Assembly: GCF_024362345.1 (NCBI RefSeq)
Contig: NZ_CP101505.1
Coordinates: 20,001 to 84,000 of the forward strand
Direction: 5' to 3'
Origin: Polaribacter dokdonensis
GTDB lineage: Bacteria; Bacteroidota; Bacteroidia; Flavobacteriales; Flavobacteriaceae
Length of the DNA: 64,000 nt
This document shows positions 1 to 64,000 of the stretch, in pieces (the stretch's first letter is position 1; the number at the start of each line of letters is the position of its first letter). The notes under the pieces are model-generated. The model was not told the DNA's origin. It saw only the letters and a list, made by a program, of their open reading frames with translations, and did not search any database. The translations under genes and the position numbers were made by a program.

Positions 1-1
1 G

Positions 2-55
2 CAATTTGAAAGGATTTGCAGTTTAGTAGACAAGAAACTTTCTCAAAGCAGTTAA
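2..55 (+). CDS. C-terminal end of an unidentified protein (partial)
   Basis: An open frame enters from the left edge and ends at a TAA at 53-55, leaving 17 residues that finish in KKLSQSS. Too little remains to identify a family. It is listed because the frame is open to the window edge and is followed 15 bp later by a hairpin element that looks like a transcript end. It could equally be non-coding. Confidence 0.25.
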   Translation, partial: QFERICSLVDKKLSQSS

Positions 56-69
56 GAATCAGACTAGAT

Positions 70-140
70 TAGCCCTGGTTGAAACGACATCCTTTTTTGT
101 TTTTCGCAAAAAAGATATAGTGTAAAGCAGGTATTAGCTA
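70..140. terminator. Long imperfect hairpin between converging genes
   Basis: The outer arms TAGC (70-73) and GCTA (137-140) pair, as do CCTG (74-77) and CAGG (127-130). The inner arms are a C/T-rich strand ending in TTTTTTG and an A-rich strand CAAAAAAGATAT. Together they make a hairpin of about 70 nt. It lies between the end of the left-edge frame and the end of queE, where a bidirectional terminator is expected. From memory, very similar blocks recur between genes in flavobacterial genomes, so it may be a dispersed conserved element and not a one-off terminator. Confidence 0.5.
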
Positions 141-169
141 AAAAAAAATTATGGGACCAATTAAGTATT

Positions 170-802
170 CTAAGGAATATTTAGATATTTATGAGTTTGT
201 AAAGAAACTTTCCATTTTGGATTTTTCATTACATAATCTACAATAAGCGCTGTCATTTTTTCTTTTTTACTCCATTCTGGTTGTAAAAATAACTGACATT
301 TTTTGCCCACTTTTGCAGCTTGTTCTTCAGCAAAATCAAAATCTGATTTGTTATGAATTATCATTTTTAATTCATCTGCCTCTCTATAGTTTTCTGCTAG
401 AGGTAATTTTGTTTTCTTTGGTGAAAGACAAAACCAATCCCATTTTCCAGAAAAAGAATATGCTCCAGAAGTTTCAATATGGGTTTTAATATTATTTTTT
501 TGAAGTAATTCTGTAATATAATCCATAGACCACATTAAAGGTTCACCACCAGTAATTACAACAGTATTTGTATATTTTTTTACGTTATCTATTATTGATT
601 CTGCCATGGTTGGTGGGTGTAAATCTGCATTCCAACTTTCTTTAACATCACACCAATGACAACCCACATCACAACCACCAACTCTAATAAAATAAGCAGC
701 AGTACCTGTGTGAGAACCTTCACCTTGTATTGTGTAAAATTCTTCCATCAAAGGAAGCATAATACCTTTGTCTACTAAATCTTTTGTCTTTTTATCCATC
801 AT
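170..802 (-). CDS. queE: 7-carboxy-7-deazaguanine synthase (radical SAM), QueE
   Basis: QueE is the radical-SAM enzyme that converts 6-carboxy-5,6,7,8-tetrahydropterin to 7-carboxy-7-deazaguanine in the cytosolic queuosine/preQ0 pathway. The 210-residue protein has the family size and the early EFYTIQGEGSHTGTAA segment. The [4Fe-4S] cysteines are in CDVGCHWC (CX3CX2C) near residues 44-51, followed by the SAM-binding TGGEPL. The C-terminal QTHKYLNIP matches the usual QxHK ending. The start is the first of two ATGs placed immediately after the stop codon of the RidA-like gene, so the two genes probably form one transcription unit with coupled translation. No partner genes (queC, queD) are in the window. 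Identification is secure. Confidence 0.95.
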   Translation of the reverse strand: MMDKKTKDLVDKGIMLPLMEEFYTIQGEGSHTGTAAYFIRVGGCDVGCHWCDVKESWNADLHPPTMAESIIDNVKKYTNTVVITGGEPLMWSMDYITELLQKNNIKTHIETSGAYSFSGKWDWFCLSPKKTKLPLAENYREADELKMIIHNKSDFDFAEEQAAKVGKKCQLFLQPEWSKKEKMTALIVDYVMKNPKWKVSLQTHKYLNIP

Positions 803-1255
803 CTACTTTCTTGCAGCAACCACTTCAATTTCAATTTTTGCACCTGCAACTAAATTGGCTGCAAATGTAGTTCTTGCAGGTAGATTTTCCTTGAAAAAAG
901 AGCGATAAATTCCATTCATTTGAGAAAAATCTTCAATGTCGGCAAGAATAACTGTGCATTTTACCACATCTTTTAGTTCTAGGTTGTGATGATTTAACAC
1001 ATCTTTAATGTTTTCTAAAGTTTGTTTTGTTTCTGCTTCTATACCTCCTTTAACCAATTGACCTGTAGCATGATTTTTACCAATTTGTCCTGTTAAAAAA
1101 TATAAATTACCAACTTGGACAGCATCAGAAAAAGGTACATTTTTTCTACTTTCTTCATGAGATTTATAATGTTTAACTGTATTTACCTCTTTATTTGTAC
1201 AAGATAAAATTGTAATCAAACTGATTAGAAATGTTATGGTTGCTTTTATTTTCAT
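803..1255 (-). CDS. RidA-family (YjgF/UK114) deaminase with lipoprotein signal
   Basis: RidA proteins hydrolyse reactive enamine/imine intermediates released by PLP enzymes. This 150-residue protein has the conserved core: TGQIG, a central run of helix and strand, PARTTF with the catalytic Arg, and IEIEVVAARK at the C terminus with the conserved Glu. Unlike cytosolic RidA (about 128 residues) it begins with a hydrophobic segment ending in TILSC, a lipobox, so it should be anchored in the cell envelope. Its stop codon touches the start of queE. A TATATTTG box at 1275-1282 suggests that transcription of both genes begins here. The family call is firm; the substrate of an exported form is unknown. 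Confidence 0.88.
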   Translation of the reverse strand: MKIKATITFLISLITILSCTNKEVNTVKHYKSHEESRKNVPFSDAVQVGNLYFLTGQIGKNHATGQLVKGGIEAETKQTLENIKDVLNHHNLELKDVVKCTVILADIEDFSQMNGIYRSFFKENLPARTTFAANLVAGAKIEIEVVAARK

Positions 1256-1274
1256 AAGGATTTGATTTTCAGTA

Positions 1275-1282
1275 CAAATATA
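1275..1282 (-). promoter_or_regulatory. -7 promoter box (TATATTTG) for the ridA-like/queE unit
   Basis: The reverse complement of CAAATATA matches the Bacteroidota sigma-A -7 consensus TAnnTTTG and lies 20 bp before the RidA-like start codon. I do not see a clear TTTG -33 element at the right distance. Confidence 0.55.
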
Positions 1283-1339
1283 ATCACATTTAACATGATA
1301 TTTTTTATTTATAAACTGCTAATTATCAAACTAATTTTG

Positions 1340-1347
1340 TAAATTTG
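1340..1347 (+). promoter_or_regulatory. -7 promoter box (TAAATTTG) for rpsA
   Basis: TAAATTTG matches TAnnTTTG and lies about 120 bp before the rpsA start, leaving a long untranslated leader as is usual for ribosomal protein genes. No clean -33 TTTG is present. Confidence 0.5.
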
Positions 1348-1469
1348 CACTCCTTTTTGCGAGAACAGATTTAGAAAAGGAATTAGATAAAACAATTTTT
1401 ATAAATAGCTCTTGCTGTTTTTATCGTTAAAAATCTGAAAAACAATAAGATACAAATTATTTTAGACAT

Positions 1470-3299
1470 ATGTCTGAAGAAACAAAAATTACTGAAGAGC
1501 AAGTAGCTTCTGATGTACAAAACGCAGCAACTCCTGCTGTAGAGGAAAAACAAGATCCAAAACAATTTTTAGCTGACTTTAACTGGCACAAATACGAACA
1601 AGGTATTGAGGCTGTTGATGAAGAAAAATTAAAAGAATTCGAAGAAGCTTTAAAAGGTACTATTGGTTTTGTTAATGAAAGTGATGTAATTGAAGGAACT
1701 GTAGTAAGAATTACAGATAGAGATGCAATTATAGACATTAACTCTAAATCTGAAGGTGTAATTTCGTTAAACGAATTTCGTTACAACCAAAATTTAGCAG
1801 AAGGAGATACAGTAGAAGTATTAGTTGACAAAAGAGAAGATTCTTCTGGTCAGTTAGTATTATCTCACAAAAAAGCGAGAGTAATTAAAGCTTGGGAAAG
1901 AGTAAACAATGCTCATGAAACAGGTGAAGTAGTTAATGGTTTTGTTAAGTGTAGAACTAGAGGTGGTATGATTGTAGATGTTTTCGGAATCGAAGCATTT
2001 TTACCTGGATCTCAAATTGATGTTAAACCAATTAGAGATTACGATCAGTATGTAGAGAAAACAATGGAATTTAAAGTTGTTAAAATCAACCATGAATTTA
2101 AAAATGTTGTTGTATCTCATAAAGCACTTATTGAAGCTGATATTGAATTACAGAAAAAAGAAATCATTGGTCAGTTAGAGAAAGGACAAGTATTAGAAGG
2201 TGTTGTTAAAAACATTACTTCTTATGGTGTGTTCGTAGATTTAGGTGGTGTAGATGGTTTAGTACACATTACAGATTTATCTTGGTCTAGAATCAATCAT
2301 CCAAATGAGGTTGTGGAATTAGATCAGAAATTAAACGTTGTAATTTTAGACTTTGATGATAACAAATCTAGAATTCAATTAGGATTAAAACAATTAACGG
2401 CTCATCCTTGGGAAGCTTTAGACGATACTTTAAAAGTTGGTGATAAAGTAACTGGTGAAGTTGTTGTTTTAGCTGATTATGGAGCATTCGTAGAAGTAGA
2501 ACAAGGAGTAGAAGGATTAATTCACGTTTCTGAAATGTCTTGGTCAACTCACTTACGTTCTGCACAAGATTTCGTAAAAGTTGGAGATAAAGTAGAGGCG
2601 CAAGTTCTAACTTTAGATAGAGAAGACCGAAAAATGTCTTTAGGTATTAAACAATTACATCCAGATCCTTGGACAGATATTACCACTAAATTCCCTGTAG
2701 GTTCTACACATACAGGTACTGTAAGAAATTACACAAACTTTGGTGTATTTGTTGAATTAGAAGAAGGTATTGATGGTTTAGTATACATTTCTGATTTATC
2801 TTGGACTAAGAAAATTAAGCACCCATCAGACTTTGTAACTGTTGGTCAAAAATTAGATGTTCAAGTATTAGAATTGGATGTTGAGAACAGAAAATTAAAC
2901 TTAGGTCATAAGCAAACTCAAGATAATCCTTGGGATGCTCATGAAGCTACATACGCAATCGGTTCTACTCATGAAGGTACTATAAAAGAGAAAAACGATA
3001 AAGGTGCTACAGTAACTTTTGCTGATGGTGTTGAAGGTTTTGCTCCAACTAGATTTTTAGAGAAAGAAGATGGTTCTAAATTAGAAAAAGGAGATACTGT
3101 ACAATTTATTGTTATGGAATTCTCTAAAGAATATAGAAGAGTAGTTGTATCTCATACTTCTTTATTCAAAGAACAAGAGCGTAAGAATATTAAAGCTGCT
3201 GCTAAGAAATCTGCAGATGCAGAAAAGACTACTTTAGGTGATATTGGAGGTCTTGCAGACTTAAAAGCGCAAATGGAAGCTAATGCTAAAAAGAAATAA
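1470..3299 (+). CDS. rpsA: 30S ribosomal protein S1
   Basis: S1 binds mRNA on the 30S subunit and helps start translation. The 609-residue protein has six S1 (OB-fold) repeats at roughly residues 73-140, 153-215, 240-310, 325-398, 412-485 and 500-565. The central four carry the classic pattern, for example YGVFVDLGGVDGLVHITDLSW without its final residue in other copies. The N terminus is acidic and poorly conserved, and the C-terminal tail is Lys/Ala-rich. Length is normal for Bacteroidota S1. It stands alone, with its own promoter box and a strong terminator. In Bacteroidota, S1 may matter more than usual because Shine-Dalgarno signals are weak; that is general knowledge and not visible here. 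Confidence 0.97.
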   Translation: MSEETKITEEQVASDVQNAATPAVEEKQDPKQFLADFNWHKYEQGIEAVDEEKLKEFEEALKGTIGFVNESDVIEGTVVRITDRDAIIDINSKSEGVISLNEFRYNQNLAEGDTVEVLVDKREDSSGQLVLSHKKARVIKAWERVNNAHETGEVVNGFVKCRTRGGMIVDVFGIEAFLPGSQIDVKPIRDYDQYVEKTMEFKVVKINHEFKNVVVSHKALIEADIELQKKEIIGQLEKGQVLEGVVKNITSYGVFVDLGGVDGLVHITDLSWSRINHPNEVVELDQKLNVVILDFDDNKSRIQLGLKQLTAHPWEALDDTLKVGDKVTGEVVVLADYGAFVEVEQGVEGLIHVSEMSWSTHLRSAQDFVKVGDKVEAQVLTLDREDRKMSLGIKQLHPDPWTDITTKFPVGSTHTGTVRNYTNFGVFVELEEGIDGLVYISDLSWTKKIKHPSDFVTVGQKLDVQVLELDVENRKLNLGHKQTQDNPWDAHEATYAIGSTHEGTIKEKNDKGATVTFADGVEGFAPTRFLEKEDGSKLEKGDTVQFIVMEFSKEYRRVVVSHTSLFKEQERKNIKAAAKKSADAEKTTLGDIGGLADLKAQMEANAKKK

Positions 3300-3328
3300 T
3301 TTTTAGTAAGCTAAAATTTATAAATACT

Positions 3329-3361
3329 AAAAACCGTAGCAATTTTGCTACGGTTTTTTTT
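3329..3361 (+). terminator. Rho-independent terminator of rpsA
   Basis: A perfect 12-bp stem (AAACCGTAGCAA / TTGCTACGGTTT, 3331-3356) with a 2-nt loop is followed by a T run, 30 bp after the rpsA stop codon. Confidence 0.93.
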
Positions 3362-3395
3362 ATTGCAATAAACTTAAAGAAAACTTAGTATTTGT

Positions 3396-3403
3396 TATAT
3401 TTG
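3396..3403 (+). promoter_or_regulatory. -7 promoter box (TATATTTG) for the M24 peptidase
   Basis: TATATTTG lies 19 bp before the ATG at 3422. Because it sits inside the in-frame extension that begins at 3392, it argues that translation starts at 3422. Confidence 0.55.
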
Positions 3404-3421
3404 ATGATATACCTACATACA

Positions 3422-4753
3422 ATGAAAATCAAACTTATATTTTTTATAACACTTTCTTTTCTTTTAATACAATGTTCACCTAATGATGAGATAGAGCAAA
3501 AAATAGATCCTACTGCTTATTGGGGTGATAATCCTTGGCCAGAAATTCGTAAAAAACGTATAAATACTTTATTGCCAAATGCTTTAAAAGAAGCAAATGT
3601 AGATGCTTGGTTAGTAATTTGTAGAGAAAATAATAACGACCCTTTAGCAGATCATGTTGGAGGAGAAAATGCAGGAGGTACAGCTGCATTTCTTTTTTAT
3701 AACGATAAGAGTGATAGTTTTCATTCAATTGTATTTTCACCTTCAGGAGAATCTACTGCTCTAGATGAATTAGATATTCATGAAAATGTTGTACCAGTCG
3801 AAAGAGGAAAATCTGCAATAGAGCAAGCTGTATCATTTATTAAAGCTCAAAATTTTAATAAAATAGCGATAAATTCATCTAAATCTAATTCAACTGCAGA
3901 TGGTTTAACATATACGCAAAGAACTGAATTAGAAAACTTTTTAGGTAATGATAAAGAAAAGCTAGTCTCTTCAACAGAGGTTGTTTATAATTGGTTATCT
4001 ATAAAATTACCTGAAGAAGTTGAAATATTAACAAAAGCAGCAGAATTAACTGCTCAATTTCAAATAGAGGCTTATCAACAAGTAGTTTCAGGTGTTTCTA
4101 CAGATGCAGAAATTGCAAAATTTCTGAAGCAAAAAATGGCAGAATATGGAGTTAAGGATGGTTGGGCACCAGCACAAAATCCTAATGTAAATTCAGGTCC
4201 AGATAGAGGTCATTCTCATGCAACAGATAAAGTTATTATGCCTGGAGATGTTATTCAAATAGACTTTGGAATTAAATTGTATGACAGATGGGTTTCTGAT
4301 ATACAACGTTTTGCTTATGTTTTAAAAGAAGGTGAAACAGAAGCTCCAAAAGATATTCAGTTTTATTGGGAAAGTGGAAAAGCAGGTAGTAGAGCTGCTT
4401 TAGCAGCTATGAAGCCTGGGATAAAAGGAGTAGATGTAGATAGAGCTCAAAGAGTTTTAATGGAGCAGGCTAAAAGTGAATATGTAATGTGGTCTACAGG
4501 ACATCCAGTAGGATATGTAGCACATGATGTTGGTCCTAATTTAGGAGGTTCTCAAGCATCTCATGTTAGACCTGCCTCGCAAAAAGAACTAAAAGAAGGT
4601 ATGACCTTTGCTTTTGATGGTTTTCATGCCTGGAAACTCTCTGATGGAACAGAAAAGACAATTTCTGTAGAAGAAATGGCTGTTGTAACTAAAAATGGAG
4701 CACGTTATTTAACTAAACCTCAAGAAGAATTAATTTTAATAAAAAGTAAATAA
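3422..4753 (+). CDS. M24 family (Xaa-Pro aminopeptidase-like) lipoprotein
   Basis: A pita-bread metallopeptidase of family M24, predicted to cleave N-terminal residues from peptides outside the cytoplasm. I chose the ATG at 3422, not the in-frame start at 3392, because it gives a clean lipoprotein signal (MKIKLIFF to LLIQC) and lies after a promoter box. An N-terminal creatinase-like domain precedes the catalytic half. Likely metal ligands are D in IQIDFG, D in WVSDIQRF, H in GHPVGYVAHDVG and E in SVEEMAV. The position that normally carries the fourth ligand (Glu in an EPG-like motif) reads TFAFDGFHAW, that is Asp. This may be a conservative change or may alter activity. The gene ends 2 bp before the end of the converging DUF6090 gene. 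Confidence 0.85.
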   Translation: MKIKLIFFITLSFLLIQCSPNDEIEQKIDPTAYWGDNPWPEIRKKRINTLLPNALKEANVDAWLVICRENNNDPLADHVGGENAGGTAAFLFYNDKSDSFHSIVFSPSGESTALDELDIHENVVPVERGKSAIEQAVSFIKAQNFNKIAINSSKSNSTADGLTYTQRTELENFLGNDKEKLVSSTEVVYNWLSIKLPEEVEILTKAAELTAQFQIEAYQQVVSGVSTDAEIAKFLKQKMAEYGVKDGWAPAQNPNVNSGPDRGHSHATDKVIMPGDVIQIDFGIKLYDRWVSDIQRFAYVLKEGETEAPKDIQFYWESGKAGSRAALAAMKPGIKGVDVDRAQRVLMEQAKSEYVMWSTGHPVGYVAHDVGPNLGGSQASHVRPASQKELKEGMTFAFDGFHAWKLSDGTEKTISVEEMAVVTKNGARYLTKPQEELILIKSK

Positions 4754-4755
4754 AC

Positions 4756-5532
4756 CTATTGTAAAGTGTTTATTTCAGTATCAATTGCAGAAATCATTCT
4801 ATCAACATCAGCAATAGATTCATCTACAGTAATTAAATAGTCAGACACTATAATTATTTTATTTTTGATGGCATTTGTTAGCTCTAATTTTACACGAGGC
4901 TTTTTTAATTCAGATAAAATATAGTTCTGAATTTCAATATCACTTTTATTTATGTCATTAGATTCTATAAATTTAGATATATCTACTTCAGAATATTTTA
5001 TTAGAACACTGTAAACTTCTTCGTAAAAAACTTGCTCTTCATTTGTTGAAAACATAAAATCTACTTCATCTGTATTTAGGTAAAAATCTATGATATCTGT
5101 AAGTAAATCATAGTTTTCTATTAAGGACACTTTTCCTGATGATATTAATTCTTCATAGGTATTATCAATATTAGGGTATTTATAAGTAGACATTAGTTGG
5201 TTAAGTTTAAATGATAAACTGTCTACATTTTCAAATGAATTATTTTTATAATAATCTTTTAAAATTGTTTGAGATAACAATAAAGTTTTCTCAAAACTAT
5301 TTTTAAGATCTAATAATGTTTCTTTTTGATAAAACATGTCATTTGCAATGTTGTCTAGGTACCAAATTTCTTTTTGTACTTCGTTTCTTTTCTCATTCCA
5401 ATTACTAAATTGTATGGCTAATAAAATACCTATAACTACCAAAAACACTTCTCCTATAGCATAAAAAATATAATTACTAAGTCTTTTTTCAACAAGAAGT
5501 TTTTGTCGTATTTTTTTAAATAAATGAAGCAT
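4756..5532 (-). CDS. DUF6090 family membrane protein
   Basis: This 258-residue protein has the pattern of flavobacterial DUF6090 proteins: a basic N terminus, one hydrophobic helix (around residues 22-41, YAIGEVFLVVIGILLAIQFS) followed at once by NWNEKRNE, and a long soluble helical part. It is probably anchored by one helix with the C-terminal domain outside the cytoplasm. The function of the family is unknown and neighbouring genes give no clue. It converges on the M24 peptidase gene with almost no gap, and no terminator hairpin is evident between them. Confidence 0.8.
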   Translation of the reverse strand: MLHLFKKIRQKLLVEKRLSNYIFYAIGEVFLVVIGILLAIQFSNWNEKRNEVQKEIWYLDNIANDMFYQKETLLDLKNSFEKTLLLSQTILKDYYKNNSFENVDSLSFKLNQLMSTYKYPNIDNTYEELISSGKVSLIENYDLLTDIIDFYLNTDEVDFMFSTNEEQVFYEEVYSVLIKYSEVDISKFIESNDINKSDIEIQNYILSELKKPRVKLELTNAIKNKIIIVSDYLITVDESIADVDRMISAIDTEINTLQ

Positions 5533-5655
5533 TAGTTTTAGTTAGTTTTTGTTCAAGATAGTAAATGTAAATAATTAGTTTTTAATTTGTTAGAATATTC
5601 TTGAGTTGGTATATATTCATTAGTTAAAATCTCAGAAAAATCTACTTAAATAATT

Positions 5656-5663
5656 TATATTTG
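5656..5663 (+). promoter_or_regulatory. -7 promoter box (TATATTTG) for glmM
   Basis: TATATTTG lies 19 bp before the glmM start codon in a 149-bp spacer downstream of the divergent DUF6090 gene. Confidence 0.55.
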
Positions 5664-5681
5664 TCTCACTAAAAAAAGAGA

Positions 5682-7073
5682 ATGACACTAATAAAATCAA
5701 TATCAGGAATAAGAGGAACAATTGGGGGTAAAACTGCAGATAATTTAACGCCTATAGACGCAGTAAAATTTGCATCAGCTTATGGAGCTTTCATTAAAAA
5801 AAGAAATCCAAACAAACAAAAATTAACAGTTGTTGTGGGTAGAGATGCTCGTATTTCTGGTAAAATGATTTCTAGTTTAGTGGCTAACACTTTAGTTGGT
5901 TTGGGTATAAATGTCGTAGATTTAGGATTATCTACAACACCAACTGTAGAAGTTGCTGTGCCTTTAGAAAATGCAGATGGAGGTATTATTTTAACAGCAT
6001 CTCACAATCCTAAACAATGGAATGCACTTAAATTGTTGAATGAAAAAGGTGAATTTTTAAATGGTGAAGATGGAGAGCAGATTTTAGCTTTAGCAGAAAG
6101 TGAAGATTTTGAATTTGCAGAAGTAGATGATTTAGGAGAATACACAAAAAATAATACTTATTTACACAAGCATATTCAAGAAGTTTTAAATCTAGAATTG
6201 GTAGATGCAGATGCTATTAGAAAAGCCAATTTTAAAGTAGTTGTAGATGGTGTTAATTCAACAGGAGGTTTATTTATACCAGCATTATTAAAAGAATTAA
6301 ATGTAGAGTGTGTAGAATTATATTGTACACCAAATGGACATTTTCCTCACAATCCAGAACCTTTAAAAGAACACTTAACAGATATTTCTGAATTAGTAGT
6401 TAAAGAAAAAGCTGATTTTGGTATTGTTGTAGATCCAGATGTAGATAGACTTGCAATAGTTTCTGAAGATGGTTCTATGTTTGGTGAAGAATATACATTA
6501 GTTGCCTGTGCAGATTACGTTTTAGGTAGATTAAAAGGTGGTAATACAGTTTCTAATTTATCTTCATCTAGAGCTTTAAGAGATATTACAGAAAAGCATG
6601 GAGGAACTTATACAGCCTCTGCAGTAGGTGAAGTAAATGTGGTGATTAAAATGAAAGAAACCAATACTGTAATTGGTGGAGAAGGAAATGGAGGTATTAT
6701 TTATCCTGAATCTCATTATGGACGTGATTCATTAGTTGGTGTTGCCTTATTTTTATCACATTTAGCGCATCAAAAAGTATCTTGTAAAACGTTAAGAGAT
6801 TCTTACCCAAGTTACTTTATGAGTAAAAATAAAATACAATTAACGCCTGCAATAGATGTTGATAATATTTTAGAATCAATGGCTGCAAAATATGCCAATG
6901 AAGATGTAAACACAATAGATGGTGTAAAAATTGATTTTGCTGAAGAGTGGATTCACTTAAGAAAATCTAATACAGAACCAATTATCAGAATTTATACAGA
7001 AGCAAAATCACAAGCAGCAGCAGACGCTTTAGCAGAAAGATTTATAGCAGAAATTAAAGAATTAATTGCGTAA
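5682..7073 (+). CDS. glmM: Phosphoglucosamine mutase
   Basis: GlmM isomerises glucosamine-6-phosphate to glucosamine-1-phosphate on the way to UDP-GlcNAc, for peptidoglycan and LPS. The 463-residue protein shows the alpha-D-phosphohexomutase signature. The early SGIRGT is followed by the catalytic phosphoserine loop TASHNPKQWN (around residue 103), the metal loop DPDVDRLA, the sugar-binding GEGNGG and the phosphate-binding RKSNTEPIIRIY near the C terminus. Bacteroidota members of this group can be annotated as phosphomannomutase; GlmM is the best fit but substrate is inferred from family. Its end overlaps or nearly touches the next gene, suggesting an operon. Confidence 0.88.
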   Translation: MTLIKSISGIRGTIGGKTADNLTPIDAVKFASAYGAFIKKRNPNKQKLTVVVGRDARISGKMISSLVANTLVGLGINVVDLGLSTTPTVEVAVPLENADGGIILTASHNPKQWNALKLLNEKGEFLNGEDGEQILALAESEDFEFAEVDDLGEYTKNNTYLHKHIQEVLNLELVDADAIRKANFKVVVDGVNSTGGLFIPALLKELNVECVELYCTPNGHFPHNPEPLKEHLTDISELVVKEKADFGIVVDPDVDRLAIVSEDGSMFGEEYTLVACADYVLGRLKGGNTVSNLSSSRALRDITEKHGGTYTASAVGEVNVVIKMKETNTVIGGEGNGGIIYPESHYGRDSLVGVALFLSHLAHQKVSCKTLRDSYPSYFMSKNKIQLTPAIDVDNILESMAAKYANEDVNTIDGVKIDFAEEWIHLRKSNTEPIIRIYTEAKSQAAADALAERFIAEIKELIA

Positions 7074-7077
7074 TATT

Positions 7078-7908
7078 TTGAAAACAAAATTCGGCTTATT
7101 ATTCTTTTTTTTAGTGTCGATAACAATATCAGCACAGAAAAAAGACTTTCCTAGAGTATCTAACAAGGGTAAGATATTTGTTTATTGGGGATGGAACAGA
7201 GCCACATATTCGAACTCTGATATTTCTTTTAAAGGAAATAACTACGACTTTACATTACAAGATGTAGTTGCCTATGATAGGCCAACAGATTTTTCTTACA
7301 ATGATTATTTTAAGTTAGATAGAATTACAATTCCGCAAACAAACTTTAGAATTGGTTATTTTTTAAATGATCACTACACAGTTTCAGTAGGGGTAGATCA
7401 TATGAAATATGTTGTGCAATCTTATCAAACTGTAAAAATTAATGGAGAAATAAATGCAGGTACACCTTTTGATGGAGTTTATAATAATAATGATATAGAC
7501 CTAATAAATGAGTTCTTATTGATGGAACATACAGATGGTTTAAATTATGTAAACTTAGAGGTAAAAAGGTTTGATGAAATTGGTCATTTAATTGGTATAA
7601 GTGATGAGAATTTACAACTAAATATCACAGAAGGTATAGGTGCAGGATTCTTGTATCCAAGAACGGATATAGCATTATTTAATCAAACAGCAAATGATGA
7701 ATTTAACGTTTCAGGTTGGGGAGTTTCCATAGGCGCAGGTTTAAATTTAACCTTCTTTAAACACTTTTTTATACAATCAGATTTAAAGTATGGCTATATA
7801 GATATGTCTAATATTAGAACCACACAAGACCCATCAGATACAGCATCACAAAGTTTTACTTTCTTTGAAAAAACATTAGTATTTGGGGCAAAATTTAACC
7901 TCTTTTAA
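7078..7908 (+). CDS. Predicted outer-membrane beta-barrel protein, TTG start
   Basis: A secreted protein of unknown role. No ATG precedes the signal peptide. The frame offers TTG at 7066 (inside glmM) or TTG at 7078, 4 bp after the glmM stop. I prefer 7078 because it begins MKTKFGLLFFFL, a normal signal peptide ending near SAQ. The mature part is rich in alternating aromatic strands (YFKLDRITIPQTNFRIGYF, YTVSVGVDHMKY) and ends in FGAKFNLF, with the terminal Phe common in outer-membrane barrels. Position immediately after glmM implies co-transcription, but a functional link to cell-wall sugar synthesis is only a guess. Confidence 0.6.
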   Translation: MKTKFGLLFFFLVSITISAQKKDFPRVSNKGKIFVYWGWNRATYSNSDISFKGNNYDFTLQDVVAYDRPTDFSYNDYFKLDRITIPQTNFRIGYFLNDHYTVSVGVDHMKYVVQSYQTVKINGEINAGTPFDGVYNNNDIDLINEFLLMEHTDGLNYVNLEVKRFDEIGHLIGISDENLQLNITEGIGAGFLYPRTDIALFNQTANDEFNVSGWGVSIGAGLNLTFFKHFFIQSDLKYGYIDMSNIRTTQDPSDTASQSFTFFEKTLVFGAKFNLF

Positions 7909-7920
7909 ATAGATTTTGAT

Positions 7921-9387
7921 ATGAGTTTAGAGCAGTATTTTTCACAGTTTAGAAAAGAAATTATTGGTATAAATCAAACTTTTACATCTCCTTATGGAGA
8001 GCAAAATTTGGTGTATTGTGATTGGACTGCAAGTGGTAGGTTATACAGACCTATAGAAAACAAACTCACTAACGAATTTGGGCCATTTGTTGCAAACACA
8101 CATACAGAAACATCTACTTCTGGTGCTGCAATGACATTGGCTTATCATGAAGCTAGAAAGATTATTAAAAAGCATGTAAATGCTAATTCTAGTGATGTTT
8201 TAATTACAACAGGTTCAGGAATGACAGGTGTTGTAAATAAGTTTCAGAGAATTTTGGGTTTAAAAGTTGCTGAGCATTTAAAAGATCATACAACAATTCC
8301 TGAAGAAATAAAACCAGTTGTTTTTGTTTCTCATATGGAGCATCATTCCAATCAAACTTCTTGGTTAGAAACTATTGCAGACGTAGAAGTAGTTCCTTGT
8401 GATGAGCATGGTTTATTATGCCTTAAAGAATTTGAAAAATGCATTAAAAAGCATGAGCATAGAGCCATTAAAATTGCTTCCATAACTTCTTGTTCTAATG
8501 TAACAGGTATTAAAACAAATTACCATAAAGTAGCTAAACTAATTCATAGTTATAATGGTTTATGTTTTGTTGATTTTGCTTGCTGTGCACCTTATGTAGA
8601 TATTAATATGCATCCAGAAGATGAGGATGAATATTTAGATGCAATCTTCTTTTCACCTCATAAATTTTTAGGAGGTCCAGGAAGTGCAGGTGTATTGATT
8701 TTTAATAAGAAATTATATAAAAATACTATTCCAGATAATCCAGGAGGAGGTACTGTTAGCTATACAAATCCTTGGGGAGAACATGATTATTTTGATGATG
8801 TAGAAACCAGAGAAGATGGAGGTACTCCAGCCTTTTTACAAACCATTAGAATAGCACTTTCAATTCAGTTGAAAGAGAAAATGGGTACACAAAAAATAAA
8901 GGAAAGAGAAGACGAAATTAATGCAATAGTATTTACTACTTTAGAACAATTAAAAGGTGTAAAAATATTAGCTCCAAATCAGAAAAAGAGACTTAGTATT
9001 TTTTCATTTTATTTCGAAAAATATCACTTTAATTTAGTGGTTAAATTGTTAAATGATCGTTTTGGAATTCAAACTAGAGGAGGCTGTTCTTGTGCAGGAA
9101 CTTATGGTCATTTCTTATTGAATGTTAATCAAGAAACTTCCAATAAAATTAAAAGTCAAATTTTAGAGGGTTGTAGTACAGAAAAGCCTGGCTGGGTTCG
9201 TTTATCTTTGCATCCAACAATCACAAATAAGGAGTTAGATTTTGTGTGTACTTCTTTAAAAGAATTATCAGTAAATATAGAAGAGTGGGCTTTAGATTAT
9301 AGGTACGATGCTACTAAAAATGATTATGTGCACAACACTATAGCTCCAATTGAAAAAGAGCTTGTTAGTTCTTGGTTTTCAATCTAG
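7921..9387 (+). CDS. Class V aminotransferase-fold PLP enzyme (cysteine desulfurase-like)
   Basis: A 488-residue fold-type I PLP enzyme. Visible marks are the small-domain entry LVYCDWTASGRLYRPIE, the HMEHHSNQTSW loop (cofactor-stacking His region), SCSNVTG, VDFACCAPY with the cofactor-nitrogen Asp, and the Schiff-base Lys in SPHKFLGGPGSAG. Near the C terminus RGGCSCAG resembles the cysteine-bearing loop of desulfurases. It is longer than NifS/IscS/SufS (about 400 residues) and there is no isc or suf context, so sulfur mobilisation is not established. The last 23 bp overlap the end of the converging acyltransferase gene. Confidence 0.78.
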   Translation: MSLEQYFSQFRKEIIGINQTFTSPYGEQNLVYCDWTASGRLYRPIENKLTNEFGPFVANTHTETSTSGAAMTLAYHEARKIIKKHVNANSSDVLITTGSGMTGVVNKFQRILGLKVAEHLKDHTTIPEEIKPVVFVSHMEHHSNQTSWLETIADVEVVPCDEHGLLCLKEFEKCIKKHEHRAIKIASITSCSNVTGIKTNYHKVAKLIHSYNGLCFVDFACCAPYVDINMHPEDEDEYLDAIFFSPHKFLGGPGSAGVLIFNKKLYKNTIPDNPGGGTVSYTNPWGEHDYFDDVETREDGGTPAFLQTIRIALSIQLKEKMGTQKIKEREDEINAIVFTTLEQLKGVKILAPNQKKRLSIFSFYFEKYHFNLVVKLLNDRFGIQTRGGCSCAGTYGHFLLNVNQETSNKIKSQILEGCSTEKPGWVRLSLHPTITNKELDFVCTSLKELSVNIEEWALDYRYDATKNDYVHNTIAPIEKELVSSWFSI

Positions 9388-10285
9388 ATTCCTGTAGTTT
9401 TTTCCATTCTTCAAATCGATCTTTGTGCTTAAATCTTTTATGAGACCAAAGGTAATTTTCTGGCTGTTTGTGTATATTTTTCTCCGTAATTTCTAAGAAT
9501 TTTTCAGTTATTTTATAGTCTTCAAACTCATTTGGGTTTTCTGCAATTAGCTCAAATTCAGTCTCATAATAACCTCTTTTAATTTTTTTAGATTTATAAT
9601 TGATAACTGCCAAATTATATTTTTTAGCTAGCATTTCTGCACCTGTATGTACAGGTACTTTTATTCCAAAAAACTCACACCAATAGAAGGTTTTTTCTAC
9701 ATGAGGAGATTGATCACTTAGCAATATATAAGCACCTTTAACTTTTTCTTCAAAGTTCTTTTTCATCAACTTCATGAAATTTGCTGTAGTTTCACCTTTA
9801 ACACCAAACTTTTCTCTACTTTCTTTTAAAGTGGTTTCAAAAGTTTCATTTCTTAGTTTGTTGTAGGCTCCAAAAACGTTAGTATTAATTACTAATGGAA
9901 GACTAAATGACCACTCCCAATTTGATAAGTGAGCCCCAACTAGTGCTATGCTTCTGCCTTCTTCTACATATTTGTTAACCAACTCTGGGTTTCTATAAGT
10001 ATACCTTTTTTTTATCTCCTTTTCAGAGATGGTAAAAGACTTTACACTTTCTAAAATGATGTCTGTAAAATGTCTGTAAAATTTCTTTGCGATTTGAGCT
10101 TTTTCCTCATCAGTTTTATTAGGAAAAGCGTAAGATATATTTTGTAAAATAACATCTTTTCTATAACCAATTAAGTAGTATAAAATTACATAAAAAAAGT
10201 CTGAAATTAAGTACAAAATTGCCATTGGTAATTTTGAAATTAACCAAAGTAGAGGATAGGTTAAATAGAAAACAATTGCATTCAT
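9365..10285 (-). CDS. LpxL/HtrB-family lysophospholipid acyltransferase, copy 1
   Basis: Members of this family add a secondary acyl chain to lipid A (or a related lipid) at the inner membrane. The 306-residue protein starts with a membrane helix (FYLTYPLLWLISKLPMAIL) and carries the catalytic-type motif GAHLSNWEW, corresponding to HX4(D/E), around residue 118. It then has LLSDQSP with the conserved Asp and HTGAEMLAKK. It is followed upstream (30 bp) by a second, clearly homologous gene in the same orientation, so this is a tandem duplication. Its 3' end overlaps the converging aminotransferase gene by 23 bp. Confidence 0.87.
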   Translation of the reverse strand: MNAIVFYLTYPLLWLISKLPMAILYLISDFFYVILYYLIGYRKDVILQNISYAFPNKTDEEKAQIAKKFYRHFTDIILESVKSFTISEKEIKKRYTYRNPELVNKYVEEGRSIALVGAHLSNWEWSFSLPLVINTNVFGAYNKLRNETFETTLKESREKFGVKGETTANFMKLMKKNFEEKVKGAYILLSDQSPHVEKTFYWCEFFGIKVPVHTGAEMLAKKYNLAVINYKSKKIKRGYYETEFELIAENPNEFEDYKITEKFLEITEKNIHKQPENYLWSHKRFKHKDRFEEWKKLQESRLKTKN

Positions 10286-10315
10286 TTATCGAAAAATTTA
10301 GCACAAATATCGTGT

Positions 10316-11242
10316 TTATTTTACAACTTTATTTTTCAATTTTACTTTTTTGTTTTTCTCCCAAATTTCATACTTGTCTTTATGTTTAAAACGTTTGTGA
10401 GACCATAAGTAAAATTCGGGTTGTTCTCTAACTAATTGTTCTGTTAGGCTAATATATTTATCTGTAATTTTATAATTTTCAAACTCATTTGGGTGTTCAG
10501 CAATTAACTCAAAAGTAGTTTCATAAAACCCTCTTTTTACTCTTTTTGTAGCGCAATTAATGACCACTAAATTAAACTTTTTAGAGAGGGTTTCTGCACC
10601 TACATGAAAAGGTACTTTTACCCCAAAAAATTCTTTCCAATAAAGCGTGTGTTCAACTTGTGGAGATTGATCGCTAATTAATAAATATGCCCCTTGAATT
10701 TTATTCTTAAAATCACTGTAAATTGCTTTTACAGTTTTCGTAGATTCATAGCATTTAAAACCAAAACGTTCTCTTGATGCTTTTACAGTTTTGTTGAAAA
10801 ATCGATTACCAATTTTTGTGTAAGCCCCATTAACACAAGTTTTTAAGACTAAAGGCGAGTTTACAGACCACTCCCAATTGGCTTGATGAGCACTTACTAA
10901 GGCAATACTTCTTCCTTGATTTATGTATTTGTTTACAAGCTCTGGATTTGAATATTTATAACGTCTTAAAATCTCTTTTTCAGAGATAGAAATAGCCTTA
11001 AGTGTTTCTATAAAAAGGTCAGAAAAATGTTTAAAAAATTCTTTTCTAATTCTAAGAATTTCCTTTAGTTTTTTGTCAGGAAAAGCAAGTTTTAAGTTGT
11101 CTAAAACTAACTTTTTTCTGTAGCTAAAAATATAATATACAAAAACAAAAATTATGCTAGAAATCACATGTAAAATTCGCATTGGAATTTTAGATATTAA
11201 CCAAATGATAGGATATAAAAATAGAAAAAATAAATACTGCAT
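10316..11242 (-). CDS. LpxL/HtrB-family lysophospholipid acyltransferase, copy 2
   Basis: A 308-residue paralogue of the adjacent gene, sharing blocks such as NPELVNKY, GRSIALV, AHQANWEWS (the HX4E motif), ISDQSPQVE, HPNEFE and LWSHKRFKHKDK. The two may act at different positions or acyl lengths of lipid A, as LpxL and LpxM do in enteric bacteria; the sequence alone cannot assign which. It is the first gene of the pair. It has a leading membrane segment, and its tail is basic (KNKKVKLKNKVVK). Confidence 0.87.
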   Translation of the reverse strand: MQYLFFLFLYPIIWLISKIPMRILHVISSIIFVFVYYIFSYRKKLVLDNLKLAFPDKKLKEILRIRKEFFKHFSDLFIETLKAISISEKEILRRYKYSNPELVNKYINQGRSIALVSAHQANWEWSVNSPLVLKTCVNGAYTKIGNRFFNKTVKASRERFGFKCYESTKTVKAIYSDFKNKIQGAYLLISDQSPQVEHTLYWKEFFGVKVPFHVGAETLSKKFNLVVINCATKRVKRGFYETTFELIAEHPNEFENYKITDKYISLTEQLVREQPEFYLWSHKRFKHKDKYEIWEKNKKVKLKNKVVK

Positions 11243-11305
11243 ATTTTTGTTTTCGTGTACAAATATGATAAATAATATTTAAAATCTTCACGATTTTTAC
11301 AATCC

Positions 11306-11322
11306 TATTTTTGCTATTTTTG
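11306..11322 (+). promoter_or_regulatory. Two successive -7 boxes (TATTTTTG) for the rhomboid gene
   Basis: TATTTTTG occurs at 11306-11313 and again at 11315-11322, both matching TAnnTTTG. The second is too close to the ATG at 11327 to leave a leader, so the first is more likely to be used. Confidence 0.45.
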
Positions 11323-11326
11323 TATT

Positions 11327-11983
11327 ATGTTAGAAGGAATAAATACAGTAGTCTTAATTGTTATAATTGCAAATGTTATATTTTCTATAAAAGGTTTCGA
11401 AGATTATGCTTTTTTAGATAAATATAAGTTTCAAGTGAGTAGGGTGAAAGGTGATGAAAAAATTAGAATGCTTACTTCTGGTTTTTTGCATGTAGATTGG
11501 ATGCATTTAATACTAAATATGTATGTTTTGTATGCTTTTGGAAATATTGTGATTTCTTTTCTAGGCACCTTGCCTTTTTTAATTATTTACTTTGGTAGTT
11601 TGATTGCTGGTAGTTTGTATACTTTACAATATCATAAAAACGAACCCTATTATAGTGCAGTAGGCGCTTCTGGTGCTGTTTCTGGGATTGTTTATGCGTC
11701 TATATTACTTTATCCAGGTATGAGTTTATACTTGTTTTTTATACCAGTGCCAATTCCTGGTTATATTTTTGGTGTTGGTTACTTGTTGTATTCTATTTAT
11801 GGGATGAAAAAACAAGTTGGTAATGTAGGCCATGCAGCACATTTAGGAGGAGCAATTGGTGGGTTTGCATTAACATTATTATTAAACCCTGTATTATTCA
11901 ATACAAATAGAATGTTCGTTATTCTATTGGCTATTCCTATTATTTTACTTCTGGTATTTAGTGATAAACTAAAAAGTCTATAA
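11327..11983 (+). CDS. Rhomboid-family intramembrane serine protease
   Basis: Rhomboids cut transmembrane helices within the lipid bilayer. This 218-residue protein has about six hydrophobic helices and the family signatures. These are WMHLILNMYVLYAFG (the H...N loop), the nucleophile Ser in VGASGAVSG around residue 115, and the partner His in GHAAHLGGAIGG around residue 169. Both catalytic residues are present, so it should be active. A C-terminal hydrophobic helix ends in a short basic tail. It is transcribed alone, with a promoter box directly before it and a shared hairpin terminator after it. Confidence 0.9.
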   Translation: MLEGINTVVLIVIIANVIFSIKGFEDYAFLDKYKFQVSRVKGDEKIRMLTSGFLHVDWMHLILNMYVLYAFGNIVISFLGTLPFLIIYFGSLIAGSLYTLQYHKNEPYYSAVGASGAVSGIVYASILLYPGMSLYLFFIPVPIPGYIFGVGYLLYSIYGMKKQVGNVGHAAHLGGAIGGFALTLLLNPVLFNTNRMFVILLAIPIILLLVFSDKLKSL

Positions 11984-11985
11984 AC

Positions 11986-12020
11986 GAAAAAAGACCTTAT
12001 TATTGCTAATAAAGTCTTTT
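11986..12020. terminator. Bidirectional terminator between rhomboid gene and tRNA-Gly
   Basis: AAAAGACCTTATTA and TAATAAAGTCTTTT form a 14-bp stem with one mismatch and a 4-nt TTGC loop. A/T runs on both sides allow it to act on the rhomboid gene (+) and the tRNA gene (-). Confidence 0.85.
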
Positions 12021-12022
12021 AG

Positions 12023-12095
12023 AGCGAAAGACCAGGTTCGAACTGGCGACATTCAGCTTGGAAGGCTGACGCTCTACCAACTGAGCTACTTTCGC
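12023..12095 (-). tRNA. tRNA-Gly(TCC)
   Basis: The minus strand gives a 73-nt cloverleaf with acceptor GCGAAAG pairing with CTTTCGC, a D-arm AGCTCAGTTGGTAGAGC, and an anticodon stem TCAGC/GCTGA enclosing loop CTTCCAA (anticodon TCC). The T-arm GTTCGAAC is intact and the discriminator is T. The CCA is not encoded. Confidence 0.96.
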
Positions 12096-12109
12096 ATGGT
12101 AAAGAGCTG

Positions 12110-12139
12110 CAAATATAGTATCATTTTTTACTTTTCCAA
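12110..12139 (-). promoter_or_regulatory. Promoter of tRNA-Gly
   Basis: On the minus strand a TTG (12137-12139) is separated by 19 bp from TATATTTG (12110-12117), a textbook Bacteroidota promoter, 14 bp before the tRNA 5' end. Confidence 0.75.
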
Positions 12140-12350
12140 TAATTAATGTAGAAATAATTTTAGCAAGTTGCTATCTGTTTTTATATCAAACTAATACCTT
12201 TAGAATATTTTTTATCTGATAAAATTAAATTCATGATTGGTTGCAATTCAAGATTAAAAACTATTATTAATAAGATAGATACTTTAATTTCAATTTATTA
12301 TTTTGCACATCTAAAATTAGTTGTAATAAAACAGCTTTAATAAATTAGCT

Positions 12351-12821
12351 ATGAAGAAAAAGATTTTACTACTATTTATTTTAAGTATTTCAATTTCTGT
12401 TTTTTCACAGTCAACAAATTCATCAGCAGGAGGTAAGGCAACTGGTAATGGATCTGTAACCTACACAGTTGGGCAAAATATTTATACTACGAACATTGGA
12501 ACCAATGGTTCAGTTTCTCAAGGTGTTCAGCAAAGCTTAGAAATTTTTGTATTAAGTAATAAAGATTTTAAAGAACTAAATTTAAATGCTTTTACCTACC
12601 CAAATCCTACCAAAGATAAAATTACTCTAGAACTTTCAAATCTTGAGCAAACCAATTTAAGTTTTACAATGTTCGATATTAAAGGAAGAACTTTACTAAA
12701 AGGAGTAATCAAAGAAAAGAATACTAGTATTATTATGAAAGATTATTCAGCTGGAGTATATCTTTTAAAAGTACATCAACAAAATAAAGAATTAAAAACA
12801 TTCAAAATTATAAAAAAGTAA
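12351..12821 (+). CDS. Small secreted protein with T9SS type A sorting domain
   Basis: The 156-residue protein has a signal peptide ending near VFSQ and a short Ser/Gly-rich stretch (TNSSAGGKATGNGSVTYTVG). The C-terminal type A sorting domain of the type IX secretion system runs from about residue 80: YPNPTKDKITLEL, MFDIKGRTLL, and YSAGVYLLKV before a basic KTFKIIKK tail. It is therefore sent across the outer membrane and probably attached to the surface. The non-sorting part is only about 50 residues and has no recognisable domain. It is 1 bp from the next gene, so the two are probably co-expressed. Confidence 0.85.
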   Translation: MKKKILLLFILSISISVFSQSTNSSAGGKATGNGSVTYTVGQNIYTTNIGTNGSVSQGVQQSLEIFVLSNKDFKELNLNAFTYPNPTKDKITLELSNLEQTNLSFTMFDIKGRTLLKGVIKEKNTSIIMKDYSAGVYLLKVHQQNKELKTFKIIKK

Positions 12822-12822
12822 C

Positions 12823-13785
12823 ATGAAAAGAATTTTAACCTTAGTAATTTTAGTATGTATCAGTTTTTCTGCTTTAGGTCAATCACCAGAAAAAATGAGT
12901 TATCAAGCTGTAGTTAGAAATGCAGATGGTAGTTTAGTGAGTGAGAAGTCTGTAGGTATGAAAATTAGTATCATAAAAACTTCTACAACAGGTACAATTG
13001 TATATTCTGAAACTCATAACCCTACAACTAATACTAATGGGTTAGTTACTTTCGAAATTGGTACAGGAAATGTTGTTAACGGAACTTTTGCAACTATAGA
13101 TTGGGGTGCTGATTCTTATTTTATTAAAACAGAAACAGATATTGATGGTGGATCTAACTATACTATTTCAGGAACAAGCCAATTCTTAAGTGTACCATAT
13201 GCACTATATGCTAAAAATGTTTTTAGTGGTAATTACGATGATTTAACAAATAAGCCTAAAGTAACTGAAGTTAAAACATATCAAATAGGCGATTTTGTAC
13301 AAGGAGGTATTGTTTTTTGGGTAGATGAGACTGAACAACATGGTTTAGTAGTTGCGAATGTAAATCAAAGTGCAGCTATGAGATGGCATGCAGGAACATT
13401 TGGTAATACCCATGCAAAGGGTAATGGATTGTATGCAGGTAAATCTAATACTTCGATTATTATACCTTCTATAATTGCGATAGGTGATGATGGAGATAAT
13501 TTTGCAGCAAGATTATGTAATGATTTACAAATAATTCAAGATGGTGTAACTTATGGAGATTGGTATTTACCAAGCAGACTAGAAATGAATTTAATTTATC
13601 AAAGTAGGTCTGCAGTTAATACAACAGCTGCAGCTAATAGCGGAGATAGTTTAGTGAATGATGTATATTGGACATCTACAGAAAGTTCAGATAATAGTGC
13701 ATATGGTTTAGATTTTTCTAATGGTCAAGAATCAACAATTTTTAAAACCTTTGCAAATTCTGTTCGGGCTATAAGATCTTTCTAA
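12823..13785 (+). CDS. Secreted protein with C-terminal DUF1566/Lcl-like domain
   Basis: A 320-residue exported protein, signal peptide ending near ALGQ. Residues 22-135 form an N-terminal module common in Bacteroidota surface proteins (MSYQAVVRNADGSLV, YSETHNPTTNTNGLV, SVPYALYAKN). The C-terminal part, from QGGIVFWVDETEQHG, matches the DUF1566/Lcl type: WYLPSRLEMNLIYQ, VYWTSTESSDNSAYG and a final VRAIRSF. Lcl-type domains are implicated in adhesion or carbohydrate contact, but no activity can be read here. The gene follows the T9SS-sorted protein by 1 bp and lacks its own sorting domain, so the pair may work together at the cell surface. Confidence 0.8.
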   Translation: MKRILTLVILVCISFSALGQSPEKMSYQAVVRNADGSLVSEKSVGMKISIIKTSTTGTIVYSETHNPTTNTNGLVTFEIGTGNVVNGTFATIDWGADSYFIKTETDIDGGSNYTISGTSQFLSVPYALYAKNVFSGNYDDLTNKPKVTEVKTYQIGDFVQGGIVFWVDETEQHGLVVANVNQSAAMRWHAGTFGNTHAKGNGLYAGKSNTSIIIPSIIAIGDDGDNFAARLCNDLQIIQDGVTYGDWYLPSRLEMNLIYQSRSAVNTTAAANSGDSLVNDVYWTSTESSDNSAYGLDFSNGQESTIFKTFANSVRAIRSF

Positions 13786-13937
13786 AAAATTATGATTTAA
13801 TTTTTTTAAAGCTTAAATCAAGTGATCAGTGTTTTATATCATTATATATTAGGTGGTTAATCCCTATATTTAATGGTTGTTTTTTTCGATTCAATTCTTT
13901 TTTGTTATTTTCGTGAGCATAATTGCTAGCCAAAACA

Positions 13938-14498
13938 ATGAAAAAAATTAAAATAGTCTTAATAGACCATGTTAATTCTTCCCTAATTAGAACAACTGAT
14001 TTATTAAAAAAATCAAACAAAGTAGAAATTACAGGTATATTTAATGACGCAGAGTTAGCTTTAGAGTTTATTAAAGAGACCCAGCCAGATTTAGTAATTT
14101 CTGAAATAGAAATGACAGGTGTTTCTGGAATAGCCATTGCTAAAGAAATAAAAAAGCAATTTTTAGATACAAAAGTTATCTTTTATTCCGAACAAGCTCA
14201 TTATGCCATCAGTGCTATAAAGGTTGCTGCTTTTGATTATCTTCTTAAACCCTTATCAATAGAAGAATTACAACAATGTATTCATCGCTATCAAATTAGT
14301 CATCAAATAGATTTAAATAAAAGAGAATTACAAATTATTAAAAAAATGTCTGAAGGATTAAATAGTAAATCTATAGGAGAAACTTTATTTATAAGTAAAC
14401 ATACTGTAGATAAATATAGAAGAAATATACTTGAAAAAACCAATTGCAATAACACTGCAGAGTTGGTTAAATTTGTAGCTCAAGTTGGTATTATTTAG
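13938..14498 (+). CDS. LuxR/NarL-type regulator with pseudo-receiver domain
   Basis: A DNA-binding regulator with an N-terminal receiver domain (about residues 3-120) and a C-terminal LuxR-type helix-turn-helix (RELQIIKKMSEGLNSKSIGE, then ISKHTVDKYRRNIL). I start it at ATG 13938; an upstream in-frame TTG adds five residues. The receiver keeps the conserved Lys in LLKPLS and a Ser in the Thr/Ser switch position (IFYSEQ). However, the phospho-acceptor site reads DLVISEIEM, with Glu in place of Asp, and the acidic pair is reduced to IDH. It is unlikely to be switched by ordinary phosphorylation and may be constitutively active. No kinase lies next to it. It sits immediately upstream of the giant adhesin and is a candidate regulator of it. 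Confidence 0.85.
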   Translation: MKKIKIVLIDHVNSSLIRTTDLLKKSNKVEITGIFNDAELALEFIKETQPDLVISEIEMTGVSGIAIAKEIKKQFLDTKVIFYSEQAHYAISAIKVAAFDYLLKPLSIEELQQCIHRYQISHQIDLNKRELQIIKKMSEGLNSKSIGETLFISKHTVDKYRRNILEKTNCNNTAELVKFVAQVGII

Positions 14499-14572
14499 AT
14501 ATTAAATTATTAATAATTTGTATTTTATGTAAAAGTATCATTTGTAGTACTTTTAATACTTGATTTATTATA

Positions 14573-14580
14573 TATATTTG
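14573..14580 (+). promoter_or_regulatory. -7 promoter box (TATATTTG) upstream of the adhesin leader
   Basis: TATATTTG matches TAnnTTTG and lies about 218 bp before the adhesin start, giving a long leader that contains the repeats and hairpin listed separately. No TTTG is found at the usual -33 distance. Confidence 0.5.
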
Positions 14581-14594
14581 TTAACCGTAAAGGA

Positions 14595-14729
14595 CACCCT
14601 ACTACTCTTTTACAATGAAGACTCCCTGATCTTCCAATAGTATTGAAAAATACTATCATTTTTTATAGAATTTATTATTCGTAGAAGTAATCCCACCACA
14701 CTTTTATGTTAGAAGGCTCCCTAATCTTC
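14595..14729 (+). repeat. Two imperfect direct repeats with mini-hairpins in the adhesin leader
   Basis: Two blocks 95 bp apart share the order C-rich start, ACTCTTTTA/CACTTTTAT, then a GAAG...CTTC hairpin. Copy 1 is GAAGACTCCCTGATCTTC (14617-14634) and copy 2 is GAAGGCTCCCTAATCTTC (14712-14729). Both expose a CTCCCT loop. A terminator-like hairpin lies between them. Repeated loops of this kind could bind a regulatory protein or RNA; that is inference. Confidence 0.6.
14637..14664 (+). terminator. Terminator-like hairpin inside the adhesin leader
   Basis: ATAGTATT and AATACTAT form a perfect 8-bp stem with a GAAA loop (14637-14656), followed by CATTTTTTA. Located about 75 nt after the -7 box and 135 nt before the adhesin start codon, it could end a short RNA or act as an attenuator. 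Confidence 0.6.
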
Positions 14730-14797
14730 AAAGTTTAAAATCAATTAATAATTGCATTTTTAATATTGAGTAACCCTAACAGTATAAATTACACACT

Positions 14798-17700
14798 ATG
14801 ATTAAAAAAACTACGTTTTTAGCCCTATTTAGCTTTTTAGCTGTCTTTTCAGCTTTTAGCAACAATTCCCTTTCCTCTGAAGATTTTGGAGTTCCAACAG
14901 TTACTTTTGGTTCTATGATTTCAGATAATGCTACAAATACTTTAGCAAAAACAGGTGATGAAATTACAATAACATTTACGTCAGACGAAGACATTAATAC
15001 ACCTACAGTAACAATAGCTGGGCAATCAGCTGTAGTTGGTGGTTCTGGTTCCTCTTGGACAGCAACATATACAGTACAAGTAGGAGATGTACAAGGTTCA
15101 ACTGCGTATTCAATTACAAACATATCATCAACTTCAACTTCTGAAGCTGGAACAGATGTAAGTGGTTCTGGAGCTGTAACCATTGATACTGCAGATCCAT
15201 CTGTTTCAAGTATTGCAATGGTTTCAGATAATACTACAAATACTTTAGCCACAACAGGTGATGAAATAACTTTAACATTTGTTTCAAGCGAGACAATTAA
15301 TACGCCTACTGTAACTATCGCAGGTCAATCAGCAACAGTAACTAATACAGGTAACAACTACACTGCTACATATACGGTTCAAGCAGGAGATGCTCAAGGA
15401 GCTGCTGCATATTCAATTTCAAATATTTCAGATTCTTCTGGAAATACAGGTTCTACTTCATCTGGTTCTGGAGCTGTAACCATTGATACAGCAAGCCCAT
15501 CTGTTTCAAGCATTGCAATGGTTTCAGATAATACCCCAAATACTACAGCTAGAACTGGAATTGAAATAACTTTAACGTTTGTTTCAAGTGAGACAATTAG
15601 TACACCTACAGTAACTATTGCTGGTCAATCAGCTACTGTAACAAATTCAGGTAATAATTACTCAGCCTCATATTTTGTGCAAGCAGGAGATACTCAAGGG
15701 GCTGCTGCTTATTCAATTTCAAATTTCTCAGATGTTTCTGGGAATACTGGTTCTACTTCATCAGGTTCAGGAGCTGTAACTATTGATACTGTAGATCCTT
15801 CTGTTTCAAATATTGCTATGGTATCAAATAATACTGCAGACACTTTAGCAAAAGCAGGAGATGTTATCACCTTAACTTTTACCTCTAGCGAGTCAATTAA
15901 TACACCTACAGTTACTATTGCTACACAAACAGCATCAGTAACAAATACAGGAAATAATTACACTGCTACATATACAGTTCAAGCAGGTGATTTTCAAGGA
16001 GCTACTGCATACCAAATTTCAAATTTCTCTGATAGTACAGGTAATGCTGGTTCTGTTTCTTCGGGTACAGGAGCTGTTACTATAGATACAACAGCACCAA
16101 CAGTAGGTGTTACCTCAAATACAATAGATGTAAATTTAAATACAAGTACAAGTATAACTGCAGCAGATGTTAATGATGCATCATCAGACAATAACACAAG
16201 TCCAGCTAACTTAACACTAGCATTAGATCAATCAACATTTAGTTGTTCAGATATTGTTGCTGGTCAAGTTTCTACAGCAGTAACAGTTACGTTAACTGTA
16301 ACAGATGAAGCTGGTAATTCTGCAAGTTTAACAAAAAATGTTAATGTAATAGATGACGAAGCACCAGCAAACGTTGCTTTAGTAAATCCTACTTATGTGC
16401 ATAGAACAGGAACGGCTTATGTAGAACAAGGGCTTACTTATAATGAAGCTTGTTTCGAAGAAGTTGTTATTGTTTCTAGTGATTTAGATGTAAATCAGTG
16501 GGGTACATATACAATAGTATATAAGGTTGTAGATAAATCAGGTAATGAATCTGCAACAGTTACAAGAACACAAGTTGTAAATGATGTGCCTACAACAGAT
16601 GCAGCAAATTTTACAGTAAATCAAGATACAGAAAACCATGTTTTTGATGTCTTAGATGGAGATAGTTTTGGAAATGATGGGGCAGAGTCTTTTACGATTT
16701 CTGGAGCAATGAGTGCACAAAATGGTACTTTAATATTGCAAGATTTAGGTACAGCAGATCCAACAGATGATTTAGTAGTATATACACCTAGAGCAACATA
16801 TAATGGTCCAGATAGTTTTACATATACTTTAGAAGACGAAAATGGAGATACAGTTACAACTACAGTTAATATTGTAGTTAGACCAATAGTTCCTGTGCCA
16901 GTAAATGATGTAGCAACAGTAGATAAAAATAGTTCAAATAATATTATAGCAGTATTGGCTAATGATGATTTTGGTGGTAACGAAGCAAATGCTACACACC
17001 CACTAACTTTTACTAACGGAAGTAAAAGTAGTGCAAGTCCAGAAGGAGGTTTAATTAGTATTGAAGATAATGGTACTCCAAACATTTTAACTGACGATTT
17101 TATTCATTATACACCAGCAGCAGACTTTATAGGTACTGATACCTTTATGTATACCATTACAGATTTTGATGGCGATGCTACCACTGCTTCAGTTGAAGTA
17201 ACAGTAGTTGAAGGTTCAAATGGTAATACAACACCAACTGCAACAGCAGATACTGCATCAGTTGATTTTGAAGAGGTAGAAGCAATAATAGATGTTTTAG
17301 CTAATGATTCAGCAGGTTCAGATTTATATATAGATAATGGTCTAACCTTAACAAATGGTACAACCTCAGGAGCTAGTGCAAATGGAGGGTTGATTTCAGT
17401 GGATAATAATGGTACAGCAACTACTTCAGATGATACATTCAAATATTCTGCACCTGCAGGTTTTGATGGTTTAGATACATTTAGTTATACTATTACAGAT
17501 ACAACAGGAGATGCATCAACAGCATTAGTTTCAATAACAGTTGGGGCAGCTGCTCCTTTAGAAGGTGCTGTAGAAGATGTTGTTGCTACACCAGCAAATA
17601 CACCTATTTTAATCGATGTTTTAGCCAATGATAATTTTGGAACTTTCGGTTCTGGTACTTTATTAATAAATAGTCCAGATCACTTAACTGGTGATAGTGC

Positions 17701-20700
17701 ACAAGGAACTGGTACTTTAACTTTGGATAATGGAGGAACAGGAACTATTAATGAAGCAGATGATAAGATATTGTATTCACCACCAACTAATTTTAATGGT
17801 GTTGATACTTTTGATTACACATTAACAGTAGATTCTAATCAGTATCAAGGAACAGTTACAATTACTGTAGGAACAGTAGTTCCACCAGCTACAACACCAA
17901 CAGCAGTAGATGATTCAATCACGGTTGATTTTGAGAGTTCAAATACAGTTATAGCAGTATTAGACAATGATTCTTATGGGTCAGATGGTTTAAGCACAAC
18001 ACATCCATTAACTTTAGTAAATGGTAAACAAAGCACAGCAACTACAAAGGGTGGTTTAATTAGTGTTTCAGATCACCTTTTAATAAATGATGCTTCAGAC
18101 GATGTTGTATTATATTCAGCACCAGCAGGATATAGTGGATCAGATTCATTTTCGTATACAATTACAGATTTAAATGGAGATGCAGCTACAGCTACAGTAG
18201 ATATTTTAGTAAGTCCAGCAGCAGCTTTAGCAGATCCTACAGCAGTAGATGATGCTTTTAGTGTAGCAAATGGTTCATCATCAAATGATTTAGATATTTT
18301 AGATAATGATCAGTTTGGATCAGAAGGATTAGCAAGCGTTACTTTATCAGTAGGTTCAGAAGGAGGTACTTTAGCTATCAATGCAAATGGAACAGCGAAT
18401 GCAGAAGACATTACAGTAACTTATACACCAGCAGCATTATTTGAAAATGGAGTTGAAACCTTTACCTATACTTTAGAAGATAATGGTACAGATACAGCTA
18501 CAGCTACAGTAACAGTAACAGTAGGAACAGTTGCACCAGCAGTAACAGTTCCAACAGCAGTTAATGATGCAGTAACAGTTTCAGCAGGAAGTGTTGATAA
18601 TGTAATAGATGTATTGGTTAATGATACACCAGGATCAGAAGGATATATAGATGGCGGGTTAACGATGACAAATGGAACGTTAACAAGTGCAAGTACAAAA
18701 GGAAGTGCAATAAGCATAGATAATAAAGGTACGAATGATACAACAGATGATGTATTTAACTATACACCATCAGCTTTAGCAGTAACAGATGGTACAGATA
18801 CATTTAGTTATACAATTACAGACGCAACAGGAGATGCATCAACAGCTACAGTAACAGTAACTATTGGTCCTGCAGCAACAGACGTTCCAACAGCATTAGA
18901 TGATACAGCAACAGCAGTAGAAGATACAGCAATAAGTATCGATGTTTTAGACAATGATGTTTATGGAGATGATGGAGCAGCTTTAGTGGATGCATTAACA
19001 GTAGGTGCTAATTCTGACTTAGGAGGAACTACAGCAGTAGTTGCAGGTGAGATTGAATATACACCAGCAGCAAATTTTGTAGGAACAGATACTTTTGAGT
19101 ATACTATTGAGGATGGAAATGGAGATACAGCAACAGCAACAGTAACAGTAACAGTAACTGCAGAGGTAGTTGTAAATGGTACACCAACAGCAGTAGATGA
19201 TTCAATCACGGTTGATTTTGAGAGTTCAAATACAGTTATAGCAGTATTAGACAATGATTCTTATGGGTCAGATGGTTTAAATACAACACATCCATTAACT
19301 TTAGTAAACGGAAAACAAAGTACAGCAACTACAAAGGGTGGTTTAATTAGTGTTTCAGATCACCTTTTAATAAATGATGCTTCAGACGATGTTGTATTAT
19401 ATTCAGCACCAGCAGGATATAGTGGATCAGATTCATTTTCGTATACAATTACAGATTTAAATGGAGATGCAGCTACAGCTACAGTAGATATTTTAGTAAG
19501 TCCAGCAGCAGCTTTAGCAGATCCTACAGCAGTAGATGATGCTTTTAGTGTAGCAAATGGTTCATCATCAAATGATTTAGATATTTTAGATAATGATCAG
19601 TTTGGATCAGAAGGATTAGCAAGCGTTACTTTATCAGTAGGTTCAGAAGGAGGTACTTTAGCTATCAATGCAAATGGAACAGCGAATGCAGAAGACATTA
19701 CAGTAACTTATACACCAGCAGCATTATTTGAAAATGGAGTTGAAACCTTTACCTATACTTTAGAAGATAATGGTACAGATACAGCTACAGCTACAGTAAC
19801 AGTAACAGTAGGAACAGTTGCACCAGCAGTAACAGTTCCAACAGCAGTTAATGATGCAGTAACAGTTTCAGCAGGAAGTGTTGATAATGTAATAGATGTA
19901 TTGGTTAATGATACACCAGGATCAGAAGGATATATAGATGGCGGGTTAACGATGACAAATGGAACGTTAACAAGTGCAAGTACAAAAGGAAGTGCAATAA
20001 GCATAGATAATAAAGGTACGAATGATACAACAGATGATGTATTTAACTATACACCATCAGCTTTAGCAGTAACAGATGGTACAGATACATTTAGTTATAC
20101 AATTACAGACGCAACAGGAGATGCATCAACAGCTACAGTAACAGTAACTATTGGTCCTGCAGCAACAGACGTTCCAACAGCATTAGATGATACAGCAACA
20201 GCAGTAGAAGATACAGCAATAAGTATCGATGTTTTAGACAATGATGTTTATGGAGATGATGGAGCAGCTTTAGTGGATGCATTAACAGTAGGTGCTAATT
20301 CTGACTTAGGAGGAACTACAGCAGTAGTTGCAGGTGAGATTGAATATACACCAGCAGCAAATTTTGTAGGAACAGATACTTTTGAGTATACTATTGAGGA
20401 TGGAAATGGAGATACAGCAACAGCAACAGTAACAGTAACAGTAACTGCAGAGGTAGTTGTAAATGGTACGCCAACAGCAGTAGATGATAATGTGTCTGTA
20501 GTAAGATTCAGTAGTTCAAATAGTATTGATGTATTATCAAATGATGATTTTGGTTCAGATGGTCCAAGTCTTACACATCCTATTACATTATCTAATGGAA
20601 GATCTACTGGGGTTTCTTCAGGAGGTAGGTTCATAAGTGTAAATAGTAATAATACAATTTCATATTCTCCTGGAAGTTTAATTTCTGATAGTTTTGAGTA

Positions 20701-21061
20701 TACTATTACAGATGAAAATGGAGATGCAACTACAGGTACTGTGTTTATTACAACAACTGCTAGTAGAGAAACACCTAATAGTGTAACTATTGGTAACACA
20801 GAGGTTTTTGTTGATAATTTCTTAAGTTATCCAAATCCGTCAGAAGGGAATTTAAGTACTACTTTATTGAGTAGTGTAACTACAAAAGCAACTATGATTT
20901 TATTTGATGCGACAGGTAAAGTGGTATCAAGTTCTACATTAGACTTAGAAGAAGGAGTTAATCAATTTGATTTTAACTTTAATGTAAAAGCTGGTATGTT
21001 GTTTATGAGAATTATTAGTGCAGAAAAAGATTTTGGAACTAGTAAAGTAGTTTTTAAATAA
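14798..21061 (+). CDS. Giant multidomain T9SS-sorted adhesin (2087 aa)
   Basis: A very large predicted surface protein. A signal peptide (MIKKTTFLALFSFLAVFSAFS) is cut near residue 22; its last residue here is the site region. Residues about 28-430 hold four Ig-like repeats of about 100 residues sharing TVTIAGQSA and SGSGAVTIDT. Next is an HYR/DUF5011-like part (about 430-600, YKVVDKSGNESATV). From about 600 to 1985 there are about thirteen cadherin-like/tandem-95 repeats marked by VLxNDxxG, DTFSYTITD and DATTATV, probably calcium-binding. The C terminus (from about 2000, YPNPSEGNLS to VVFK) is a type A sorting domain. Residues 1033-1461 and 1462-1890 are an almost exact duplication. It likely mediates attachment or surface movement. 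Its leader carries repeats and a hairpin, and a strong terminator follows. Confidence 0.93.
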   Translation: MIKKTTFLALFSFLAVFSAFSNNSLSSEDFGVPTVTFGSMISDNATNTLAKTGDEITITFTSDEDINTPTVTIAGQSAVVGGSGSSWTATYTVQVGDVQGSTAYSITNISSTSTSEAGTDVSGSGAVTIDTADPSVSSIAMVSDNTTNTLATTGDEITLTFVSSETINTPTVTIAGQSATVTNTGNNYTATYTVQAGDAQGAAAYSISNISDSSGNTGSTSSGSGAVTIDTASPSVSSIAMVSDNTPNTTARTGIEITLTFVSSETISTPTVTIAGQSATVTNSGNNYSASYFVQAGDTQGAAAYSISNFSDVSGNTGSTSSGSGAVTIDTVDPSVSNIAMVSNNTADTLAKAGDVITLTFTSSESINTPTVTIATQTASVTNTGNNYTATYTVQAGDFQGATAYQISNFSDSTGNAGSVSSGTGAVTIDTTAPTVGVTSNTIDVNLNTSTSITAADVNDASSDNNTSPANLTLALDQSTFSCSDIVAGQVSTAVTVTLTVTDEAGNSASLTKNVNVIDDEAPANVALVNPTYVHRTGTAYVEQGLTYNEACFEEVVIVSSDLDVNQWGTYTIVYKVVDKSGNESATVTRTQVVNDVPTTDAANFTVNQDTENHVFDVLDGDSFGNDGAESFTISGAMSAQNGTLILQDLGTADPTDDLVVYTPRATYNGPDSFTYTLEDENGDTVTTTVNIVVRPIVPVPVNDVATVDKNSSNNIIAVLANDDFGGNEANATHPLTFTNGSKSSASPEGGLISIEDNGTPNILTDDFIHYTPAADFIGTDTFMYTITDFDGDATTASVEVTVVEGSNGNTTPTATADTASVDFEEVEAIIDVLANDSAGSDLYIDNGLTLTNGTTSGASANGGLISVDNNGTATTSDDTFKYSAPAGFDGLDTFSYTITDTTGDASTALVSITVGAAAPLEGAVEDVVATPANTPILIDVLANDNFGTFGSGTLLINSPDHLTGDSAQGTGTLTLDNGGTGTINEADDKILYSPPTNFNGVDTFDYTLTVDSNQYQGTVTITVGTVVPPATTPTAVDDSITVDFESSNTVIAVLDNDSYGSDGLSTTHPLTLVNGKQSTATTKGGLISVSDHLLINDASDDVVLYSAPAGYSGSDSFSYTITDLNGDAATATVDILVSPAAALADPTAVDDAFSVANGSSSNDLDILDNDQFGSEGLASVTLSVGSEGGTLAINANGTANAEDITVTYTPAALFENGVETFTYTLEDNGTDTATATVTVTVGTVAPAVTVPTAVNDAVTVSAGSVDNVIDVLVNDTPGSEGYIDGGLTMTNGTLTSASTKGSAISIDNKGTNDTTDDVFNYTPSALAVTDGTDTFSYTITDATGDASTATVTVTIGPAATDVPTALDDTATAVEDTAISIDVLDNDVYGDDGAALVDALTVGANSDLGGTTAVVAGEIEYTPAANFVGTDTFEYTIEDGNGDTATATVTVTVTAEVVVNGTPTAVDDSITVDFESSNTVIAVLDNDSYGSDGLNTTHPLTLVNGKQSTATTKGGLISVSDHLLINDASDDVVLYSAPAGYSGSDSFSYTITDLNGDAATATVDILVSPAAALADPTAVDDAFSVANGSSSNDLDILDNDQFGSEGLASVTLSVGSEGGTLAINANGTANAEDITVTYTPAALFENGVETFTYTLEDNGTDTATATVTVTVGTVAPAVTVPTAVNDAVTVSAGSVDNVIDVLVNDTPGSEGYIDGGLTMTNGTLTSASTKGSAISIDNKGTNDTTDDVFNYTPSALAVTDGTDTFSYTITDATGDASTATVTVTIGPAATDVPTALDDTATAVEDTAISIDVLDNDVYGDDGAALVDALTVGANSDLGGTTAVVAGEIEYTPAANFVGTDTFEYTIEDGNGDTATATVTVTVTAEVVVNGTPTAVDDNVSVVRFSSSNSIDVLSNDDFGSDGPSLTHPITLSNGRSTGVSSGGRFISVNSNNTISYSPGSLISDSFEYTITDENGDATTGTVFITTTASRETPNSVTIGNTEVFVDNFLSYPNPSEGNLSTTLLSSVTTKATMILFDATGKVVSSSTLDLEEGVNQFDFNFNVKAGMLFMRIISAEKDFGTSKVVFK
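17894..20467 (+). repeat. Near-perfect 1,287-bp tandem duplication within the adhesin gene
   Basis: 17894-19180 and 19181-20467 are two head-to-tail copies of a 1,287-bp (429-codon) unit encoding four cadherin-like domains. The differences I can see are a handful of bases clustered near 17990-18035, one causing Ser/Asn (GLSTTHP versus GLNTTHP); the rest reads identically. The period is a multiple of three, so copy-number change keeps the frame. Confidence 0.95.
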
Positions 21062-21083
21062 GTAAATTAAAAGTCAACTAACT

Positions 21084-21119
21084 AAAAGAGGAAAATCATT
21101 TGATTTTCCTCTTTTTTTA
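21084..21119 (+). terminator. Rho-independent terminator of the adhesin gene
   Basis: AAAGAGGAAAATCA and TGATTTTCCTCTTT form a perfect stem of about 14 bp with a 2-nt loop, followed by a T run, 23 bp after the adhesin stop codon. It also faces the end of the converging response-regulator remnant. Confidence 0.93.
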
Positions 21120-21146
21120 TTTTATAATTTTAGTTTTACTATTTAA

Positions 21147-21550
21147 TTATAAATCAATTGATGCTTTCGCTTCTTGTACTTTTTCTAAAAGTTGAGAAGT
21201 GTCAAATGGTTTACTTAAAAAGTAATCTGCTCCCAAATTAAAAACAACTGTTTCAGTGCCAACAGTTCTTTTGTTATTATTATATGCAGTAACAGCAATC
21301 ATTTTTATTTTAGGGTTACTTCTTTTTAATGGTCCCATGATACGAATACCATTATCAGAATTTAAACTACCATAAATATTTTTATGATATAAATCTACAA
21401 CCATAATGTCTGGCATTTCTATATCTATACTAGCTAGAGCTTCAGAACCAGTTTTTACTAAATTAACAGAATAATCTTTTGTTTTATAAGTGCTTGTTTC
21501 CATTCTTCTGCTAATATAAAATCATCTACTATAATTAAAACGCGTAACAT
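21147..21550 (-). pseudogene. Single-domain response regulator, frameshifted
   Basis: From ATG 21550 the frame reads MLRVLIIVDDFILAEEWKQA, a perfect receiver-domain start with the acidic Asp pair. It then runs off into another frame at an A-rich tract (AAAACAAAAG on the minus strand, 21476-21486). The following frame continues KDYSVNLVKTGSEAL, VVDLYH (phospho-acceptor Asp), VTAYNN (Thr) and LSKPF (Lys) to the stop at 21147. Restoring one A joins both halves into a normal domain of about 134 residues. It begins 15 bp after the phytochrome gene and would have been its partner regulator. The downstream ATG at 21503 gives a 118-residue product lacking the first strand and the acidic pair, unlikely to be functional. 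Confidence 0.82.
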
Positions 21551-21565
21551 ATTTAATAGTAAAAA

Positions 21566-24116
21566 TTAATTGGTTAGTTTATCTAAAATACTAAATAATT
21601 GTTCATCTGCAATTGGTTTTATAAAAACAGGTGCTTCTGGGAAAGATTTATTTTGTAAAAATGTATCTCCATAACCTGTAATATAATGAAAAGGAATTCC
21701 TTTTAAATTACACACTTGGGCAACTCTTGAAGAAGTTTCATTTTTTAAATTAACATCTAAAAGTGCAAAATCATATGTTTTTTTCTCTAAAGAATTTAGC
21801 GCTGTTTTTTGGTTAGAAAAGATATCTACATTAGATGTTATTTTATTTTCTATTAGTTCTTTTGTTTGATTTGCAATTATAAAATCATCTTCTAAAACAA
21901 GAATATTTAATTTCTTTTTTTCTATATACTCTTCTTTATCCTTAAATTTTATTTTTTCTGTTGTAAACATTTCTGTTTCTTTTCTCAGAATTGTTTTTAA
22001 AGGAATTTGAATTGTTACCTCTAAACCAGACTCTTTAAAATTCATTGATGAGCTTCCACCAAATTCATAACCAATTGCTTTTTCAATAATGGTTCGACCA
22101 AAACCTTTATGCTTTGGTTTGGTAACTTTTGGCCCATTTTCTTCTTTCCAAAATATAAATATGTCATTTTCTGATATATGCCAAGAAACTGTGAGTTTAC
22201 CATTTTCTGAAGATAATGATCCATATTTTGCAGAATTTGTAGTTAGTTCATGTAAAACTAAAACAATTATAGGAGCAACATTAGATGCTAGTTCAATAGA
22301 TGGTCCTTTAATCTCATAGTTTTTATCACTAAGATCAAAAGGAGATAGTTCTTTTACTAAAATCTTTTCTAAGTTAATACTACCAAAACTACTTTCTGTT
22401 AGCATATTATTCACATCCGCTAATGCAGTAATTCTTTTTTCTAGAGCCAAAACATAGCTTTCTATAGATTTCTCTTTGCTAGCAGTTTGTTTAGAAACAG
22501 ATTTAACCAAGGCTAAAATATTTCTGACTCTATGGTTTAATTCTTTTACAAGAATTTTTGATCTTTCAGACTCAGAAACTTCCTTTTTCTCTTTAACAAT
22601 TTCTATTTGAATGTATTTTTTAAACGTTTCTATAGCGTTTTTTGCTACAAAAAGATCTTGAGTAGTCCAAATATCTGAATCTTCAGAATTGTTTTCTATA
22701 AATTCATTAAAAGAACTTCTTGGGTGTAATCTAACATTTTCTTTTTCAAATATTAATTCTTTTTCTGGACTTCCTGCCCATTGAATATTTTTTGAAAATT
22801 TATCTCTGAAAAAAAACATGTTTATCTGTGGAAATTCAGAAATTAATTGCATAAAAATTAAACCTCTGGTATCTTTAATCCCCTTATCTACAAATTTAGA
22901 AATGTTAGTGTAACTTTGTATTTCTTCTTTTTTAGTATTTAGTGTATCAACTAAAGTTTGAATGGAATTTAGTTCTGGACAATTACCGTAAGTTTTAATA
23001 TTTTTATCTATAACGCAGGCAATACCATCACAATGAATAATTTCAAATAGATTTTTTGCCTGAGCATTCCAGAACTCGTCTAATTTGAATGAATTTGTTT
23101 CTATTGCAATTAAATCATTACCATTTTCTAAAATATCTTTAATTGTCTTTTGAGCTTTTTGTCTTGTTTGATGTTCTAGAACCATATTAATTGTTTGCCC
23201 CAATATATCTGCGGAATAAATTTCTTGTGGAGATAAATTTTTACAAGACTTATGATGATGTGCAAATAACCCCCAAAGTTTACCATTTATAATAATAGGT
23301 ATAGTCATAGAACTAACAACTTCCATATTCACTAAGTATTGATTATGAACTGGGGCAGCTGCTCTTAAGATGCTGTAAGTTAGGTTTAGTTTATTGTCAG
23401 AATTTTTATGGACTAAAATCTTAGAACCTTCAGAACTAGTATTTTTAATAAAACGTATTGGGTTTTTTAAAAAAAGATCTCTTGCTCTTGGTGGAATATC
23501 AAAAGCAGGAAATCTTAAACCTAAAAATGTATTGATAGAAGGTGCTGAAGTAGCTTCGGCTATTATTTCTCCAGAATTGTCAGGTAGAAATTTATAAGCC
23601 ATAACCCTATCAAAACCAGTTATCTTTTGTAATGATTGTACAGCATTATTTAAAATATCTTCTATGGTTTCATGACCGTGAGTTCTTGCTAATGCCCACT
23701 TTATATTATTATTATTAATATTTATATATTTAAAATCTTTTCCAGTTGGTAATAATTCAATAACAACAGAATTATCTGTTCTAAATAAAGAAATGTCAAT
23801 AGAGTTCGCATTATTTTCTATCACTTTTACATGTTCTCGTTGATGCTTAGTAGAATTATGAGAAGCTATGTTTAAAATATCAAGCGTCATCTGGAGATAA
23901 AATATCTCTAATTGACTTATTTAATGCAGCATTAATTTTTAATATTTTATCTAAATTACTAGATGCATGTGTAATTGTTAATGATTTAAATTCAAAAGCT
24001 AATAATGCACCATAATTTTGTACACTTTCAATCCATTATATAGGTTCATTATTACAATGTTCTAAAGCTTTATCTTCAAGTGCTTTAGATGCTTTTATGT
24101 TATTTTTTGAATTCAA
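21566..24116 (-). pseudogene. bphP: Bacteriophytochrome histidine kinase, N-terminally disrupted
   Basis: Bacteriophytochromes sense red/far-red light through bound biliverdin. The long open part (774 codons from 23890) has a GAF domain with FDRVMAYKF, the PAFDIP Asp, the APVHNQYL His and AHHHKSC. A PHY-like region with WAGSPEKE and HPRSSFNEF follows, then an HWE/HisKA_2-type kinase (ELNHRVRNILAL, HELTTNSAKYG) and a C-terminal receiver (LLDVNL, YITGYG, FIKPI). Upstream, in another frame, lies the missing PAS domain: ALEHCNNEPI, stop (TAA, 24036-24038), then WIESVQNYGALLAFE and ITHASSNLDKIL, ending at a frameshift near 23884-23890. The Cys in EHCNNEPI is the expected biliverdin-attachment residue. 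Translation probably began at TTG 24116, overlapping the heme oxygenase gene. A truncated product lacking the PAS domain could still be made. Confidence 0.88.
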
Positions 24117-24627
24117 TGTTTGCGTATTTGGTTAAAGTTGAAAAAGTTTCATTTGCTCCATTTATTAAATCAATTTCATTATCTGCTAAAAGCAATCCCA
24201 ATATTTTCATTTGAGAGTTAGAAGTCTCAACGAGTTTTGTAATATAATGTGATTGAATAGGAGGGGCATGTTCTAGAGCCATTTTTCTTATGACTCTTTC
24301 ACCCATTGCAGAACCAGCAAACACATAGAAGACTCCTAAGCATGTGATGTATTTTTAACCTCTAATTGATCAATTATGTCATTATTTGATTTTAAATCCG
24401 ATTTTAAAGAAGATATCAAATCATCATTGTAAGTACTTTTAATATTAAAAGTATCTTCTAAATGATGCAAAGATTTTTGATATTTTAATCTAGACCTTAA
24501 TATAGATTGGTGAAATGTTTCCAATGTAGATATAGAAATACCTTCGCTAAAATTAAAGGAATTTTCGACAGCTAAATGATTGTTTTTAGTAGAATTCGTA
24601 GAGCTTTTTACGCAGATCAGATTTCAT
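24100..24627 (-). pseudogene. bphO: Biliverdin-forming heme oxygenase, two frameshifts
   Basis: Heme oxygenase makes the biliverdin chromophore of phytochromes. From ATG 24627 the frame reads MKSDLRK. After one extra A in an A5 run (24605-24609) the next frame gives SSTNSTKNNHLAVENSF, whose T-x3-H-x2-VE pattern holds the proximal heme His, and continues to QLEVK near 24352. One missing A there (T5 on the plus strand, 24352-24356) shifts the frame again to KYITCLGVFYVFAGSAMGER, the family LYVLEGSxLGG-like signature, ending at 24100. Corrected length is about 175 residues, normal for bacterial BphO. It is the first gene of the broken phytochrome operon. Each lesion alone would abolish the full-length enzyme. 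Confidence 0.82.
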
Positions 24628-24811
24628 TAATAAAAGTTGGGAAAATATTGATTTAATATAAAACAAATTAGTAGGAAATCAAATACTTAGATGATGTCTT
24701 TTTTAAATAATTATTAGTTCTATCTTATAGTATTTTTTGTTTCTTTTAATTTCTATCCAACTATTTTATCTAGATAAAACTATTTCATAAATTAATAAAT
24801 AAAAGACATAA
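24628..24811. other. Non-coding spacer between the broken phytochrome operon and the element
   Basis: I see no open frame with coding character and no recognised RNA. It would contain the promoter of the former heme oxygenase gene, but I find no convincing TAnnTTTG box. With the flanking remnants this forms a stretch of about 0.6 kb without an intact gene. Confidence 0.5.
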
Positions 24812-24843
24812 AAAAAACGAATTGTGAAACACAATTCGTTTTT
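24812..24843. terminator. Strong hairpin next to the left tRNA remnant
   Basis: AAAAACGAATTGTG and CACAATTCGTTTTT form a perfect 14-bp stem with an AAA loop. It lies just beyond the 3' end of the displaced tRNA-Met half and was probably the original terminator of that tRNA. A near copy, with loop AGA, lies beside the intact tRNA at 48332-48356. Confidence 0.85.
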
Positions 24844-24853
24844 AATTACTTTT

Positions 24854-24902
24854 AACTTGTAGCGAAGACGGGATTTGAACCCGTGACCTCAGGGTTATGA
24901 AT
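24854..24902 (+). repeat. Left attachment repeat: displaced tRNA-Met 3' half
   Basis: These 49 bp are identical to 48372-48420 and include the tRNA-Met 3' half from the anticodon loop to the discriminator base (24860-24902 on the minus strand). Sequence to the right (ATTTTAAG...) has no tRNA 5' half, so it is a remnant left by integration and not a tRNA gene. Confidence 0.92.
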
Positions 24903-24953
24903 TTTAAGAAAAGTCTTAAATTACCCTTTTTTTATGTTTATTTACATTAGATA

Positions 24954-24974
24954 GTGTACTGAATTGTGTACTCT
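24954..24974 (+). promoter_or_regulatory. Candidate integrase arm site, left end
   Basis: GTGTACT occurs at 24954-24960 and 24966-24972 with a 12-bp period, written GTGTACT-N5-GTGTACTCT. The same arrangement occurs at the right end (48279-48299). Paired short repeats near both ends of an integrative element are typical of recombinase arm-type binding sites; this is inference. Confidence 0.45.
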
Positions 24975-25127
24975 GATTTATAATAAAATTTATAACTCAA
25001 ATCTAAGATAATATTCAAGATAAAAAGAAATAATTTTATTAAAATTAATTAGTTGCCAGTTTTAAATTAATTTATATTTCCTTTAATCAAAAGTTTGGGG
25101 AATTCATAACTTAATGATATTGCCAAT

Positions 25128-25568
25128 TTAATGATCATGTTTTGAGTGATCATTTTTTTTGTCTTCAGTTGATTGATTCATCATCATTTCGTGGTCGTAT
25201 TTGCAACAACCTGGTAAACCGTCGTAAGCATCTAAATCACCAGCTACTTTTTCGGTATCATAACCTGAAGCTGCGATTGCTTTATGAATTGCCATTACAT
25301 CGGTTTTTGTATCATCAAAAGATACGTCAATCTTCTTTTTATCGACATCCCAATTCGCACTTGCAACACCTTCAACACCGTTAGCTGCTTTTTCGATGGT
25401 ACTTTTACACATTCCGCAATTTCCTCTTACACCAAAAGACAGGTCTGTCATTGCTATATCTTTTGACATTTCAGTAGTTGTGGTTTCTGTTTCTTTTTTG
25501 GTTTCGTTTTTACAACTTGTTAAGCCTAATGCTGCTATTACAGCTATACTTAAAATTACTCTCTTCAT
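25128..25568 (-). CDS. HMA-domain lipoprotein (periplasmic copper-binding type)
   Basis: A 146-residue protein with a lipoprotein signal ending in LGLTSC and a Lys/Glu/Thr-rich linker. A heavy-metal-associated domain (about residues 43-112) carries the metal site GNCGMC (usually MTCxxC). The C-terminal tail has GCCKYDHEMMM and ends in a His/Asp-rich DHSKHDH. All of these can bind Cu(I) or similar metals. Because of the lipobox it probably works in the periplasm, handing metal to the efflux pump or buffering it. It is the last gene of the minus-strand cargo run, 17 bp after the CusB-like gene. Confidence 0.87.
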   Translation of the reverse strand: MKRVILSIAVIAALGLTSCKNETKKETETTTTEMSKDIAMTDLSFGVRGNCGMCKSTIEKAANGVEGVASANWDVDKKKIDVSFDDTKTDVMAIHKAIAASGYDTEKVAGDLDAYDGLPGCCKYDHEMMMNQSTEDKKNDHSKHDH

Positions 25569-25585
25569 TGTTTAAAATTTAATTG

Positions 25586-27367
25586 TTATTGTTCTATTAT
25601 TTGTTTTACTTCACCACAGGTTAGCATTGCTTCGCCATAGTATGGATTGATTACTTTTTCTTCTTTACTCAACCAATATCCACCATTGTTGTTATCTGCC
25701 ATTGGACAAAATTCCACATAGACCTTTTCATTGACACCAAACAATTGAACAGCATTGATTAGATGTGATGATAAATGTTTAAAATGGTCTCTTTGTGATT
25801 TTATATCGGACGTTTCAGAAATTGAAGTTGCAAAAGATTTTATTTCACCTTCTAATGACATCCAATGGTTATGCGCCTTATTATCTGACAACATTTTCAT
25901 ATCCACTTTGTTCAATTTATTTAACAAACTTGTAGCGTTTGCTGAAGTACTTTTTGAATCTTCTTTTACTAAAGCATCTTTTAAATTGATATACTCATTG
26001 AAAACATCTTTTAACTGCCCTTGAAATTTAGTTGATACTTCCAAACGCACATTCATATTAGTGTGGTCATTTACTTTGTTAGATTCATTGTTATCTATAC
26101 CTAAATGACCTTCATGGCCAGTCATTACTTTACCACCATCTTTATTCATCATAGACTTTTTTCCTTGCAATTGAGCTGCTGCATCAACCGTAAAAGTACC
26201 GTTAGTCACTATTTCATTTCCAACAAATAAACCTTCTAAAACTTCATATTCATTACCAATTTGATTGCTTAATTTAATTTCACGCATTTCAAAAATAGGT
26301 TGGTCTGGATTTGTTTTAAGGTACACCACAGAACGTTCACCTGTCCACATAACAGCAGATCCAGGAATTGTTAATACTTCGTCATTTTTAGACGTACTAC
26401 CTTCAATATTTGCTGTTACAAACATTCCTGGTTTAAATACATCGTCCTTATTTTTTAGCACTACACGTAAGGTTACGGTTCTTGTTTTGGTGTTTAAAAC
26501 TGGGTCAATAAAATCGACAGTACCTTTAAATTCCTTATTAGGATACGCATTGGTGGTTATCATCACTTCCTGTCCTTTTTTAAAGCGGTCAATCTGATTT
26601 TCATACACATCAAAGTTTCCCCAAACGGTGTTAAGATTAGCAATTTTTAATAAGGGTTGACCTTGTTTGATGTAATCGCCTTGCTCTACTAATTTTTCTG
26701 TAACGGTACCCGAAACGGTGGCATACACAGGAAAGTTTTCTTTCACTTTTTGGGTTTCTTCAATCTGATTGATTTGCTTGTCAGAGAGCTTCCATAATTT
26801 GAGTTTATTACGGACTGCTTTGTATAAAGCAGGTTGTAATTCTTTTGAAGAAGCTGCTGTAATTAATTCTTGTTGTGCTGCATAGAGTTCTGGCGAATAA
26901 ATGGTTGCCAATAATTGACCTTTACTAACTTCTTCGCCTGTAAAACTCACATTCAAACTTTCAATTCTTCCAGCGAAATAACTTACCTGTACTGCATTGG
27001 CTTCTTCGTTTTCAGCAATTTTACCAGATAATTTGATAGTATTGCCTTCAACATTGCCTTTACCAACAGTAGTTGTTTGAATATTAGCTAAAGCCATAGC
27101 GTTTTCAGTCAATTTGAATTGGTCTGCTAATAAACCATCTGCACTACTTTCCGCAGGAATTAAATCCATACCGCAAATAGGACAATCGCCTGGTTCTGGT
27201 TGCATAATTTGAGGATGCATAGAGCACGTCCAGAGTTGATTGGTTTCTGAAATAGCATCATGTTTATGGTCTAATGCTTTATTTGATGAACCTCCAAAAA
27301 TGAACCAACCCAACAGCAAGCCTACTATGAATATTCCAATGTATATGACTACCTTATTATTTTTCAT
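25586..27367 (-). CDS. cusB: CusB-like RND efflux periplasmic adaptor with metal-binding ends
   Basis: The membrane-fusion subunit of a Cus-type tripartite Cu/Ag efflux pump. The 593-residue protein begins with one hydrophobic anchor. Next is a heavy-metal-binding module around residues 47-72 (WTCSMHPQIM, GDCPICGMDL), then a typical adaptor core with the lipoyl/barrel signature (VSYFAGRIESLNVSFTGEEV; LVEQGDYIKQGQPLLKIANL). It ends in a DUF3347-type domain with VEFCPMADNNNGGYWLS. That end domain is common in Bacteroidota CusB proteins and may bind copper. It is separated from cusA and the TolC-like gene by five genes, yet the set is complete. It overlaps the DUF305 gene by 11 bp. Confidence 0.92.
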   Translation of the reverse strand: MKNNKVVIYIGIFIVGLLLGWFIFGGSSNKALDHKHDAISETNQLWTCSMHPQIMQPEPGDCPICGMDLIPAESSADGLLADQFKLTENAMALANIQTTTVGKGNVEGNTIKLSGKIAENEEANAVQVSYFAGRIESLNVSFTGEEVSKGQLLATIYSPELYAAQQELITAASSKELQPALYKAVRNKLKLWKLSDKQINQIEETQKVKENFPVYATVSGTVTEKLVEQGDYIKQGQPLLKIANLNTVWGNFDVYENQIDRFKKGQEVMITTNAYPNKEFKGTVDFIDPVLNTKTRTVTLRVVLKNKDDVFKPGMFVTANIEGSTSKNDEVLTIPGSAVMWTGERSVVYLKTNPDQPIFEMREIKLSNQIGNEYEVLEGLFVGNEIVTNGTFTVDAAAQLQGKKSMMNKDGGKVMTGHEGHLGIDNNESNKVNDHTNMNVRLEVSTKFQGQLKDVFNEYINLKDALVKEDSKSTSANATSLLNKLNKVDMKMLSDNKAHNHWMSLEGEIKSFATSISETSDIKSQRDHFKHLSSHLINAVQLFGVNEKVYVEFCPMADNNNGGYWLSKEEKVINPYYGEAMLTCGEVKQIIEQ

Positions 27368-27848
27368 TTTCTAATCGTTTTATCATTGCTTTCATTTCTT
27401 CAATTTCCTTCTTTTGTGCTTTAATTATGTCTTCTGCTAATTTTTTAACTTCTGGGTCTTGAATATCTGCTCTTTCACTTGTTAAAATAGCGATAGAATG
27501 ATGTGGTATCATTGCTTTCATCCAAAGGACATCGTCAACTGTAGATTTCTGGTCGCGAACTAGTCCTAAAGCACTAAGAAAAAGAACTATGCTGCCAATA
27601 ACAATACCCAAGTTTTTCTTTTTATTGGTGTACATGTTTTTCATGGAGAAAAACATAATCAATGCCATAGTAGAAATACCCAGACAAACCATATAAAAGC
27701 GTGTTAAGCTAAAATATACATGGTCAAATTCATAAGTATTTAGGTACATGGTGATATACATTGCTATAAAAGATGCACCAAGCATTAGAAAGAATTTTGT
27801 GTAATTGCTCTTTCCTTTATCGTTGTTTGTATGCTTATTTGTTTTCAT
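27357..27848 (-). CDS. DUF305 membrane protein
   Basis: A 163-residue protein with three predicted membrane helices in the first 100 residues (FFLMLGASFIAMYITMYL, FYMVCLGISTMALIMFFSM, IVIGSIVLFLSALGLV). A DUF305-type segment follows: LWMKAMIPHHSIAILTSE, with the conserved HH pair, and a helical tail ending KRLENEK. DUF305 domains are ferritin-like and often sit beside copper-resistance genes; the His pair may bind metal. Role unknown. Its 3' end overlaps the start of the CusB-like gene by 11 bp, indicating translational coupling. Confidence 0.85.
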   Translation of the reverse strand: MKTNKHTNNDKGKSNYTKFFLMLGASFIAMYITMYLNTYEFDHVYFSLTRFYMVCLGISTMALIMFFSMKNMYTNKKKNLGIVIGSIVLFLSALGLVRDQKSTVDDVLWMKAMIPHHSIAILTSERADIQDPEVKKLAEDIIKAQKKEIEEMKAMIKRLENEK

Positions 27849-27865
27849 AATTTTTGATTTTATAA

Positions 27866-28582
27866 TTAAACTTTACTTTTTCTGTTTTTAAATATTTTTC
27901 TAATTGAAGGTGAAGAGGTAAACCACAATAAGAAACCGCTTAATACGGTTAGTAACCCTAAAAGTGAAAAGGCTCTCAAAACAAGGGTATTAAAATTGTC
28001 TCTGCCTTCGTAGTCCATAGTATGTGTCATCCATAAAAAATCAAACCAACGCCAAGAACGATGTCTTACGGTTTGAAATTTACCATCGTTTACAGAAACA
28101 TAGGCTTTTAGAGCTTCATCGGTTTTATATGAGATAACATAAGCAGGTAGTAGTTTTTCTCGATACTCGTGATGTTTCCCAGTTTTAGTTATTTGTTCAA
28201 CAGATTCTACCTCTAAACCACTTTTCATATGGTTTTTGGCAATATAGAGTGCCTCATCTTGCGTAATACTATTTTTTGGCAAACCATCTAAAGCATTATA
28301 CAAATTGTTTTTATTAATCCAATAGTAAGGTGAATTGCCAATATCCCTTAATTCTATAGTATTTACACCTTCAGCTATACTAAGTTTTGAAGGACTTATT
28401 AAATTATTAAACGCTTTGGGTTGATACTCCAAATTTTTAAATTGATCTCCGTGTATTTCATCGATGTCTGTCCAACTGAAGTATAAACCACTAATGGTCC
28501 AAAATAGGAATTGAATTCCTAAAAATAGCCCCAAATACCTGTGGGTTTTTCTAATTTTTAAAGCTGTATGCCTTTTTACCAT
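27866..28582 (-). CDS. PepSY domain membrane protein
   Basis: A 238-residue protein with an N-terminal membrane helix (RYLGLFLGIQFLFWTISGLY) and a PepSY-type soluble region (SITQDEALYIAKNHMKSG, YVSVNDGKFQTVRHRSWRWF). A second helix lies near the C terminus (LLGLLTVLSGFLLWFTSS). The arrangement resembles the PepSY_TM proteins found with metal-uptake and reductase systems. WMTHTMDYEGRDNFN is a conserved-looking loop with His and Met that could contact metal or heme. It lies 3 bp from the DUF2911 gene and 17 bp from the DUF305 gene, all probably one transcript. Function within copper resistance is not known. Confidence 0.8.
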   Translation of the reverse strand: MVKRHTALKIRKTHRYLGLFLGIQFLFWTISGLYFSWTDIDEIHGDQFKNLEYQPKAFNNLISPSKLSIAEGVNTIELRDIGNSPYYWINKNNLYNALDGLPKNSITQDEALYIAKNHMKSGLEVESVEQITKTGKHHEYREKLLPAYVISYKTDEALKAYVSVNDGKFQTVRHRSWRWFDFLWMTHTMDYEGRDNFNTLVLRAFSLLGLLTVLSGFLLWFTSSPSIRKIFKNRKSKV

Positions 28583-28585
28583 TTT

Positions 28586-29173
28586 CTATTTTTTAATTGC
28601 AAAAGGAAATTCGAGTTTAACTTTTTCCCAAGCCATCGAAATAGTTCCACTTTTATCATTTATTTTGTTGACCTTATACTCTAAATGTTCTGTGATTTCC
28701 TCTGATAATGTTGGTGTAATTTTAAATCGAATAACATCATCTTTTTCGTTATACTCATCTTTACCATGTTGCTCCCAGTTTTTATTAATCATCACAGTCC
28801 AGTCTCCTTTTGATGGAATTGTAAAAAAACCATATTTCCCTTTAGGAAGCGTTTCTCCATTAATGATTAAATCTTTATTGGTTTCTAACCATGTAGCCAT
28901 ATGAGCGCCAGCTTGCCATACTTGGTCATAACCAACTAAACCACCAAAAATGATTCGTCCTCTTACTCCTGGTGAAGAATAATCAATATGAATATGGGCA
29001 TCACCTATCATTGCCATCGTTTCAGAATGTGGACTTAACGGTTTTTTCTTTTGCTCTTCTACTTTTTCAGTTGCGTTGTTATGATTATGTTTTTGCTTTA
29101 CCGTACTTGATTTTTCATTTTTGCAACTCGCTATTGTAAGCATCATGACAATTAATAGGGTTAGATTTTTCAT
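28586..29173 (-). CDS. DUF2911 lipoprotein
   Basis: A 195-residue protein with a lipoprotein signal (MLTIASC), a His-rich linker (KQKHNHNNATE) and a DUF2911 domain: IHIDYSSPGVRGRIIFGGLV, GETLPKGKYGFFTIPSKGDW and WEQHGKDEYNE. DUF2911 proteins are common in Bacteroidota and predicted to be exported; no enzymatic activity is established. The His-rich spacer and the position between the copper ATPase gene (17 bp) and the PepSY gene (3 bp) suggest a role in the same periplasmic metal response. Confidence 0.85.
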   Translation of the reverse strand: MKNLTLLIVMMLTIASCKNEKSSTVKQKHNHNNATEKVEEQKKKPLSPHSETMAMIGDAHIHIDYSSPGVRGRIIFGGLVGYDQVWQAGAHMATWLETNKDLIINGETLPKGKYGFFTIPSKGDWTVMINKNWEQHGKDEYNEKDDVIRFKITPTLSEEITEHLEYKVNKINDKSGTISMAWEKVKLEFPFAIKK

Positions 29174-29190
29174 TAGTTTTTTATTTATAG

Positions 29191-31692
29191 TTATACTTTA
29201 ATTGTTCTTAATCGTAATGCGTTTGCTATTACCGAAACAGAACTAAAACTCATTGCTAAAGCTGCTATCATTGGCGATAGTAATATTCCGAAAAATGGGA
29301 ACAAAACACCTGCTGCAATAGGCACACCTAATGTGTTATAGATAAGTGCAAAAAACAGGTTCTGCTTAATGTTTTTCATTACTGAAACACTTAAGTTTCT
29401 TGCTTTTACAATACCATGTAAATCACCTTTTACGAGTGTTATCATCGCACTTTCTATCGCTACGTCTGTTCCTGTACCCATAGCAATACCAATATCGCTT
29501 TTAGCCAATGCTGGTGCATCATTAATTCCATCACCTGCCATAGCAACTACTTTTCCTTTTTCTTGCAGTTTTTCTACTTCTTTGAGTTTATCTTCTGGTA
29601 GCATACTGGCTTTAAAATCTGCTAGATTAAGTTCTGATGCTACTGCCTGTGCTGTATCTTGATTGTCGCCTGTAAGCATTATAACATCGATGCCTTTATC
29701 TTGAAGTGCTTTAATCGCTTTGGCACTCGTTTCTTTTATTTTATCTCCTATAACTACATACCCAACAACGGTTTCATCTATTGACAAATAAGAAACTGTT
29801 TTACCCTGTTTTTGGTAAGACTTAGCTTCGTCTTTCATTTTATAAGTAATATTTGCTTTTGCATATTCTATCATTTTAGGGTTACCTAATGCTACTTGTT
29901 TACCATCAATTTTCGCTTCAACACCTTTACCTGTGACTGCACTAAAATCTTCGGACTTTAAAATTTCTGTGTTATGTTCTTTACCATATTCAATTGTGGC
30001 TTCTGCTAAAGGATGTTCGCTATTGGTATTTAATGAAACGATGTATTGTAACACTTCTTTTACGCTTAAAGTATCATTAAAAGCACCAACGGTTTCAACT
30101 GTTGGTTTACCTTCTGTAATTGTTCCTGTCTTGTCAACGATAAGCGTATTTACCTTATCCATTTTTTCAAGCGCTTCAGCATTTTTAATCAAAACTCCAT
30201 TTTGAGCACCTTTACCTACACCAACCATTACAGACATTGGTGTTGCCAAACCTAAAGCACAAGGACACGCAATGATTAGTACAGCAATTGCATTCACAAA
30301 AGCATACACATAAACTGGTTCTGGCCCCCAAACAGACCATACAATAAATGTGATAATAGAAATAAGAACCACAACTGGCACGAAGTAACCCGAAACTCTA
30401 TCTGCTAAATTTTGAATAGGTGCACGACTTCTACTGGCATCATTCACCATATGAATGATTTGTGATAAAAGGGTGTCACCTCCTACTTTTTCAGCTTTCA
30501 TTAGAAAGGATTGATTGCCATTTATTGTTCCGCTGCTTACTTTATCTTCTTGAGATTTGTTTATAGGAATGGGTTCTCCTGTAATCATAGATTCGTCAAT
30601 TGTTGTTTTGCCTTCGGTTATCACACCATCCACAGGAATTTTATCTCCTGGTTTCACTTTGAGAATATCATTTAATTCTATCTCGTCAATACTGACCTCA
30701 ACTTCTTCACCATCAACTATTTTAATGGCTTTGTTAGGTGCTAACTTTAGTAACTCTTTTACGGCCGAATTGGTTTTACTATGTGCGCGAGCTTCTAACA
30801 ACTGACCTAAAAGCACTAACGTTAGAATAACTGTTGTTGCTTCAAAATAGACGTGAACTGCGTCTGATTCAGTTTTAAATTGTTCAGGAAATAAATCTGG
30901 AAACAACATCCCAAATACACTAAATAACCAAGCCACACCTGCACCGATTCCAATGAGTGTAAACATATTGAGATTCCATGTTTTTATGCTTCTATAAGCA
31001 CGCTCAAAAAACATCCACGTAGCGTAAAAGACAACAGGAATGGATAATGCAAATTGAATCCAGTTCCAATTTTTCTGTTCCATTATATTATACAATGGAT
31101 TGTTATTCAGCATTTCGCTCATAGCAATTAAGAAAATGGGTAATGTGAATACAGATGCTATCCGAAATTTCTTTAATAGCTTCTTATACGTTTTTTCCTC
31201 TGCTGAACTATCTACTTCCATTGGTACTAAATCCATACCACAAATAGGACACGAACCTGCTTCGTCTTTGACAATTTCTGGATGCATAGGACAGGTCCAT
31301 TGTTCCTTTGAAGTTGCTGATAGATTTTGTTCTTCCACCAAATCCATTCCACAAACAGGACAATCCCCTGGTTCATCATAAGTTTTATCACCTTCGCAAT
31401 GCATAGGACAATAAAACGTACCTGTACCTTTTCCTTTGGGTTGTTCTTTATTTTTAGTTTCGGTATGATGATGGTGTTCACCAAGATTATGAATACTATA
31501 TCTGTCACCATCCTTTTTTAAGGCTTCTTGAAATGTTTCTATGGGAATATGTGATTCCATTTCTATGTTAGCTTCTGCCTTATCTAAATTGACAGTTGCT
31601 TTTAAAACACCTTTAACTTTAGAAAGCGTTTCTTCAACGTGACTCCGACAACCGTTGCAAGTCATTCCGTGTATGTGATATGTGAGTTTCAT
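29191..31692 (-). CDS. copA: Copper-translocating P-type ATPase (CopA type)
   Basis: A P1B-1-type ATPase that exports Cu(I) from the cytoplasm. The 833-residue protein has an N-terminal HMA domain with GMTCNGC, a His-rich linker, then two heavy-metal-binding modules (YCPMHCEGD...CPVCGMDL and WTCPMHPEIV...CPICGMDL). The ATPase core carries the transport-site motif ACPCALGLATP (about residue 476), the phosphorylated Asp in DKTGT (about 520), TGEP in the actuator domain, and GDGINDAPAL (about 720). Having one HMA plus two CPMHP/CPICGM modules makes the cytoplasmic end unusually rich in metal sites. Metal handed out here could be taken up by the CusB/CusA/TolC pump from the periplasm. Confidence 0.94.
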   Translation of the reverse strand: MKLTYHIHGMTCNGCRSHVEETLSKVKGVLKATVNLDKAEANIEMESHIPIETFQEALKKDGDRYSIHNLGEHHHHTETKNKEQPKGKGTGTFYCPMHCEGDKTYDEPGDCPVCGMDLVEEQNLSATSKEQWTCPMHPEIVKDEAGSCPICGMDLVPMEVDSSAEEKTYKKLLKKFRIASVFTLPIFLIAMSEMLNNNPLYNIMEQKNWNWIQFALSIPVVFYATWMFFERAYRSIKTWNLNMFTLIGIGAGVAWLFSVFGMLFPDLFPEQFKTESDAVHVYFEATTVILTLVLLGQLLEARAHSKTNSAVKELLKLAPNKAIKIVDGEEVEVSIDEIELNDILKVKPGDKIPVDGVITEGKTTIDESMITGEPIPINKSQEDKVSSGTINGNQSFLMKAEKVGGDTLLSQIIHMVNDASRSRAPIQNLADRVSGYFVPVVVLISIITFIVWSVWGPEPVYVYAFVNAIAVLIIACPCALGLATPMSVMVGVGKGAQNGVLIKNAEALEKMDKVNTLIVDKTGTITEGKPTVETVGAFNDTLSVKEVLQYIVSLNTNSEHPLAEATIEYGKEHNTEILKSEDFSAVTGKGVEAKIDGKQVALGNPKMIEYAKANITYKMKDEAKSYQKQGKTVSYLSIDETVVGYVVIGDKIKETSAKAIKALQDKGIDVIMLTGDNQDTAQAVASELNLADFKASMLPEDKLKEVEKLQEKGKVVAMAGDGINDAPALAKSDIGIAMGTGTDVAIESAMITLVKGDLHGIVKARNLSVSVMKNIKQNLFFALIYNTLGVPIAAGVLFPFFGILLSPMIAALAMSFSSVSVIANALRLRTIKV

Positions 31693-31778
31693 CTGTTGTT
31701 ATCTATTTCTTAATGGTCAGATGTAATTCGCATATAAAAATCTTGAATAGTTTTATAATAATACATCTGCTCATTTCA

Positions 31779-33017
31779 TTATTGCTGTGTTAAATAATTA
31801 ATTATTGTTGACTGCAAATAGTAGTTCTTAATAGACTCTATTTGATTGATTTGAAATTTTAACTGCAACTCTTGAATATCCAAAACATCATTAAAATCAA
31901 TCGTTCCTGTTTCATAGCTTTTGATTAAAATGTCTTCTGCATCCTTGGCTTGCTTTAGATTTTTGGTTTGGGTAGCAAAACTTATTCTTGCTGAAATACG
32001 TTCATTAATGGCTTTGTCTAAAAGCGTTTCTAATGTATTTAATCGTTCATGTTTTTGAGCGGTAATTTCCTTCTGTTGTAACTCATTTTGTTTGGTCTGG
32101 GATTTATATTTTGTATTAAAAATTGGGATAGATACCGAAACCATTGGCATTACAATATCCTTTCCGTTATCGCTGAAATCCATATTTGGTCTTTCAGAAA
32201 CATTAATATAATCTAAACCAAAACCAATCATTGGACTGCTTTCTTTTTGATTCAATAATTCTGATTGCTCTATGGATTGATATAGTTTATCATATTTTAT
32301 TAATTCAGGATGTAATTCTAGATTTTCAGTAGTTATATCAAAGTCTTCAGAAGGTATCATTAGATTATCAACCACACTAACCGAAACATCATTTTTTCGA
32401 TTTAATAGGTTATTAAAATTTGTTTGTTCCGCTAAAAATTGTTGTCGCAATACGTCTTTTAATTGCTGCATTTCATTTTGGCGCATTTGCAATCGTAATA
32501 CATCAACTGCGGATGCCTTACCAACTTCAACTGATGTTAAAGCTAGTGTTTCGTAAGTATTCAAAAGGTTAATGTTTTTAGTTAATACCTTTTGTTTTGA
32601 TTGGTTAGCATACAAATTATAATATGATTGTGAAACCGAAGCCAATAGTTTTCGCTTGACGATAACAATGTCTTCGTATTTAGCATCCGCCAAAGAATTC
32701 ACATAATTTTCTCGAAAAGTAATGGTACCAAACCACGGTAACATTTGTTTAACAGATACTTTAAAGCGTTGTGCTCCTGTTCTAGTTTCTGGTTCACTCA
32801 CAAAATATCCTACACCGAATTCAGTATTAGGAATGGTATTGACTTCGTTTACTTTTTCATAAGTTCTTTTGTATTGTAACTCAAACTTTTGAATTGAAGG
32901 ATTGTTTGTTAAGGCTTCATCTATAAGTGTTTCCAATTGTTGTGCATTTCCTTTGAGAACAAAGAATAACGAACAAAGAATAGAGACTGTTTTAATGTGT
33001 GATATTATCTGTTTCAT
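31779..33017 (-). CDS. TolC-family outer-membrane efflux protein (CusC-like)
   Basis: The outer-membrane channel of the Cus-type pump. The 412-residue protein has a signal peptide (LCSLFFVLKGNAQ) and two long helical halves, including YKRTYEKVNEVNTIPNTE and LRLQMRQNEMQQLKDVL, typical of the duplicated TolC hairpin. ISIPIFNTKYKS-like strand sequence (VSIPIFNTKYKSQTKQNE) marks the second beta element. Its ATG overlaps the cusA stop codon by 4 bp (ATGA), so it is translationally coupled to cusA. Metal specificity is inferred from that neighbour. Confidence 0.92.
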   Translation of the reverse strand: MKQIISHIKTVSILCSLFFVLKGNAQQLETLIDEALTNNPSIQKFELQYKRTYEKVNEVNTIPNTEFGVGYFVSEPETRTGAQRFKVSVKQMLPWFGTITFRENYVNSLADAKYEDIVIVKRKLLASVSQSYYNLYANQSKQKVLTKNINLLNTYETLALTSVEVGKASAVDVLRLQMRQNEMQQLKDVLRQQFLAEQTNFNNLLNRKNDVSVSVVDNLMIPSEDFDITTENLELHPELIKYDKLYQSIEQSELLNQKESSPMIGFGLDYINVSERPNMDFSDNGKDIVMPMVSVSIPIFNTKYKSQTKQNELQQKEITAQKHERLNTLETLLDKAINERISARISFATQTKNLKQAKDAEDILIKSYETGTIDFNDVLDIQELQLKFQINQIESIKNYYLQSTIINYLTQQ

Positions 33018-36000
33018 TTTACAGTTCTTTTAAGTTGAAATTCGGCTTTCCAGCAATATAAAACTGGGACTACAAATAATGTTATTAAGGCTATAAGCAT
33101 TCCACCAAAACTTGGAATTGCCATGGGTATCATTATGTCGCTTCCTCGACCTGTAGAGGTTAATACTGGTAATAGTGCTAAAATGGTTGTAGCTGTAGTC
33201 ATTAAACACGGTCTGATACGTTTTTCTCCTGCTTCCACTATGGATGCTCTAATTTCCTTTTTATTCTCTGGTGTATTTCTATCAAAAGTTTGCGTTAAAT
33301 AGGTTGCCATCACTACACCATCGTCTGTTGCAATACCAAATAGAGCAATAAACCCAACCCAAACTGCTACACTTAAATTAATAGGGTGCATCTGGAATAA
33401 GTCTCGCATATTTTCGCCGGCGACATTGAAGTTTAAAAACCAACCTTGACCATAGAGCCATATCATTATAAAACCACCTGCAAAGGCTACTGCAATCCCT
33501 GTGAATACCATTAAAGATGTTCCAACCGAACGAAACTGAAAATACAGAATTAAGAAAATGATTGCCAATGCTAACGGTACAACAACCGATAAGGTTTTTT
33601 CTGCTCGTAACTGATTTTCATACGTTCCTGTGAATGCATAGTTGATTCCTTTGGGAACTATAAATTCACCAGAATCTATCTTTTCTTGAATCAATGCTTG
33701 TGCATTTTCAACAACGCTTACTTCTGCAAAGCCATCTAATTTATCAAACAAGACATAACCTACTAAAAAAGTATCTTCACTTTTAATGACTTGTGGACCT
33801 TGTTCGTATCTTATCGTTGCCAATTCGCTTAATGGTACAGGACTGCCTTTTTCAACTGGCACATAAATTTGTTGTAAGTCTGTTGGGTTTGCTCGTAATT
33901 CTCTTGGGTATCGTACTCGTACACCATAACGTTCTCTACCTTCAACGGTTTGGGTTAATACCATACCGCCAACTGCTACTTTTAATACATCTTGAACATC
34001 TTGTATCGAAATGCCATAACGTGCAATTTTCTCTCTATTAATATCAATTAACAAATAGGGTTTACCAACAATACGGTCTGCAAAAACAGCCTCTTTTTTA
34101 ACACCTTCAGCTTGTTTGATGATGTTTTCTAATTGCACACCAAACGCTTCAATCTGCTTTAAATCTTGACCTTTTACTTTAATACCCATTGGTGCTCGCA
34201 TACCTGTTTGAAGCATCACTAATCGGGTTTCAATAGGTTGTAGTTTTGGTGAAGATGTAACACCAGGGAGTTTTGTGACTCTTACAATTTCATTCCAAAT
34301 ATCGTCTGGTGATTTTATTTCTGGTCGCCAATTACGGTAGAACTCGCCATCATCGTCTGGAATGAGTTGAGACCTTTCGACTGCGCTCAAGGTGACATTT
34401 TCAATAGTATTTGGATTTGCGATGAATCGTCCATCTTTCAATTCATACATATCATCATCATTGACTTTGTAGCGTTGGCGTTGTCCGTTTTCATTCAGCA
34501 TATACTCTGGTTTGTACTGAATGATATTTTCATACATTGATAGTGGTGCTGGGTCTAAAGCTGATTCTGTTCTACCTGCTTTACCAACTACGGTTTCAAT
34601 CTCTGGAATACTGGCTACTGCCATATCTAACTGTTGTAAAACACGCTTGTTTTCTTCTACACCAGAGTGTGGCATCGAAGTTGGCATTAATAAAAAAGAA
34701 CCTTCATTTAACGATGGCATAAATTCTTTGCCTGTATTTTTCATAATGAAAACACCTGCAATTACAATAGCTGTTGGGACAGACAAAAAGAGCAATTTAT
34801 TATTTAAACACCACCTTAAAATGCGTGTGTAGTATTTTATGAATAATGAGAAAATACCTAATAAACCAAAGCAAATAATACTAACGAAAATAAGATTCCA
34901 GAAAATGCTTTTATCCACTCCTAATGGTCTCCAATATTCTGCTAACAAGAATACTATTGCTGATGCTGAAATAATAATATTGATAAGATTTGCTTGCTTG
35001 TCTGTTATCTTATTTTGAAGATTGAGACCTGCTGTAATTCCAAAAGCAATTAATATCAATCCTAACCAATACCCAGAGCCTATGGCTACGATACCTAATA
35101 CTATTAAAACGCCATTTAAAACATATTTAAGGTGTGATTTAAGATTTTTCTTTCTGAATAAAAATGCAGCAAAGGGTGGAATTAAAAACAACGCTACTAT
35201 TATAGATGCTGTTAATGCAAAAGTTTTTGTGAAGGCTAATGGCCTGAATAGTTTACCTTCCGCACCAATCATTGTAAATACAGGAATAAAACTAATAATA
35301 GTTGTCATAACAGCAGTAATAATTGCACCAGAAACTTCTGCGGTTGCATTGTAAACTACGGTATTTATTGATAGTTTTCCATTTTCTTCATTTAGATGAC
35401 GAATGATGTTCTCTGAAAGTATCACTCCAACATCGACCATTGTTCCGATAGCAATTGCAATACCAGATAATGCGACAATGTTGGCATCTACACCAAAGAG
35501 TTTCATTGCAATAAATACCATTAAAACTGCAACAGGTAACAGTCCAGAAATTAGTACGGAAGCTCGAAGGTTAAACACCATAATAATTATTACTAAAATG
35601 GTAATCAATATTTCAAGAATTAAGGCTTCATTAAGTGTTCCTAATGTTTCTTGTATCAGTTCTGTTCTGTCATAAAAAGGCACTATGGTAACTTGTGAGG
35701 TTCTACCATCCGCTAATACTTTTGAAGGTAATCCAGCACTTAATTCATTAATTTTTTCCTTTACGTTATTGATAACTTCCATTGGGTTTGCGCCATAACG
35801 AGCTACCACAACAGCACCAACAACCTCTGCGCCTTCTTTATCTAATAATCCACGTCTTGTTGCAGGACCTAATGAAACTTTACCAATATCCTTTAACCTA
35901 ATTGAAGTATAATCTTCTGAAGTGACTACTGCATTTTCGATGTCTGAAATGGATTTCACATAACCCAAACCACGAACTAAATATTCGGCTTGGTTAATTT

Positions 36001-36721
36001 CCAAAGTCTGTGCACCAATATCCTTATTACTTTCCTTAACAGCTTTTACAACGTGATGCAATCCAATATTATACTGACGCATTAGTTCTGGATTTACGTC
36101 CACTTGATATTCTTGAACATAACCACCAATTGAAGCTACCTCAGAAACACCACTTGCAGAAGATAAGGCATATTTAACATAGTAATCTTGAATACTTCTT
36201 AGTTCGTGTAAATCCCAACCACCAGTTACAGTTCCTTTTTCATCTCTACCTTCTAAAGTGTACCAGTATATTTGACCTAAGCCTGTCGCATCTGGGCCCA
36301 ATGCAGGATTTACATCGCTTGGGAGTAATCCACTAGGTAATGAATTTAGTTTTTCTAGGATTCTACTTCGACTCCAGTAAAACTCTATGTCTTCTTCAAA
36401 AATGATATAGATGCTTGAAAAGCCAAACATAGAAGAACTACGTATAGTTTTGACACCTGGGATACCCAATAATGAAGTAGTTAATGGGTAGGTAATTTGG
36501 TCTTCTATATCTTGAGGTGAACGACCATCCCACTTTGTAAATACAATTTGTTGGTTTTCACCTATATCTGGTATTGCATCTACAGCAACTGGATCACTTG
36601 GTAAGAAACCTGTATCCCAATTAAATGGTGCATTAACCGTTCCCCATCCTACAAAAAGAACGAGTAGCAGAACTGATACGAGTTTGTTTTCTATTAAAAA
36701 TTTGATGCTTTTATTGAGCAT
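33014..36721 (-). CDS. cusA: CusA/CzcA-family heavy-metal RND efflux pump
   Basis: The inner-membrane proton-driven pump that moves Cu(I)/Ag(I) from periplasm or cytoplasm through the tripartite channel. Signatures are the N-terminal membrane helix, AVDAIPDIGENQQIVFTKW, GTMVDVGVILSENIIRHL in helix 4 with the proton-relay Asp, and FLLMPTSMPHSG at the periplasmic metal cleft, where CusA has its Met sites. ATDDGVVMATYL lies in helix 10. At 1235 residues it is about 190 longer than E. coli CusA (1047). The excess includes extra hydrophobic segments after helix 6 (NGVLIVLGIVAIGSGYWLG and on) and a longer periplasmic loop. Copper/silver is preferred from the Met cleft and neighbours, but Zn/Co cannot be excluded. 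Confidence 0.93.
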   Translation of the reverse strand: MLNKSIKFLIENKLVSVLLLVLFVGWGTVNAPFNWDTGFLPSDPVAVDAIPDIGENQQIVFTKWDGRSPQDIEDQITYPLTTSLLGIPGVKTIRSSSMFGFSSIYIIFEEDIEFYWSRSRILEKLNSLPSGLLPSDVNPALGPDATGLGQIYWYTLEGRDEKGTVTGGWDLHELRSIQDYYVKYALSSASGVSEVASIGGYVQEYQVDVNPELMRQYNIGLHHVVKAVKESNKDIGAQTLEINQAEYLVRGLGYVKSISDIENAVVTSEDYTSIRLKDIGKVSLGPATRRGLLDKEGAEVVGAVVVARYGANPMEVINNVKEKINELSAGLPSKVLADGRTSQVTIVPFYDRTELIQETLGTLNEALILEILITILVIIIMVFNLRASVLISGLLPVAVLMVFIAMKLFGVDANIVALSGIAIAIGTMVDVGVILSENIIRHLNEENGKLSINTVVYNATAEVSGAIITAVMTTIISFIPVFTMIGAEGKLFRPLAFTKTFALTASIIVALFLIPPFAAFLFRKKNLKSHLKYVLNGVLIVLGIVAIGSGYWLGLILIAFGITAGLNLQNKITDKQANLINIIISASAIVFLLAEYWRPLGVDKSIFWNLIFVSIICFGLLGIFSLFIKYYTRILRWCLNNKLLFLSVPTAIVIAGVFIMKNTGKEFMPSLNEGSFLLMPTSMPHSGVEENKRVLQQLDMAVASIPEIETVVGKAGRTESALDPAPLSMYENIIQYKPEYMLNENGQRQRYKVNDDDMYELKDGRFIANPNTIENVTLSAVERSQLIPDDDGEFYRNWRPEIKSPDDIWNEIVRVTKLPGVTSSPKLQPIETRLVMLQTGMRAPMGIKVKGQDLKQIEAFGVQLENIIKQAEGVKKEAVFADRIVGKPYLLIDINREKIARYGISIQDVQDVLKVAVGGMVLTQTVEGRERYGVRVRYPRELRANPTDLQQIYVPVEKGSPVPLSELATIRYEQGPQVIKSEDTFLVGYVLFDKLDGFAEVSVVENAQALIQEKIDSGEFIVPKGINYAFTGTYENQLRAEKTLSVVVPLALAIIFLILYFQFRSVGTSLMVFTGIAVAFAGGFIMIWLYGQGWFLNFNVAGENMRDLFQMHPINLSVAVWVGFIALFGIATDDGVVMATYLTQTFDRNTPENKKEIRASIVEAGEKRIRPCLMTTATTILALLPVLTSTGRGSDIMIPMAIPSFGGMLIALITLFVVPVLYCWKAEFQLKRTVK

Positions 36722-36830
36722 TGGCTTTGATTATTAAACAGTTAGACATTGGTGTAATGAAAACACCGAATACAGCGAATTATCCTTACAACATTGCAGT
36801 CATAGGATAAAAAAGTCTATTGTTTAAAAA

Positions 36831-37244
36831 TCAAATTAAGTACGTTTCGTCAATCTTGTAGAGTTGCCTTATGACGAGTGGCGGTTTATATTCTTCGTAA
36901 GTAAAAACGTTATTTTCTAAACCTTTAAAAATGTTACTATAAGTGTAAACAAATGAAGCTATAAATACTTGTTGCTCAAATGTGATTTTGTCAACTTGCA
37001 ATTGTAGTTCTTCTTGACCTTCAATTGCTAATTGTGCATCATCACAACAATTTTTCTTGTTAATAGAACATCCTTCGGTTGAAGGCTTTTCCATTTCCAT
37101 GCCACACCCTTTGGCTTTATGATAAATAGCAGTTTCGACTAAAGTATCTCCGCAATAATGCATATTCAGAGTAAATGACATTGTAGAGAATAAGACTACA
37201 AAAGTCATTACTAAAGACATTATTTTATGGAAAAATTGTTTCAT
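36831..37244 (-). CDS. HYC_CC_PP family small exported protein
   Basis: I start the gene at ATG 37244, giving 137 residues that begin MKQFFHKIMSLVMTFVVLFS, an uncleaved or signal-type helix. The family's three marks are all visible: MHYCGD (HYC), KKNCCDD (CC) and YKPPLV (PP). Two further Cys occur in KGCGMEME and EGCSINK. The family accompanies copper and heavy-metal efflux genes in Bacteroidota and the Cys/Met content suits Cu(I) binding, but its function has not been defined. It lies 109 bp upstream of cusA in the same direction. Confidence 0.85.
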   Translation of the reverse strand: MKQFFHKIMSLVMTFVVLFSTMSFTLNMHYCGDTLVETAIYHKAKGCGMEMEKPSTEGCSINKKNCCDDAQLAIEGQEELQLQVDKITFEQQVFIASFVYTYSNIFKGLENNVFTYEEYKPPLVIRQLYKIDETYLI

Positions 37245-37315
37245 ATTTATTGCGAAGTTACGAAATTTTACCAATTATTGATTTTGTTTAACAGAAGTTT
37301 AATTGACTAATCTGC

Positions 37316-39271
37316 TTAATCCCATATCATTCGTTGTAATCTGACTGCATTTAAAATTGCTAATAATGCGACCCCTACATCTGCAAAAACAGCTTCCCAC
37401 ATTGTGGCTAAACCACCTGCTCCTAAAATCAAGACAATAACTTTAACACCAAATGCTAAAATGATATTCTGCCAAACGATTTTTCGTGTAGAACGACTAA
37501 TCTTAATAGCTCTCACTACTTTTGAAGGTTGGTCTGTTTGAATAATGACATCTGCTGTTTCAATAGCTACATCACTACCTAAACCACCCATTGCAATACC
37601 AACGTTACTTGCTGCTAAAACTGGTGCGTCATTAATACCATCACCTATAAAAGCTACTTTATTTTCAGGATTTTTCTTTAAAATTTCAACTTCGCTTAAT
37701 TTATCTTCTGGTAATAAGCCACCTTTAGCATTTTTAATATTTAATTCTTTTGCAACTTGTTGGGTAATGGAATCTTTATCACCAGAAAGCATCATAATAT
37801 TTTTGATACCTACTTTGTGTAATGCTGTAATAGTTTCTTTTGCATCTTCCTTTAATTCATCTGCTATGACTACATAACCTGCAAATTGATTATCGATTGC
37901 AACTAATACTATCGATTCTACAATAGATTCCGTTTCCGTTGGAACATTAATATTATTCGCAGTCATTAAGGCTTTATTACCTACTAAAACTGTTTTATCA
38001 TTAACAATGCCTTTTAAACCTTTACCTGCAATTTCAGAAACTTCTTTTGCTTCAAAATATTCACCTTCAGCTTTGTACTCTAAAATAGCTTTGGCAATTG
38101 GATGCGTTGATAGCTCTTCCATCGCCATTAGGTATTGCATAAATTCGGCTTCATTCCAACCGAATGCTTTCACCTCTTTGATTTTAAATACACCTTTAGT
38201 AACTGTTCCTGTTTTGTCCATTACCAAAGTATTTATTTTAGTCATTGCATCTAAAAAAGAAGCTCCTTTGAATAATATTCCGTTTTTTGAAGCTGCTCCT
38301 AATCCACCAAAATAACCTAATGGAATGGAAATTACCAACGCACAAGGGCAAGATATTACCAAGAAAATTAAAGCTCTATACAACCAATCTCTAAACACAT
38401 AATCCTCTACAAAAAAGTAAGGAATGAATGTCACGCCAATAGCCAAGAATACAACGATTGGTGTGTAGATACGAGCAAACTGCCTAATAAATAATTCTGT
38501 TTTAGACTTACGAGCTGTAGCATTTTGAACCAAATCTAATATTCTCGCAATTGAACTATCTTCAAACTTATTGGTTACCTCAATTTCAATCACGTTTTCT
38601 AAATTAATACTACCTGCGTAAACCTTTGCTTCTTTTTGAATGGAATCTGGTTTGCTTTCGCCTGTTAAAGCTGCTGTATTTAAAGATGCTTTTGAGGATA
38701 ACAACTTACCATCTAAAGGGATTTTTTCACCTACACGAATTTGAATTTTCTCTCCAATATTGACAACTTCAGGCGAAACACTTTTATAATCTCCCTCACG
38801 AAATACATTGGCTTCTTTAGGTCTAACATCTAATAATGCTTTTATATTTCCTTTTGCACGATTTACAGCAGCACTTTGAAATAATTCGCCTACTGCATAA
38901 AATAGCATTACTGCAACACCTTCGGGATATTCACCAATAACAAATGCACCAATGGTTGCTATAGACATTAAAAAAAACTCTGTAAAAACATCACCTTTTT
39001 TAATACTAATCCACCCCTCTTTTACAACAGGAAGCCCTACAGGAAGATATGCAATACCATACCAAGCAATACGAATCCAATCCTTAAAGAATGAAACATC
39101 AAAATAATCTAAACCTATACCAATGATAAGCATTGTAAAACTTATGATTGCAGGTATATAGGTTTTAAATGAACCACTTTCTTGGTGGTCGTGATTATGA
39201 CCATTATCGTGATTATGTTCTTCTTTAGAAACGGGTTTTAAATCCTTTAAATTAATTTTCTTTTTTTTCAT
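37316..39271 (-). CDS. Zn/Cd/Pb-type P-type ATPase (ZntA/CadA-like)
   Basis: A second heavy-metal P1B ATPase, 651 residues, of the zinc/cadmium/lead class. The N terminus lacks an HMA domain but has a His-rich stretch (HNHDNGHNHDHQE). The core shows TGESKPDS, the transport motif SCPCALVISIPLGYFGG (about residue 309, where CPCALVIS is typical of the Zn/Cd group and unlike the CPCALGLA of the neighbouring copper ATPase), DKTGTVTKG (about 352) and GDGINDAPVLA (about 547). ADVGVALLAILNAVRLQ in the last helix is also typical of this group. With the Fur-family regulator and receptor upstream it may form the zinc side of the island. Confidence 0.92.
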   Translation of the reverse strand: MKKKKINLKDLKPVSKEEHNHDNGHNHDHQESGSFKTYIPAIISFTMLIIGIGLDYFDVSFFKDWIRIAWYGIAYLPVGLPVVKEGWISIKKGDVFTEFFLMSIATIGAFVIGEYPEGVAVMLFYAVGELFQSAAVNRAKGNIKALLDVRPKEANVFREGDYKSVSPEVVNIGEKIQIRVGEKIPLDGKLLSSKASLNTAALTGESKPDSIQKEAKVYAGSINLENVIEIEVTNKFEDSSIARILDLVQNATARKSKTELFIRQFARIYTPIVVFLAIGVTFIPYFFVEDYVFRDWLYRALIFLVISCPCALVISIPLGYFGGLGAASKNGILFKGASFLDAMTKINTLVMDKTGTVTKGVFKIKEVKAFGWNEAEFMQYLMAMEELSTHPIAKAILEYKAEGEYFEAKEVSEIAGKGLKGIVNDKTVLVGNKALMTANNINVPTETESIVESIVLVAIDNQFAGYVVIADELKEDAKETITALHKVGIKNIMMLSGDKDSITQQVAKELNIKNAKGGLLPEDKLSEVEILKKNPENKVAFIGDGINDAPVLAASNVGIAMGGLGSDVAIETADVIIQTDQPSKVVRAIKISRSTRKIVWQNIILAFGVKVIVLILGAGGLATMWEAVFADVGVALLAILNAVRLQRMIWD

Positions 39272-39301
39272 ATTTCAATTTTAAATAATTTTAGACTGAC
39301 A

Positions 39302-39886
39302 TTACAACCACCTTCTTACTTTTTTCCTATATTTCAAATATTCATTTCCAAATTCTTGTTTCAAAAAGTCTTCTTCCAGTCTAATTTGTGTATTTATACT
39401 TATTACAGAAAGTGAGATTATTAATAGTGTAAAAGCATCTGGAATTACCAAAAACAATCCAATATTTGCTATCATAATTCCAAGAAAAATTGGATTTCGT
39501 GATATTGAAAACATACCACTAGTTACTAGTTCGGTTTTATTTTTTTCATCTATTCCAATTCGCCAAGAGTTTGCCATTTGTGTCTGTGAAAACCAAACTA
39601 CAATTAAAGAGAGTATTAAAAAGACCCAACCTATTTTAAATAAAACTTCATTTTCCAAGTACCAAAAGGAAAGTAAGTATTTATACCACTCAATTTTAAA
39701 AGCATAAACACCTACCACCATCAGTTCTAAAAATGATATGAAGGTATATATTTTACCATTATATCCGTGAGCATCATCCTTTTTGTTAAATGTTAAAGGG
39801 TTAACACCTGTTCTCTGCCATAACAATAAAGACCTAACTACAAAGACGAGTAAAAAATAAAGTATAAAGTAAGCAAACAATATCAT
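39302..39886 (-). CDS. Isoprenylcysteine methyltransferase-family (ICMT/PEMT) membrane protein
   Basis: A small membrane methyltransferase-like protein. I prefer ATG 39886 (194 residues) because the longer in-frame start at 39928 overlaps the upstream gene by 32 bp and lacks membrane character. Four or five hydrophobic helices are present. The C-terminal half has the family pattern TELVTSGMFSISRNPIFLG (the RNPxF/Y-type S-adenosylmethionine site), then RLEEDFLKQEFGNEYLKYR with the conserved acidic pair, ending KVRRWL. Bacterial members next to metal ATPase genes are common but their substrate is unknown; protein prenyl-cysteine methylation is not implied. Confidence 0.82.
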   Translation of the reverse strand: MILFAYFILYFLLVFVVRSLLLWQRTGVNPLTFNKKDDAHGYNGKIYTFISFLELMVVGVYAFKIEWYKYLLSFWYLENEVLFKIGWVFLILSLIVVWFSQTQMANSWRIGIDEKNKTELVTSGMFSISRNPIFLGIMIANIGLFLVIPDAFTLLIISLSVISINTQIRLEEDFLKQEFGNEYLKYRKKVRRWL

Positions 39887-39896
39887 TTTATTGATT

Positions 39897-40259
39897 TTAA
39901 GATATTTTAAATAATTTTTCAATATCACTTGGAATAGGCATTCGCTTTAATGGTGGTACGTTTGCACCACCTGTATTACCAAGTGGAACGTGATTAATAA
40001 ATGATTTCCAACCACCAACAATAAGCCTAATAATTTGACCTAATATTTCTTTAGTATCTTTTTGTCTAAAGCCAAACTTTAGCATTAGCCAATGTGAATA
40101 GGTATGTTCTATAGGATAAGATTGACCTATTACATGACTACGTTCTAAATGAAACCAAGCATTACCAAACTGCTTATTTTCTAAACAGAGTTTGTATTGT
40201 TTTAATTCTTTGTTATAGGCCTGTTTAAGGTGTTTAGGTATTTTAGTATTAAACTTCAT
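39897..40259 (-). CDS. DUF3703 family protein
   Basis: A 120-residue soluble protein. I start it at ATG 40259, since the longer in-frame form adds a hydrophobic 14 residues over the promoter-like region. It matches the DUF3703 pattern: a helical opening (YNKELKQYKLCLENKQF), AWFHLERSHVIGQSYPIEHT with two conserved His, HWLMLKFG and GGANVPPLKRMPIP near the end. DUF3703 members are regularly found beside heavy-metal and mercury/arsenic resistance genes, but no function is known; the His residues could bind metal. An operator-like motif (40297-40317) and a weak -7 box lie directly upstream, so this may start a separate transcript with the downstream methyltransferase and ATPase genes. Confidence 0.8.
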   Translation of the reverse strand: MKFNTKIPKHLKQAYNKELKQYKLCLENKQFGNAWFHLERSHVIGQSYPIEHTYSHWLMLKFGFRQKDTKEILGQIIRLIVGGWKSFINHVPLGNTGGANVPPLKRMPIPSDIEKLFKIS

Positions 40260-40296
40260 ATCTACTAATTTTTGATAAAAGTAGTACAATAGTAAG

Positions 40297-40317
40297 TGCA
40301 ATGGAAGTGCATTTGTT
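40297..40317 (-). promoter_or_regulatory. Shared operator-like motif, copy 2 (upstream of DUF3703 gene)
   Basis: Written on the plus strand this is TGCAATG-N3-GTGCA-N2-TGTT, matching 43311-43331 at 16 of 21 positions. It contains TGCA-N7-TGCA and lies just upstream of a weak -7 box (TACTATTG, 40287-40294), overlapping the last codons of the Fur-family gene. A good candidate site for that regulator. Confidence 0.55.
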
Positions 40318-40729
40318 ATCTACTACATTTATCACAAATACCTTTTACCACAAAATTTACATTTTCTGAAACAAAGCCATCAGGCACTTTAATTTGTGGT
40401 ATTTTATGATCTGTTAGGCAAATAGTTTCATTGCAATTGTTACAATGGAAGTGTAGGTGTAAATCGGTTTTTATATCACAATTACATCCTTGTTCACATA
40501 ATGCATATTTGGTAATTCCAGTTCCATCGTCTATTTGATGTACTATATCTTTTTCTTCAAAAGTTTTAATAGTTCTGTACAAGGTAGTTCTATCTGCTTT
40601 TTCAAAAGCATTTTCTATATCACTTAAGGTTACTGCTACATTATTTTCAGCAAGAAACTTATAAATTAATAAACGCATTGCTGTAATACGTATTTGTTTT
40701 GACTCTAATAATTGTTCTATAGTGTTCAT
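40316..40729 (-). CDS. Fur-family metal-dependent regulator
   Basis: A 137-residue winged-helix repressor of the Fur/Zur superfamily. The N-terminal half has ITAMRLLIYKFLAE and the recognition helix ADRTTLYRTIKTFEEKDIVH (about residues 45-64). The C-terminal half has the metal-sensing HLHFHCNNCNETICL, with His residues and the first structural-zinc CxxC, and GICDKC as the second CxxC. Zinc seems a likely signal given the neighbouring ZntA-type ATPase, but iron or another metal cannot be excluded. It lies 2 bp after the receptor gene, so it is probably co-transcribed with it. The operator-like motifs before the receptor unit and before the DUF3703 gene are candidate targets, which would make it autoregulated. 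Confidence 0.9.
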   Translation of the reverse strand: MNTIEQLLESKQIRITAMRLLIYKFLAENNVAVTLSDIENAFEKADRTTLYRTIKTFEEKDIVHQIDDGTGITKYALCEQGCNCDIKTDLHLHFHCNNCNETICLTDHKIPQIKVPDGFVSENVNFVVKGICDKCSR

Positions 40730-40731
40730 AA

Positions 40732-42915
40732 TTAATCTTGTTCTTTGTTACCAAATGGTTTAATAATAAGGCCTACACTAAATATAAAACCATCTGTTGG
40801 CGCATATATTTCTGGGAAAACAGGATTTTCGTGTGGTGGTAAAACCAAAGGTGAAAACCTGCTTTGTCTTCTATCTGTAAAATTTTCAAAATTTACAAAT
40901 ACACTTCCTAATTTAAAGTTACGCATTACCAATAAACCCATAGTTACAAAGTCTGTGGTTTCTGTACCATTAGATAAAAACTGTTTGCCAGTATAAAAGG
41001 TTTCATATCCAATTCGCCATTTTTCAGATTCGTACATCAAAACACTACCTGCATTATGTTTTGCAGTTAATGGTTTCTGTGGATTACCAGGTAAATAATT
41101 TAGTTTGGTATCAATAAGTGCATAGTTTAAAAACCATCTAAAATCTTTGTAGGTAAATTTAATATTTGTTTCTGCTCCTTTACTCAAGATTTCATCTGTT
41201 GCATTTTCGAACTGAAATAAACCGTTATCTGTTGAATTTAAAAGCAATCCATCTTTAATAGCAGTCACGTAAAATAATTGATTTATAGAAAAACCAATCT
41301 CATCAGATAGTCGCGTTTGATAATTGAAATCAAAATTAACGCCATAAGAACGTTCTGCATTGGTGGTAGACTTATCTATACCTAGTACATTTTCAAAGTT
41401 GATATATTCTGCTTCTTCTGTAAAAATATCTGGAATCTTATACCCTAAACCTCCACCAATTCTACTTGAAAAACCATTATCATTTTTGTAGAGTAATGAA
41501 ATTCTAGGAAGTGGAAAGAAACCGAAATCAGTATTGTAATCTGCTCTTAATCCTGTTTCCAATATCCAATTATCTGATAAGTCATAGATATTATTGGCAA
41601 ATGCACCAAAGGTTACATCTTTTTGGTCTCTTTGTAATGGTAAGTTATCATTTTCATCAAAATTTGAGGTATATAGATTAGCGCCAATTATCCAATCCGT
41701 TTTTTCTGATGTTGTATTATATGTAATTTCAGTAAACGTATTTGTTTGTTTTCCATCAAAATTAAAATCGGGAACTGTTAAATTCCTATCAAAAAAAGAG
41801 ACACTATTTTTAAACTCTAATGAACTAACAGCATCTAATTGCGTTTGATATACCAATTGACTGCTTAATCGTTTTGAATTGTTTTCTTCTGTGTATTGAT
41901 GAATACCCTCTTCACCATTTTCAATTTTATTAATATCACCACCAATTCTATCATCATACGTACCATTTAAACCAAACCAAACTGTTGTATTCTCTGATGG
42001 ATAATAAAACAGTTTAGGGTTAAAAGAAATTGAAGTTGTCTTTGGCAAATTACTAAAGCCATCACCTTCAGGGTCGTATGCTTTTTGATAATGAGCAGAG
42101 CCATATAGTGATACACCGAATTTTTCATTCCGTTTGCTATAAAATACATTGGCTGTACTTCCTAATGCTTGTGTTTGTGTTAGCATTATGTCTAAAGCAG
42201 GTTCAAATTCTGGCGTTTTGGATACCATATTTATTAAACCTGCAATAGCACCTCCACCATAAAGAGTTGATGAACTTCCTTTAATAATTTCAAATTGTTG
42301 TAGGTCTAAAGGTGGTATTTGTAAAATACTTAACCCACTTGAGAAACCACCATACAATGGAATACCATCTCTTAAAAGTTGTGTGTACCTTCCATCTAAT
42401 CCTTGAATACGAATATTGGTGTTACCACTACTTAATGAAGTTTGTTGCATTTGTATTCCTGTACTTTCACGAAGCACCATAGAAATATTAGTAGGGTTCA
42501 TTATTGCTTTTTCTCCTAATTCTTCAACTCCTATAAATTCGATACGTGTTGGTATTTTTTTTACTGTTCTTGTACTTCTAGTGGATTGCACTACAATGGT
42601 TTCTAATTGACTGGCTCCTTCTTTTAATTTAAAAATTAATGCTGTGTTACTTGGAATTTGAATTGAAGTCTCAAATGTTTCAAAACCTAAAAATGAAATG
42701 ATTATTTGGTGCTGACCATCTGGGATTTTTGTAAACTCTGCAATACCATCAAAATTGGTTACTGCTCCTTTTTCTAATGTTTCAAAGTAAACTGTAGCAC
42801 CCATTAAGGGCTCGTTTTCTTCAGTGACAATTTTAATTTGTATATCGTTTGTTTGTGCCTTAATTGAAAGGCAAAATAATAGCATGAGCTTTATGCTCAA
42901 TAAGTATTTATTCAT
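40732..42915 (-). CDS. TonB-dependent receptor with carboxypeptidase-like domain
   Basis: An outer-membrane active-transport receptor, 727 residues. After the signal peptide (MLLFCLSIKAQ) comes a CarboxypepD_reg-like domain (about residues 22-105: NEPLMGATVYFETLEKGAVT, ISFLGFETFETSI). The plug follows, with TQTR-type strand, STGIQMQQTS, NIRIQGLDGRYTQLLRDGIP and IEIIKGSSSTLYGGGAIAG-like sequence (FEIIKGSSSTLYGGGAIAG). The barrel ends FIFSVGLIIKPFGNKEQD. The ligand is unknown. Its place next to a Fur-family regulator in a metal island suggests a metal or metallophore, although uptake genes inside a resistance island are notable. The upstream 52-bp gap to the small Cys/His-rich gene suggests a joint transcript. 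Confidence 0.9.
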   Translation of the reverse strand: MNKYLLSIKLMLLFCLSIKAQTNDIQIKIVTEENEPLMGATVYFETLEKGAVTNFDGIAEFTKIPDGQHQIIISFLGFETFETSIQIPSNTALIFKLKEGASQLETIVVQSTRSTRTVKKIPTRIEFIGVEELGEKAIMNPTNISMVLRESTGIQMQQTSLSSGNTNIRIQGLDGRYTQLLRDGIPLYGGFSSGLSILQIPPLDLQQFEIIKGSSSTLYGGGAIAGLINMVSKTPEFEPALDIMLTQTQALGSTANVFYSKRNEKFGVSLYGSAHYQKAYDPEGDGFSNLPKTTSISFNPKLFYYPSENTTVWFGLNGTYDDRIGGDINKIENGEEGIHQYTEENNSKRLSSQLVYQTQLDAVSSLEFKNSVSFFDRNLTVPDFNFDGKQTNTFTEITYNTTSEKTDWIIGANLYTSNFDENDNLPLQRDQKDVTFGAFANNIYDLSDNWILETGLRADYNTDFGFFPLPRISLLYKNDNGFSSRIGGGLGYKIPDIFTEEAEYINFENVLGIDKSTTNAERSYGVNFDFNYQTRLSDEIGFSINQLFYVTAIKDGLLLNSTDNGLFQFENATDEILSKGAETNIKFTYKDFRWFLNYALIDTKLNYLPGNPQKPLTAKHNAGSVLMYESEKWRIGYETFYTGKQFLSNGTETTDFVTMGLLVMRNFKLGSVFVNFENFTDRRQSRFSPLVLPPHENPVFPEIYAPTDGFIFSVGLIIKPFGNKEQD

Positions 42916-42967
42916 TGAATTTAAATTGTAATATTAACTAAATAATTGATTTTATAAACGTAATAAT

Positions 42968-43285
42968 TTAGCTTATTACTTTTGGCGGTTGCCAAATATT
43001 AGATTGGAAATCAAATCTATAAATCGACCGATAAGTAGATATTAATTTTGTAGAAATTTTATTGAAAGTTAATAACTCAAATGTTGCTAAAGGCTCATAA
43101 GTTATTGACATACCACAACAATTACAAATACATATACTTGGACAGGTGTCATCACTATCTTCTTGGTGATTGTGGTTCATACTTATTTCATCTTGATGCT
43201 GGTCTTCTAAATTTTGACCATCAGAACAAGGCTTTGCCGAAAGCAATAGTATTAATAATGATAATATAATTGTTACATTTTTCAC
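42968..43285 (-). CDS. DUF6660 family small exported protein, GTG start
   Basis: A 105-residue protein. I start it at GTG 43285 (MKNVTIILSLLILLLSAKPC), which gives a normal hydrophobic leader; an upstream TTG at 43315 would place the promoter box inside the gene. The mature part is His- and Cys-rich: DQHQDEISMNHNHQEDSDD, then CPSICICNCCGMSI, and ends QPPKVIS. These features match the DUF6660 group seen beside metal efflux and receptor genes in flavobacteria; metal binding is likely but its job is unknown. It appears to be the first gene of the unit that includes the receptor and Fur-family genes. Confidence 0.75.
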   Translation of the reverse strand: MKNVTIILSLLILLLSAKPCSDGQNLEDQHQDEISMNHNHQEDSDDTCPSICICNCCGMSITYEPLATFELLTFNKISTKLISTYRSIYRFDFQSNIWQPPKVIS

Positions 43286-43290
43286 TGTTA

Positions 43291-43298
43291 CAAAGATA
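43291..43298 (-). promoter_or_regulatory. -7 promoter box (TATCTTTG) of the DUF6660/receptor unit
   Basis: The minus strand reads TATCTTTG, a match to TAnnTTTG, 6 bp before the GTG start. That would give a very short or absent leader. The operator-like motif (43311-43331) begins 13 bp further upstream, inside the promoter region. Confidence 0.4.
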
Positions 43299-43310
43299 GA
43301 CAAATACTTA

Positions 43311-43331
43311 TGCAATGATTGTGCAAATGTT
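43311..43331 (-). promoter_or_regulatory. Shared operator-like motif, copy 1 (upstream of DUF6660/receptor unit)
   Basis: Plus-strand TGCAATG-N3-GTGCA-N2-TGTT, containing TGCA-N7-TGCA; the same pattern occurs at 40297-40317. A related half, TGCAAATGATTGTG, lies 59 bp away at 43370-43383. It covers the space between the -7 box and the expected -33 position. Confidence 0.55.
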
Positions 43332-43406
43332 TGGTATGAAATACAATCAACTACAAGAATTACATAAGTTGCAAATGATTGTGAATTATTGCTTATAAAT
43401 GAAAAC

Positions 43407-44339
43407 CTAATACTGTTCCGAATTAATTAAATCAACCAAATCTCCACCATCTTCAATATTTGAGGTCTCTAGAATAGTACTACATTGAATGTGAAAACCT
43501 TCTAAATTTAATTGTTTTGAAACTTTATTCCATTTATCAAATTCAGTTTTGTCTGGATATGCTATAACATTATATTCTTTTAAGGGGTTTAGTAATTCTT
43601 TTTGGAAATTAGACTTACTGCCTGTTGCTAACCAAAGGACTTTTGGCTCTACAATACTCATTATTACAGCAGTCTTTTCTGATTCTACTAAACAAATTGT
43701 ATTACCTTTTTCGATGTTGTTTATGTTTTGTAATCCAAATAGGCATTGTTGTAATACGAAGTCTTTTAATTTCATTTGTTTATGAATCCAACTAATCCTA
43801 TTATAAGGTTTCTTAACTCTTTTGCCTGTATTTCTGTCATATAACATAATTTTACCACCATGGATTACGTTTTGGGAATCAATTTGCCAGAATACTGTTG
43901 CACCATTCCAGTAATTTGTGGTGCCTAATTGAAATTTATTAATTGCTTGTAATACTTTTGTTGGATCATAATGTTTAAGTAAATAAGTAATAAAATTATT
44001 TTGTTGCTTTATGTTGTTGATGCCGTTATTTACGATATTAATCTGTTGCCTACTGTTGTTATCTTGTTGATTTATACTAGAAAACTGTTGTAAAACTGTT
44101 GTTTTGTGAAACGTTGGCTGCGTTGCAACATGATTAATACTTGCATTATTAACGATACAATTTTTTGAAGGATTTTTGAAGTAACCACATTTGCTTTCCC
44201 TATCACATCTACCATCTATATGATTTAAGTATTGCATAGTTTCATTGTCAATAAATTTGACAAATGTTTTTTTATTGCAATTAGGGCATAAAAACTTCTT
44301 ACTTGATGGATCCAAGCTGTATTTGTAATTTTTACTCAT
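43407..44339 (-). CDS. DUF6371 protein (zinc-ribbon plus TOPRIM-like)
   Basis: A 310-residue protein. The N terminus is a zinc ribbon, FLCPNCNKKTFV with CDRESKCGYF, similar to primase CHC2-type fingers. A Gln/Asn-rich low-complexity linker follows (about residues 85-125). The C-terminal half resembles a TOPRIM fold: TICLVESEKTAVI, with an acidic start, and VIAYPDKTEFDKW, with Asp in the position of the DxD motif. This fits DUF6371 proteins of Bacteroidota mobile elements, probably primase-related and active in element replication. It is downstream of the RepA-like gene, separated from the 66-residue gene by an inverted repeat. Confidence 0.75.
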   Translation of the reverse strand: MSKNYKYSLDPSSKKFLCPNCNKKTFVKFIDNETMQYLNHIDGRCDRESKCGYFKNPSKNCIVNNASINHVATQPTFHKTTVLQQFSSINQQDNNSRQQINIVNNGINNIKQQNNFITYLLKHYDPTKVLQAINKFQLGTTNYWNGATVFWQIDSQNVIHGGKIMLYDRNTGKRVKKPYNRISWIHKQMKLKDFVLQQCLFGLQNINNIEKGNTICLVESEKTAVIMSIVEPKVLWLATGSKSNFQKELLNPLKEYNVIAYPDKTEFDKWNKVSKQLNLEGFHIQCSTILETSNIEDGGDLVDLINSEQY

Positions 44340-44351
44340 ATTATTTCTATT

Positions 44352-44389
44352 CGTACCAATCGTACCAATTATTTAGTACGATTGGTACG
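44352..44389. repeat. 14-bp inverted repeat built from CGTACCAAT units
   Basis: CGTACCAAT occurs twice in tandem (44352-44360, 44361-44369) and is met by the inverted ATTGGTACG (44381-44389). CGTACCAATCGTAC (44352-44365) and GTACGATTGGTACG (44376-44389) pair perfectly around a 10-nt spacer. It overlaps the last codons of the 66-residue gene and precedes the DUF6371 gene. It could be a protein-binding site or an RNA hairpin separating the two genes. Confidence 0.7.
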
Positions 44390-44569
44390 ACTTTTTTTTA
44401 CTACATTCTCTATTAAATATCTAATTGCATCATTATCAGCGAAATCTGGCAATTTGTCTTTTATGTTAATGTTTTTCTTATTCATTTCGCTTTTGAGCAT
44501 ATGAAATAGCTTTGTAAATTCTTCTTCTTGAAGAGCTTTAGCAATTACATATACATCAGAAGCTAACAT
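44369..44569 (-). CDS. Small protein of unknown function (66 aa)
   Basis: An open frame of 66 codons between the RepA-like gene (1 bp away) and the DUF6371 gene. It is helical and charged, with KALQEEEFTKLFHMLKSEMN and a basic C terminus KKSRTNRTK. I do not recognise a family. Tight spacing and shared direction make it likely to be real and co-translated with the upstream ATPase gene. The end of the reading frame lies inside the CGTACCAAT inverted repeat, so its last residues may be constrained by DNA structure. It could be an accessory replication factor; that is a guess from position only. Confidence 0.55.
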   Translation of the reverse strand: MLASDVYVIAKALQEEEFTKLFHMLKSEMNKKNINIKDKLPDFADNDAIRYLIENVVKKSRTNRTK

Positions 44570-44570
44570 A

Positions 44571-45605
44571 TTAAATACCTAGTTTTTTTCTTCTTTTTCT
44601 TATTGCACCTTCACTTAGACTTAATCTATCACCAATTTTCACATTACTAAGTCCTTCAGAAATAAGCAGTTTAATTTGCTCATTTATTTCATTACTGTTT
44701 ATAGTGTTATTTGTATTGAGGTGATTGTTTTCTAAATCAAATTCTTCAAAACAAAATTCTAGAAAGTTTGTTGCTTTATCTATACTACAAAGTATAATGT
44801 TTTCTGCATGATAGATGTGCTCTGTATTTCGCTGTTTCAATTGCTTGATATACCTAAATGAAGGGTCTTGAGAACTTTTGCCTATAGCAAAGCAACTATC
44901 ACAAAAATTCATTAGCATTTTACTACCAGCTAAGTCATTTTTTGTAATTGGTTTAGAATCATCTCTTTTAGGTGTGTGTGCTAAAACTAAAATTGATATT
45001 CCTTTAGTTTTTGAAAGTTGTTTTAAAGTTTTCATTAAAACCAAAGCGTCTTTTGCTTTTTCGTTTTCAGCACTTAAAAATGTGAGGTTGTCAACAATTA
45101 AGATAGTAGCCTGTGTTTCTTCAATATAAACAGGAAGGGTTGCACATAAATACTCTTCGTAATTCTTAAAATTACTTGGTAGAGTTTCTTCAGTATTTAA
45201 TTCTGCTCGAAGAAAATTATGATGAAACTGATAATGATTGGTAAAATTTTCTGCATATCGATTTTCAAATTGCTTATCAGATAATTCAAAATCTAAAAAA
45301 AGTACTTTCTGTGGTGCACATTCTAATTTGAAACCATTAATTGAAACACCATAACTCAAACTATCGGCTATTTGAACAGCTAATATGGATTTTCCTAAAT
45401 TGGTGTCTGAAAATAGTATACATAATTCATTTTCATACCAAAGTTCACTAAATAGCATTTTAGGAATAGGTCTGCTTTTTGCATTATTTATCCAAGAATT
45501 TGCATCATTGATAATTAGAGAATTTACATCCTTATTATTTTTTTGTAATAAACTTTCATTATGAAATATATCTTGACTAATATTTTGTATTGCTTCTTTA
45601 CTCAT
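44571..45605 (-). CDS. RepA-like AAA ATPase with C-terminal helix-turn-helix
   Basis: A 344-residue RecA/RepA-type ATPase. I start it at ATG 45605, which overlaps the stop of the upstream ribbon-helix-helix gene by 8 bp. Walker A is FSDTNLGKSILAV (a GxGKS variant with Asn-Leu) at about residue 68, Walker B is ATILIVDNLTFL, and a switch-like LVLAHTPKRD follows, as in RepA/KaiC-like helicases. The last 40 residues form a likely DNA-binding helix-turn-helix (LLISEGLSNVKIGDRLSLSE, then GAIRKRRKKLGI). With the iteron-like repeats 340 bp upstream this looks like the element's replication initiator or helicase, suggesting that the excised circle can replicate. Confidence 0.8.
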   Translation of the reverse strand: MSKEAIQNISQDIFHNESLLQKNNKDVNSLIINDANSWINNAKSRPIPKMLFSELWYENELCILFSDTNLGKSILAVQIADSLSYGVSINGFKLECAPQKVLFLDFELSDKQFENRYAENFTNHYQFHHNFLRAELNTEETLPSNFKNYEEYLCATLPVYIEETQATILIVDNLTFLSAENEKAKDALVLMKTLKQLSKTKGISILVLAHTPKRDDSKPITKNDLAGSKMLMNFCDSCFAIGKSSQDPSFRYIKQLKQRNTEHIYHAENIILCSIDKATNFLEFCFEEFDLENNHLNTNNTINSNEINEQIKLLISEGLSNVKIGDRLSLSEGAIRKRRKKLGI

Positions 45606-45801
45606 GGTCAAAATATTTATTGGTTGATGTTGGATTACATTCAATAACAATATCTTCTAGTTCTTCGGAAAAATAGTCATCTGTGTATTCATATATTATC
45701 TCTCTTAATAATTTTGAAATGTTTTGGTTGTTCTCATCTGCGATGATTTCAAGATCATCTTTTAATCTTGAGTTAATTCGAATGTTAATTGTTGTTTTCA
45801 T
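45598..45801 (-). CDS. Ribbon-helix-helix DNA-binding protein
   Basis: A 67-residue protein whose first 40 residues fit the CopG/Arc fold: a basic strand (TTINIRINSRL), helix KDDLEIIADENNQN, then ISKLLREIIYEYTDDY. The tail is acidic. Such proteins repress their own operon or act as antitoxins or copy-number regulators. No toxin gene is adjacent. The downstream gene is the RepA-like ATPase, whose start it overlaps by 8 bp, so autoregulation of the replication operon is the more likely role. The iteron-like repeats 144 bp upstream could be its or the ATPase's binding sites. Confidence 0.75.
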   Translation of the reverse strand: MKTTINIRINSRLKDDLEIIADENNQNISKLLREIIYEYTDDYFSEELEDIVIECNPTSTNKYFDHE

Positions 45802-45944
45802 TCTTCTTTTATTTTATAAATTAATACTTATAAATACATGCTAAAAAGAATAATGAAAGCATACCAATGGGCAACTACCTAATTAACAGTATTTAACTAG
45901 GTGCAATATTGGAATAACATAAAGTTTAAAAAAGGGAAGTAGGA

Positions 45945-45996
45945 TGGGAAATTTGTGGGAAATTTGTGGGAAATTTTCCTTTTTGTGGGAAATTTT
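45945..45996 (+). repeat. Iteron-like array of TGGGAAATTTK
   Basis: Four copies of an 11-bp unit occur at 45945-45955, 45956-45966 and 45967-45977 in tandem, then 45986-45996 after 8 bp. The last base is G, G, T, T. The flanks are A/T-rich. Located in the 207-bp spacer upstream of the ribbon-helix-helix and RepA-like genes, it resembles the iterons of plasmid origins. Confidence 0.7.
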
Positions 45997-46008
45997 AAAA
46001 AATGGATT

Positions 46009-46974
46009 CTAATTTCTGAAATTGTCCCAATCTTTTTTGATTTTTTTGACCCTATTTCTATGGGTGTTTGATTCATTTCCATTCAACTTTAGAGTACTAA
46101 AGTTAAAATTGAAATAACTGTTTATAATTTCTCCAAATACTTTCGATGAAGGCGTTGTTATACATAGAACATTATTGAAGAAATCATATAAACATATAGC
46201 AAATGCTCTATTAATTTTTTCTGTCTTTAAAATTTGATTTTCAATGAACTCTACTTGTTTTAGAGAATGAAAATTTTCAGCGTATTTCTGGTAGATTATT
46301 TTAGAAATTGGTTTGGTGGCAAATACATTGTTTTCCTCTAACTTGAATTGATTATTTAATTCTATTAAGATTTTTAAATTATTTTCAAATTCAAATATAT
46401 TTTTGATAGTAGTATTATTATCGAATAAATTTTTATTGTAGTAATTATTATCTCCAGCTAAAAATGGTATTATTAATTCAAGCTCATAATCCAGATTATT
46501 AATTAAAGTTTCTTGATATCTTTTTAGGTACTCAAATTTTGTGTTTGGTACAACTTGACGATTTTCGTCAAACTTGAATTTCAAGCCTATTTTGTTTGGA
46601 ACCTTATTGTAATAAAAATTAAAATATTTTAAACCAATCTTTTTACGTTCATTTTTATCAAGTCCAAAAACATCTTCTTCTAAATCAAGATTAAATAAAA
46701 TATTATTTCCAAGTCCTGCACTGTAATGGTTAAGTAAATATTTATAAAACTCTTGTGAAATAGCATTGTTATAAATAAACTTTTCTTTAACCTGCTTATT
46801 ACTTTTATTAATACGATACTCTCCTAATTTATTAGTTTCTTCAAATACTCCTGAGGATTCATGAGAGATATACTTATTACCATAGTTTTTATTAATTATA
46901 TATTCAGTTATTCTTACTAAATCATTTGTTTCATAAATTGATAATGGTAAAGTATTGTAAAAATGTATTTTCAT
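46009..46974 (-). CDS. Unknown protein next to the integrase (321 aa)
   Basis: I do not recognise a family. The protein is rich in Asn, Lys, Tyr and Phe, without a signal peptide or membrane helix, and appears globular and cytosolic. The N-terminal half has a run of aromatic residues (KKIGLKYFNFYYNKVPNKIG); the C-terminal end is strongly basic (HRNRVKKIKKDWDNF), which could bind DNA. Its ATG overlaps the integrase stop by one base (TAATG), so the two are translated together. It may therefore assist recombination (excisionase-like or directionality role) or be a RteC-like regulator. That assignment is position-based only. The iteron-like array starts 13 bp after its end. Confidence 0.65.
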   Translation of the reverse strand: MKIHFYNTLPLSIYETNDLVRITEYIINKNYGNKYISHESSGVFEETNKLGEYRINKSNKQVKEKFIYNNAISQEFYKYLLNHYSAGLGNNILFNLDLEEDVFGLDKNERKKIGLKYFNFYYNKVPNKIGLKFKFDENRQVVPNTKFEYLKRYQETLINNLDYELELIIPFLAGDNNYYNKNLFDNNTTIKNIFEFENNLKILIELNNQFKLEENNVFATKPISKIIYQKYAENFHSLKQVEFIENQILKTEKINRAFAICLYDFFNNVLCITTPSSKVFGEIINSYFNFNFSTLKLNGNESNTHRNRVKKIKKDWDNFRN

Positions 46975-48269
46975 TATTTTAATAAATTTGAATAATCTTC
47001 AGGAAGTATTGCATCTATTTTTCTTAAGTATAATTCGAGAGCTTCCATTCTTTTATGACCAGTTATCAACATTAGTTTGCTTTTAGCTTCAAAGGGTGAA
47101 TAAGACTTAGACATTTCATTATATAATTTGGTTATAAAAGTGTGTCTAAAACTATATAGACCATATTCTTTACCTAATCCGAAATGATCTTTTACTTTTT
47201 TGAATTGTTTTGTGAAGTAATCTCTCTTATTATTTTCAGTAGTAGCCCATTGATCACCAATTTTATTGGGTGTAAATAAAAAATCATTTTGATTTAGCTT
47301 TTTAAGATCTGGCAACTGATCAATGATTATAGTAGGAATTATTTTTATTTTGACGGGTTGATTTTTTGCCCTTACATAAATTTTCTTATCAATGATATCA
47401 ATGTCTCCTACTTTTAGTCGGCAAACTTCAATTGGTCTCAAAAAATTATAAGAAACAAATTGAACAAATAGATGTAAAATCTTATTAGTGTTTTTTAGGT
47501 AATCAAATATTTCATTAAGCTCAGTAGGAGTGTAAGTCTTATTTCTTTCTGGAGTAGATTTTAGAATATTTATTTTTTTAACAAAATTATCTTTTATAAT
47601 CTCATTGTCTTCTAACGTTTGAAATAATGAACTAATATCAGTTCGAGTATTGTTTCTATTTCTAGCGCTTGAAGTTTGCAATACACTATTTAAATATAGA
47701 ATTACATTTTTTTTATTTATGCTAGAGATATCATCTTTTGGTTTTATACTTTGTTCTTCCAACCACTTTTTGAACCTATTAATTCTTCCATTAAAGTTTT
47801 TAAAGGAAGTAGCACTTTGGACTTTTGATTTTATTTTAAGTCCTAGATTGAAAGCATCTTCAATAGTATGAGTAGGTAGGGTGTTATTTATATCGGATTT
47901 TATTTCTTTTTTAGAGGAGCTCGTCACATCTGTTATTTTCTCTTCCTTTATTGAAAGTTGTTTTTCGAAAAATTCAATTAATTCTTCATTCTCTTGGTAC
48001 GGGTTGTATCCTTTTTGTAATAGAATGATCAAACCTTTTTTAATTTTATTTAAAATGTATAATCGATCTTTTTTGCTTTTATAGGTGTTTACACCAGCTT
48101 TTATATTAGTTTGTCTTACCAATTTACCTGTTTCTGGATTTCTAAAAGAATAATAAACGTACCAATTCTTAAGTAGTGCTTCCTTCTTAGTTTTTGATGA
48201 GAGTTTAGACCAATTGGATATATCTACACCACCAGTGTAGAATTTTGGATCAGAATATTTCATTTTCAT
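46974..48269 (-). CDS. Tyrosine recombinase (element integrase)
   Basis: Catalyses integration and excision at tRNA-Met. I start it at ATG 48269 (431 residues): the longer in-frame TTG start at 48350 lies inside the hairpin next to the tRNA and adds an unlike N terminus. The N-terminal part is an arm-binding and SAM-like domain (NWYVYYSFRNPETGKL; FNGRINRFKKWLEEQ). Catalytic residues are Arg in FLRPIEVCRLKVGD, Lys in the KNQPVKIKI hairpin, YSFRHTFITKLY (Arg; the usual His three residues before it is Tyr, seen in many Bacteroidota integrases), His in LITGHKRM, and the nucleophile Tyr in LELYLRKID. It sits 103 bp from the attachment repeat. Confidence 0.93.
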   Translation of the reverse strand: MKMKYSDPKFYTGGVDISNWSKLSSKTKKEALLKNWYVYYSFRNPETGKLVRQTNIKAGVNTYKSKKDRLYILNKIKKGLIILLQKGYNPYQENEELIEFFEKQLSIKEEKITDVTSSSKKEIKSDINNTLPTHTIEDAFNLGLKIKSKVQSATSFKNFNGRINRFKKWLEEQSIKPKDDISSINKKNVILYLNSVLQTSSARNRNNTRTDISSLFQTLEDNEIIKDNFVKKINILKSTPERNKTYTPTELNEIFDYLKNTNKILHLFVQFVSYNFLRPIEVCRLKVGDIDIIDKKIYVRAKNQPVKIKIIPTIIIDQLPDLKKLNQNDFLFTPNKIGDQWATTENNKRDYFTKQFKKVKDHFGLGKEYGLYSFRHTFITKLYNEMSKSYSPFEAKSKLMLITGHKRMEALELYLRKIDAILPEDYSNLLK

Positions 48270-48278
48270 AGGTGAATC

Positions 48279-48299
48279 GTGTACTATATCGTGTACTCT
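48279..48299 (+). promoter_or_regulatory. Candidate integrase arm site, right end
   Basis: GTGTACT at 48279-48285 and 48291-48297, arranged as GTGTACT-N5-GTGTACTCT with the same 12-bp period as at 24954-24974. It lies just upstream of the chosen integrase start, so it might also let the recombinase repress its own gene. Confidence 0.45.
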
Positions 48300-48331
48300 T
48301 TGTAAAAGTAAATAAAATGAGGGCATAAAAA

Positions 48332-48356
48332 AACGAATTGTGAGACACAATTCGTT
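48332..48356. terminator. Hairpin terminator after tRNA-Met
   Basis: AACGAATTGTG and CACAATTCGTT form an 11-bp stem with an AGA loop; an A/T run follows on the minus strand. It is nearly the same as the hairpin at 24812-24843, meaning the element brings its own copy of the tRNA terminator. Confidence 0.8.
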
Positions 48357-48371
48357 GTTTTATCTAGTTTA

Positions 48372-48420
48372 AACTTGTAGCGAAGACGGGATTTGAACCC
48401 GTGACCTCAGGGTTATGAAT
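48372..48420 (+). repeat. Right attachment repeat (within tRNA-Met)
   Basis: Identical over 49 bp to 24854-24902. It covers the 3' half of the intact tRNA from the anticodon loop. The element therefore restores the tRNA 3' half on integration. Confidence 0.92.
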
Positions 48421-48451
48421 CCTGCGCTCTAACCAACTGAGCTACCTCGCC
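48378..48451 (-). tRNA. tRNA-Met(CAT)
   Basis: The minus strand gives 74 nt with acceptor GGCGAGG, D-arm AGCTCAGTTGGTTAGAGC, anticodon loop TTCATAA (anticodon CAT), T-arm GGGTTCAAATCCC and discriminator A. The anticodon stem ends in an A-C mismatch next to the loop. Elongator Met is the likeliest identity; a CAT anticodon can also be tRNA-Ile2. Its 3' half is supplied by the integrated element. Confidence 0.93.
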
Positions 48452-48467
48452 ATCGACTTTGAGGATG

Positions 48468-48496
48468 CAAATATAATCGATTTTTGCATACTGGCA
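48468..48496 (-). promoter_or_regulatory. Promoter of tRNA-Met
   Basis: The minus strand shows TTG (48494-48496), an 18-bp gap and TATATTTG (48468-48475), 16 bp before the tRNA 5' end. It lies outside the element, so it was kept when the element inserted. Confidence 0.7.
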
Positions 48497-48559
48497 AGTT
48501 GTGGTTTTAATTTTTTTTCTTCAAATTAATACTTATCTTGTGCATTAACTTTTTATAAA

Positions 48560-48943
48560 ATGGATAAAGTAAAATACGAAATAGAAATACCTGTTCATGC
48601 GTCTCCAAATATGCTATATCAGTATATTTCATCACCATCTAATTTACAAGAATGGTTTGCAGATACAGTTAATTCTAGGGGAAAAATATATACCTTTAGT
48701 TGGGATGGTACAGAAGAGCAAGCAGAATTGATAACTAAAAAGTCTGAAGAACGAATTAGATTTAAATGGCTGGAGAGTGAAGATGATGAAAGTTTTTTTG
48801 AAATTAAAATTCAAGTTGACCCGTTAACTAAAGATGTTTCTTTAATAATAACTGATTTTGCAGAAGATGAAGATGAGGTAGAGGAAGCAAAACAACTTTG
48901 GGAAAATCAAATTGATGAATTAAAGCACACTATTGGAGCTTAA
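48560..48943 (+). CDS. START-like domain protein (AHSA1/SRPBCC type)
   Basis: A 127-residue cytosolic protein with the START-like/SRPBCC fold pattern: IEIPVHASPNMLYQYISSPSNLQEWFAD, of which the core LYQYISSPSNLQEWF marks helix and pocket entry, then YTFSWDGTEEQAEL and RFKWLESEDDESF. The C-terminal helix is EEAKQLWENQIDELKH. This family binds hydrophobic ligands or acts as a cochaperone-like protein, but the ligand is unknown. It is very acidic. It is the first gene to the right of the element and probably single, since a strong terminator follows 28 bp after its stop. Confidence 0.82.
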   Translation: MDKVKYEIEIPVHASPNMLYQYISSPSNLQEWFADTVNSRGKIYTFSWDGTEEQAELITKKSEERIRFKWLESEDDESFFEIKIQVDPLTKDVSLIITDFAEDEDEVEEAKQLWENQIDELKHTIGA

Positions 48944-48970
48944 AATTTATTTAGAATATAGCCTATACAG

Positions 48971-48997
48971 CTCAACCTTTAAAGGTTGAGTTTTTTT
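48971..48997 (+). terminator. Rho-independent terminator after the START-like gene
   Basis: CTCAACCTTT and AAAGGTTGAG form a perfect 10-bp inverted repeat, followed by TTTTTTT. Confidence 0.92.
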
Positions 48998-49019
48998 ATA
49001 TATTCTTTTTGAAAAAGCT

Positions 49020-49027
49020 TAATTTTG
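49020..49027 (+). promoter_or_regulatory. -7 promoter box (TAATTTTG) for the class IV aminotransferase
   Basis: TAATTTTG matches TAnnTTTG and lies 17 bp before the start codon of the downstream gene, directly after the terminator at 48971-48997. Confidence 0.5.
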
Positions 49028-49044
49028 CATTTTTAAAAATTTAG

Positions 49045-49881
49045 ATGATGGTTAATTATAATGGGAAATTACTTAATGAAGAAGATTTGAATATTTCAAT
49101 TCAGAATAGAGGATTTAAATACGGTGATTCCATTTTTGAAACTATAAAAATTTTCAAAAATAAAGTTGTTTTTTGGGAAGATCATTATTTTAGATTAATG
49201 GCTTCTATGAGGATGCTAAGAATGAAAATTCCTTTAAAATTTACTTTAGAATATTTAGAACAGGAAATTCTTAAAACAGTTAAAGAAAATAATAATAGTG
49301 ATTTAAGTAGAGTTCGTCTTAATGTATTTAGAAAAGATGGTGGCTTATACACTCCAATTACTAATGAAATTGACTACACTATACAAGTAAATTCAATTAA
49401 TTACATAACAAAAGAGAATTATAAAATAGATGTTTTTAAAGATTTTTATAACTATTCTGGGTTACTGTCTACAGTGAAAACAAATAATCGAATGGTAAAT
49501 ACTTTAGCTAGCATTTACGCCAAAGAAAATGACTTAGATAATTGTGTTTTAATTAACGAAAGAAAAGGTGTTGTAGAGGTTTCTAACGGAAATATATTTG
49601 TTTTAAAAGATAATGTTGTAAAAACACCAAGTCTTAATGAAGGTTGTATTAAAGGTATTGTAAGAAAGAAAGTAATTGAAATTATTTCTAAGAATGATAA
49701 TTATATTTTAGAAGAAACAACTATTTCACCTTTTGAAATTCAAAAAGCAGACGAGGTGTTTATAACTAATGCTATTATAGGGATTCAGCCCGTTACAAAT
49801 TATAAAAAGAAGTCGTTTAAAACTGAATTTGGAAATAAAATAGCAAAAAGTTTAAATGTATTAGAATTTACCTCAAATTAG
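49045..49881 (+). CDS. Class IV aminotransferase (BCAT/ADC-lyase fold)
   Basis: A 278-residue fold-type IV PLP enzyme. Typical segments are FKYGDSIFETIKIF near the start, RVRLNVFRKDGG-like sequence (SRVRLNVFRKDGGLY), the Schiff-base Lys in STVKTNNRMVNTLASIYA (about residue 152), EVSNGNIFVLKDN and TPSLNEGCIKGIVRK, which hold the phosphate group. Members include branched-chain aminotransferase, D-amino-acid aminotransferase and 4-amino-4-deoxychorismate lyase; this sequence alone does not decide. Length and the NEGCIKGI form suit the ADC-lyase/D-amino-acid type. Two ATGs in a row open the gene. Its end overlaps the converging YqgE/AlgH gene by 4 bp. Confidence 0.82.
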   Translation: MMVNYNGKLLNEEDLNISIQNRGFKYGDSIFETIKIFKNKVVFWEDHYFRLMASMRMLRMKIPLKFTLEYLEQEILKTVKENNNSDLSRVRLNVFRKDGGLYTPITNEIDYTIQVNSINYITKENYKIDVFKDFYNYSGLLSTVKTNNRMVNTLASIYAKENDLDNCVLINERKGVVEVSNGNIFVLKDNVVKTPSLNEGCIKGIVRKKVIEIISKNDNYILEETTISPFEIQKADEVFITNAIIGIQPVTNYKKKSFKTEFGNKIAKSLNVLEFTSN

Positions 49882-50435
49882 TTTAGAGAAACGTCATTTG
49901 GTGCATTAGCCCATAATTTGTAATCTCCTCCTTTTTCTAACAATTTCTTGCGCCAAAAAGTGTCTTCATTTTCTGAAAAAATATTTTTAATGTTGTTTTC
50001 AGAGATGAACCAAGAATTGATATTAATCTCGTCTTTAAGTTGGTTTTTGCCCCAACCAGAATAACCTAAGAAAAAACGAATATCTGTTGCAGACAATTCA
50101 CCACTATTCAAAAGTTGTTTTAAAGAATCAAAATTTCCTCCCCAAAATATCCCATCACTTATTGCAATACTATCAGGAATAAGATCTGGTACTTTATGCA
50201 CAAAGTAAAGATTATCTTGTTCTACAGGTCCTCCTTGATAAACTGTAAAATCAGATTCAATATCAGGAATTAAGTCTTTTAGAACATAGTCTAAAGGTCT
50301 GTTAAGTATAAAGCCAACAGAATTACTTTCTGTATATTCTGTAATTAAAATTATAGCCCTGTTAAAAGAGCTATCATTTAATATAGAAGGTTCTGCAATT
50401 AATAATCTACCTTTAAGTGGTTCTAAATGCGACAT
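49878..50435 (-). CDS. YqgE/AlgH family protein (UPF0301)
   Basis: A 185-residue cytosolic protein of the conserved YqgE/AlgH group. Marks are GRLLIAEPSILNDSSFNRAI at the start, SVGFILNRPLDY, VYQGGPVEQDNLYFVH and RFFLGYSGWGKNQL. AlgH was described as a transcription regulator in Pseudomonas, but the molecular function of the family remains unclear. It lies between the class IV aminotransferase (converging, 4-bp overlap) and the HU gene, 76 bp from the latter, with a terminator hairpin between. Confidence 0.92.
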   Translation of the reverse strand: MSHLEPLKGRLLIAEPSILNDSSFNRAIILITEYTESNSVGFILNRPLDYVLKDLIPDIESDFTVYQGGPVEQDNLYFVHKVPDLIPDSIAISDGIFWGGNFDSLKQLLNSGELSATDIRFFLGYSGWGKNQLKDEININSWFISENNIKNIFSENEDTFWRKKLLEKGGDYKLWANAPNDVSLN

Positions 50436-50459
50436 AAGTAAATGTAACTAAATTTAAGC

Positions 50460-50490
50460 AAAAAAAAAACTCCCTTAAAAAGAGAGTTTA
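50460..50490 (-). terminator. Rho-independent terminator of the HU gene
   Basis: AAACTC and GAGTTT pair around a short A-rich loop just after the HU stop codon. On the minus strand the stem is followed by a run of nine to ten T. Confidence 0.75.
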
Positions 50491-50511
50491 ATTTGTAATT
50501 TATTCTGTAAA

Positions 50512-50784
50512 CTAGTTTACAGCATCACTTAATCCAGCTCCAGCTTTAAACTTAGCTACATTTTTAGCAGCAATTTGGATTGTTTTACCAGTTTGAGGGT
50601 TTCTACCACTTCTTGCAGCTCTATGAGAAACTGAAAAAGTTCCAAAACCTACTAAAGCAACTTTATCTCCACCTTTTAAAGCAGAAGTTACATTATCTGT
50701 AAAAGATTCTAATGCTGCTTTTGCTGCTACTTTAGAAATTCCTGCGTCTGCAGCCATTGCGTCGATTAAATCTGACTTGTTCAT
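50512..50784 (-). CDS. HU-family DNA-binding protein
   Basis: A 90-residue nucleoid protein. I start it at ATG 50784 ([15 protein letters not shown]), the standard HU opening; the frame stays open upstream but that part contains the promoter. It has the dimerisation helices ([15 protein letters not shown]), the saddle [11 protein letters not shown] and the DNA-contacting arm [13 protein letters not shown] with the conserved Arg-Asn-Pro turn, ending [11 protein letters not shown]. Expected to be abundant and to bend DNA. A terminator follows and a consensus promoter precedes it, so it is transcribed alone. Confidence 0.95.
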
Positions 50785-50835
50785 AATAAATAGATTTTTA
50801 AAAATTAATTGTTTATTTTTTGCTAATAAGCTTAA

Positions 50836-50866
50836 CAAATATATACGTATTAAGGGCCTACGCAAA
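50836..50866 (-). promoter_or_regulatory. Promoter of the HU gene
   Basis: On the minus strand TTTG (50863-50866), 19 bp, then TATATTTG (50836-50843): a full match to the Bacteroidota TTTG/N19/TAnnTTTG promoter. The leader is about 45 nt. Confidence 0.8.
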
Positions 50867-50970
50867 TTACGACCCCTAAAAAGTAGGTATTTGTTAATAA
50901 ATACACTTAAATTGTTAATAAAGGTAGCTAGGAAATTAGAAAATCTCTATAAACCTTGTCAATAAAGGGG

Positions 50971-51915
50971 TTAAAGCATTTTAGCGTTTTCAGAAAATTG
51001 AAAACCATTTAATAGACTTTTGGAATCTAATTTTTTCTTACCAGCAATTTTAATTTGATCTATAATGATGAACCCATCAGTGACTGCTACCTTAAGTTCA
51101 CTTTTAGAGGTTATTAGTTTCCCTATTTTATAATTATGATCTTCTTTAACTTTTTCTACTTCGTAGATTTTAGCTTTTAACTGCTCTTCATTATTTTGAA
51201 TTATTGTCCAAGCAGCAGGAAAAGGATTTAAACCTCTAATTTTATTGTAGATTATAGATAAAGGTTGGCTCCAATCAATTTGCGTATTTTCAGCAAATAA
51301 TTTAGGTGCTTGTTTTTCCTCTAAATCTGGCTGCTTTTTAGTCTTAATTTCACCTTCTTCAATCTTATCGACAGTTTCTGATACTAAGTTAGCTCCAAGG
51401 TACATTAACCTATCATGTAAAGATCCAACAGTTTCATCATCCTTAATGATAATTGATGATTGAAGAATAATTTCTCCAGTATCAATTTTTTCATCAATAA
51501 AAAATGTGGTTACTCCAGTTTTTTCTTCACCATTAATAATTGCCCAATGAATAGGGGCAGCACCTCTATATTCTGGTAACAATGAAGCATGGAGATTAAA
51601 AGTACCTAATTTTGGCATTTGCCAAACAGCTTTAGGTAACATTCTAAATGCTACTACTACTTGTAAATCAGCATTTAAAAGTTTTAATTCTTCCAAAAAA
51701 GATTCACTTTTTAAATTAGTTGGTTGTAAAACGGTTAAATTCTGTGAAACAGCATATTTCTTAACTGCAGATTCGTTTAATTTTCTTCCTCTACCTGCAG
51801 GTTTATCTGCAGCAGTAATAACACCAACTATATTGTAATTATGCTCTACTAAATGTCTTAGAATTGTAACTGCAAAATCTGGAGTACCCATAAAAACAAT
51901 TCGTAAATCTTTCAT
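50971..51915 (-). CDS. fmt: Methionyl-tRNA formyltransferase
   Basis: Fmt formylates the initiator Met-tRNA for translation start, in the cytosol. The 314-residue protein has the N-terminal Rossmann start RIVFMGTPDFAV, the folate/catalytic segment NLHASLLPEYRGAAPIHWA (catalytic Asn and His) and FFIDEKIDTGEI with the catalytic Asp. The C-terminal OB-like tRNA-binding domain is visible at NPFPAAWT and KLITSKSELKVAVTDG. Standard length. It is 4 bp downstream of recQ, so recQ and fmt probably share a transcript with the AAA ATPase gene. Confidence 0.95.
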   Translation of the reverse strand: MKDLRIVFMGTPDFAVTILRHLVEHNYNIVGVITAADKPAGRGRKLNESAVKKYAVSQNLTVLQPTNLKSESFLEELKLLNADLQVVVAFRMLPKAVWQMPKLGTFNLHASLLPEYRGAAPIHWAIINGEEKTGVTTFFIDEKIDTGEIILQSSIIIKDDETVGSLHDRLMYLGANLVSETVDKIEEGEIKTKKQPDLEEKQAPKLFAENTQIDWSQPLSIIYNKIRGLNPFPAAWTIIQNNEEQLKAKIYEVEKVKEDHNYKIGKLITSKSELKVAVTDGFIIIDQIKIAGKKKLDSKSLLNGFQFSENAKML

Positions 51916-51919
51916 AATT

Positions 51920-53812
51920 CTATTTTAATTGATATTTATTTTGATAATTAATTGCGATAATATTGTCTGAGATTAATTGACGCAAATGTATTAAAATGTC
52001 TTTTTCATTTGCCTTAATATGTTGATTAATTTCTTGAGAATTTAAGCTGTTTTTTGTTTTTAATAATGAAATGATTTCTTTCGAAATATTTAGTTTCTCT
52101 TTCTTTTTTTCAGATAAACATACATCACAAATACCACATTTCTTAGCAGAATTTTCTTCGAAATAATTCAATAATTGAATGTTTCTGCAAACTAAATTAT
52201 TAGAAACATAAGCTAAAAAATCATTTGATTTTTTTTCTTTTTGTGTAAGAAATTTTACAACATTTTTTGATACTAAATTAATAGTCTTATCATCTTCTCT
52301 AGGAACTAGAAATTGTATTTCTAAATCGGTTTCAACTTGCTTGTATTCTACTAAATCATCTCGTTGTAAACGCAATAATTCTTCTTTTACTTTACTCGAG
52401 GTAATATTATTCTTTTTGGCGATTAGAAATTCATCTATTTTAACTTCTTGTTCAAATAACCCTGAATAAGTTCTTAATAATGAATTGATAAACTTTTTAG
52501 TATAGATATTCCTTATGGTGTAGGAAAGCACGTTTTTACTTGTTGTTTTAAAGAATAATGTAGATTTTTGACTGTAAGTGTTAGACAGAGTTATAATGCC
52601 GTTATTTGACAAAATTTTTAAAATTGTATCTACTTTTATTGCAGAAAAATTATATAATTTAGAAAATTCTAACAGATTAAATCTATAAAATTCGTCTTTA
52701 ATTTCACCAAGAGAAATTCTAAAATATTGATATAATTTATGATGTACTTCTTTAATTTCTTTTAAACTTGGAATCGATTTTTTAACCTGCTCTTTGTACA
52801 TTAAAATATCACTCTCATTTTTTAGTAATACAGCAAATGATTTTTTCTCATCTCTACCTGCTCTTCCACATTCTTGAATGTAATTTTCGATTGAAAATGG
52901 CAAATCGAAATGAATTACGATACCTACATTAGATTTGTCAATTCCCATTCCAAATGCATTTGTAGCAACCATAATTGGAGTAGTTTCTACTAACCAATTA
53001 TGAAAAGCATTTTCTTTAACTTTTGTAGATAGTCCTCCATGATAAAAACTACTTTTAAAATTGTTTGCATTTAGAAATGCTGCTATATCTTTTGTTTTCT
53101 TTCTAGAATTTACATAAACAATAGCAGGTCTTTTTGTTTTTGTAAAAATCTGTATAAGCTTCAGTAATTTATCTTGTACATCAAAAACCTGATAAGCTAA
53201 ATTATCTCTGTAAAAAGATTTTCTAAATACTTTTGGTTGAACTAAATTGAGGGTATTTGCAATATCGTTTATGATTTTGTTATTTGCTGTTGCTGTTAAT
53301 ACAATACATTTAGCATCTTTAGTTATAGCTTTTAAAAGAGAAATGTTTCTATAGGAGGGTCTAAAATCATGGCCCCATTCAGAAATACAATGAGCTTCAT
53401 CAATAGCAATTAGGTTTACATTTAACTCTTTAATTTTTTGTTGTACCAATTGAGATTGTAATCTTTCTGGTGATAGGTAGAGAAACTTGAAATTTCCAAA
53501 TTTCACATTATCAAAAAGTGTAATAATTTCATTATTTGATGCACCAGTTTTTATGGTTGTGGCTTTAATGTTTCTCTTTTTTAAATTTGCTATTTGATCA
53601 TTCATCAAAGCAATTAAAGGAGAAATTACAATACAAACACCTTCCATTTGTAATGCAGGTATTTGAAAACAAATAGATTTACCTCCACCTGTTGGTAATA
53701 ATGCAATTACATCATTTTTTTGAAGAACTTCTTCAATAATTTGTTGTTGAGGTTCTCTGAAACTATCATGGTTCCAGTACTTTTTTAATATTTCTTTAGA
53801 TGAGTTTAACAT
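51920..53812 (-). CDS. recQ: RecQ-family ATP-dependent DNA helicase
   Basis: A 3'-5' superfamily 2 helicase acting in recombination and repair. The 630-residue protein has the RecQ motif 0 (FREPQQQII), Walker A LLPTGGGKSICFQ, the DEAH box AIDEAHCISEWGHDFRPSY, VLTATANNK, FGMGIDKSNVG and QECGRAGRDE. A zinc-binding part follows (FEENSAKKCGICDVCLS, preceded by an early Cys in VCRNIQLL). A helix-turn-helix-like end with NISKEIISLLKTKNSLNSQE replaces the usual HRDC domain. It overlaps the upstream ATPase gene by 7 bp and precedes fmt by 4 bp. Bacteroidota often have several RecQ paralogues, so recQ here is a family-level symbol. Confidence 0.92.
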   Translation of the reverse strand: MLNSSKEILKKYWNHDSFREPQQQIIEEVLQKNDVIALLPTGGGKSICFQIPALQMEGVCIVISPLIALMNDQIANLKKRNIKATTIKTGASNNEIITLFDNVKFGNFKFLYLSPERLQSQLVQQKIKELNVNLIAIDEAHCISEWGHDFRPSYRNISLLKAITKDAKCIVLTATANNKIINDIANTLNLVQPKVFRKSFYRDNLAYQVFDVQDKLLKLIQIFTKTKRPAIVYVNSRKKTKDIAAFLNANNFKSSFYHGGLSTKVKENAFHNWLVETTPIMVATNAFGMGIDKSNVGIVIHFDLPFSIENYIQECGRAGRDEKKSFAVLLKNESDILMYKEQVKKSIPSLKEIKEVHHKLYQYFRISLGEIKDEFYRFNLLEFSKLYNFSAIKVDTILKILSNNGIITLSNTYSQKSTLFFKTTSKNVLSYTIRNIYTKKFINSLLRTYSGLFEQEVKIDEFLIAKKNNITSSKVKEELLRLQRDDLVEYKQVETDLEIQFLVPREDDKTINLVSKNVVKFLTQKEKKSNDFLAYVSNNLVCRNIQLLNYFEENSAKKCGICDVCLSEKKKEKLNISKEIISLLKTKNSLNSQEINQHIKANEKDILIHLRQLISDNIIAINYQNKYQLK

Positions 53813-54357
53813 TCACTAGAAAGCGAATTAATAATAAAATCAGTACGATCTTTAATTGATCCAAATGGAACATCAATTAATTTATAGCCTAATGAAGAAT
53901 AAGCTTCTTTTAAATATTGATCAATTTTTATAGACTCTTCAAAAGACTCATATCTTTCATTGTCTGTAACATGGATTTCTTTCCAGGGAGCAAAGTGAAA
54001 GATAATGTTGTACTTGTATTCTTTATTCTTTTCTGTAAAAGTAGATGGGTAATCACTCTTAAAGTAATCTAAATAGGCTTTAACATCAGGTATTCCTCTA
54101 TCAAAAAACACCAAATTTTTCTTACTGTTTTCTGCTTCTAAAAATTGTTGTTCTCTGCCTTCTAAAAGCTTTTTACTAAACAGTAAGGGCTCAGTTAAAA
54201 AAAGTTGGTCTATACCATCTTTTTGGGCTTGCAGAGTAACTGCTCTAGAAACTTCTTCTAAACAAAAATAACCTCTTTCCTTTAAAGCATTTAAAACACT
54301 AGTTTTTCCAGTGCCTGGACCACCTATTAAAACAATTTTTAGTTGATTATTTTTCAA
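53806..54357 (-). CDS. AAA_28-type predicted ATPase/kinase, TTG start
   Basis: A 183-residue P-loop protein. I start it at TTG 54357 (MKNNQLKIVLIGGPG) because the frame upstream of this point crosses a promoter-like TATTTTTG and reads poorly as protein. Walker A is GGPGTGKTSVLNAL, followed by GYFCLEEVSRAV (a Walker-B-like acidic pair), FFDRGIPDVKAYL and HVTDNERYESFEES, all typical of the AAA_28 group related to NadR-type kinases. The substrate is unknown. It overlaps recQ by 7 bp, so they are co-translated. It diverges from the DUF493/chaperone operon, with an 18-bp palindrome in the intervening spacer. Confidence 0.8.
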   Translation of the reverse strand: MKNNQLKIVLIGGPGTGKTSVLNALKERGYFCLEEVSRAVTLQAQKDGIDQLFLTEPLLFSKKLLEGREQQFLEAENSKKNLVFFDRGIPDVKAYLDYFKSDYPSTFTEKNKEYKYNIIFHFAPWKEIHVTDNERYESFEESIKIDQYLKEAYSSLGYKLIDVPFGSIKDRTDFIINSLSSEC

Positions 54358-54449
54358 AAAATTTAGCTTAGAATTATTATTTTTGATTTTAAGAATAGTG
54401 CTTAATTTACAAAAATAAATCATTCGCATTATAAATCTAATTTTTAACG

Positions 54450-54457
54450 TAATTTTG
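54450..54457 (+). promoter_or_regulatory. -7 promoter box (TAATTTTG) of the DUF493/chaperone operon
   Basis: TAATTTTG matches TAnnTTTG and lies 39 bp before the DUF493 start. The perfect palindrome at 54463-54480 lies immediately downstream, at about the transcription start. Confidence 0.5.
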
Positions 54458-54462
54458 TGGCC

Positions 54463-54480
54463 TACTATTTGCAAATAGTA
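54463..54480. promoter_or_regulatory. 18-bp perfect palindrome between divergent genes
   Basis: TACTATTTG followed directly by CAAATAGTA. It lies 5 bp after the -7 box of the DUF493 operon and 106 bp before the ATPase start. It is a likely dimeric repressor site; it could also form a hairpin only in a poor way since it has no loop. Confidence 0.5.
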
Positions 54481-54496
54481 AGTAGAATATACAATT

Positions 54497-54778
54497 ATGA
54501 GCGATAAAAAAGCATTCTATATAAAGTTAAAAGGGCAGTTAAAAGATACTACTCAATTTCCAGCAGATTATATGTACAAGTTTATTGTGCCTGCAGATGG
54601 CAGTCAGCAACAAGAAGTACAGGAGGTATTTGATAATAAAGGCGCAGTAATTAAAACCAAGAAATCTAAAACAGGAAAATATATTAGTATTTCTATAGTT
54701 TTAAAATTAAGTAGCGCAGACGAAGTCATCAGTTACTATAGGAAAGTGGAAGAAGTAGAAGGTATTATATCATTATAG
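54497..54778 (+). CDS. DUF493 (YbeD-like) family protein
   Basis: A 93-residue cytosolic protein of the DUF493 family, ferredoxin-like fold. Marks are FPADYMYKFIVPADG near the start, SKTGKYISISIVLKLSSADE and the end VISYYRKVEEVEGIISL. In E. coli YbeD is thought to be regulatory and linked to lipoate metabolism, but for this group the function is unknown. It stands 4 bp before a chaperone gene and appears to open the operon, following a promoter box and a palindrome. Confidence 0.88.
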   Translation: MSDKKAFYIKLKGQLKDTTQFPADYMYKFIVPADGSQQQEVQEVFDNKGAVIKTKKSKTGKYISISIVLKLSSADEVISYYRKVEEVEGIISL

Positions 54779-54782
54779 GTTT

Positions 54783-56417
54783 ATGAAAAAACTAATCTTA
54801 TTATTTTTAATGGGTTTAACTTCTGTAATTACAGCACAGAAGAAAGATAAAGTGCTAATCACAATAGATGATGAGCAAATTATGGTTTCTGAATTTAAAA
54901 GAGTATATGAGAAAAACTTAGATGCAATTGATAATGAAGAAGCTAAAGATTTAGAAAAAAACCTTGATTTATTTATCAATTACAAATTAAAAGTAAAGGA
55001 AGCTTATTCTATAAAGTTAGATACTTTATCATCTTATGTAAAAGAGATGAAAACATATAGAAATCAGCTTGCAGCACCTTATATGCAAGATTCTGCTTAT
55101 GTAAGTTTGTTGGTAAAAGATGCTTATTTTAGAACTAAGAATGAGGTAAAAGCCAAGCATATTTTAATTAGAACACCAAAAGCAGCTACACCTAAAGATA
55201 CTTTAGAAGCCTATCAGAAAATAATGAAAATTAGGAACCGAATTTTAAAAGGTGAAGATTTCGAAAAAGTAGCTGAAGAAGTTTCAGAAGATGAGTCTGC
55301 TAGAGCAGATGCAAAATCTGGTAGAGTGGGTAACAGAGGTAATTTAGGTTATTTTTCAGCTTTTAAAATGGTATATCCATTTGAGAATGCTGCCTACAAT
55401 ACTAAAAAGGATGATGTTTCTATGCCTTTTAGAACTAGGTTTGGTTATCATATTCTTAAGGTTGATGGGTTTAGACCTTCAAGAGGAGAAGTAGAGGTTG
55501 CTCATATTTTAATTACAGATAAAACAGCTAAAGGAGAAGAAGTAATTAATACTGTGTATAACCGTTTAGAAAAAGACGAGCAATTTAAAATGTTAGCTCG
55601 TAAATATTCAGATGATACTGGTTCTAAATCTAAAGGGGGAAAGTTAAGAAGGTTTGGTTCTGGAGTTATGGTGCAACCTTTTGATGAAGTTGCATTCAGT
55701 TTAACTAAGGAAGGCGAATATTCTAAACCTTTTAGAACTCGTTTTGGTTGGCATATAATTCAATTGATTAAAAAACATCCTGTACAATCTTTTGATGAAA
55801 TGAAGAAAGAACTCACTGGTAAAATTAGGTCTAGTGATCGCTTGCAACTTTCAGAAAAGGCAGTTGTAAATAAATTGAAAAAAGAGTACAAAATAGAAGA
55901 ATTTTCAGAAGCTAAAGAAATTTTTAATGTTGTTAATTTAAGGAATATTGCAATTGATTCTTTACAAATGAAAATTTTAGAAATTAACGAAAAAAGCTAT
56001 ACCCAGGCCGATTTTGTAAAGTATATCAAAAGAAGAAATAATAAGCCAGTTTTTGATTTGTTTAATGATTTTAAAGATCAAGAAATATTAGAATATTACA
56101 AGAATAATCTAGAAAAAACAGAGCCTGATTTTGCACATATTCTGCAAGAATATGAAGATGGTTTATTGCTGTTTGAGTTGATGCAAAGAAAAATTTGGGA
56201 TAAAGCATCTAAAGATACTTTAGGACTCAAAAATTATTATTCTAGTAATTTAAAAAAGTACAATAATAAAGAGTTGAACAAAATAAAAGGAGAGGTTATG
56301 AATGATTATCAAAATCATTTAGAACAGCTTTGGATTACAGATTTAAGGAATAAAACAGCTATTGAGGTTAATAAAAAGCAACTGAAAAAACTGATTAAAT
56401 ATTACAGAAAAGACTAA
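54783..56417 (+). CDS. Periplasmic peptidyl-prolyl isomerase with two parvulin domains
   Basis: A SurA/PpiD-type folding factor for outer-membrane proteins. The 544-residue protein has a signal peptide (MKKLILLFLMGLTSVITAQ), an N-terminal chaperone part with ITIDDEQIMVSEFKRVYEKN, and two parvulin domains. Domain 1 is around residues 120-235 (VKAKHILIRTPK, PFRTRFGYHILKVDG) and domain 2 around 240-345 (VEVAHILITDK, PFRTRFGWHIIQLIK). A long helical C-terminal region follows. It is first of three consecutive genes of this kind and shares the A of its TAATGA-type junction with the next (overlap of one base). The product likely acts in the same pathway as the following genes. Confidence 0.9.
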   Translation: MKKLILLFLMGLTSVITAQKKDKVLITIDDEQIMVSEFKRVYEKNLDAIDNEEAKDLEKNLDLFINYKLKVKEAYSIKLDTLSSYVKEMKTYRNQLAAPYMQDSAYVSLLVKDAYFRTKNEVKAKHILIRTPKAATPKDTLEAYQKIMKIRNRILKGEDFEKVAEEVSEDESARADAKSGRVGNRGNLGYFSAFKMVYPFENAAYNTKKDDVSMPFRTRFGYHILKVDGFRPSRGEVEVAHILITDKTAKGEEVINTVYNRLEKDEQFKMLARKYSDDTGSKSKGGKLRRFGSGVMVQPFDEVAFSLTKEGEYSKPFRTRFGWHIIQLIKKHPVQSFDEMKKELTGKIRSSDRLQLSEKAVVNKLKKEYKIEEFSEAKEIFNVVNLRNIAIDSLQMKILEINEKSYTQADFVKYIKRRNNKPVFDLFNDFKDQEILEYYKNNLEKTEPDFAHILQEYEDGLLLFELMQRKIWDKASKDTLGLKNYYSSNLKKYNNKELNKIKGEVMNDYQNHLEQLWITDLRNKTAIEVNKKQLKKLIKYYRKD

Positions 56418-57265
56418 TGAAGAGATTTCTAATTTTTGTCGGATTTTTAACGCTTTTCAGTTCTTGCGACTATCTAGAAGTGCAAGAAAAAGAAGCAACA
56501 GCCTCAGAAATTGTAGCAATTGTAAATACCGAAAAACTATTTAGAGAAGACTTAAGAAAATTTTTACCTAAGAATATAAGTAAAGAGGATAGTACAATAT
56601 TAGTTAAGGGTTACATAAACGATTGGGCCATAAAACAGTTGTTGCTTAAAAATGCTGAGAGTAGTAGCTCTTTAGAAGAAATAACAAATATTGAAGCTTT
56701 AGTAAGAGATTATAAACAGAGTTTACTCATCAATAATTATAAAGAAAGACTCATAAAACAACAATTAGATACAGCTATTGTAGAGCAAGAAATTGCTAAA
56801 TTTTATGAAGAAAACAAAGAGAATTTTAAATTGAATGAAGAGTTATTAAAAATCAAATACCTTCATTTAGATAATAATATCATCAATAAAAAAGAATTGA
56901 CAAAGTTATTTAAATCTGATGATATAGAAGATTTAGAGGCTTTAGAAAAACAGCAATTGAGTTTTAAGAATTATCAGTTTAACGATTCTGTTTGGACTCC
57001 TTTAGATAAGGTTTTGTTAAAACTGCCATTTTCTAAAGAAAATCTGTTAAATAAAACTAAATTCCTTGAAAAACAAGATTCATTAGGTTTATATTTGGTG
57101 ACCATAAAAGATGTTTTAGTTAGAAACGATACAGCACCTTTAAGCTATATTAAACCTACCATAAAACAAATGATTTTGCACAGACGTAAAATCGAATTAA
57201 TAAGAGATATAGAAAAAATTTTAGTACAAGATGCAACAAAGAACAACAATCTTAAAATTTATTAA
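56417..57265 (+). CDS. SurA-N-like lipoprotein without isomerase domain
   Basis: A 282-residue lipoprotein (LTLFSSC lipobox). It has the helical chaperone part of SurA-type proteins (VNTEKLFREDLRKFLPKN; KGYINDWAIKQLLLKNAES; FYEENKENFKLNEELLKIKY) but I see no parvulin domain, since the usual AxHIL and FGYHI motifs are absent. The region after KIKYLHLDN is a degenerate remnant of such a domain or a different fold. It lies between two SurA-type isomerase genes, with 1-bp overlap before it and a 35-bp overlap after it, so all three are expressed together. It may be a membrane-tethered client-binding partner of the two enzymes. Confidence 0.75.
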   Translation: MKRFLIFVGFLTLFSSCDYLEVQEKEATASEIVAIVNTEKLFREDLRKFLPKNISKEDSTILVKGYINDWAIKQLLLKNAESSSSLEEITNIEALVRDYKQSLLINNYKERLIKQQLDTAIVEQEIAKFYEENKENFKLNEELLKIKYLHLDNNIINKKELTKLFKSDDIEDLEALEKQQLSFKNYQFNDSVWTPLDKVLLKLPFSKENLLNKTKFLEKQDSLGLYLVTIKDVLVRNDTAPLSYIKPTIKQMILHRRKIELIRDIEKILVQDATKNNNLKIY

Positions 57266-58610
57266 AACTGCAATGTTAGTCGCTTTTTTTGGACTAGCAA
57301 GCACTTATACATCAGCCCAAGTTAAGATTGATGGTGTAGCAGTTGTTATTGGTAAAAATATTGTTTTAGATTCAGATATAGAAAAATTTAAGCAAGAAGT
57401 AGAAGTAAGATCTGAAGGTAAAATTAAAATTTCTGATTGTGAAATGTTAGAAGAATTAATGCAACAGAAATTACTAGCACATCATGCAGTTATTGATAGT
57501 GTAACAGTTTCTGATGAAGAAATTTCTAATAGAGTAGAAAGAAGTGTTGCTTTTTTTACAGAACAATTTGGTTCTGTAGATAAAGTTATAAAAGCTTATG
57601 GTTTTAATGATTTAGATGATTTAAAAAAAGAATTATATTCTGTACAATCAGAAAATGTACTTATCGAAAAAGAACAATTAAAAATTACAGATAAGATAGA
57701 TGTTACCCCAGAAGAAGTACGTTTATATTATGTGGGTTTAAAAAATGCAGGTGAGCTGCCAGAATTTTCTGCTGAAATAGAATTGGCGCAATTGGTCATA
57801 AAAGCAAAACCAACTGAAGAAGAAAATCAGCGAATTATAGATAAGTTGAATGAGATTAAGCAACAAATTGAAGATGGTGCAAACTTCAAAATGAAGGCAA
57901 TTATAAACTCTGACGATCCAGGAGTTACAAGCAATGGTGGTAGATATGAGGTTACTAAAGAATCTCAATTTATTAAAGAGTTTAAAGAAATGGCGTTTTC
58001 TTTAGATGTTGGTCAAGTATCAAAACCATTTAAATCAGACTTTGGTTATCACTTAATGCAATTGCATGAAATTAAAGGAAACATGAGAATTGCATCTCAC
58101 ATTTTAATGCAACCTAATGTTCCTGAATCTTTATTGAGCGAAACAAAAGCAAAAGCTGAAGAAATAGCTAATGACATCAAATCAGGAAAAATCACTTTTA
58201 CAGAAGCTGTAAGAAAATATTCTGATGATGAAGAAACTAAGAATGATGATGGATTATTAATGAATCCATACACTGGAGAAAATACTTGGGATTTAACAAG
58301 AATGGATCCTGCATTATATGCTAGAGTTGCAGAGTTGCAAAAAGGTGAACTAACAGACGTTTTCTTTGACGAAAATAGAAGTGGTGAAAAGATGTATAAG
58401 TTTATTGTGATGAGAGACAGAACTAATACACACACTGCAGATTTAGTTAACGATTATGTAAAAGTGCAAGAATTGGCTTTAGCTAAGAAAAAGGAAGAAG
58501 CAATTACGAAATGGGCGAAAGAGAAAATCTCAGATACATATATTAAAATGTCTGATGAGCACAGAAAATGTACTTTCGAAAAAAATTGGAAAAAAGAAAC
58601 AGGTAAATAA
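57231..58610 (+). CDS. SurA-like periplasmic peptidyl-prolyl isomerase
   Basis: A 459-residue periplasmic isomerase/chaperone. The start at 57231 overlaps the previous gene by 35 bp; it gives a proper signal peptide (basic start, then TAMLVAFFGLASTYTSAQ), whereas the next ATG at 57273 loses the charged part. The SurA-like N domain contains VKIDGVAVVIGKNIVLDSDI and LMQQKLLAHHAVID. Two parvulin domains follow, with PEFSAEIELAQLVIKAKP, FKSDFGYHLMQLHE, and MRIASHILMQPN with VMRDRTNTH. It is the closest of the three neighbours to classical SurA in layout, and its last base overlaps the MoxR ATPase start (TAATG). Confidence 0.9.
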   Translation: MQQRTTILKFIKTAMLVAFFGLASTYTSAQVKIDGVAVVIGKNIVLDSDIEKFKQEVEVRSEGKIKISDCEMLEELMQQKLLAHHAVIDSVTVSDEEISNRVERSVAFFTEQFGSVDKVIKAYGFNDLDDLKKELYSVQSENVLIEKEQLKITDKIDVTPEEVRLYYVGLKNAGELPEFSAEIELAQLVIKAKPTEEENQRIIDKLNEIKQQIEDGANFKMKAIINSDDPGVTSNGGRYEVTKESQFIKEFKEMAFSLDVGQVSKPFKSDFGYHLMQLHEIKGNMRIASHILMQPNVPESLLSETKAKAEEIANDIKSGKITFTEAVRKYSDDEETKNDDGLLMNPYTGENTWDLTRMDPALYARVAELQKGELTDVFFDENRSGEKMYKFIVMRDRTNTHTADLVNDYVKVQELALAKKKEEAITKWAKEKISDTYIKMSDEHRKCTFEKNWKKETGK

Positions 58611-59563
58611 TGTCTGACGTTAAAGCTGTAAATGATTTAGTAGTAAAATACAATACTCTAAAGTCTGAAATTGGTAAAGTAATTGTTGGGCAAGAAGAGG
58701 CTGTAAATTTTACATTATTATCCATTTTTTGTGGAGGACACTCTTTGTTAATAGGAGTTCCTGGTTTAGCAAAAACACTTTTGGTGAATACAGTATCTAA
58801 TGTTTTAGGCTTAAATTTTAAAAGAATTCAGTTTACTCCAGATTTAATGCCTTCAGATATTTTAGGTAGTGAAATCTTGGACGAAAGCAGACAGTTTAAA
58901 TTTATTAAAGGCCCAATATTTTCTAATATTATTTTGGCTGATGAAATTAACAGAACACCACCTAAAACACAAGCAGCGCTCTTAGAAGCAATGCAAGAGC
59001 GTTCAGTAACTGTTTCTAACAATCATTATAAACTAGATTTACCTTTCTTTGTTTTGGCAACACAAAACCCTATTGAGCAAGAAGGAACTTATCCTTTACC
59101 AGAAGCTCAATTAGATAGATTTATGTTTTCTATTCATTTAGAATATCCTTCTTTTCAAGAAGAAGTTCATGTGGTTAAAGCAACAACAAGTAATTTAATG
59201 ACTTCTGTAAATGCAATTTTATCAAGTGATGAAATTATTGCCATACAAGATTTGGTTCGTAAAATTCCTGTAACCGATAATGTTATTGAATATGCTGTTG
59301 GTTTGGTAGGTAAAACAAGGCCTAAGTCTAAAGCAGCAACAGAATTGGTGAAAAACTATCTAGATTGGGGAGCAGGACCTAGAGCCTCTCAAAATTTAAT
59401 TTTAGCGGCTAAAGCACATGCAGCTATTAATGGAAAATATTCTCCAGATATTGAAGACGTGAAAGCAGTAGCTGTGCCAATTTTATCTCATAGAATTGTT
59501 AAGAATTATAAAGCAGAAGCAGAAGGTATTACAATACAGACTATTATTGAATCTTTGCTTTAG
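58610..59563 (+). CDS. MoxR-family AAA+ ATPase
   Basis: MoxR ATPases act as chaperones in maturation of specific complexes, often with von Willebrand A-domain partners. The 317-residue protein has Walker A GVPGLAKTLLVN (a GxPGxxKT form), Walker B ILADEINRTPPKTQAALLEA, sensor 1 VLATQNPIEQEGTYPLPEAQ and the arginine finger region LDRFMFSIHLEYP, ending with the lid helices GPRASQNLILAAKAHA. No partner DUF58 or VWA genes follow here, the next gene being on the other strand. Its position at the end of the SurA-like run suggests an envelope-related role. It overlaps the converging rsmD gene by 4 bp. Confidence 0.93.
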   Translation: MSDVKAVNDLVVKYNTLKSEIGKVIVGQEEAVNFTLLSIFCGGHSLLIGVPGLAKTLLVNTVSNVLGLNFKRIQFTPDLMPSDILGSEILDESRQFKFIKGPIFSNIILADEINRTPPKTQAALLEAMQERSVTVSNNHYKLDLPFFVLATQNPIEQEGTYPLPEAQLDRFMFSIHLEYPSFQEEVHVVKATTSNLMTSVNAILSSDEIIAIQDLVRKIPVTDNVIEYAVGLVGKTRPKSKAATELVKNYLDWGAGPRASQNLILAAKAHAAINGKYSPDIEDVKAVAVPILSHRIVKNYKAEAEGITIQTIIESLL

Positions 59564-60114
59564 TCCTCTTCAACAGAAGGGTTTTCGAAAAAACTAAATA
59601 CATTTCCTCCATATCTTTTATCAAAAGCATGATTTTCATGTTCTGAGATATCTGTATGTTTAGAGTGCTCTACAATTAATACACCTTCCTCTTTTAAAAG
59701 GTTGTTTTTAAATACTAATTCTACTATTTCTAAGAATTTTTCAGTAGTAAAGTCATAAGGTGGATCTGCAAAAATGATATCTGCTTGCAAAGAGGTTTTC
59801 TCTAAAAATTTATAGACATCACTTTTGTAGGTGTTTATGTCTAAATCTAACTCTTTTGCAGTATTGTAAATATATCTAATACAATTATGGTTGGCATCTA
59901 TTGCATAAATGTTTTTAGTTCCTCTAGAGGCAAATTCGTAACTAATATTACCAGTTCCCGAAAATAAATCAATTACATCTATGCTGTCAAAGTAATAAGT
60001 GTTGTTTAAAACATTAAACAAACCTTCTTTAGCCATATCTGTTGTAGGACGAACAGGTAGGTTTTTAGGTGCCTTTAAACGCCTTCCTTTGAGTTTTCCT
60101 GATATTATTCTCAT
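59560..60114 (-). CDS. rsmD: 16S rRNA (guanine966-N2)-methyltransferase
   Basis: RsmD methylates G966 of 16S rRNA during 30S assembly. The 184-residue protein starts MRIISGKLKGRRLKAPK, the usual opening, then RPTTDMAKEGLFNVL. Its S-adenosylmethionine-binding motif is VIDLFSGTGNISYEFASRG and the catalytic NPPY-type motif is FADPPYDF. HSKHTDIS and KRYGGNVFSFF complete the pattern. It overlaps the DUF3822 gene by one base and converges on the MoxR gene with a 4-bp overlap. Confidence 0.95.
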   Translation of the reverse strand: MRIISGKLKGRRLKAPKNLPVRPTTDMAKEGLFNVLNNTYYFDSIDVIDLFSGTGNISYEFASRGTKNIYAIDANHNCIRYIYNTAKELDLDINTYKSDVYKFLEKTSLQADIIFADPPYDFTTEKFLEIVELVFKNNLLKEEGVLIVEHSKHTDISEHENHAFDKRYGGNVFSFFENPSVEED

Positions 60115-60944
60115 TATCCTAATAAAGTATAGTTAGTATGTTGTGCTAAATCTAAACTTTTAAAAATAGCATTGGTGTTTTTTAGAAAGTCTACGTTTCT
60201 AATAAATTGATAAGTTATTTTATAAACATCACTTTCTTCAGAGATAGCTCCACTAAATAGTAAATTAAATTTTTCTGGATTTAGTTCTAATTGTTCTGCT
60301 GTAAATAATATGTAGTATATAAAATCCTCTTTGGTTTCGTAGTTAAAAGAGTTTAGAAATATCAGCTTTTTAGCTTCTAAAACAACAACATCAAAATGAT
60401 GTTTAGATACATTTACATACATCAATTTTTCATCCTTACTAGGCAGTTTTATTAACTTTTCTAGTAATACAGTTTGATGATGCTTGTACTCGAACTCTCC
60501 AAAGCTATTAAACAGATAATTATTAATATTCACGTAAGGAATATAAATATTATGAATTGCAAGTTTTTCTATATTATCAAAAGCAATAAAATCATTTTTA
60601 AATATTTTTACAGAAAGATCTAGGTAAGAAGCTAATGAGTTTTTATCAAAGTATTCAGTTGGTGCAGTTGTAGATAAATGATTTTCGTGTATTACTTCTA
60701 TACTATCAAAATCATACTGCAAATGTTTATTCTCTTGAAAAATACGTTTTATGTTATCTAATAAACTTTGAGGTGTTTTTAGTGTCTCTTCAAAGTCGTA
60801 ATTAGATAAATATAGCGATTCTTTTGTGTCAGAATTTGTGATACAAAAAGAAAATCCATCCAAACTAAATTGGATGGATAATGCTAAATGTTTTGTGTTC
60901 TGTAAAGATTTTGTACTATTCTTTATCTGCAATTTTCCTGTCAT
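60114..60944 (-). CDS. DUF3822 family protein
   Basis: A 276-residue Bacteroidota protein next to rsmD, the usual genomic position of DUF3822. Visible are LALSIQFSLDGFSFCITNSD near the start, NIYIPYVNINNYLFNSFGEF and FNYETKEDFIYYILFTAEQL. The family is thought to have an actin/HSP70-like ATPase fold, by similarity to pilus-assembly ATPases; I cannot confirm the nucleotide site by eye. Function unknown. It overlaps rsmD by one base, and the upstream gene extends 29 bp into it, so the three are co-transcribed from the promoter at 61676. Confidence 0.83.
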   Translation of the reverse strand: MTGKLQIKNSTKSLQNTKHLALSIQFSLDGFSFCITNSDTKESLYLSNYDFEETLKTPQSLLDNIKRIFQENKHLQYDFDSIEVIHENHLSTTAPTEYFDKNSLASYLDLSVKIFKNDFIAFDNIEKLAIHNIYIPYVNINNYLFNSFGEFEYKHHQTVLLEKLIKLPSKDEKLMYVNVSKHHFDVVVLEAKKLIFLNSFNYETKEDFIYYILFTAEQLELNPEKFNLLFSGAISEESDVYKITYQFIRNVDFLKNTNAIFKSLDLAQHTNYTLLG

Positions 60945-61647
60945 ATGATGGTGGCCAATTACCTCCAGTAGTTACTTCTTCTAAAGATCCAACAGAAACA
61001 TACTCACCTTTAATTTGGTCTGTTTCAATTGCTTCTAATTCTTGTTTTACTAAAGACTCATTCATACCATCTAAAATTCCTCTTTTAGGAGTTCTAGCTC
61101 TGAATGTTGGTTGCATTAAACCTTGTACTTTTTCTACTTCACCTATTTCTAGTTCAAACTCAGTATTTGGCACACCAGGTACTTTAAACATGTTTTTGTA
61201 GTCTCTATCTTTAAAGTATTTAATTACTGGTTCATAACCAATAGTATCTGTTACTCTTTTCTCTTCATCTACAATAATACCACCACCTTTATTAACTTGC
61301 TCTACAATAGTTTTAGTTTCGGTTAATGCTAATTGAGCAGTATCTACAAACTGAATTAAACCAGCTTTATCTTTAGTGTATTTACCATAAACTTCGTAAT
61401 ATTTTACTTCTGCATCTCTAATAATTTTTAAACTATTAACAACTTCTGCATACTTCACTACTTTTTCTTTGTTAAATTTAATTGGCTCCATAATTCCGCC
61501 ATAAATTTGATAACCCAAGAATCCTGCCAATGCTAAAAGTAAAATAGAAGGAATCCATCTTAAGTTTAGAGGTAAAAATTTAACGATTACATAAGCTATT
61601 AGAACTGCTACTAACACAGCTCCTAAAATCATTAGTATTAAATTCAT
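60916..61647 (-). CDS. Membrane-anchored protein of unknown function (243 aa)
   Basis: I do not recognise a named family. It begins with two hydrophobic helices (LILMILGAVLVAVLIAYVIV and IPSILLLALAGFLGYQIYGG), followed by a soluble domain with KIIRDAEVKYYEVYGKYTKD, a segment resembling the start of type II/IV pilin-like proteins in its heptad style. It then has GGGIIVDEEKRVTDTIGYE and a C-terminal part with NWPPSYDRKIADKE. It probably faces the periplasm. It is first of an operon with the DUF3822 and rsmD genes, overlapping the former by 29 bp. Confidence 0.65.
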   Translation of the reverse strand: MNLILMILGAVLVAVLIAYVIVKFLPLNLRWIPSILLLALAGFLGYQIYGGIMEPIKFNKEKVVKYAEVVNSLKIIRDAEVKYYEVYGKYTKDKAGLIQFVDTAQLALTETKTIVEQVNKGGGIIVDEEKRVTDTIGYEPVIKYFKDRDYKNMFKVPGVPNTEFELEIGEVEKVQGLMQPTFRARTPKRGILDGMNESLVKQELEAIETDQIKGEYVSVGSLEEVTTGGNWPPSYDRKIADKE

Positions 61648-61675
61648 TATAAATTTGTTTTTAATAGTATTAACG

Positions 61676-61683
61676 CAAATCTA
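61676..61683 (-). promoter_or_regulatory. -7 promoter box (TAGATTTG) of the unknown/DUF3822/rsmD operon
   Basis: The minus strand reads TAGATTTG, matching TAnnTTTG, 28 bp before the start of the membrane-anchored protein gene, in the divergent spacer with the helicase gene. Confidence 0.5.
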
Positions 61684-61726
61684 CAATTTTTTTTCAATGA
61701 TAAAAATTTTTCTTTATAAAGAAATG

Positions 61727-61734
61727 TATCTTTG
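61727..61734 (+). promoter_or_regulatory. -7 promoter box (TATCTTTG) of the RecD-like helicase
   Basis: TATCTTTG matches TAnnTTTG and lies 16 bp before the ATG at 61751. Confidence 0.5.
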
Positions 61735-61750
61735 ATATTTTAAGATTTAT

Positions 61751-63175
61751 ATGATAAAAAACCCTGCTAATTTCAACAAGGAATTACAACAAAAGTTTCC
61801 TCACACTCCTACAAATAAACAAGGTGAGTTGCTAAAACTACTGAGTAATTTTATTTTTAATGAAGATAAGAATACACTGTTTTTATTAAAGGGTTATGCA
61901 GGTACAGGTAAAACTACTACTATAAGTACGTTTGTAAATTCATTATGGTCTGCGCAAAAAAAATCAGTTCTATTGGCACCTACAGGTAGAGCAGCAAAAG
62001 TTATTTCGGTTTATTCTAAAAGACCAGCTTACACCATTCATAAAAAAATCTATTTTCCTAAAAAACAAGCTAATGGAGGTGTAGATTTTGTTTTGCAACA
62101 AAACAAACATAGAAATACCATTTTTATTGTAGATGAATCTTCTATGATTCCAGATTCTAGACAAAATCAAAAATTGTTTGAAAATGGTTCTTTGCTAGAT
62201 GATTTAATTAATTATGTTGATAAAGGTCAAAATTGTAAATTGATTTTTATTGGAGATACAGCCCAATTACCACCAGTAAAACTTACGTTAAGTCCAGCTT
62301 TAGATGCTGATACTTTATCTATCGATTATCAAAAAAGTGTTATAGAGATTGAGTTAGATGAAGTTATGCGTCAACATGAAAACTCAGGGATTTTGGCAAA
62401 TGCAACTCAATTGCGATTTCTAATTCAGAATGATGGTGCAAACTTTAAATTCGATTTAGATTTTCCTGATATCATAAGGTTAGAGGATGGTTATGATATA
62501 GAAGATGCTTTGGTTTTAGCTTATGAAAATGATGGTGTAGAAGATACTGCTTTTATTGTGCGTTCTAATAAAAGAGCAAATCAATATAACCAACAAATAC
62601 GTTTAAATATTAGAGGACAAGAAAACGAAATTTCTGCAGGTGATTTTGTGATGGTTGTTAAGAACAATTATTTCTGGTTAAAAGAATCTTCTGATGCAGG
62701 CTTTATTGCTAATGGAGATATTTGTCAGGTCTTAAAAATATTATCAATTAAAGAATTGTATGGTTTTAAGTTTGCAGAGGTAGAATTACGAATGATTGAT
62801 TACCCAAACATGCCTGCTTTCGAGACTGTTTTATTGTTAGATACTATTTCTAGTGAAAGTCCGTCATTAACTTATGAGGAATCAAATAAATTGTATCAAG
62901 CAGTAAAAGAAGATTATGCAGATGAAAAATCGAAATACAAACAGTTTTTAGCGATTAAGAAAAATATCTATTTTAATGCATTACAGGTTAAATTCTCTTA
63001 TGCTATGACTTGCCATAAATCTCAAGGAGGCCAATGGAAAACTGTTTTTATAGAACAACCTTATTTACCAAATGGAGTTTCTAAAGAGTATTTTAGGTGG
63101 TTGTATACAGCAGTTACCAGAACTCAAGAAAAATTGTACTTAATTGGTTTTAAAGATGAATTCTTTTTGGATTAG
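61751..63175 (+). CDS. RecD-like superfamily 1B DNA helicase
   Basis: A 474-residue helicase with the RecD/Dda-type arrangement. Motif I is LLKGYAGTGKTTTIS, motif Ia VLLAPTGRAAKVI, motif II TIFIVDESSMIPD, motif III LIFIGDTAQLPPV, and the C-terminal UvrD-like part has SYAMTCHKSQGGQWKTVFIE (motif V) and LYTAVTRTQEKLYLIGF (motif VI). It is smaller than RecD of RecBCD (about 600) or RecD2 (about 750), matching the stand-alone Bacteroidota group. No recB or recC neighbours exist. It overlaps the end of the converging lpxR-like gene by 4 bp. Confidence 0.92.
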   Translation: MIKNPANFNKELQQKFPHTPTNKQGELLKLLSNFIFNEDKNTLFLLKGYAGTGKTTTISTFVNSLWSAQKKSVLLAPTGRAAKVISVYSKRPAYTIHKKIYFPKKQANGGVDFVLQQNKHRNTIFIVDESSMIPDSRQNQKLFENGSLLDDLINYVDKGQNCKLIFIGDTAQLPPVKLTLSPALDADTLSIDYQKSVIEIELDEVMRQHENSGILANATQLRFLIQNDGANFKFDLDFPDIIRLEDGYDIEDALVLAYENDGVEDTAFIVRSNKRANQYNQQIRLNIRGQENEISAGDFVMVVKNNYFWLKESSDAGFIANGDICQVLKILSIKELYGFKFAEVELRMIDYPNMPAFETVLLLDTISSESPSLTYEESNKLYQAVKEDYADEKSKYKQFLAIKKNIYFNALQVKFSYAMTCHKSQGGQWKTVFIEQPYLPNGVSKEYFRWLYTAVTRTQEKLYLIGFKDEFFLD

Positions 63176-64000
63176 CGAATTAGATAGCTAACTAAAATTG
63201 TTCCATATTTATTACCATAGGTATATCTTAAATTTTCAGATTTGCTAGTATTATAGTTAAATGCATAGCCAAAATTAAAACGATTGGCTGTGAATTTTAG
63301 ACCAACTTCTAAATCGAAAACAACAGGTATTAGCTCTTTAGTTACTTCACTGCTTGTATTTAAAAAGCTTCCTTGTAATGTGGCATCATAAAAGGCATAT
63401 CTAACCATTGGTTTTATATAAAAGAAAGATTCAGCTTCTCTCTTATATTCTGTATCATCATTATTTAAATTGGTATTATATCCAATAGAATTCATGATGT
63501 CTTGCAAAGGAATAAATCCTAATCTCATATTTAAACCAGCACTAACATCAGTATAAATTGTACCAACTTGTGCTAAGGTTTCTAAGTTTAAATCGAAAGT
63601 TTTAGTCTCATTAAAAGCTAACCTTTGAATGAAAGAGGCTTTAAGGTTTAGTCCAAATGCATTTTGAATTTGATATTCCCAACCTTCAGCTTTTTTAAAA
63701 CCATAAATATCATGAATAAACTCTTGTAGTTCTTGTCCATATGCATTAGGCCCAACAATACCAATTTGAACTCCATAATTTAGAATGCTATTTTTTTTGT
63801 ATACGTTTTTTACTGAAAAACCTCCATATAAATAACCAGCAAAAGGCCTATCATGATCATCAATATTTGTTACAACAGGTTTATAAGGTGTAAACATTTC
63901 ATGCCCTAATTGCCATTCAAATATTTTTTTTACTAATTTATTATTAGAGTTGTCTTTAATATATCTATAGTTTAAGAACATTCCATTTGTATAATATCGA
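63172..64000 (-). CDS. lpxR: Lipid A deacylase LpxR family protein (partial)
   Basis: An outer-membrane barrel of the LpxR (DUF2219) family, which removes 3'-acyloxyacyl chains from lipid A. The gene is cut by the right edge: the frame is open to 64000, and the codons before the internal Met at 63981 read RYYTNG, matching the family's DRYYTNG start, so the true start is outside. Visible are GHEMFTPYKPV, DDHDRPFAGYLYGGFSV (a typical RPYAG-like block), VGIVGPNAYGQE-type sequence (IGIVGPNAYGQELQEFIH), GWEYQIQNAFGLN and the C-terminal GTILVSYLIR strand. Catalytic Asn, Asp, Ser, His residues lie partly outside and cannot all be checked. Confidence 0.85.
   Translation of the reverse strand, partial: RYYTNGMFLNYRYIKDNSNNKLVKKIFEWQLGHEMFTPYKPVVTNIDDHDRPFAGYLYGGFSVKNVYKKNSILNYGVQIGIVGPNAYGQELQEFIHDIYGFKKAEGWEYQIQNAFGLNLKASFIQRLAFNETKTFDLNLETLAQVGTIYTDVSAGLNMRLGFIPLQDIMNSIGYNTNLNNDDTEYKREAESFFYIKPMVRYAFYDATLQGSFLNTSSEVTKELIPVVFDLEVGLKFTANRFNFGYAFNYNTSKSENLRYTYGNKYGTILVSYLIR

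What the first reader, a model, noticed from the sequence alone, without database searches (positions are those of the whole stretch)
21147..24627. A complete bacteriophytochrome operon caught in decay
Heme oxygenase, phytochrome kinase and response regulator genes lie in order on the minus strand, each broken. I count five lesions in 3.5 kb: two single-base shifts in A runs of the oxygenase (24605-24609, 24352-24356), a TAA directly after the chromophore-Cys motif CNNEPI (24036-24038), a shift near 23884-23890 that ends the PAS domain, and a shift in the regulator (21476-21486). I see no obvious frame break in the conserved genes elsewhere, so this looks like local loss of light sensing. The long intact GAF-PHY-kinase part suggests recent loss, or that a truncated blind kinase is kept.
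Basis: partly seen in the sequence, partly recalled or inferred. Interest (0 to 1): 0.85.

Follow-up and report, generated by a model that had tools for sequence, protein, structure and literature searches.

The report
Recently broken bacterial red-light sensor operon
A marine bacterium of the Polaribacter group carries the wreck of a three-gene red-light-sensing operon that a sister genome keeps whole, so it has probably lost this light sense not long ago; this is ordinary gene decay, but unusually well documented.

Summary
A heme oxygenase (bphO), bacteriophytochrome kinase (bphP) and receiver-only regulator operon on the minus strand (24627-21147) is broken in all three genes. I add a late nonsense codon, three in-frame indels and an altered acidic-pocket residue. 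The operon is intact at the same place in sister genome G056 (Polaribacter), and the same gene order occurs in Gilvibacter and in the six best-matching loci of 80. A database BphP 97% identical to the residual frame (unnamed source) is full length. Fifty other aligned genes show no upheld break. The residual 774-codon frame has 17 derived changes against 4 in that near-twin (13 v 3, strict polarisation): relaxed constraint rather than a maintained "blind kinase", though one outgroup sequence has as many private changes at conserved sites. Best reading: recent pseudogenisation of the genome's only detected phytochrome; rhodopsin, BLUF and photolyase-family genes remain. Ordinary in kind. Reads and population data were not available.

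The parts
24085..24627 (-). bphO pseudogene (bacteriophytochrome-linked heme oxygenase, about 183 aa when intact): frameshifts at 24593-24594 and 24337-24339, in-frame 9-nt loss near 24179, nonsense codon 24100-24102
   Evidence: family identity from profile A5 matching HemO 1j77 at 7e-9
21566..24116 (-). bphP pseudogene (PAS-GAF-PHY-HWE kinase-REC, about 851 aa when intact); likely TTG start at 24114-24116 overlapping the bphO end (start inferred from P0001)
24036..24038 (-). in-frame TAA directly after the chromophore-Cys motif CNNEPI
23882..23890 (-). bphP frameshift that ends the PAS reading frame; the residual ORF's ATG (23888-23890) lies here in the other frame
21566..23890 (-). residual open frame, 774 codons: GAF, PHY, HWE_HK and REC, no PAS_2 and no chromophore Cys
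21147..21550 (-). response regulator pseudogene (receiver only, about 135 aa when intact): frameshift in the A run 21482-21485, acidic-pocket Glu to Val near 21527-21529
24830..24902 (-). copy of the 3' half of tRNA-Met plus terminator, 92% identical to 48346-48420: far attachment site of the neighbouring island, just upstream of the operon (not part of the operon)

Best explanation
The locus is a recently pseudogenised bacteriophytochrome operon. In intact relatives BphO would make biliverdin from heme, BphP would bind it through the Cys just before EPI and switch its HWE kinase and C-terminal receiver with red/far-red light, and the small receiver protein would carry the signal on (function inferred from families, not shown here). 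In this genome all three genes have lost their reading frames (shown). BphO cannot be made whole, the PAS/Cys part of BphP is separated from the rest by a stop and a shift, and the regulator is broken before most of its fold. The 774-codon GAF-PHY-kinase-REC remnant is most likely a by-product that is drifting (inferred). The genome has no other detected phytochrome and keeps rhodopsin, BLUF and photolyase/cryptochrome-family genes, so the inferred effect is loss of this red-light input alone.
For: Lesions read in sequence. Intact operon at the same place in G056, with synteny over nearly the whole window at 85-90% nucleotide identity. Full-length near-twins of all three proteins: P0001 (851 aa with PAS_2, 97% to the residual frame), P0122 BphO (87 of 89 and 72 of 81 columns identical to two window pieces), P0125 regulator (103 of 110). 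Same three-gene order in Gilvibacter and in the six best-matching of 80 loci, L056-L061. No stop or upheld frameshift in 50 other aligned genes. Polarised changes 17 in the window against 4 in P0001; 13 v 3 strict. Operon dN/dS to G056 0.143-0.235 against a median of 0.061 in 31 non-island genes, 3 of which reach 0.143. Only one PHY match in the genome; rhodopsin, BLUF, FAD_binding_7 present.
Against: No reads were available, so assembly error is excluded only statistically. The kinase and receiver motifs of the remnant are still present. The regulator's C-terminal piece shows no excess of derived changes (2 in the window, 3 in its near-twin, 2 ambiguous). At columns invariant in the other seven sequences the window has 6 private changes (4 without the out-of-frame first residues), above P0001 (1), P0002 (3), P0004 (2) and G056 (0), but below P0003 (8) and the more distant P0005 and P0006. 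The dN/dS values mostly reflect time before the loss. The near-twins are protein records without DNA here and without named source organism, so no synonymous clock could be put on the last branch and 'recent' rests on protein similarity.
Confidence: 0.9

Rival explanations
1. A truncated, light-independent kinase (GAF-PHY-HWE-REC restarted at 23890) is still made and kept for signalling without biliverdin.
For: 774 codons stay open and the H-box, N-box, G-box and receiver Asp motifs are present. At least four of the 120 listed database relatives lack PAS_2 (P0016, P0024, P0120; P0010 has PHY-kinase-REC only). The regulator's C-terminal piece shows no excess of changes.
Against: Excess derived changes over the near-twin, including P286H, Y397F, L444S and N604K at positions invariant in seven relatives. 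Operon partners bphO and regulator are broken. The restart ATG lies over the shift, in a frame that relatives do not use there. Whether the PAS-less relatives are genes or fragments was not resolved (of 395 genomes sampled from the order only the own genome matched P0016 at 1e-100).
Confidence: 0.07
2. Sequencing or assembly errors in an intact operon.
For: The regulator shift is in an A run, and no reads can be checked.
Against: The genome is one contig, 99.98% complete. Lesions include substitutions to stop codons, a 2-base loss outside a homopolymer and an acidic-pocket change; they cluster in three functionally linked genes and were not upheld in any of 50 others. Missense changes are in excess too.
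Confidence: 0.03
3. The neighbouring tRNA-Met island caused the loss, for example by cutting the operon off from its promoter.
For: The island's attachment-site copy lies about 200 bases upstream of bphO.
Against: G056 has the syntenic island and tRNA-Met 3' remnant at the same place together with an intact operon.
Confidence: 0.05

Closest known systems
bphO-bphP-regulator operon of sister genome G056 (regulator identical to a protein NCBI names from Polaribacter sp. MED152)
   Same: Same three genes, order, strand, overlap and chromosomal place; residual frame 79% identical
   Different: All three frames are open there, broken here
HWE-kinase bacteriophytochrome operons of Gilvibacter (G477) and of loci L056-L061 (Flagellimonas, Flavivirga, Agaribacillus, three uncultured Flavobacteriaceae)
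   Same: PAS-GAF-PHY-HWE-REC type kinase preceded by the same divergent heme oxygenase and followed by a receiver protein
   Different: bphO and bphP frames open; the regulator frame was seen whole in Gilvibacter only, elsewhere as a match whose stops were not counted. L056-L061 are 41-44% identical to the Gilvibacter protein. Six other Bacteroidota loci of the 80 (L120, L122, L126, L130-L132; 27-29% identical) gave no bphO match
Database BphP P0001
   Same: 97% identical over the residual frame

Membership tests
Bacteriophytochrome (BphP) | PAS_2-GAF-PHY photosensory core in one frame | tested here: not met
   Window frame has GAF and PHY only; P0001 and G056 have PAS_2 too
Bacteriophytochrome (BphP) | N-terminal biliverdin-binding Cys in the same product as GAF-PHY | tested here: not met
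   CNNEPI is followed at once by TAA, then a frameshift; the role of this Cys is recalled, not from a call
HWE histidine kinase | HWE_HK domain with H-box His and ATP-binding motifs | tested here: met
   PF07536 E 6e-20; motifs LNHRVRN, HELTTN, GFGRTII present (their roles recalled). Whether it is expressed was not testable
Heme oxygenase (BphO) | Profile similarity of the intact family to solved heme oxygenases | tested here: met
   A profile of 13 relatives (three of them more distant neighbours of other phytochromes, several trimmed to the matched part) matches HemO 1j77 at 7e-9 and pa-HO 1sk7 at 2e-4. With 4 sequences it was weaker: no heme oxygenase or 0.009. Single sequences: G056 BphO 0.0065, below the Pfam cut-off; 1 of 13 matches Pfam at 1e-5, 12 do not at 0.01. 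NCBIfam none for 3 tested. AlphaFold model too poor to use
Heme oxygenase (BphO) | Intact reading frame carrying the conserved His17 and Y-V-x-x-G-S-x-x-G stretch | tested here: not met
   Shift before His17 and a second shift directly before GVFYV in the window
Receiver-only response regulator | Complete receiver fold with acidic pocket and phospho-acceptor Asp | tested here: not met
   Frameshift after about 22 codons; pocket Glu replaced by Val; the open C-terminal piece matches PF00072 positions 19-111 at 2e-12, full-length P0125 positions 1-111 at 1e-17

The most novel reading that the evidence does not exclude
The PAS-less GAF-PHY-HWE-REC remnant is translated and works as a light-blind, constitutive kinase, and such PAS-less forms (compare P0016, P0010) arise repeatedly when marine flavobacteria shed red-light input.
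Probability: 0.06. Interest if true: 0.5.

Novelty: new member of a known kind. Interest (0 to 1): 0.3.

Why it matters
It is a clean natural knock-out: one genome with the operon broken in all three genes, a syntenic sister with it intact, and nearly identical full-length proteins in the databases. That makes a direct comparison possible of what red-light sensing by an HWE phytochrome does in a rhodopsin-bearing marine flavobacterium, and of which settings relax selection on it. As a phenomenon, decay of a niche-specific sensor is ordinary.

Tried and rejected
An AlphaFold model of BphO from three sequences had mean pLDDT 48, so no fold search was run. PDB profile searches with 4 BphO sequences were weak: no heme oxygenase with A1, HemO 1j77 at 0.009 with A4; significant only with 13. 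The Pfam Heme_oxygenase model finds nothing in the own genome, so absence of a second heme oxygenase cannot be claimed, because that model also misses 12 of 13 members of this set. Frameshift flags in three other genes were cleared. A genus-wide search with BphO P0122 found it in 3 of 166 genomes: G000 (broken), G056, and a distant match in G001. A search of 395 genomes sampled from the order for the PAS-less relative P0016 found only the own genome at 1e-100. Papers: seven searches, within open-licence PMC only; in the titles and abstract beginnings listed I saw no report of this loss. I read passages of PMC4422448 and PMC4053972 (not used); all other papers were seen as listings only.

Rejected: insertion of the tRNA-Met island as the cause, because G056 has island and intact operon; assembly error as the main explanation.

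Full report
What is there. On the minus strand, 24627 to 21147 holds three adjacent genes in the order heme oxygenase, bacteriophytochrome kinase, receiver-only response regulator. The only long open frame is 21566-23890 (774 codons), with GAF, PHY, HWE_HK and a receiver (the receiver is just under Pfam's cut-off). There is no PAS_2 domain and no chromophore-binding Cys in that frame.

Lesions. I placed them against the intact operon of sister genome G056 and close full-length proteins. bphO: the frame is good to codon 11 and shifts at 24593-24594; it shifts again at 24337-24339, directly before GVFYV; 9 nt are missing in frame near 24179; a TAA at 24100-24102 removes the last codons. bphP: it probably starts at a TTG (24114-24116) inside the end of bphO, reads 26 codons to CNNEPI, and meets TAA at 24036-24038. 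It lacks 6 nt in frame near 23919, shifts at 23882-23884, and has 3 extra nt in frame near 23717. Regulator: the frame shifts in the A run 21482-21485, and the acidic-pocket Glu seen in P0124-P0127 is Val here.

Is it local? Blastn aligns the window to G056 in two long blocks, 2-14861 and 16283-64000, at 85% and 90% identity; the gap lies in a long repeat gene. Of 54 G056 ORFs of at least 110 aa, one long gene was not aligned and three are the operon. None of the other 50 has a stop or an upheld frameshift; three automatic flags turned out to be terminal 3-nt gaps or nothing.

Relatives. G056 is in the window's genus; its regulator protein is 100% identical to one NCBI names from Polaribacter sp. 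MED152, although the contig lengths (2,957,500 and 2,961,474) differ, so G056 may be a conspecific rather than MED152 itself. A protein named from Polaribacter sp. P097 is a full-length BphO (P0121). P0122 (BphO) and P0125 (regulator) are full-length near-twins of the other two genes. In 166 genomes of the genus only G000 and G056 carry a match above 50% identity; several others carry phytochrome-like matches at 26-32%. In 397 genomes sampled from the family one further genome carries a match above 50%: G477, whose protein equals P0006, named Gilvibacter sediminis. Gilvibacter and the six best-matching GTDB loci (L056-L061, all Bacteroidota) have the same three-gene order, the heme oxygenase overlapping or abutting bphP and the regulator directly downstream. 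Six more distant Bacteroidota loci among the 80 (L120, L122, L126, L130-L132) gave no bphO match. All 80 loci matched BphP; two (L066, L093) show one stop in the alignment, not followed up.

Identity of BphO. Single sequences are poorly recognised: G056 BphO reaches Pfam Heme_oxygenase at 0.0065, below the cut-off, and 1 of 13 relatives matches at 1e-5. A profile of the 13, three of which are more distant neighbours of other phytochromes, matches solved heme oxygenase HemO (1j77) at 7e-9 and pa-HO (1sk7) at 2e-4. Conserved positions include a His at residue 17 and Y-V-x-x-G-S-x-x-G, which I recall as the heme-ligand and distal-helix features of heme oxygenases.

Is the remnant kept? Aligning the 774-residue frame with P0001 and six outgroup sequences, and polarising by majority, 19 differences are derived in the window and 4 in P0001, with 2 ambiguous. 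Two of the 19 fall in the first three residues, which are read out of frame; without them it is 17 to 4 (p 0.007), and without the one-residue insertion 16 to 4 (p 0.012). Some calls rest on few outgroups; keeping only well-polarised ones gives 13 to 3 (p 0.02; 12 to 3 without the insertion, p 0.035). Changes include P286H, Y397F, L444S and N604K at columns invariant in the seven others. Against this: counting private changes at columns invariant in the rest, the window has 6 (4 without the out-of-frame residues) and P0001 has 1, but P0003 has 8; the kinase and receiver motifs survive; and the regulator's C-terminal piece shows no excess (2 v 3). The bphO pieces are few events (window 1 and 4, near-twin 1 and 1, four ambiguous columns). 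Pairwise dN/dS to G056 is 0.143 for bphP, 0.235 for bphO and 0.231 for the regulator, against a median of 0.061 in 31 other non-island genes. Most of that divergence predates the loss and codons beside the shifts may be misaligned, so it is weak evidence.

Consequence. The genome has a single PHY match and keeps a rhodopsin, a BLUF protein and three FAD_binding_7 photolyase/cryptochrome-family matches. The inferred effect is loss of red/far-red input alone. What the system controlled is unknown.

Surroundings. The operon lies just outside a 23.5-kb island bounded by tRNA-Met (48377-48451) and a copy of its 3' half (24830-24902), with an integrase beside the tRNA and metal-efflux genes. Island genes differ from G056 by a median dS of 0.051 (19 genes, maximum 0.269), and the 31 other genes by 0.869; the operon itself lies at 0.70-1.25, so it belongs to the old backbone shared by the two genomes. 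As G056 has island and intact operon together, the island is not a sufficient cause.

Literature. PMC4422448 (passages read) discusses the Polaribacter sp. MED152 phytochrome and places it beside that of Acaryochloris marina in its trees. None of the listings of seven paper searches showed a report of this loss; only open-licence PMC was searched.

Verdict. A real, probably recent pseudogenisation of an operon whose intact form is known. The finding is correct in substance; its more exciting option, a retained blind kinase, is disfavoured but not excluded.

Noticed in passing
24830-48451: A 23.5-kb island with integrase, two P-type ATPases, an RND pump and a CusB/HlyD-type gene, bounded by tRNA-Met and a copy of its 3' half. 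Its median dS to G056 is 0.051 while 31 flanking genes have 0.869, so at least one of the two species probably gained it recently at the same site.
   Followed up: partly
14798-21061: A 2087-codon repeat gene (cadherin-like by eye, no family search) with identical shadow ORFs 1,287 bp apart (18466 and 19753), which suggests a recent internal duplication; in G056 the same gene is split into 1773- and 431-codon frames.
   Followed up: no
50489-50886: A 117-codon G056 ORF with dS 0.013 amid neighbours near 1; a conserved element or recent exchange. No Rfam family matches there.
   Followed up: no
1470-3299: A 609-codon gene with dS 0.136 to G056, below its neighbours (0.6-0.85).
   Followed up: no
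67-138: Flavo-1 RNA (RF01705) match.
   Followed up: no
P0016, P0010, P0024, P0120: Database BphP relatives without PAS_2 (P0010 also without GAF): possible parallel truncations or gene-prediction fragments.
   Followed up: partly
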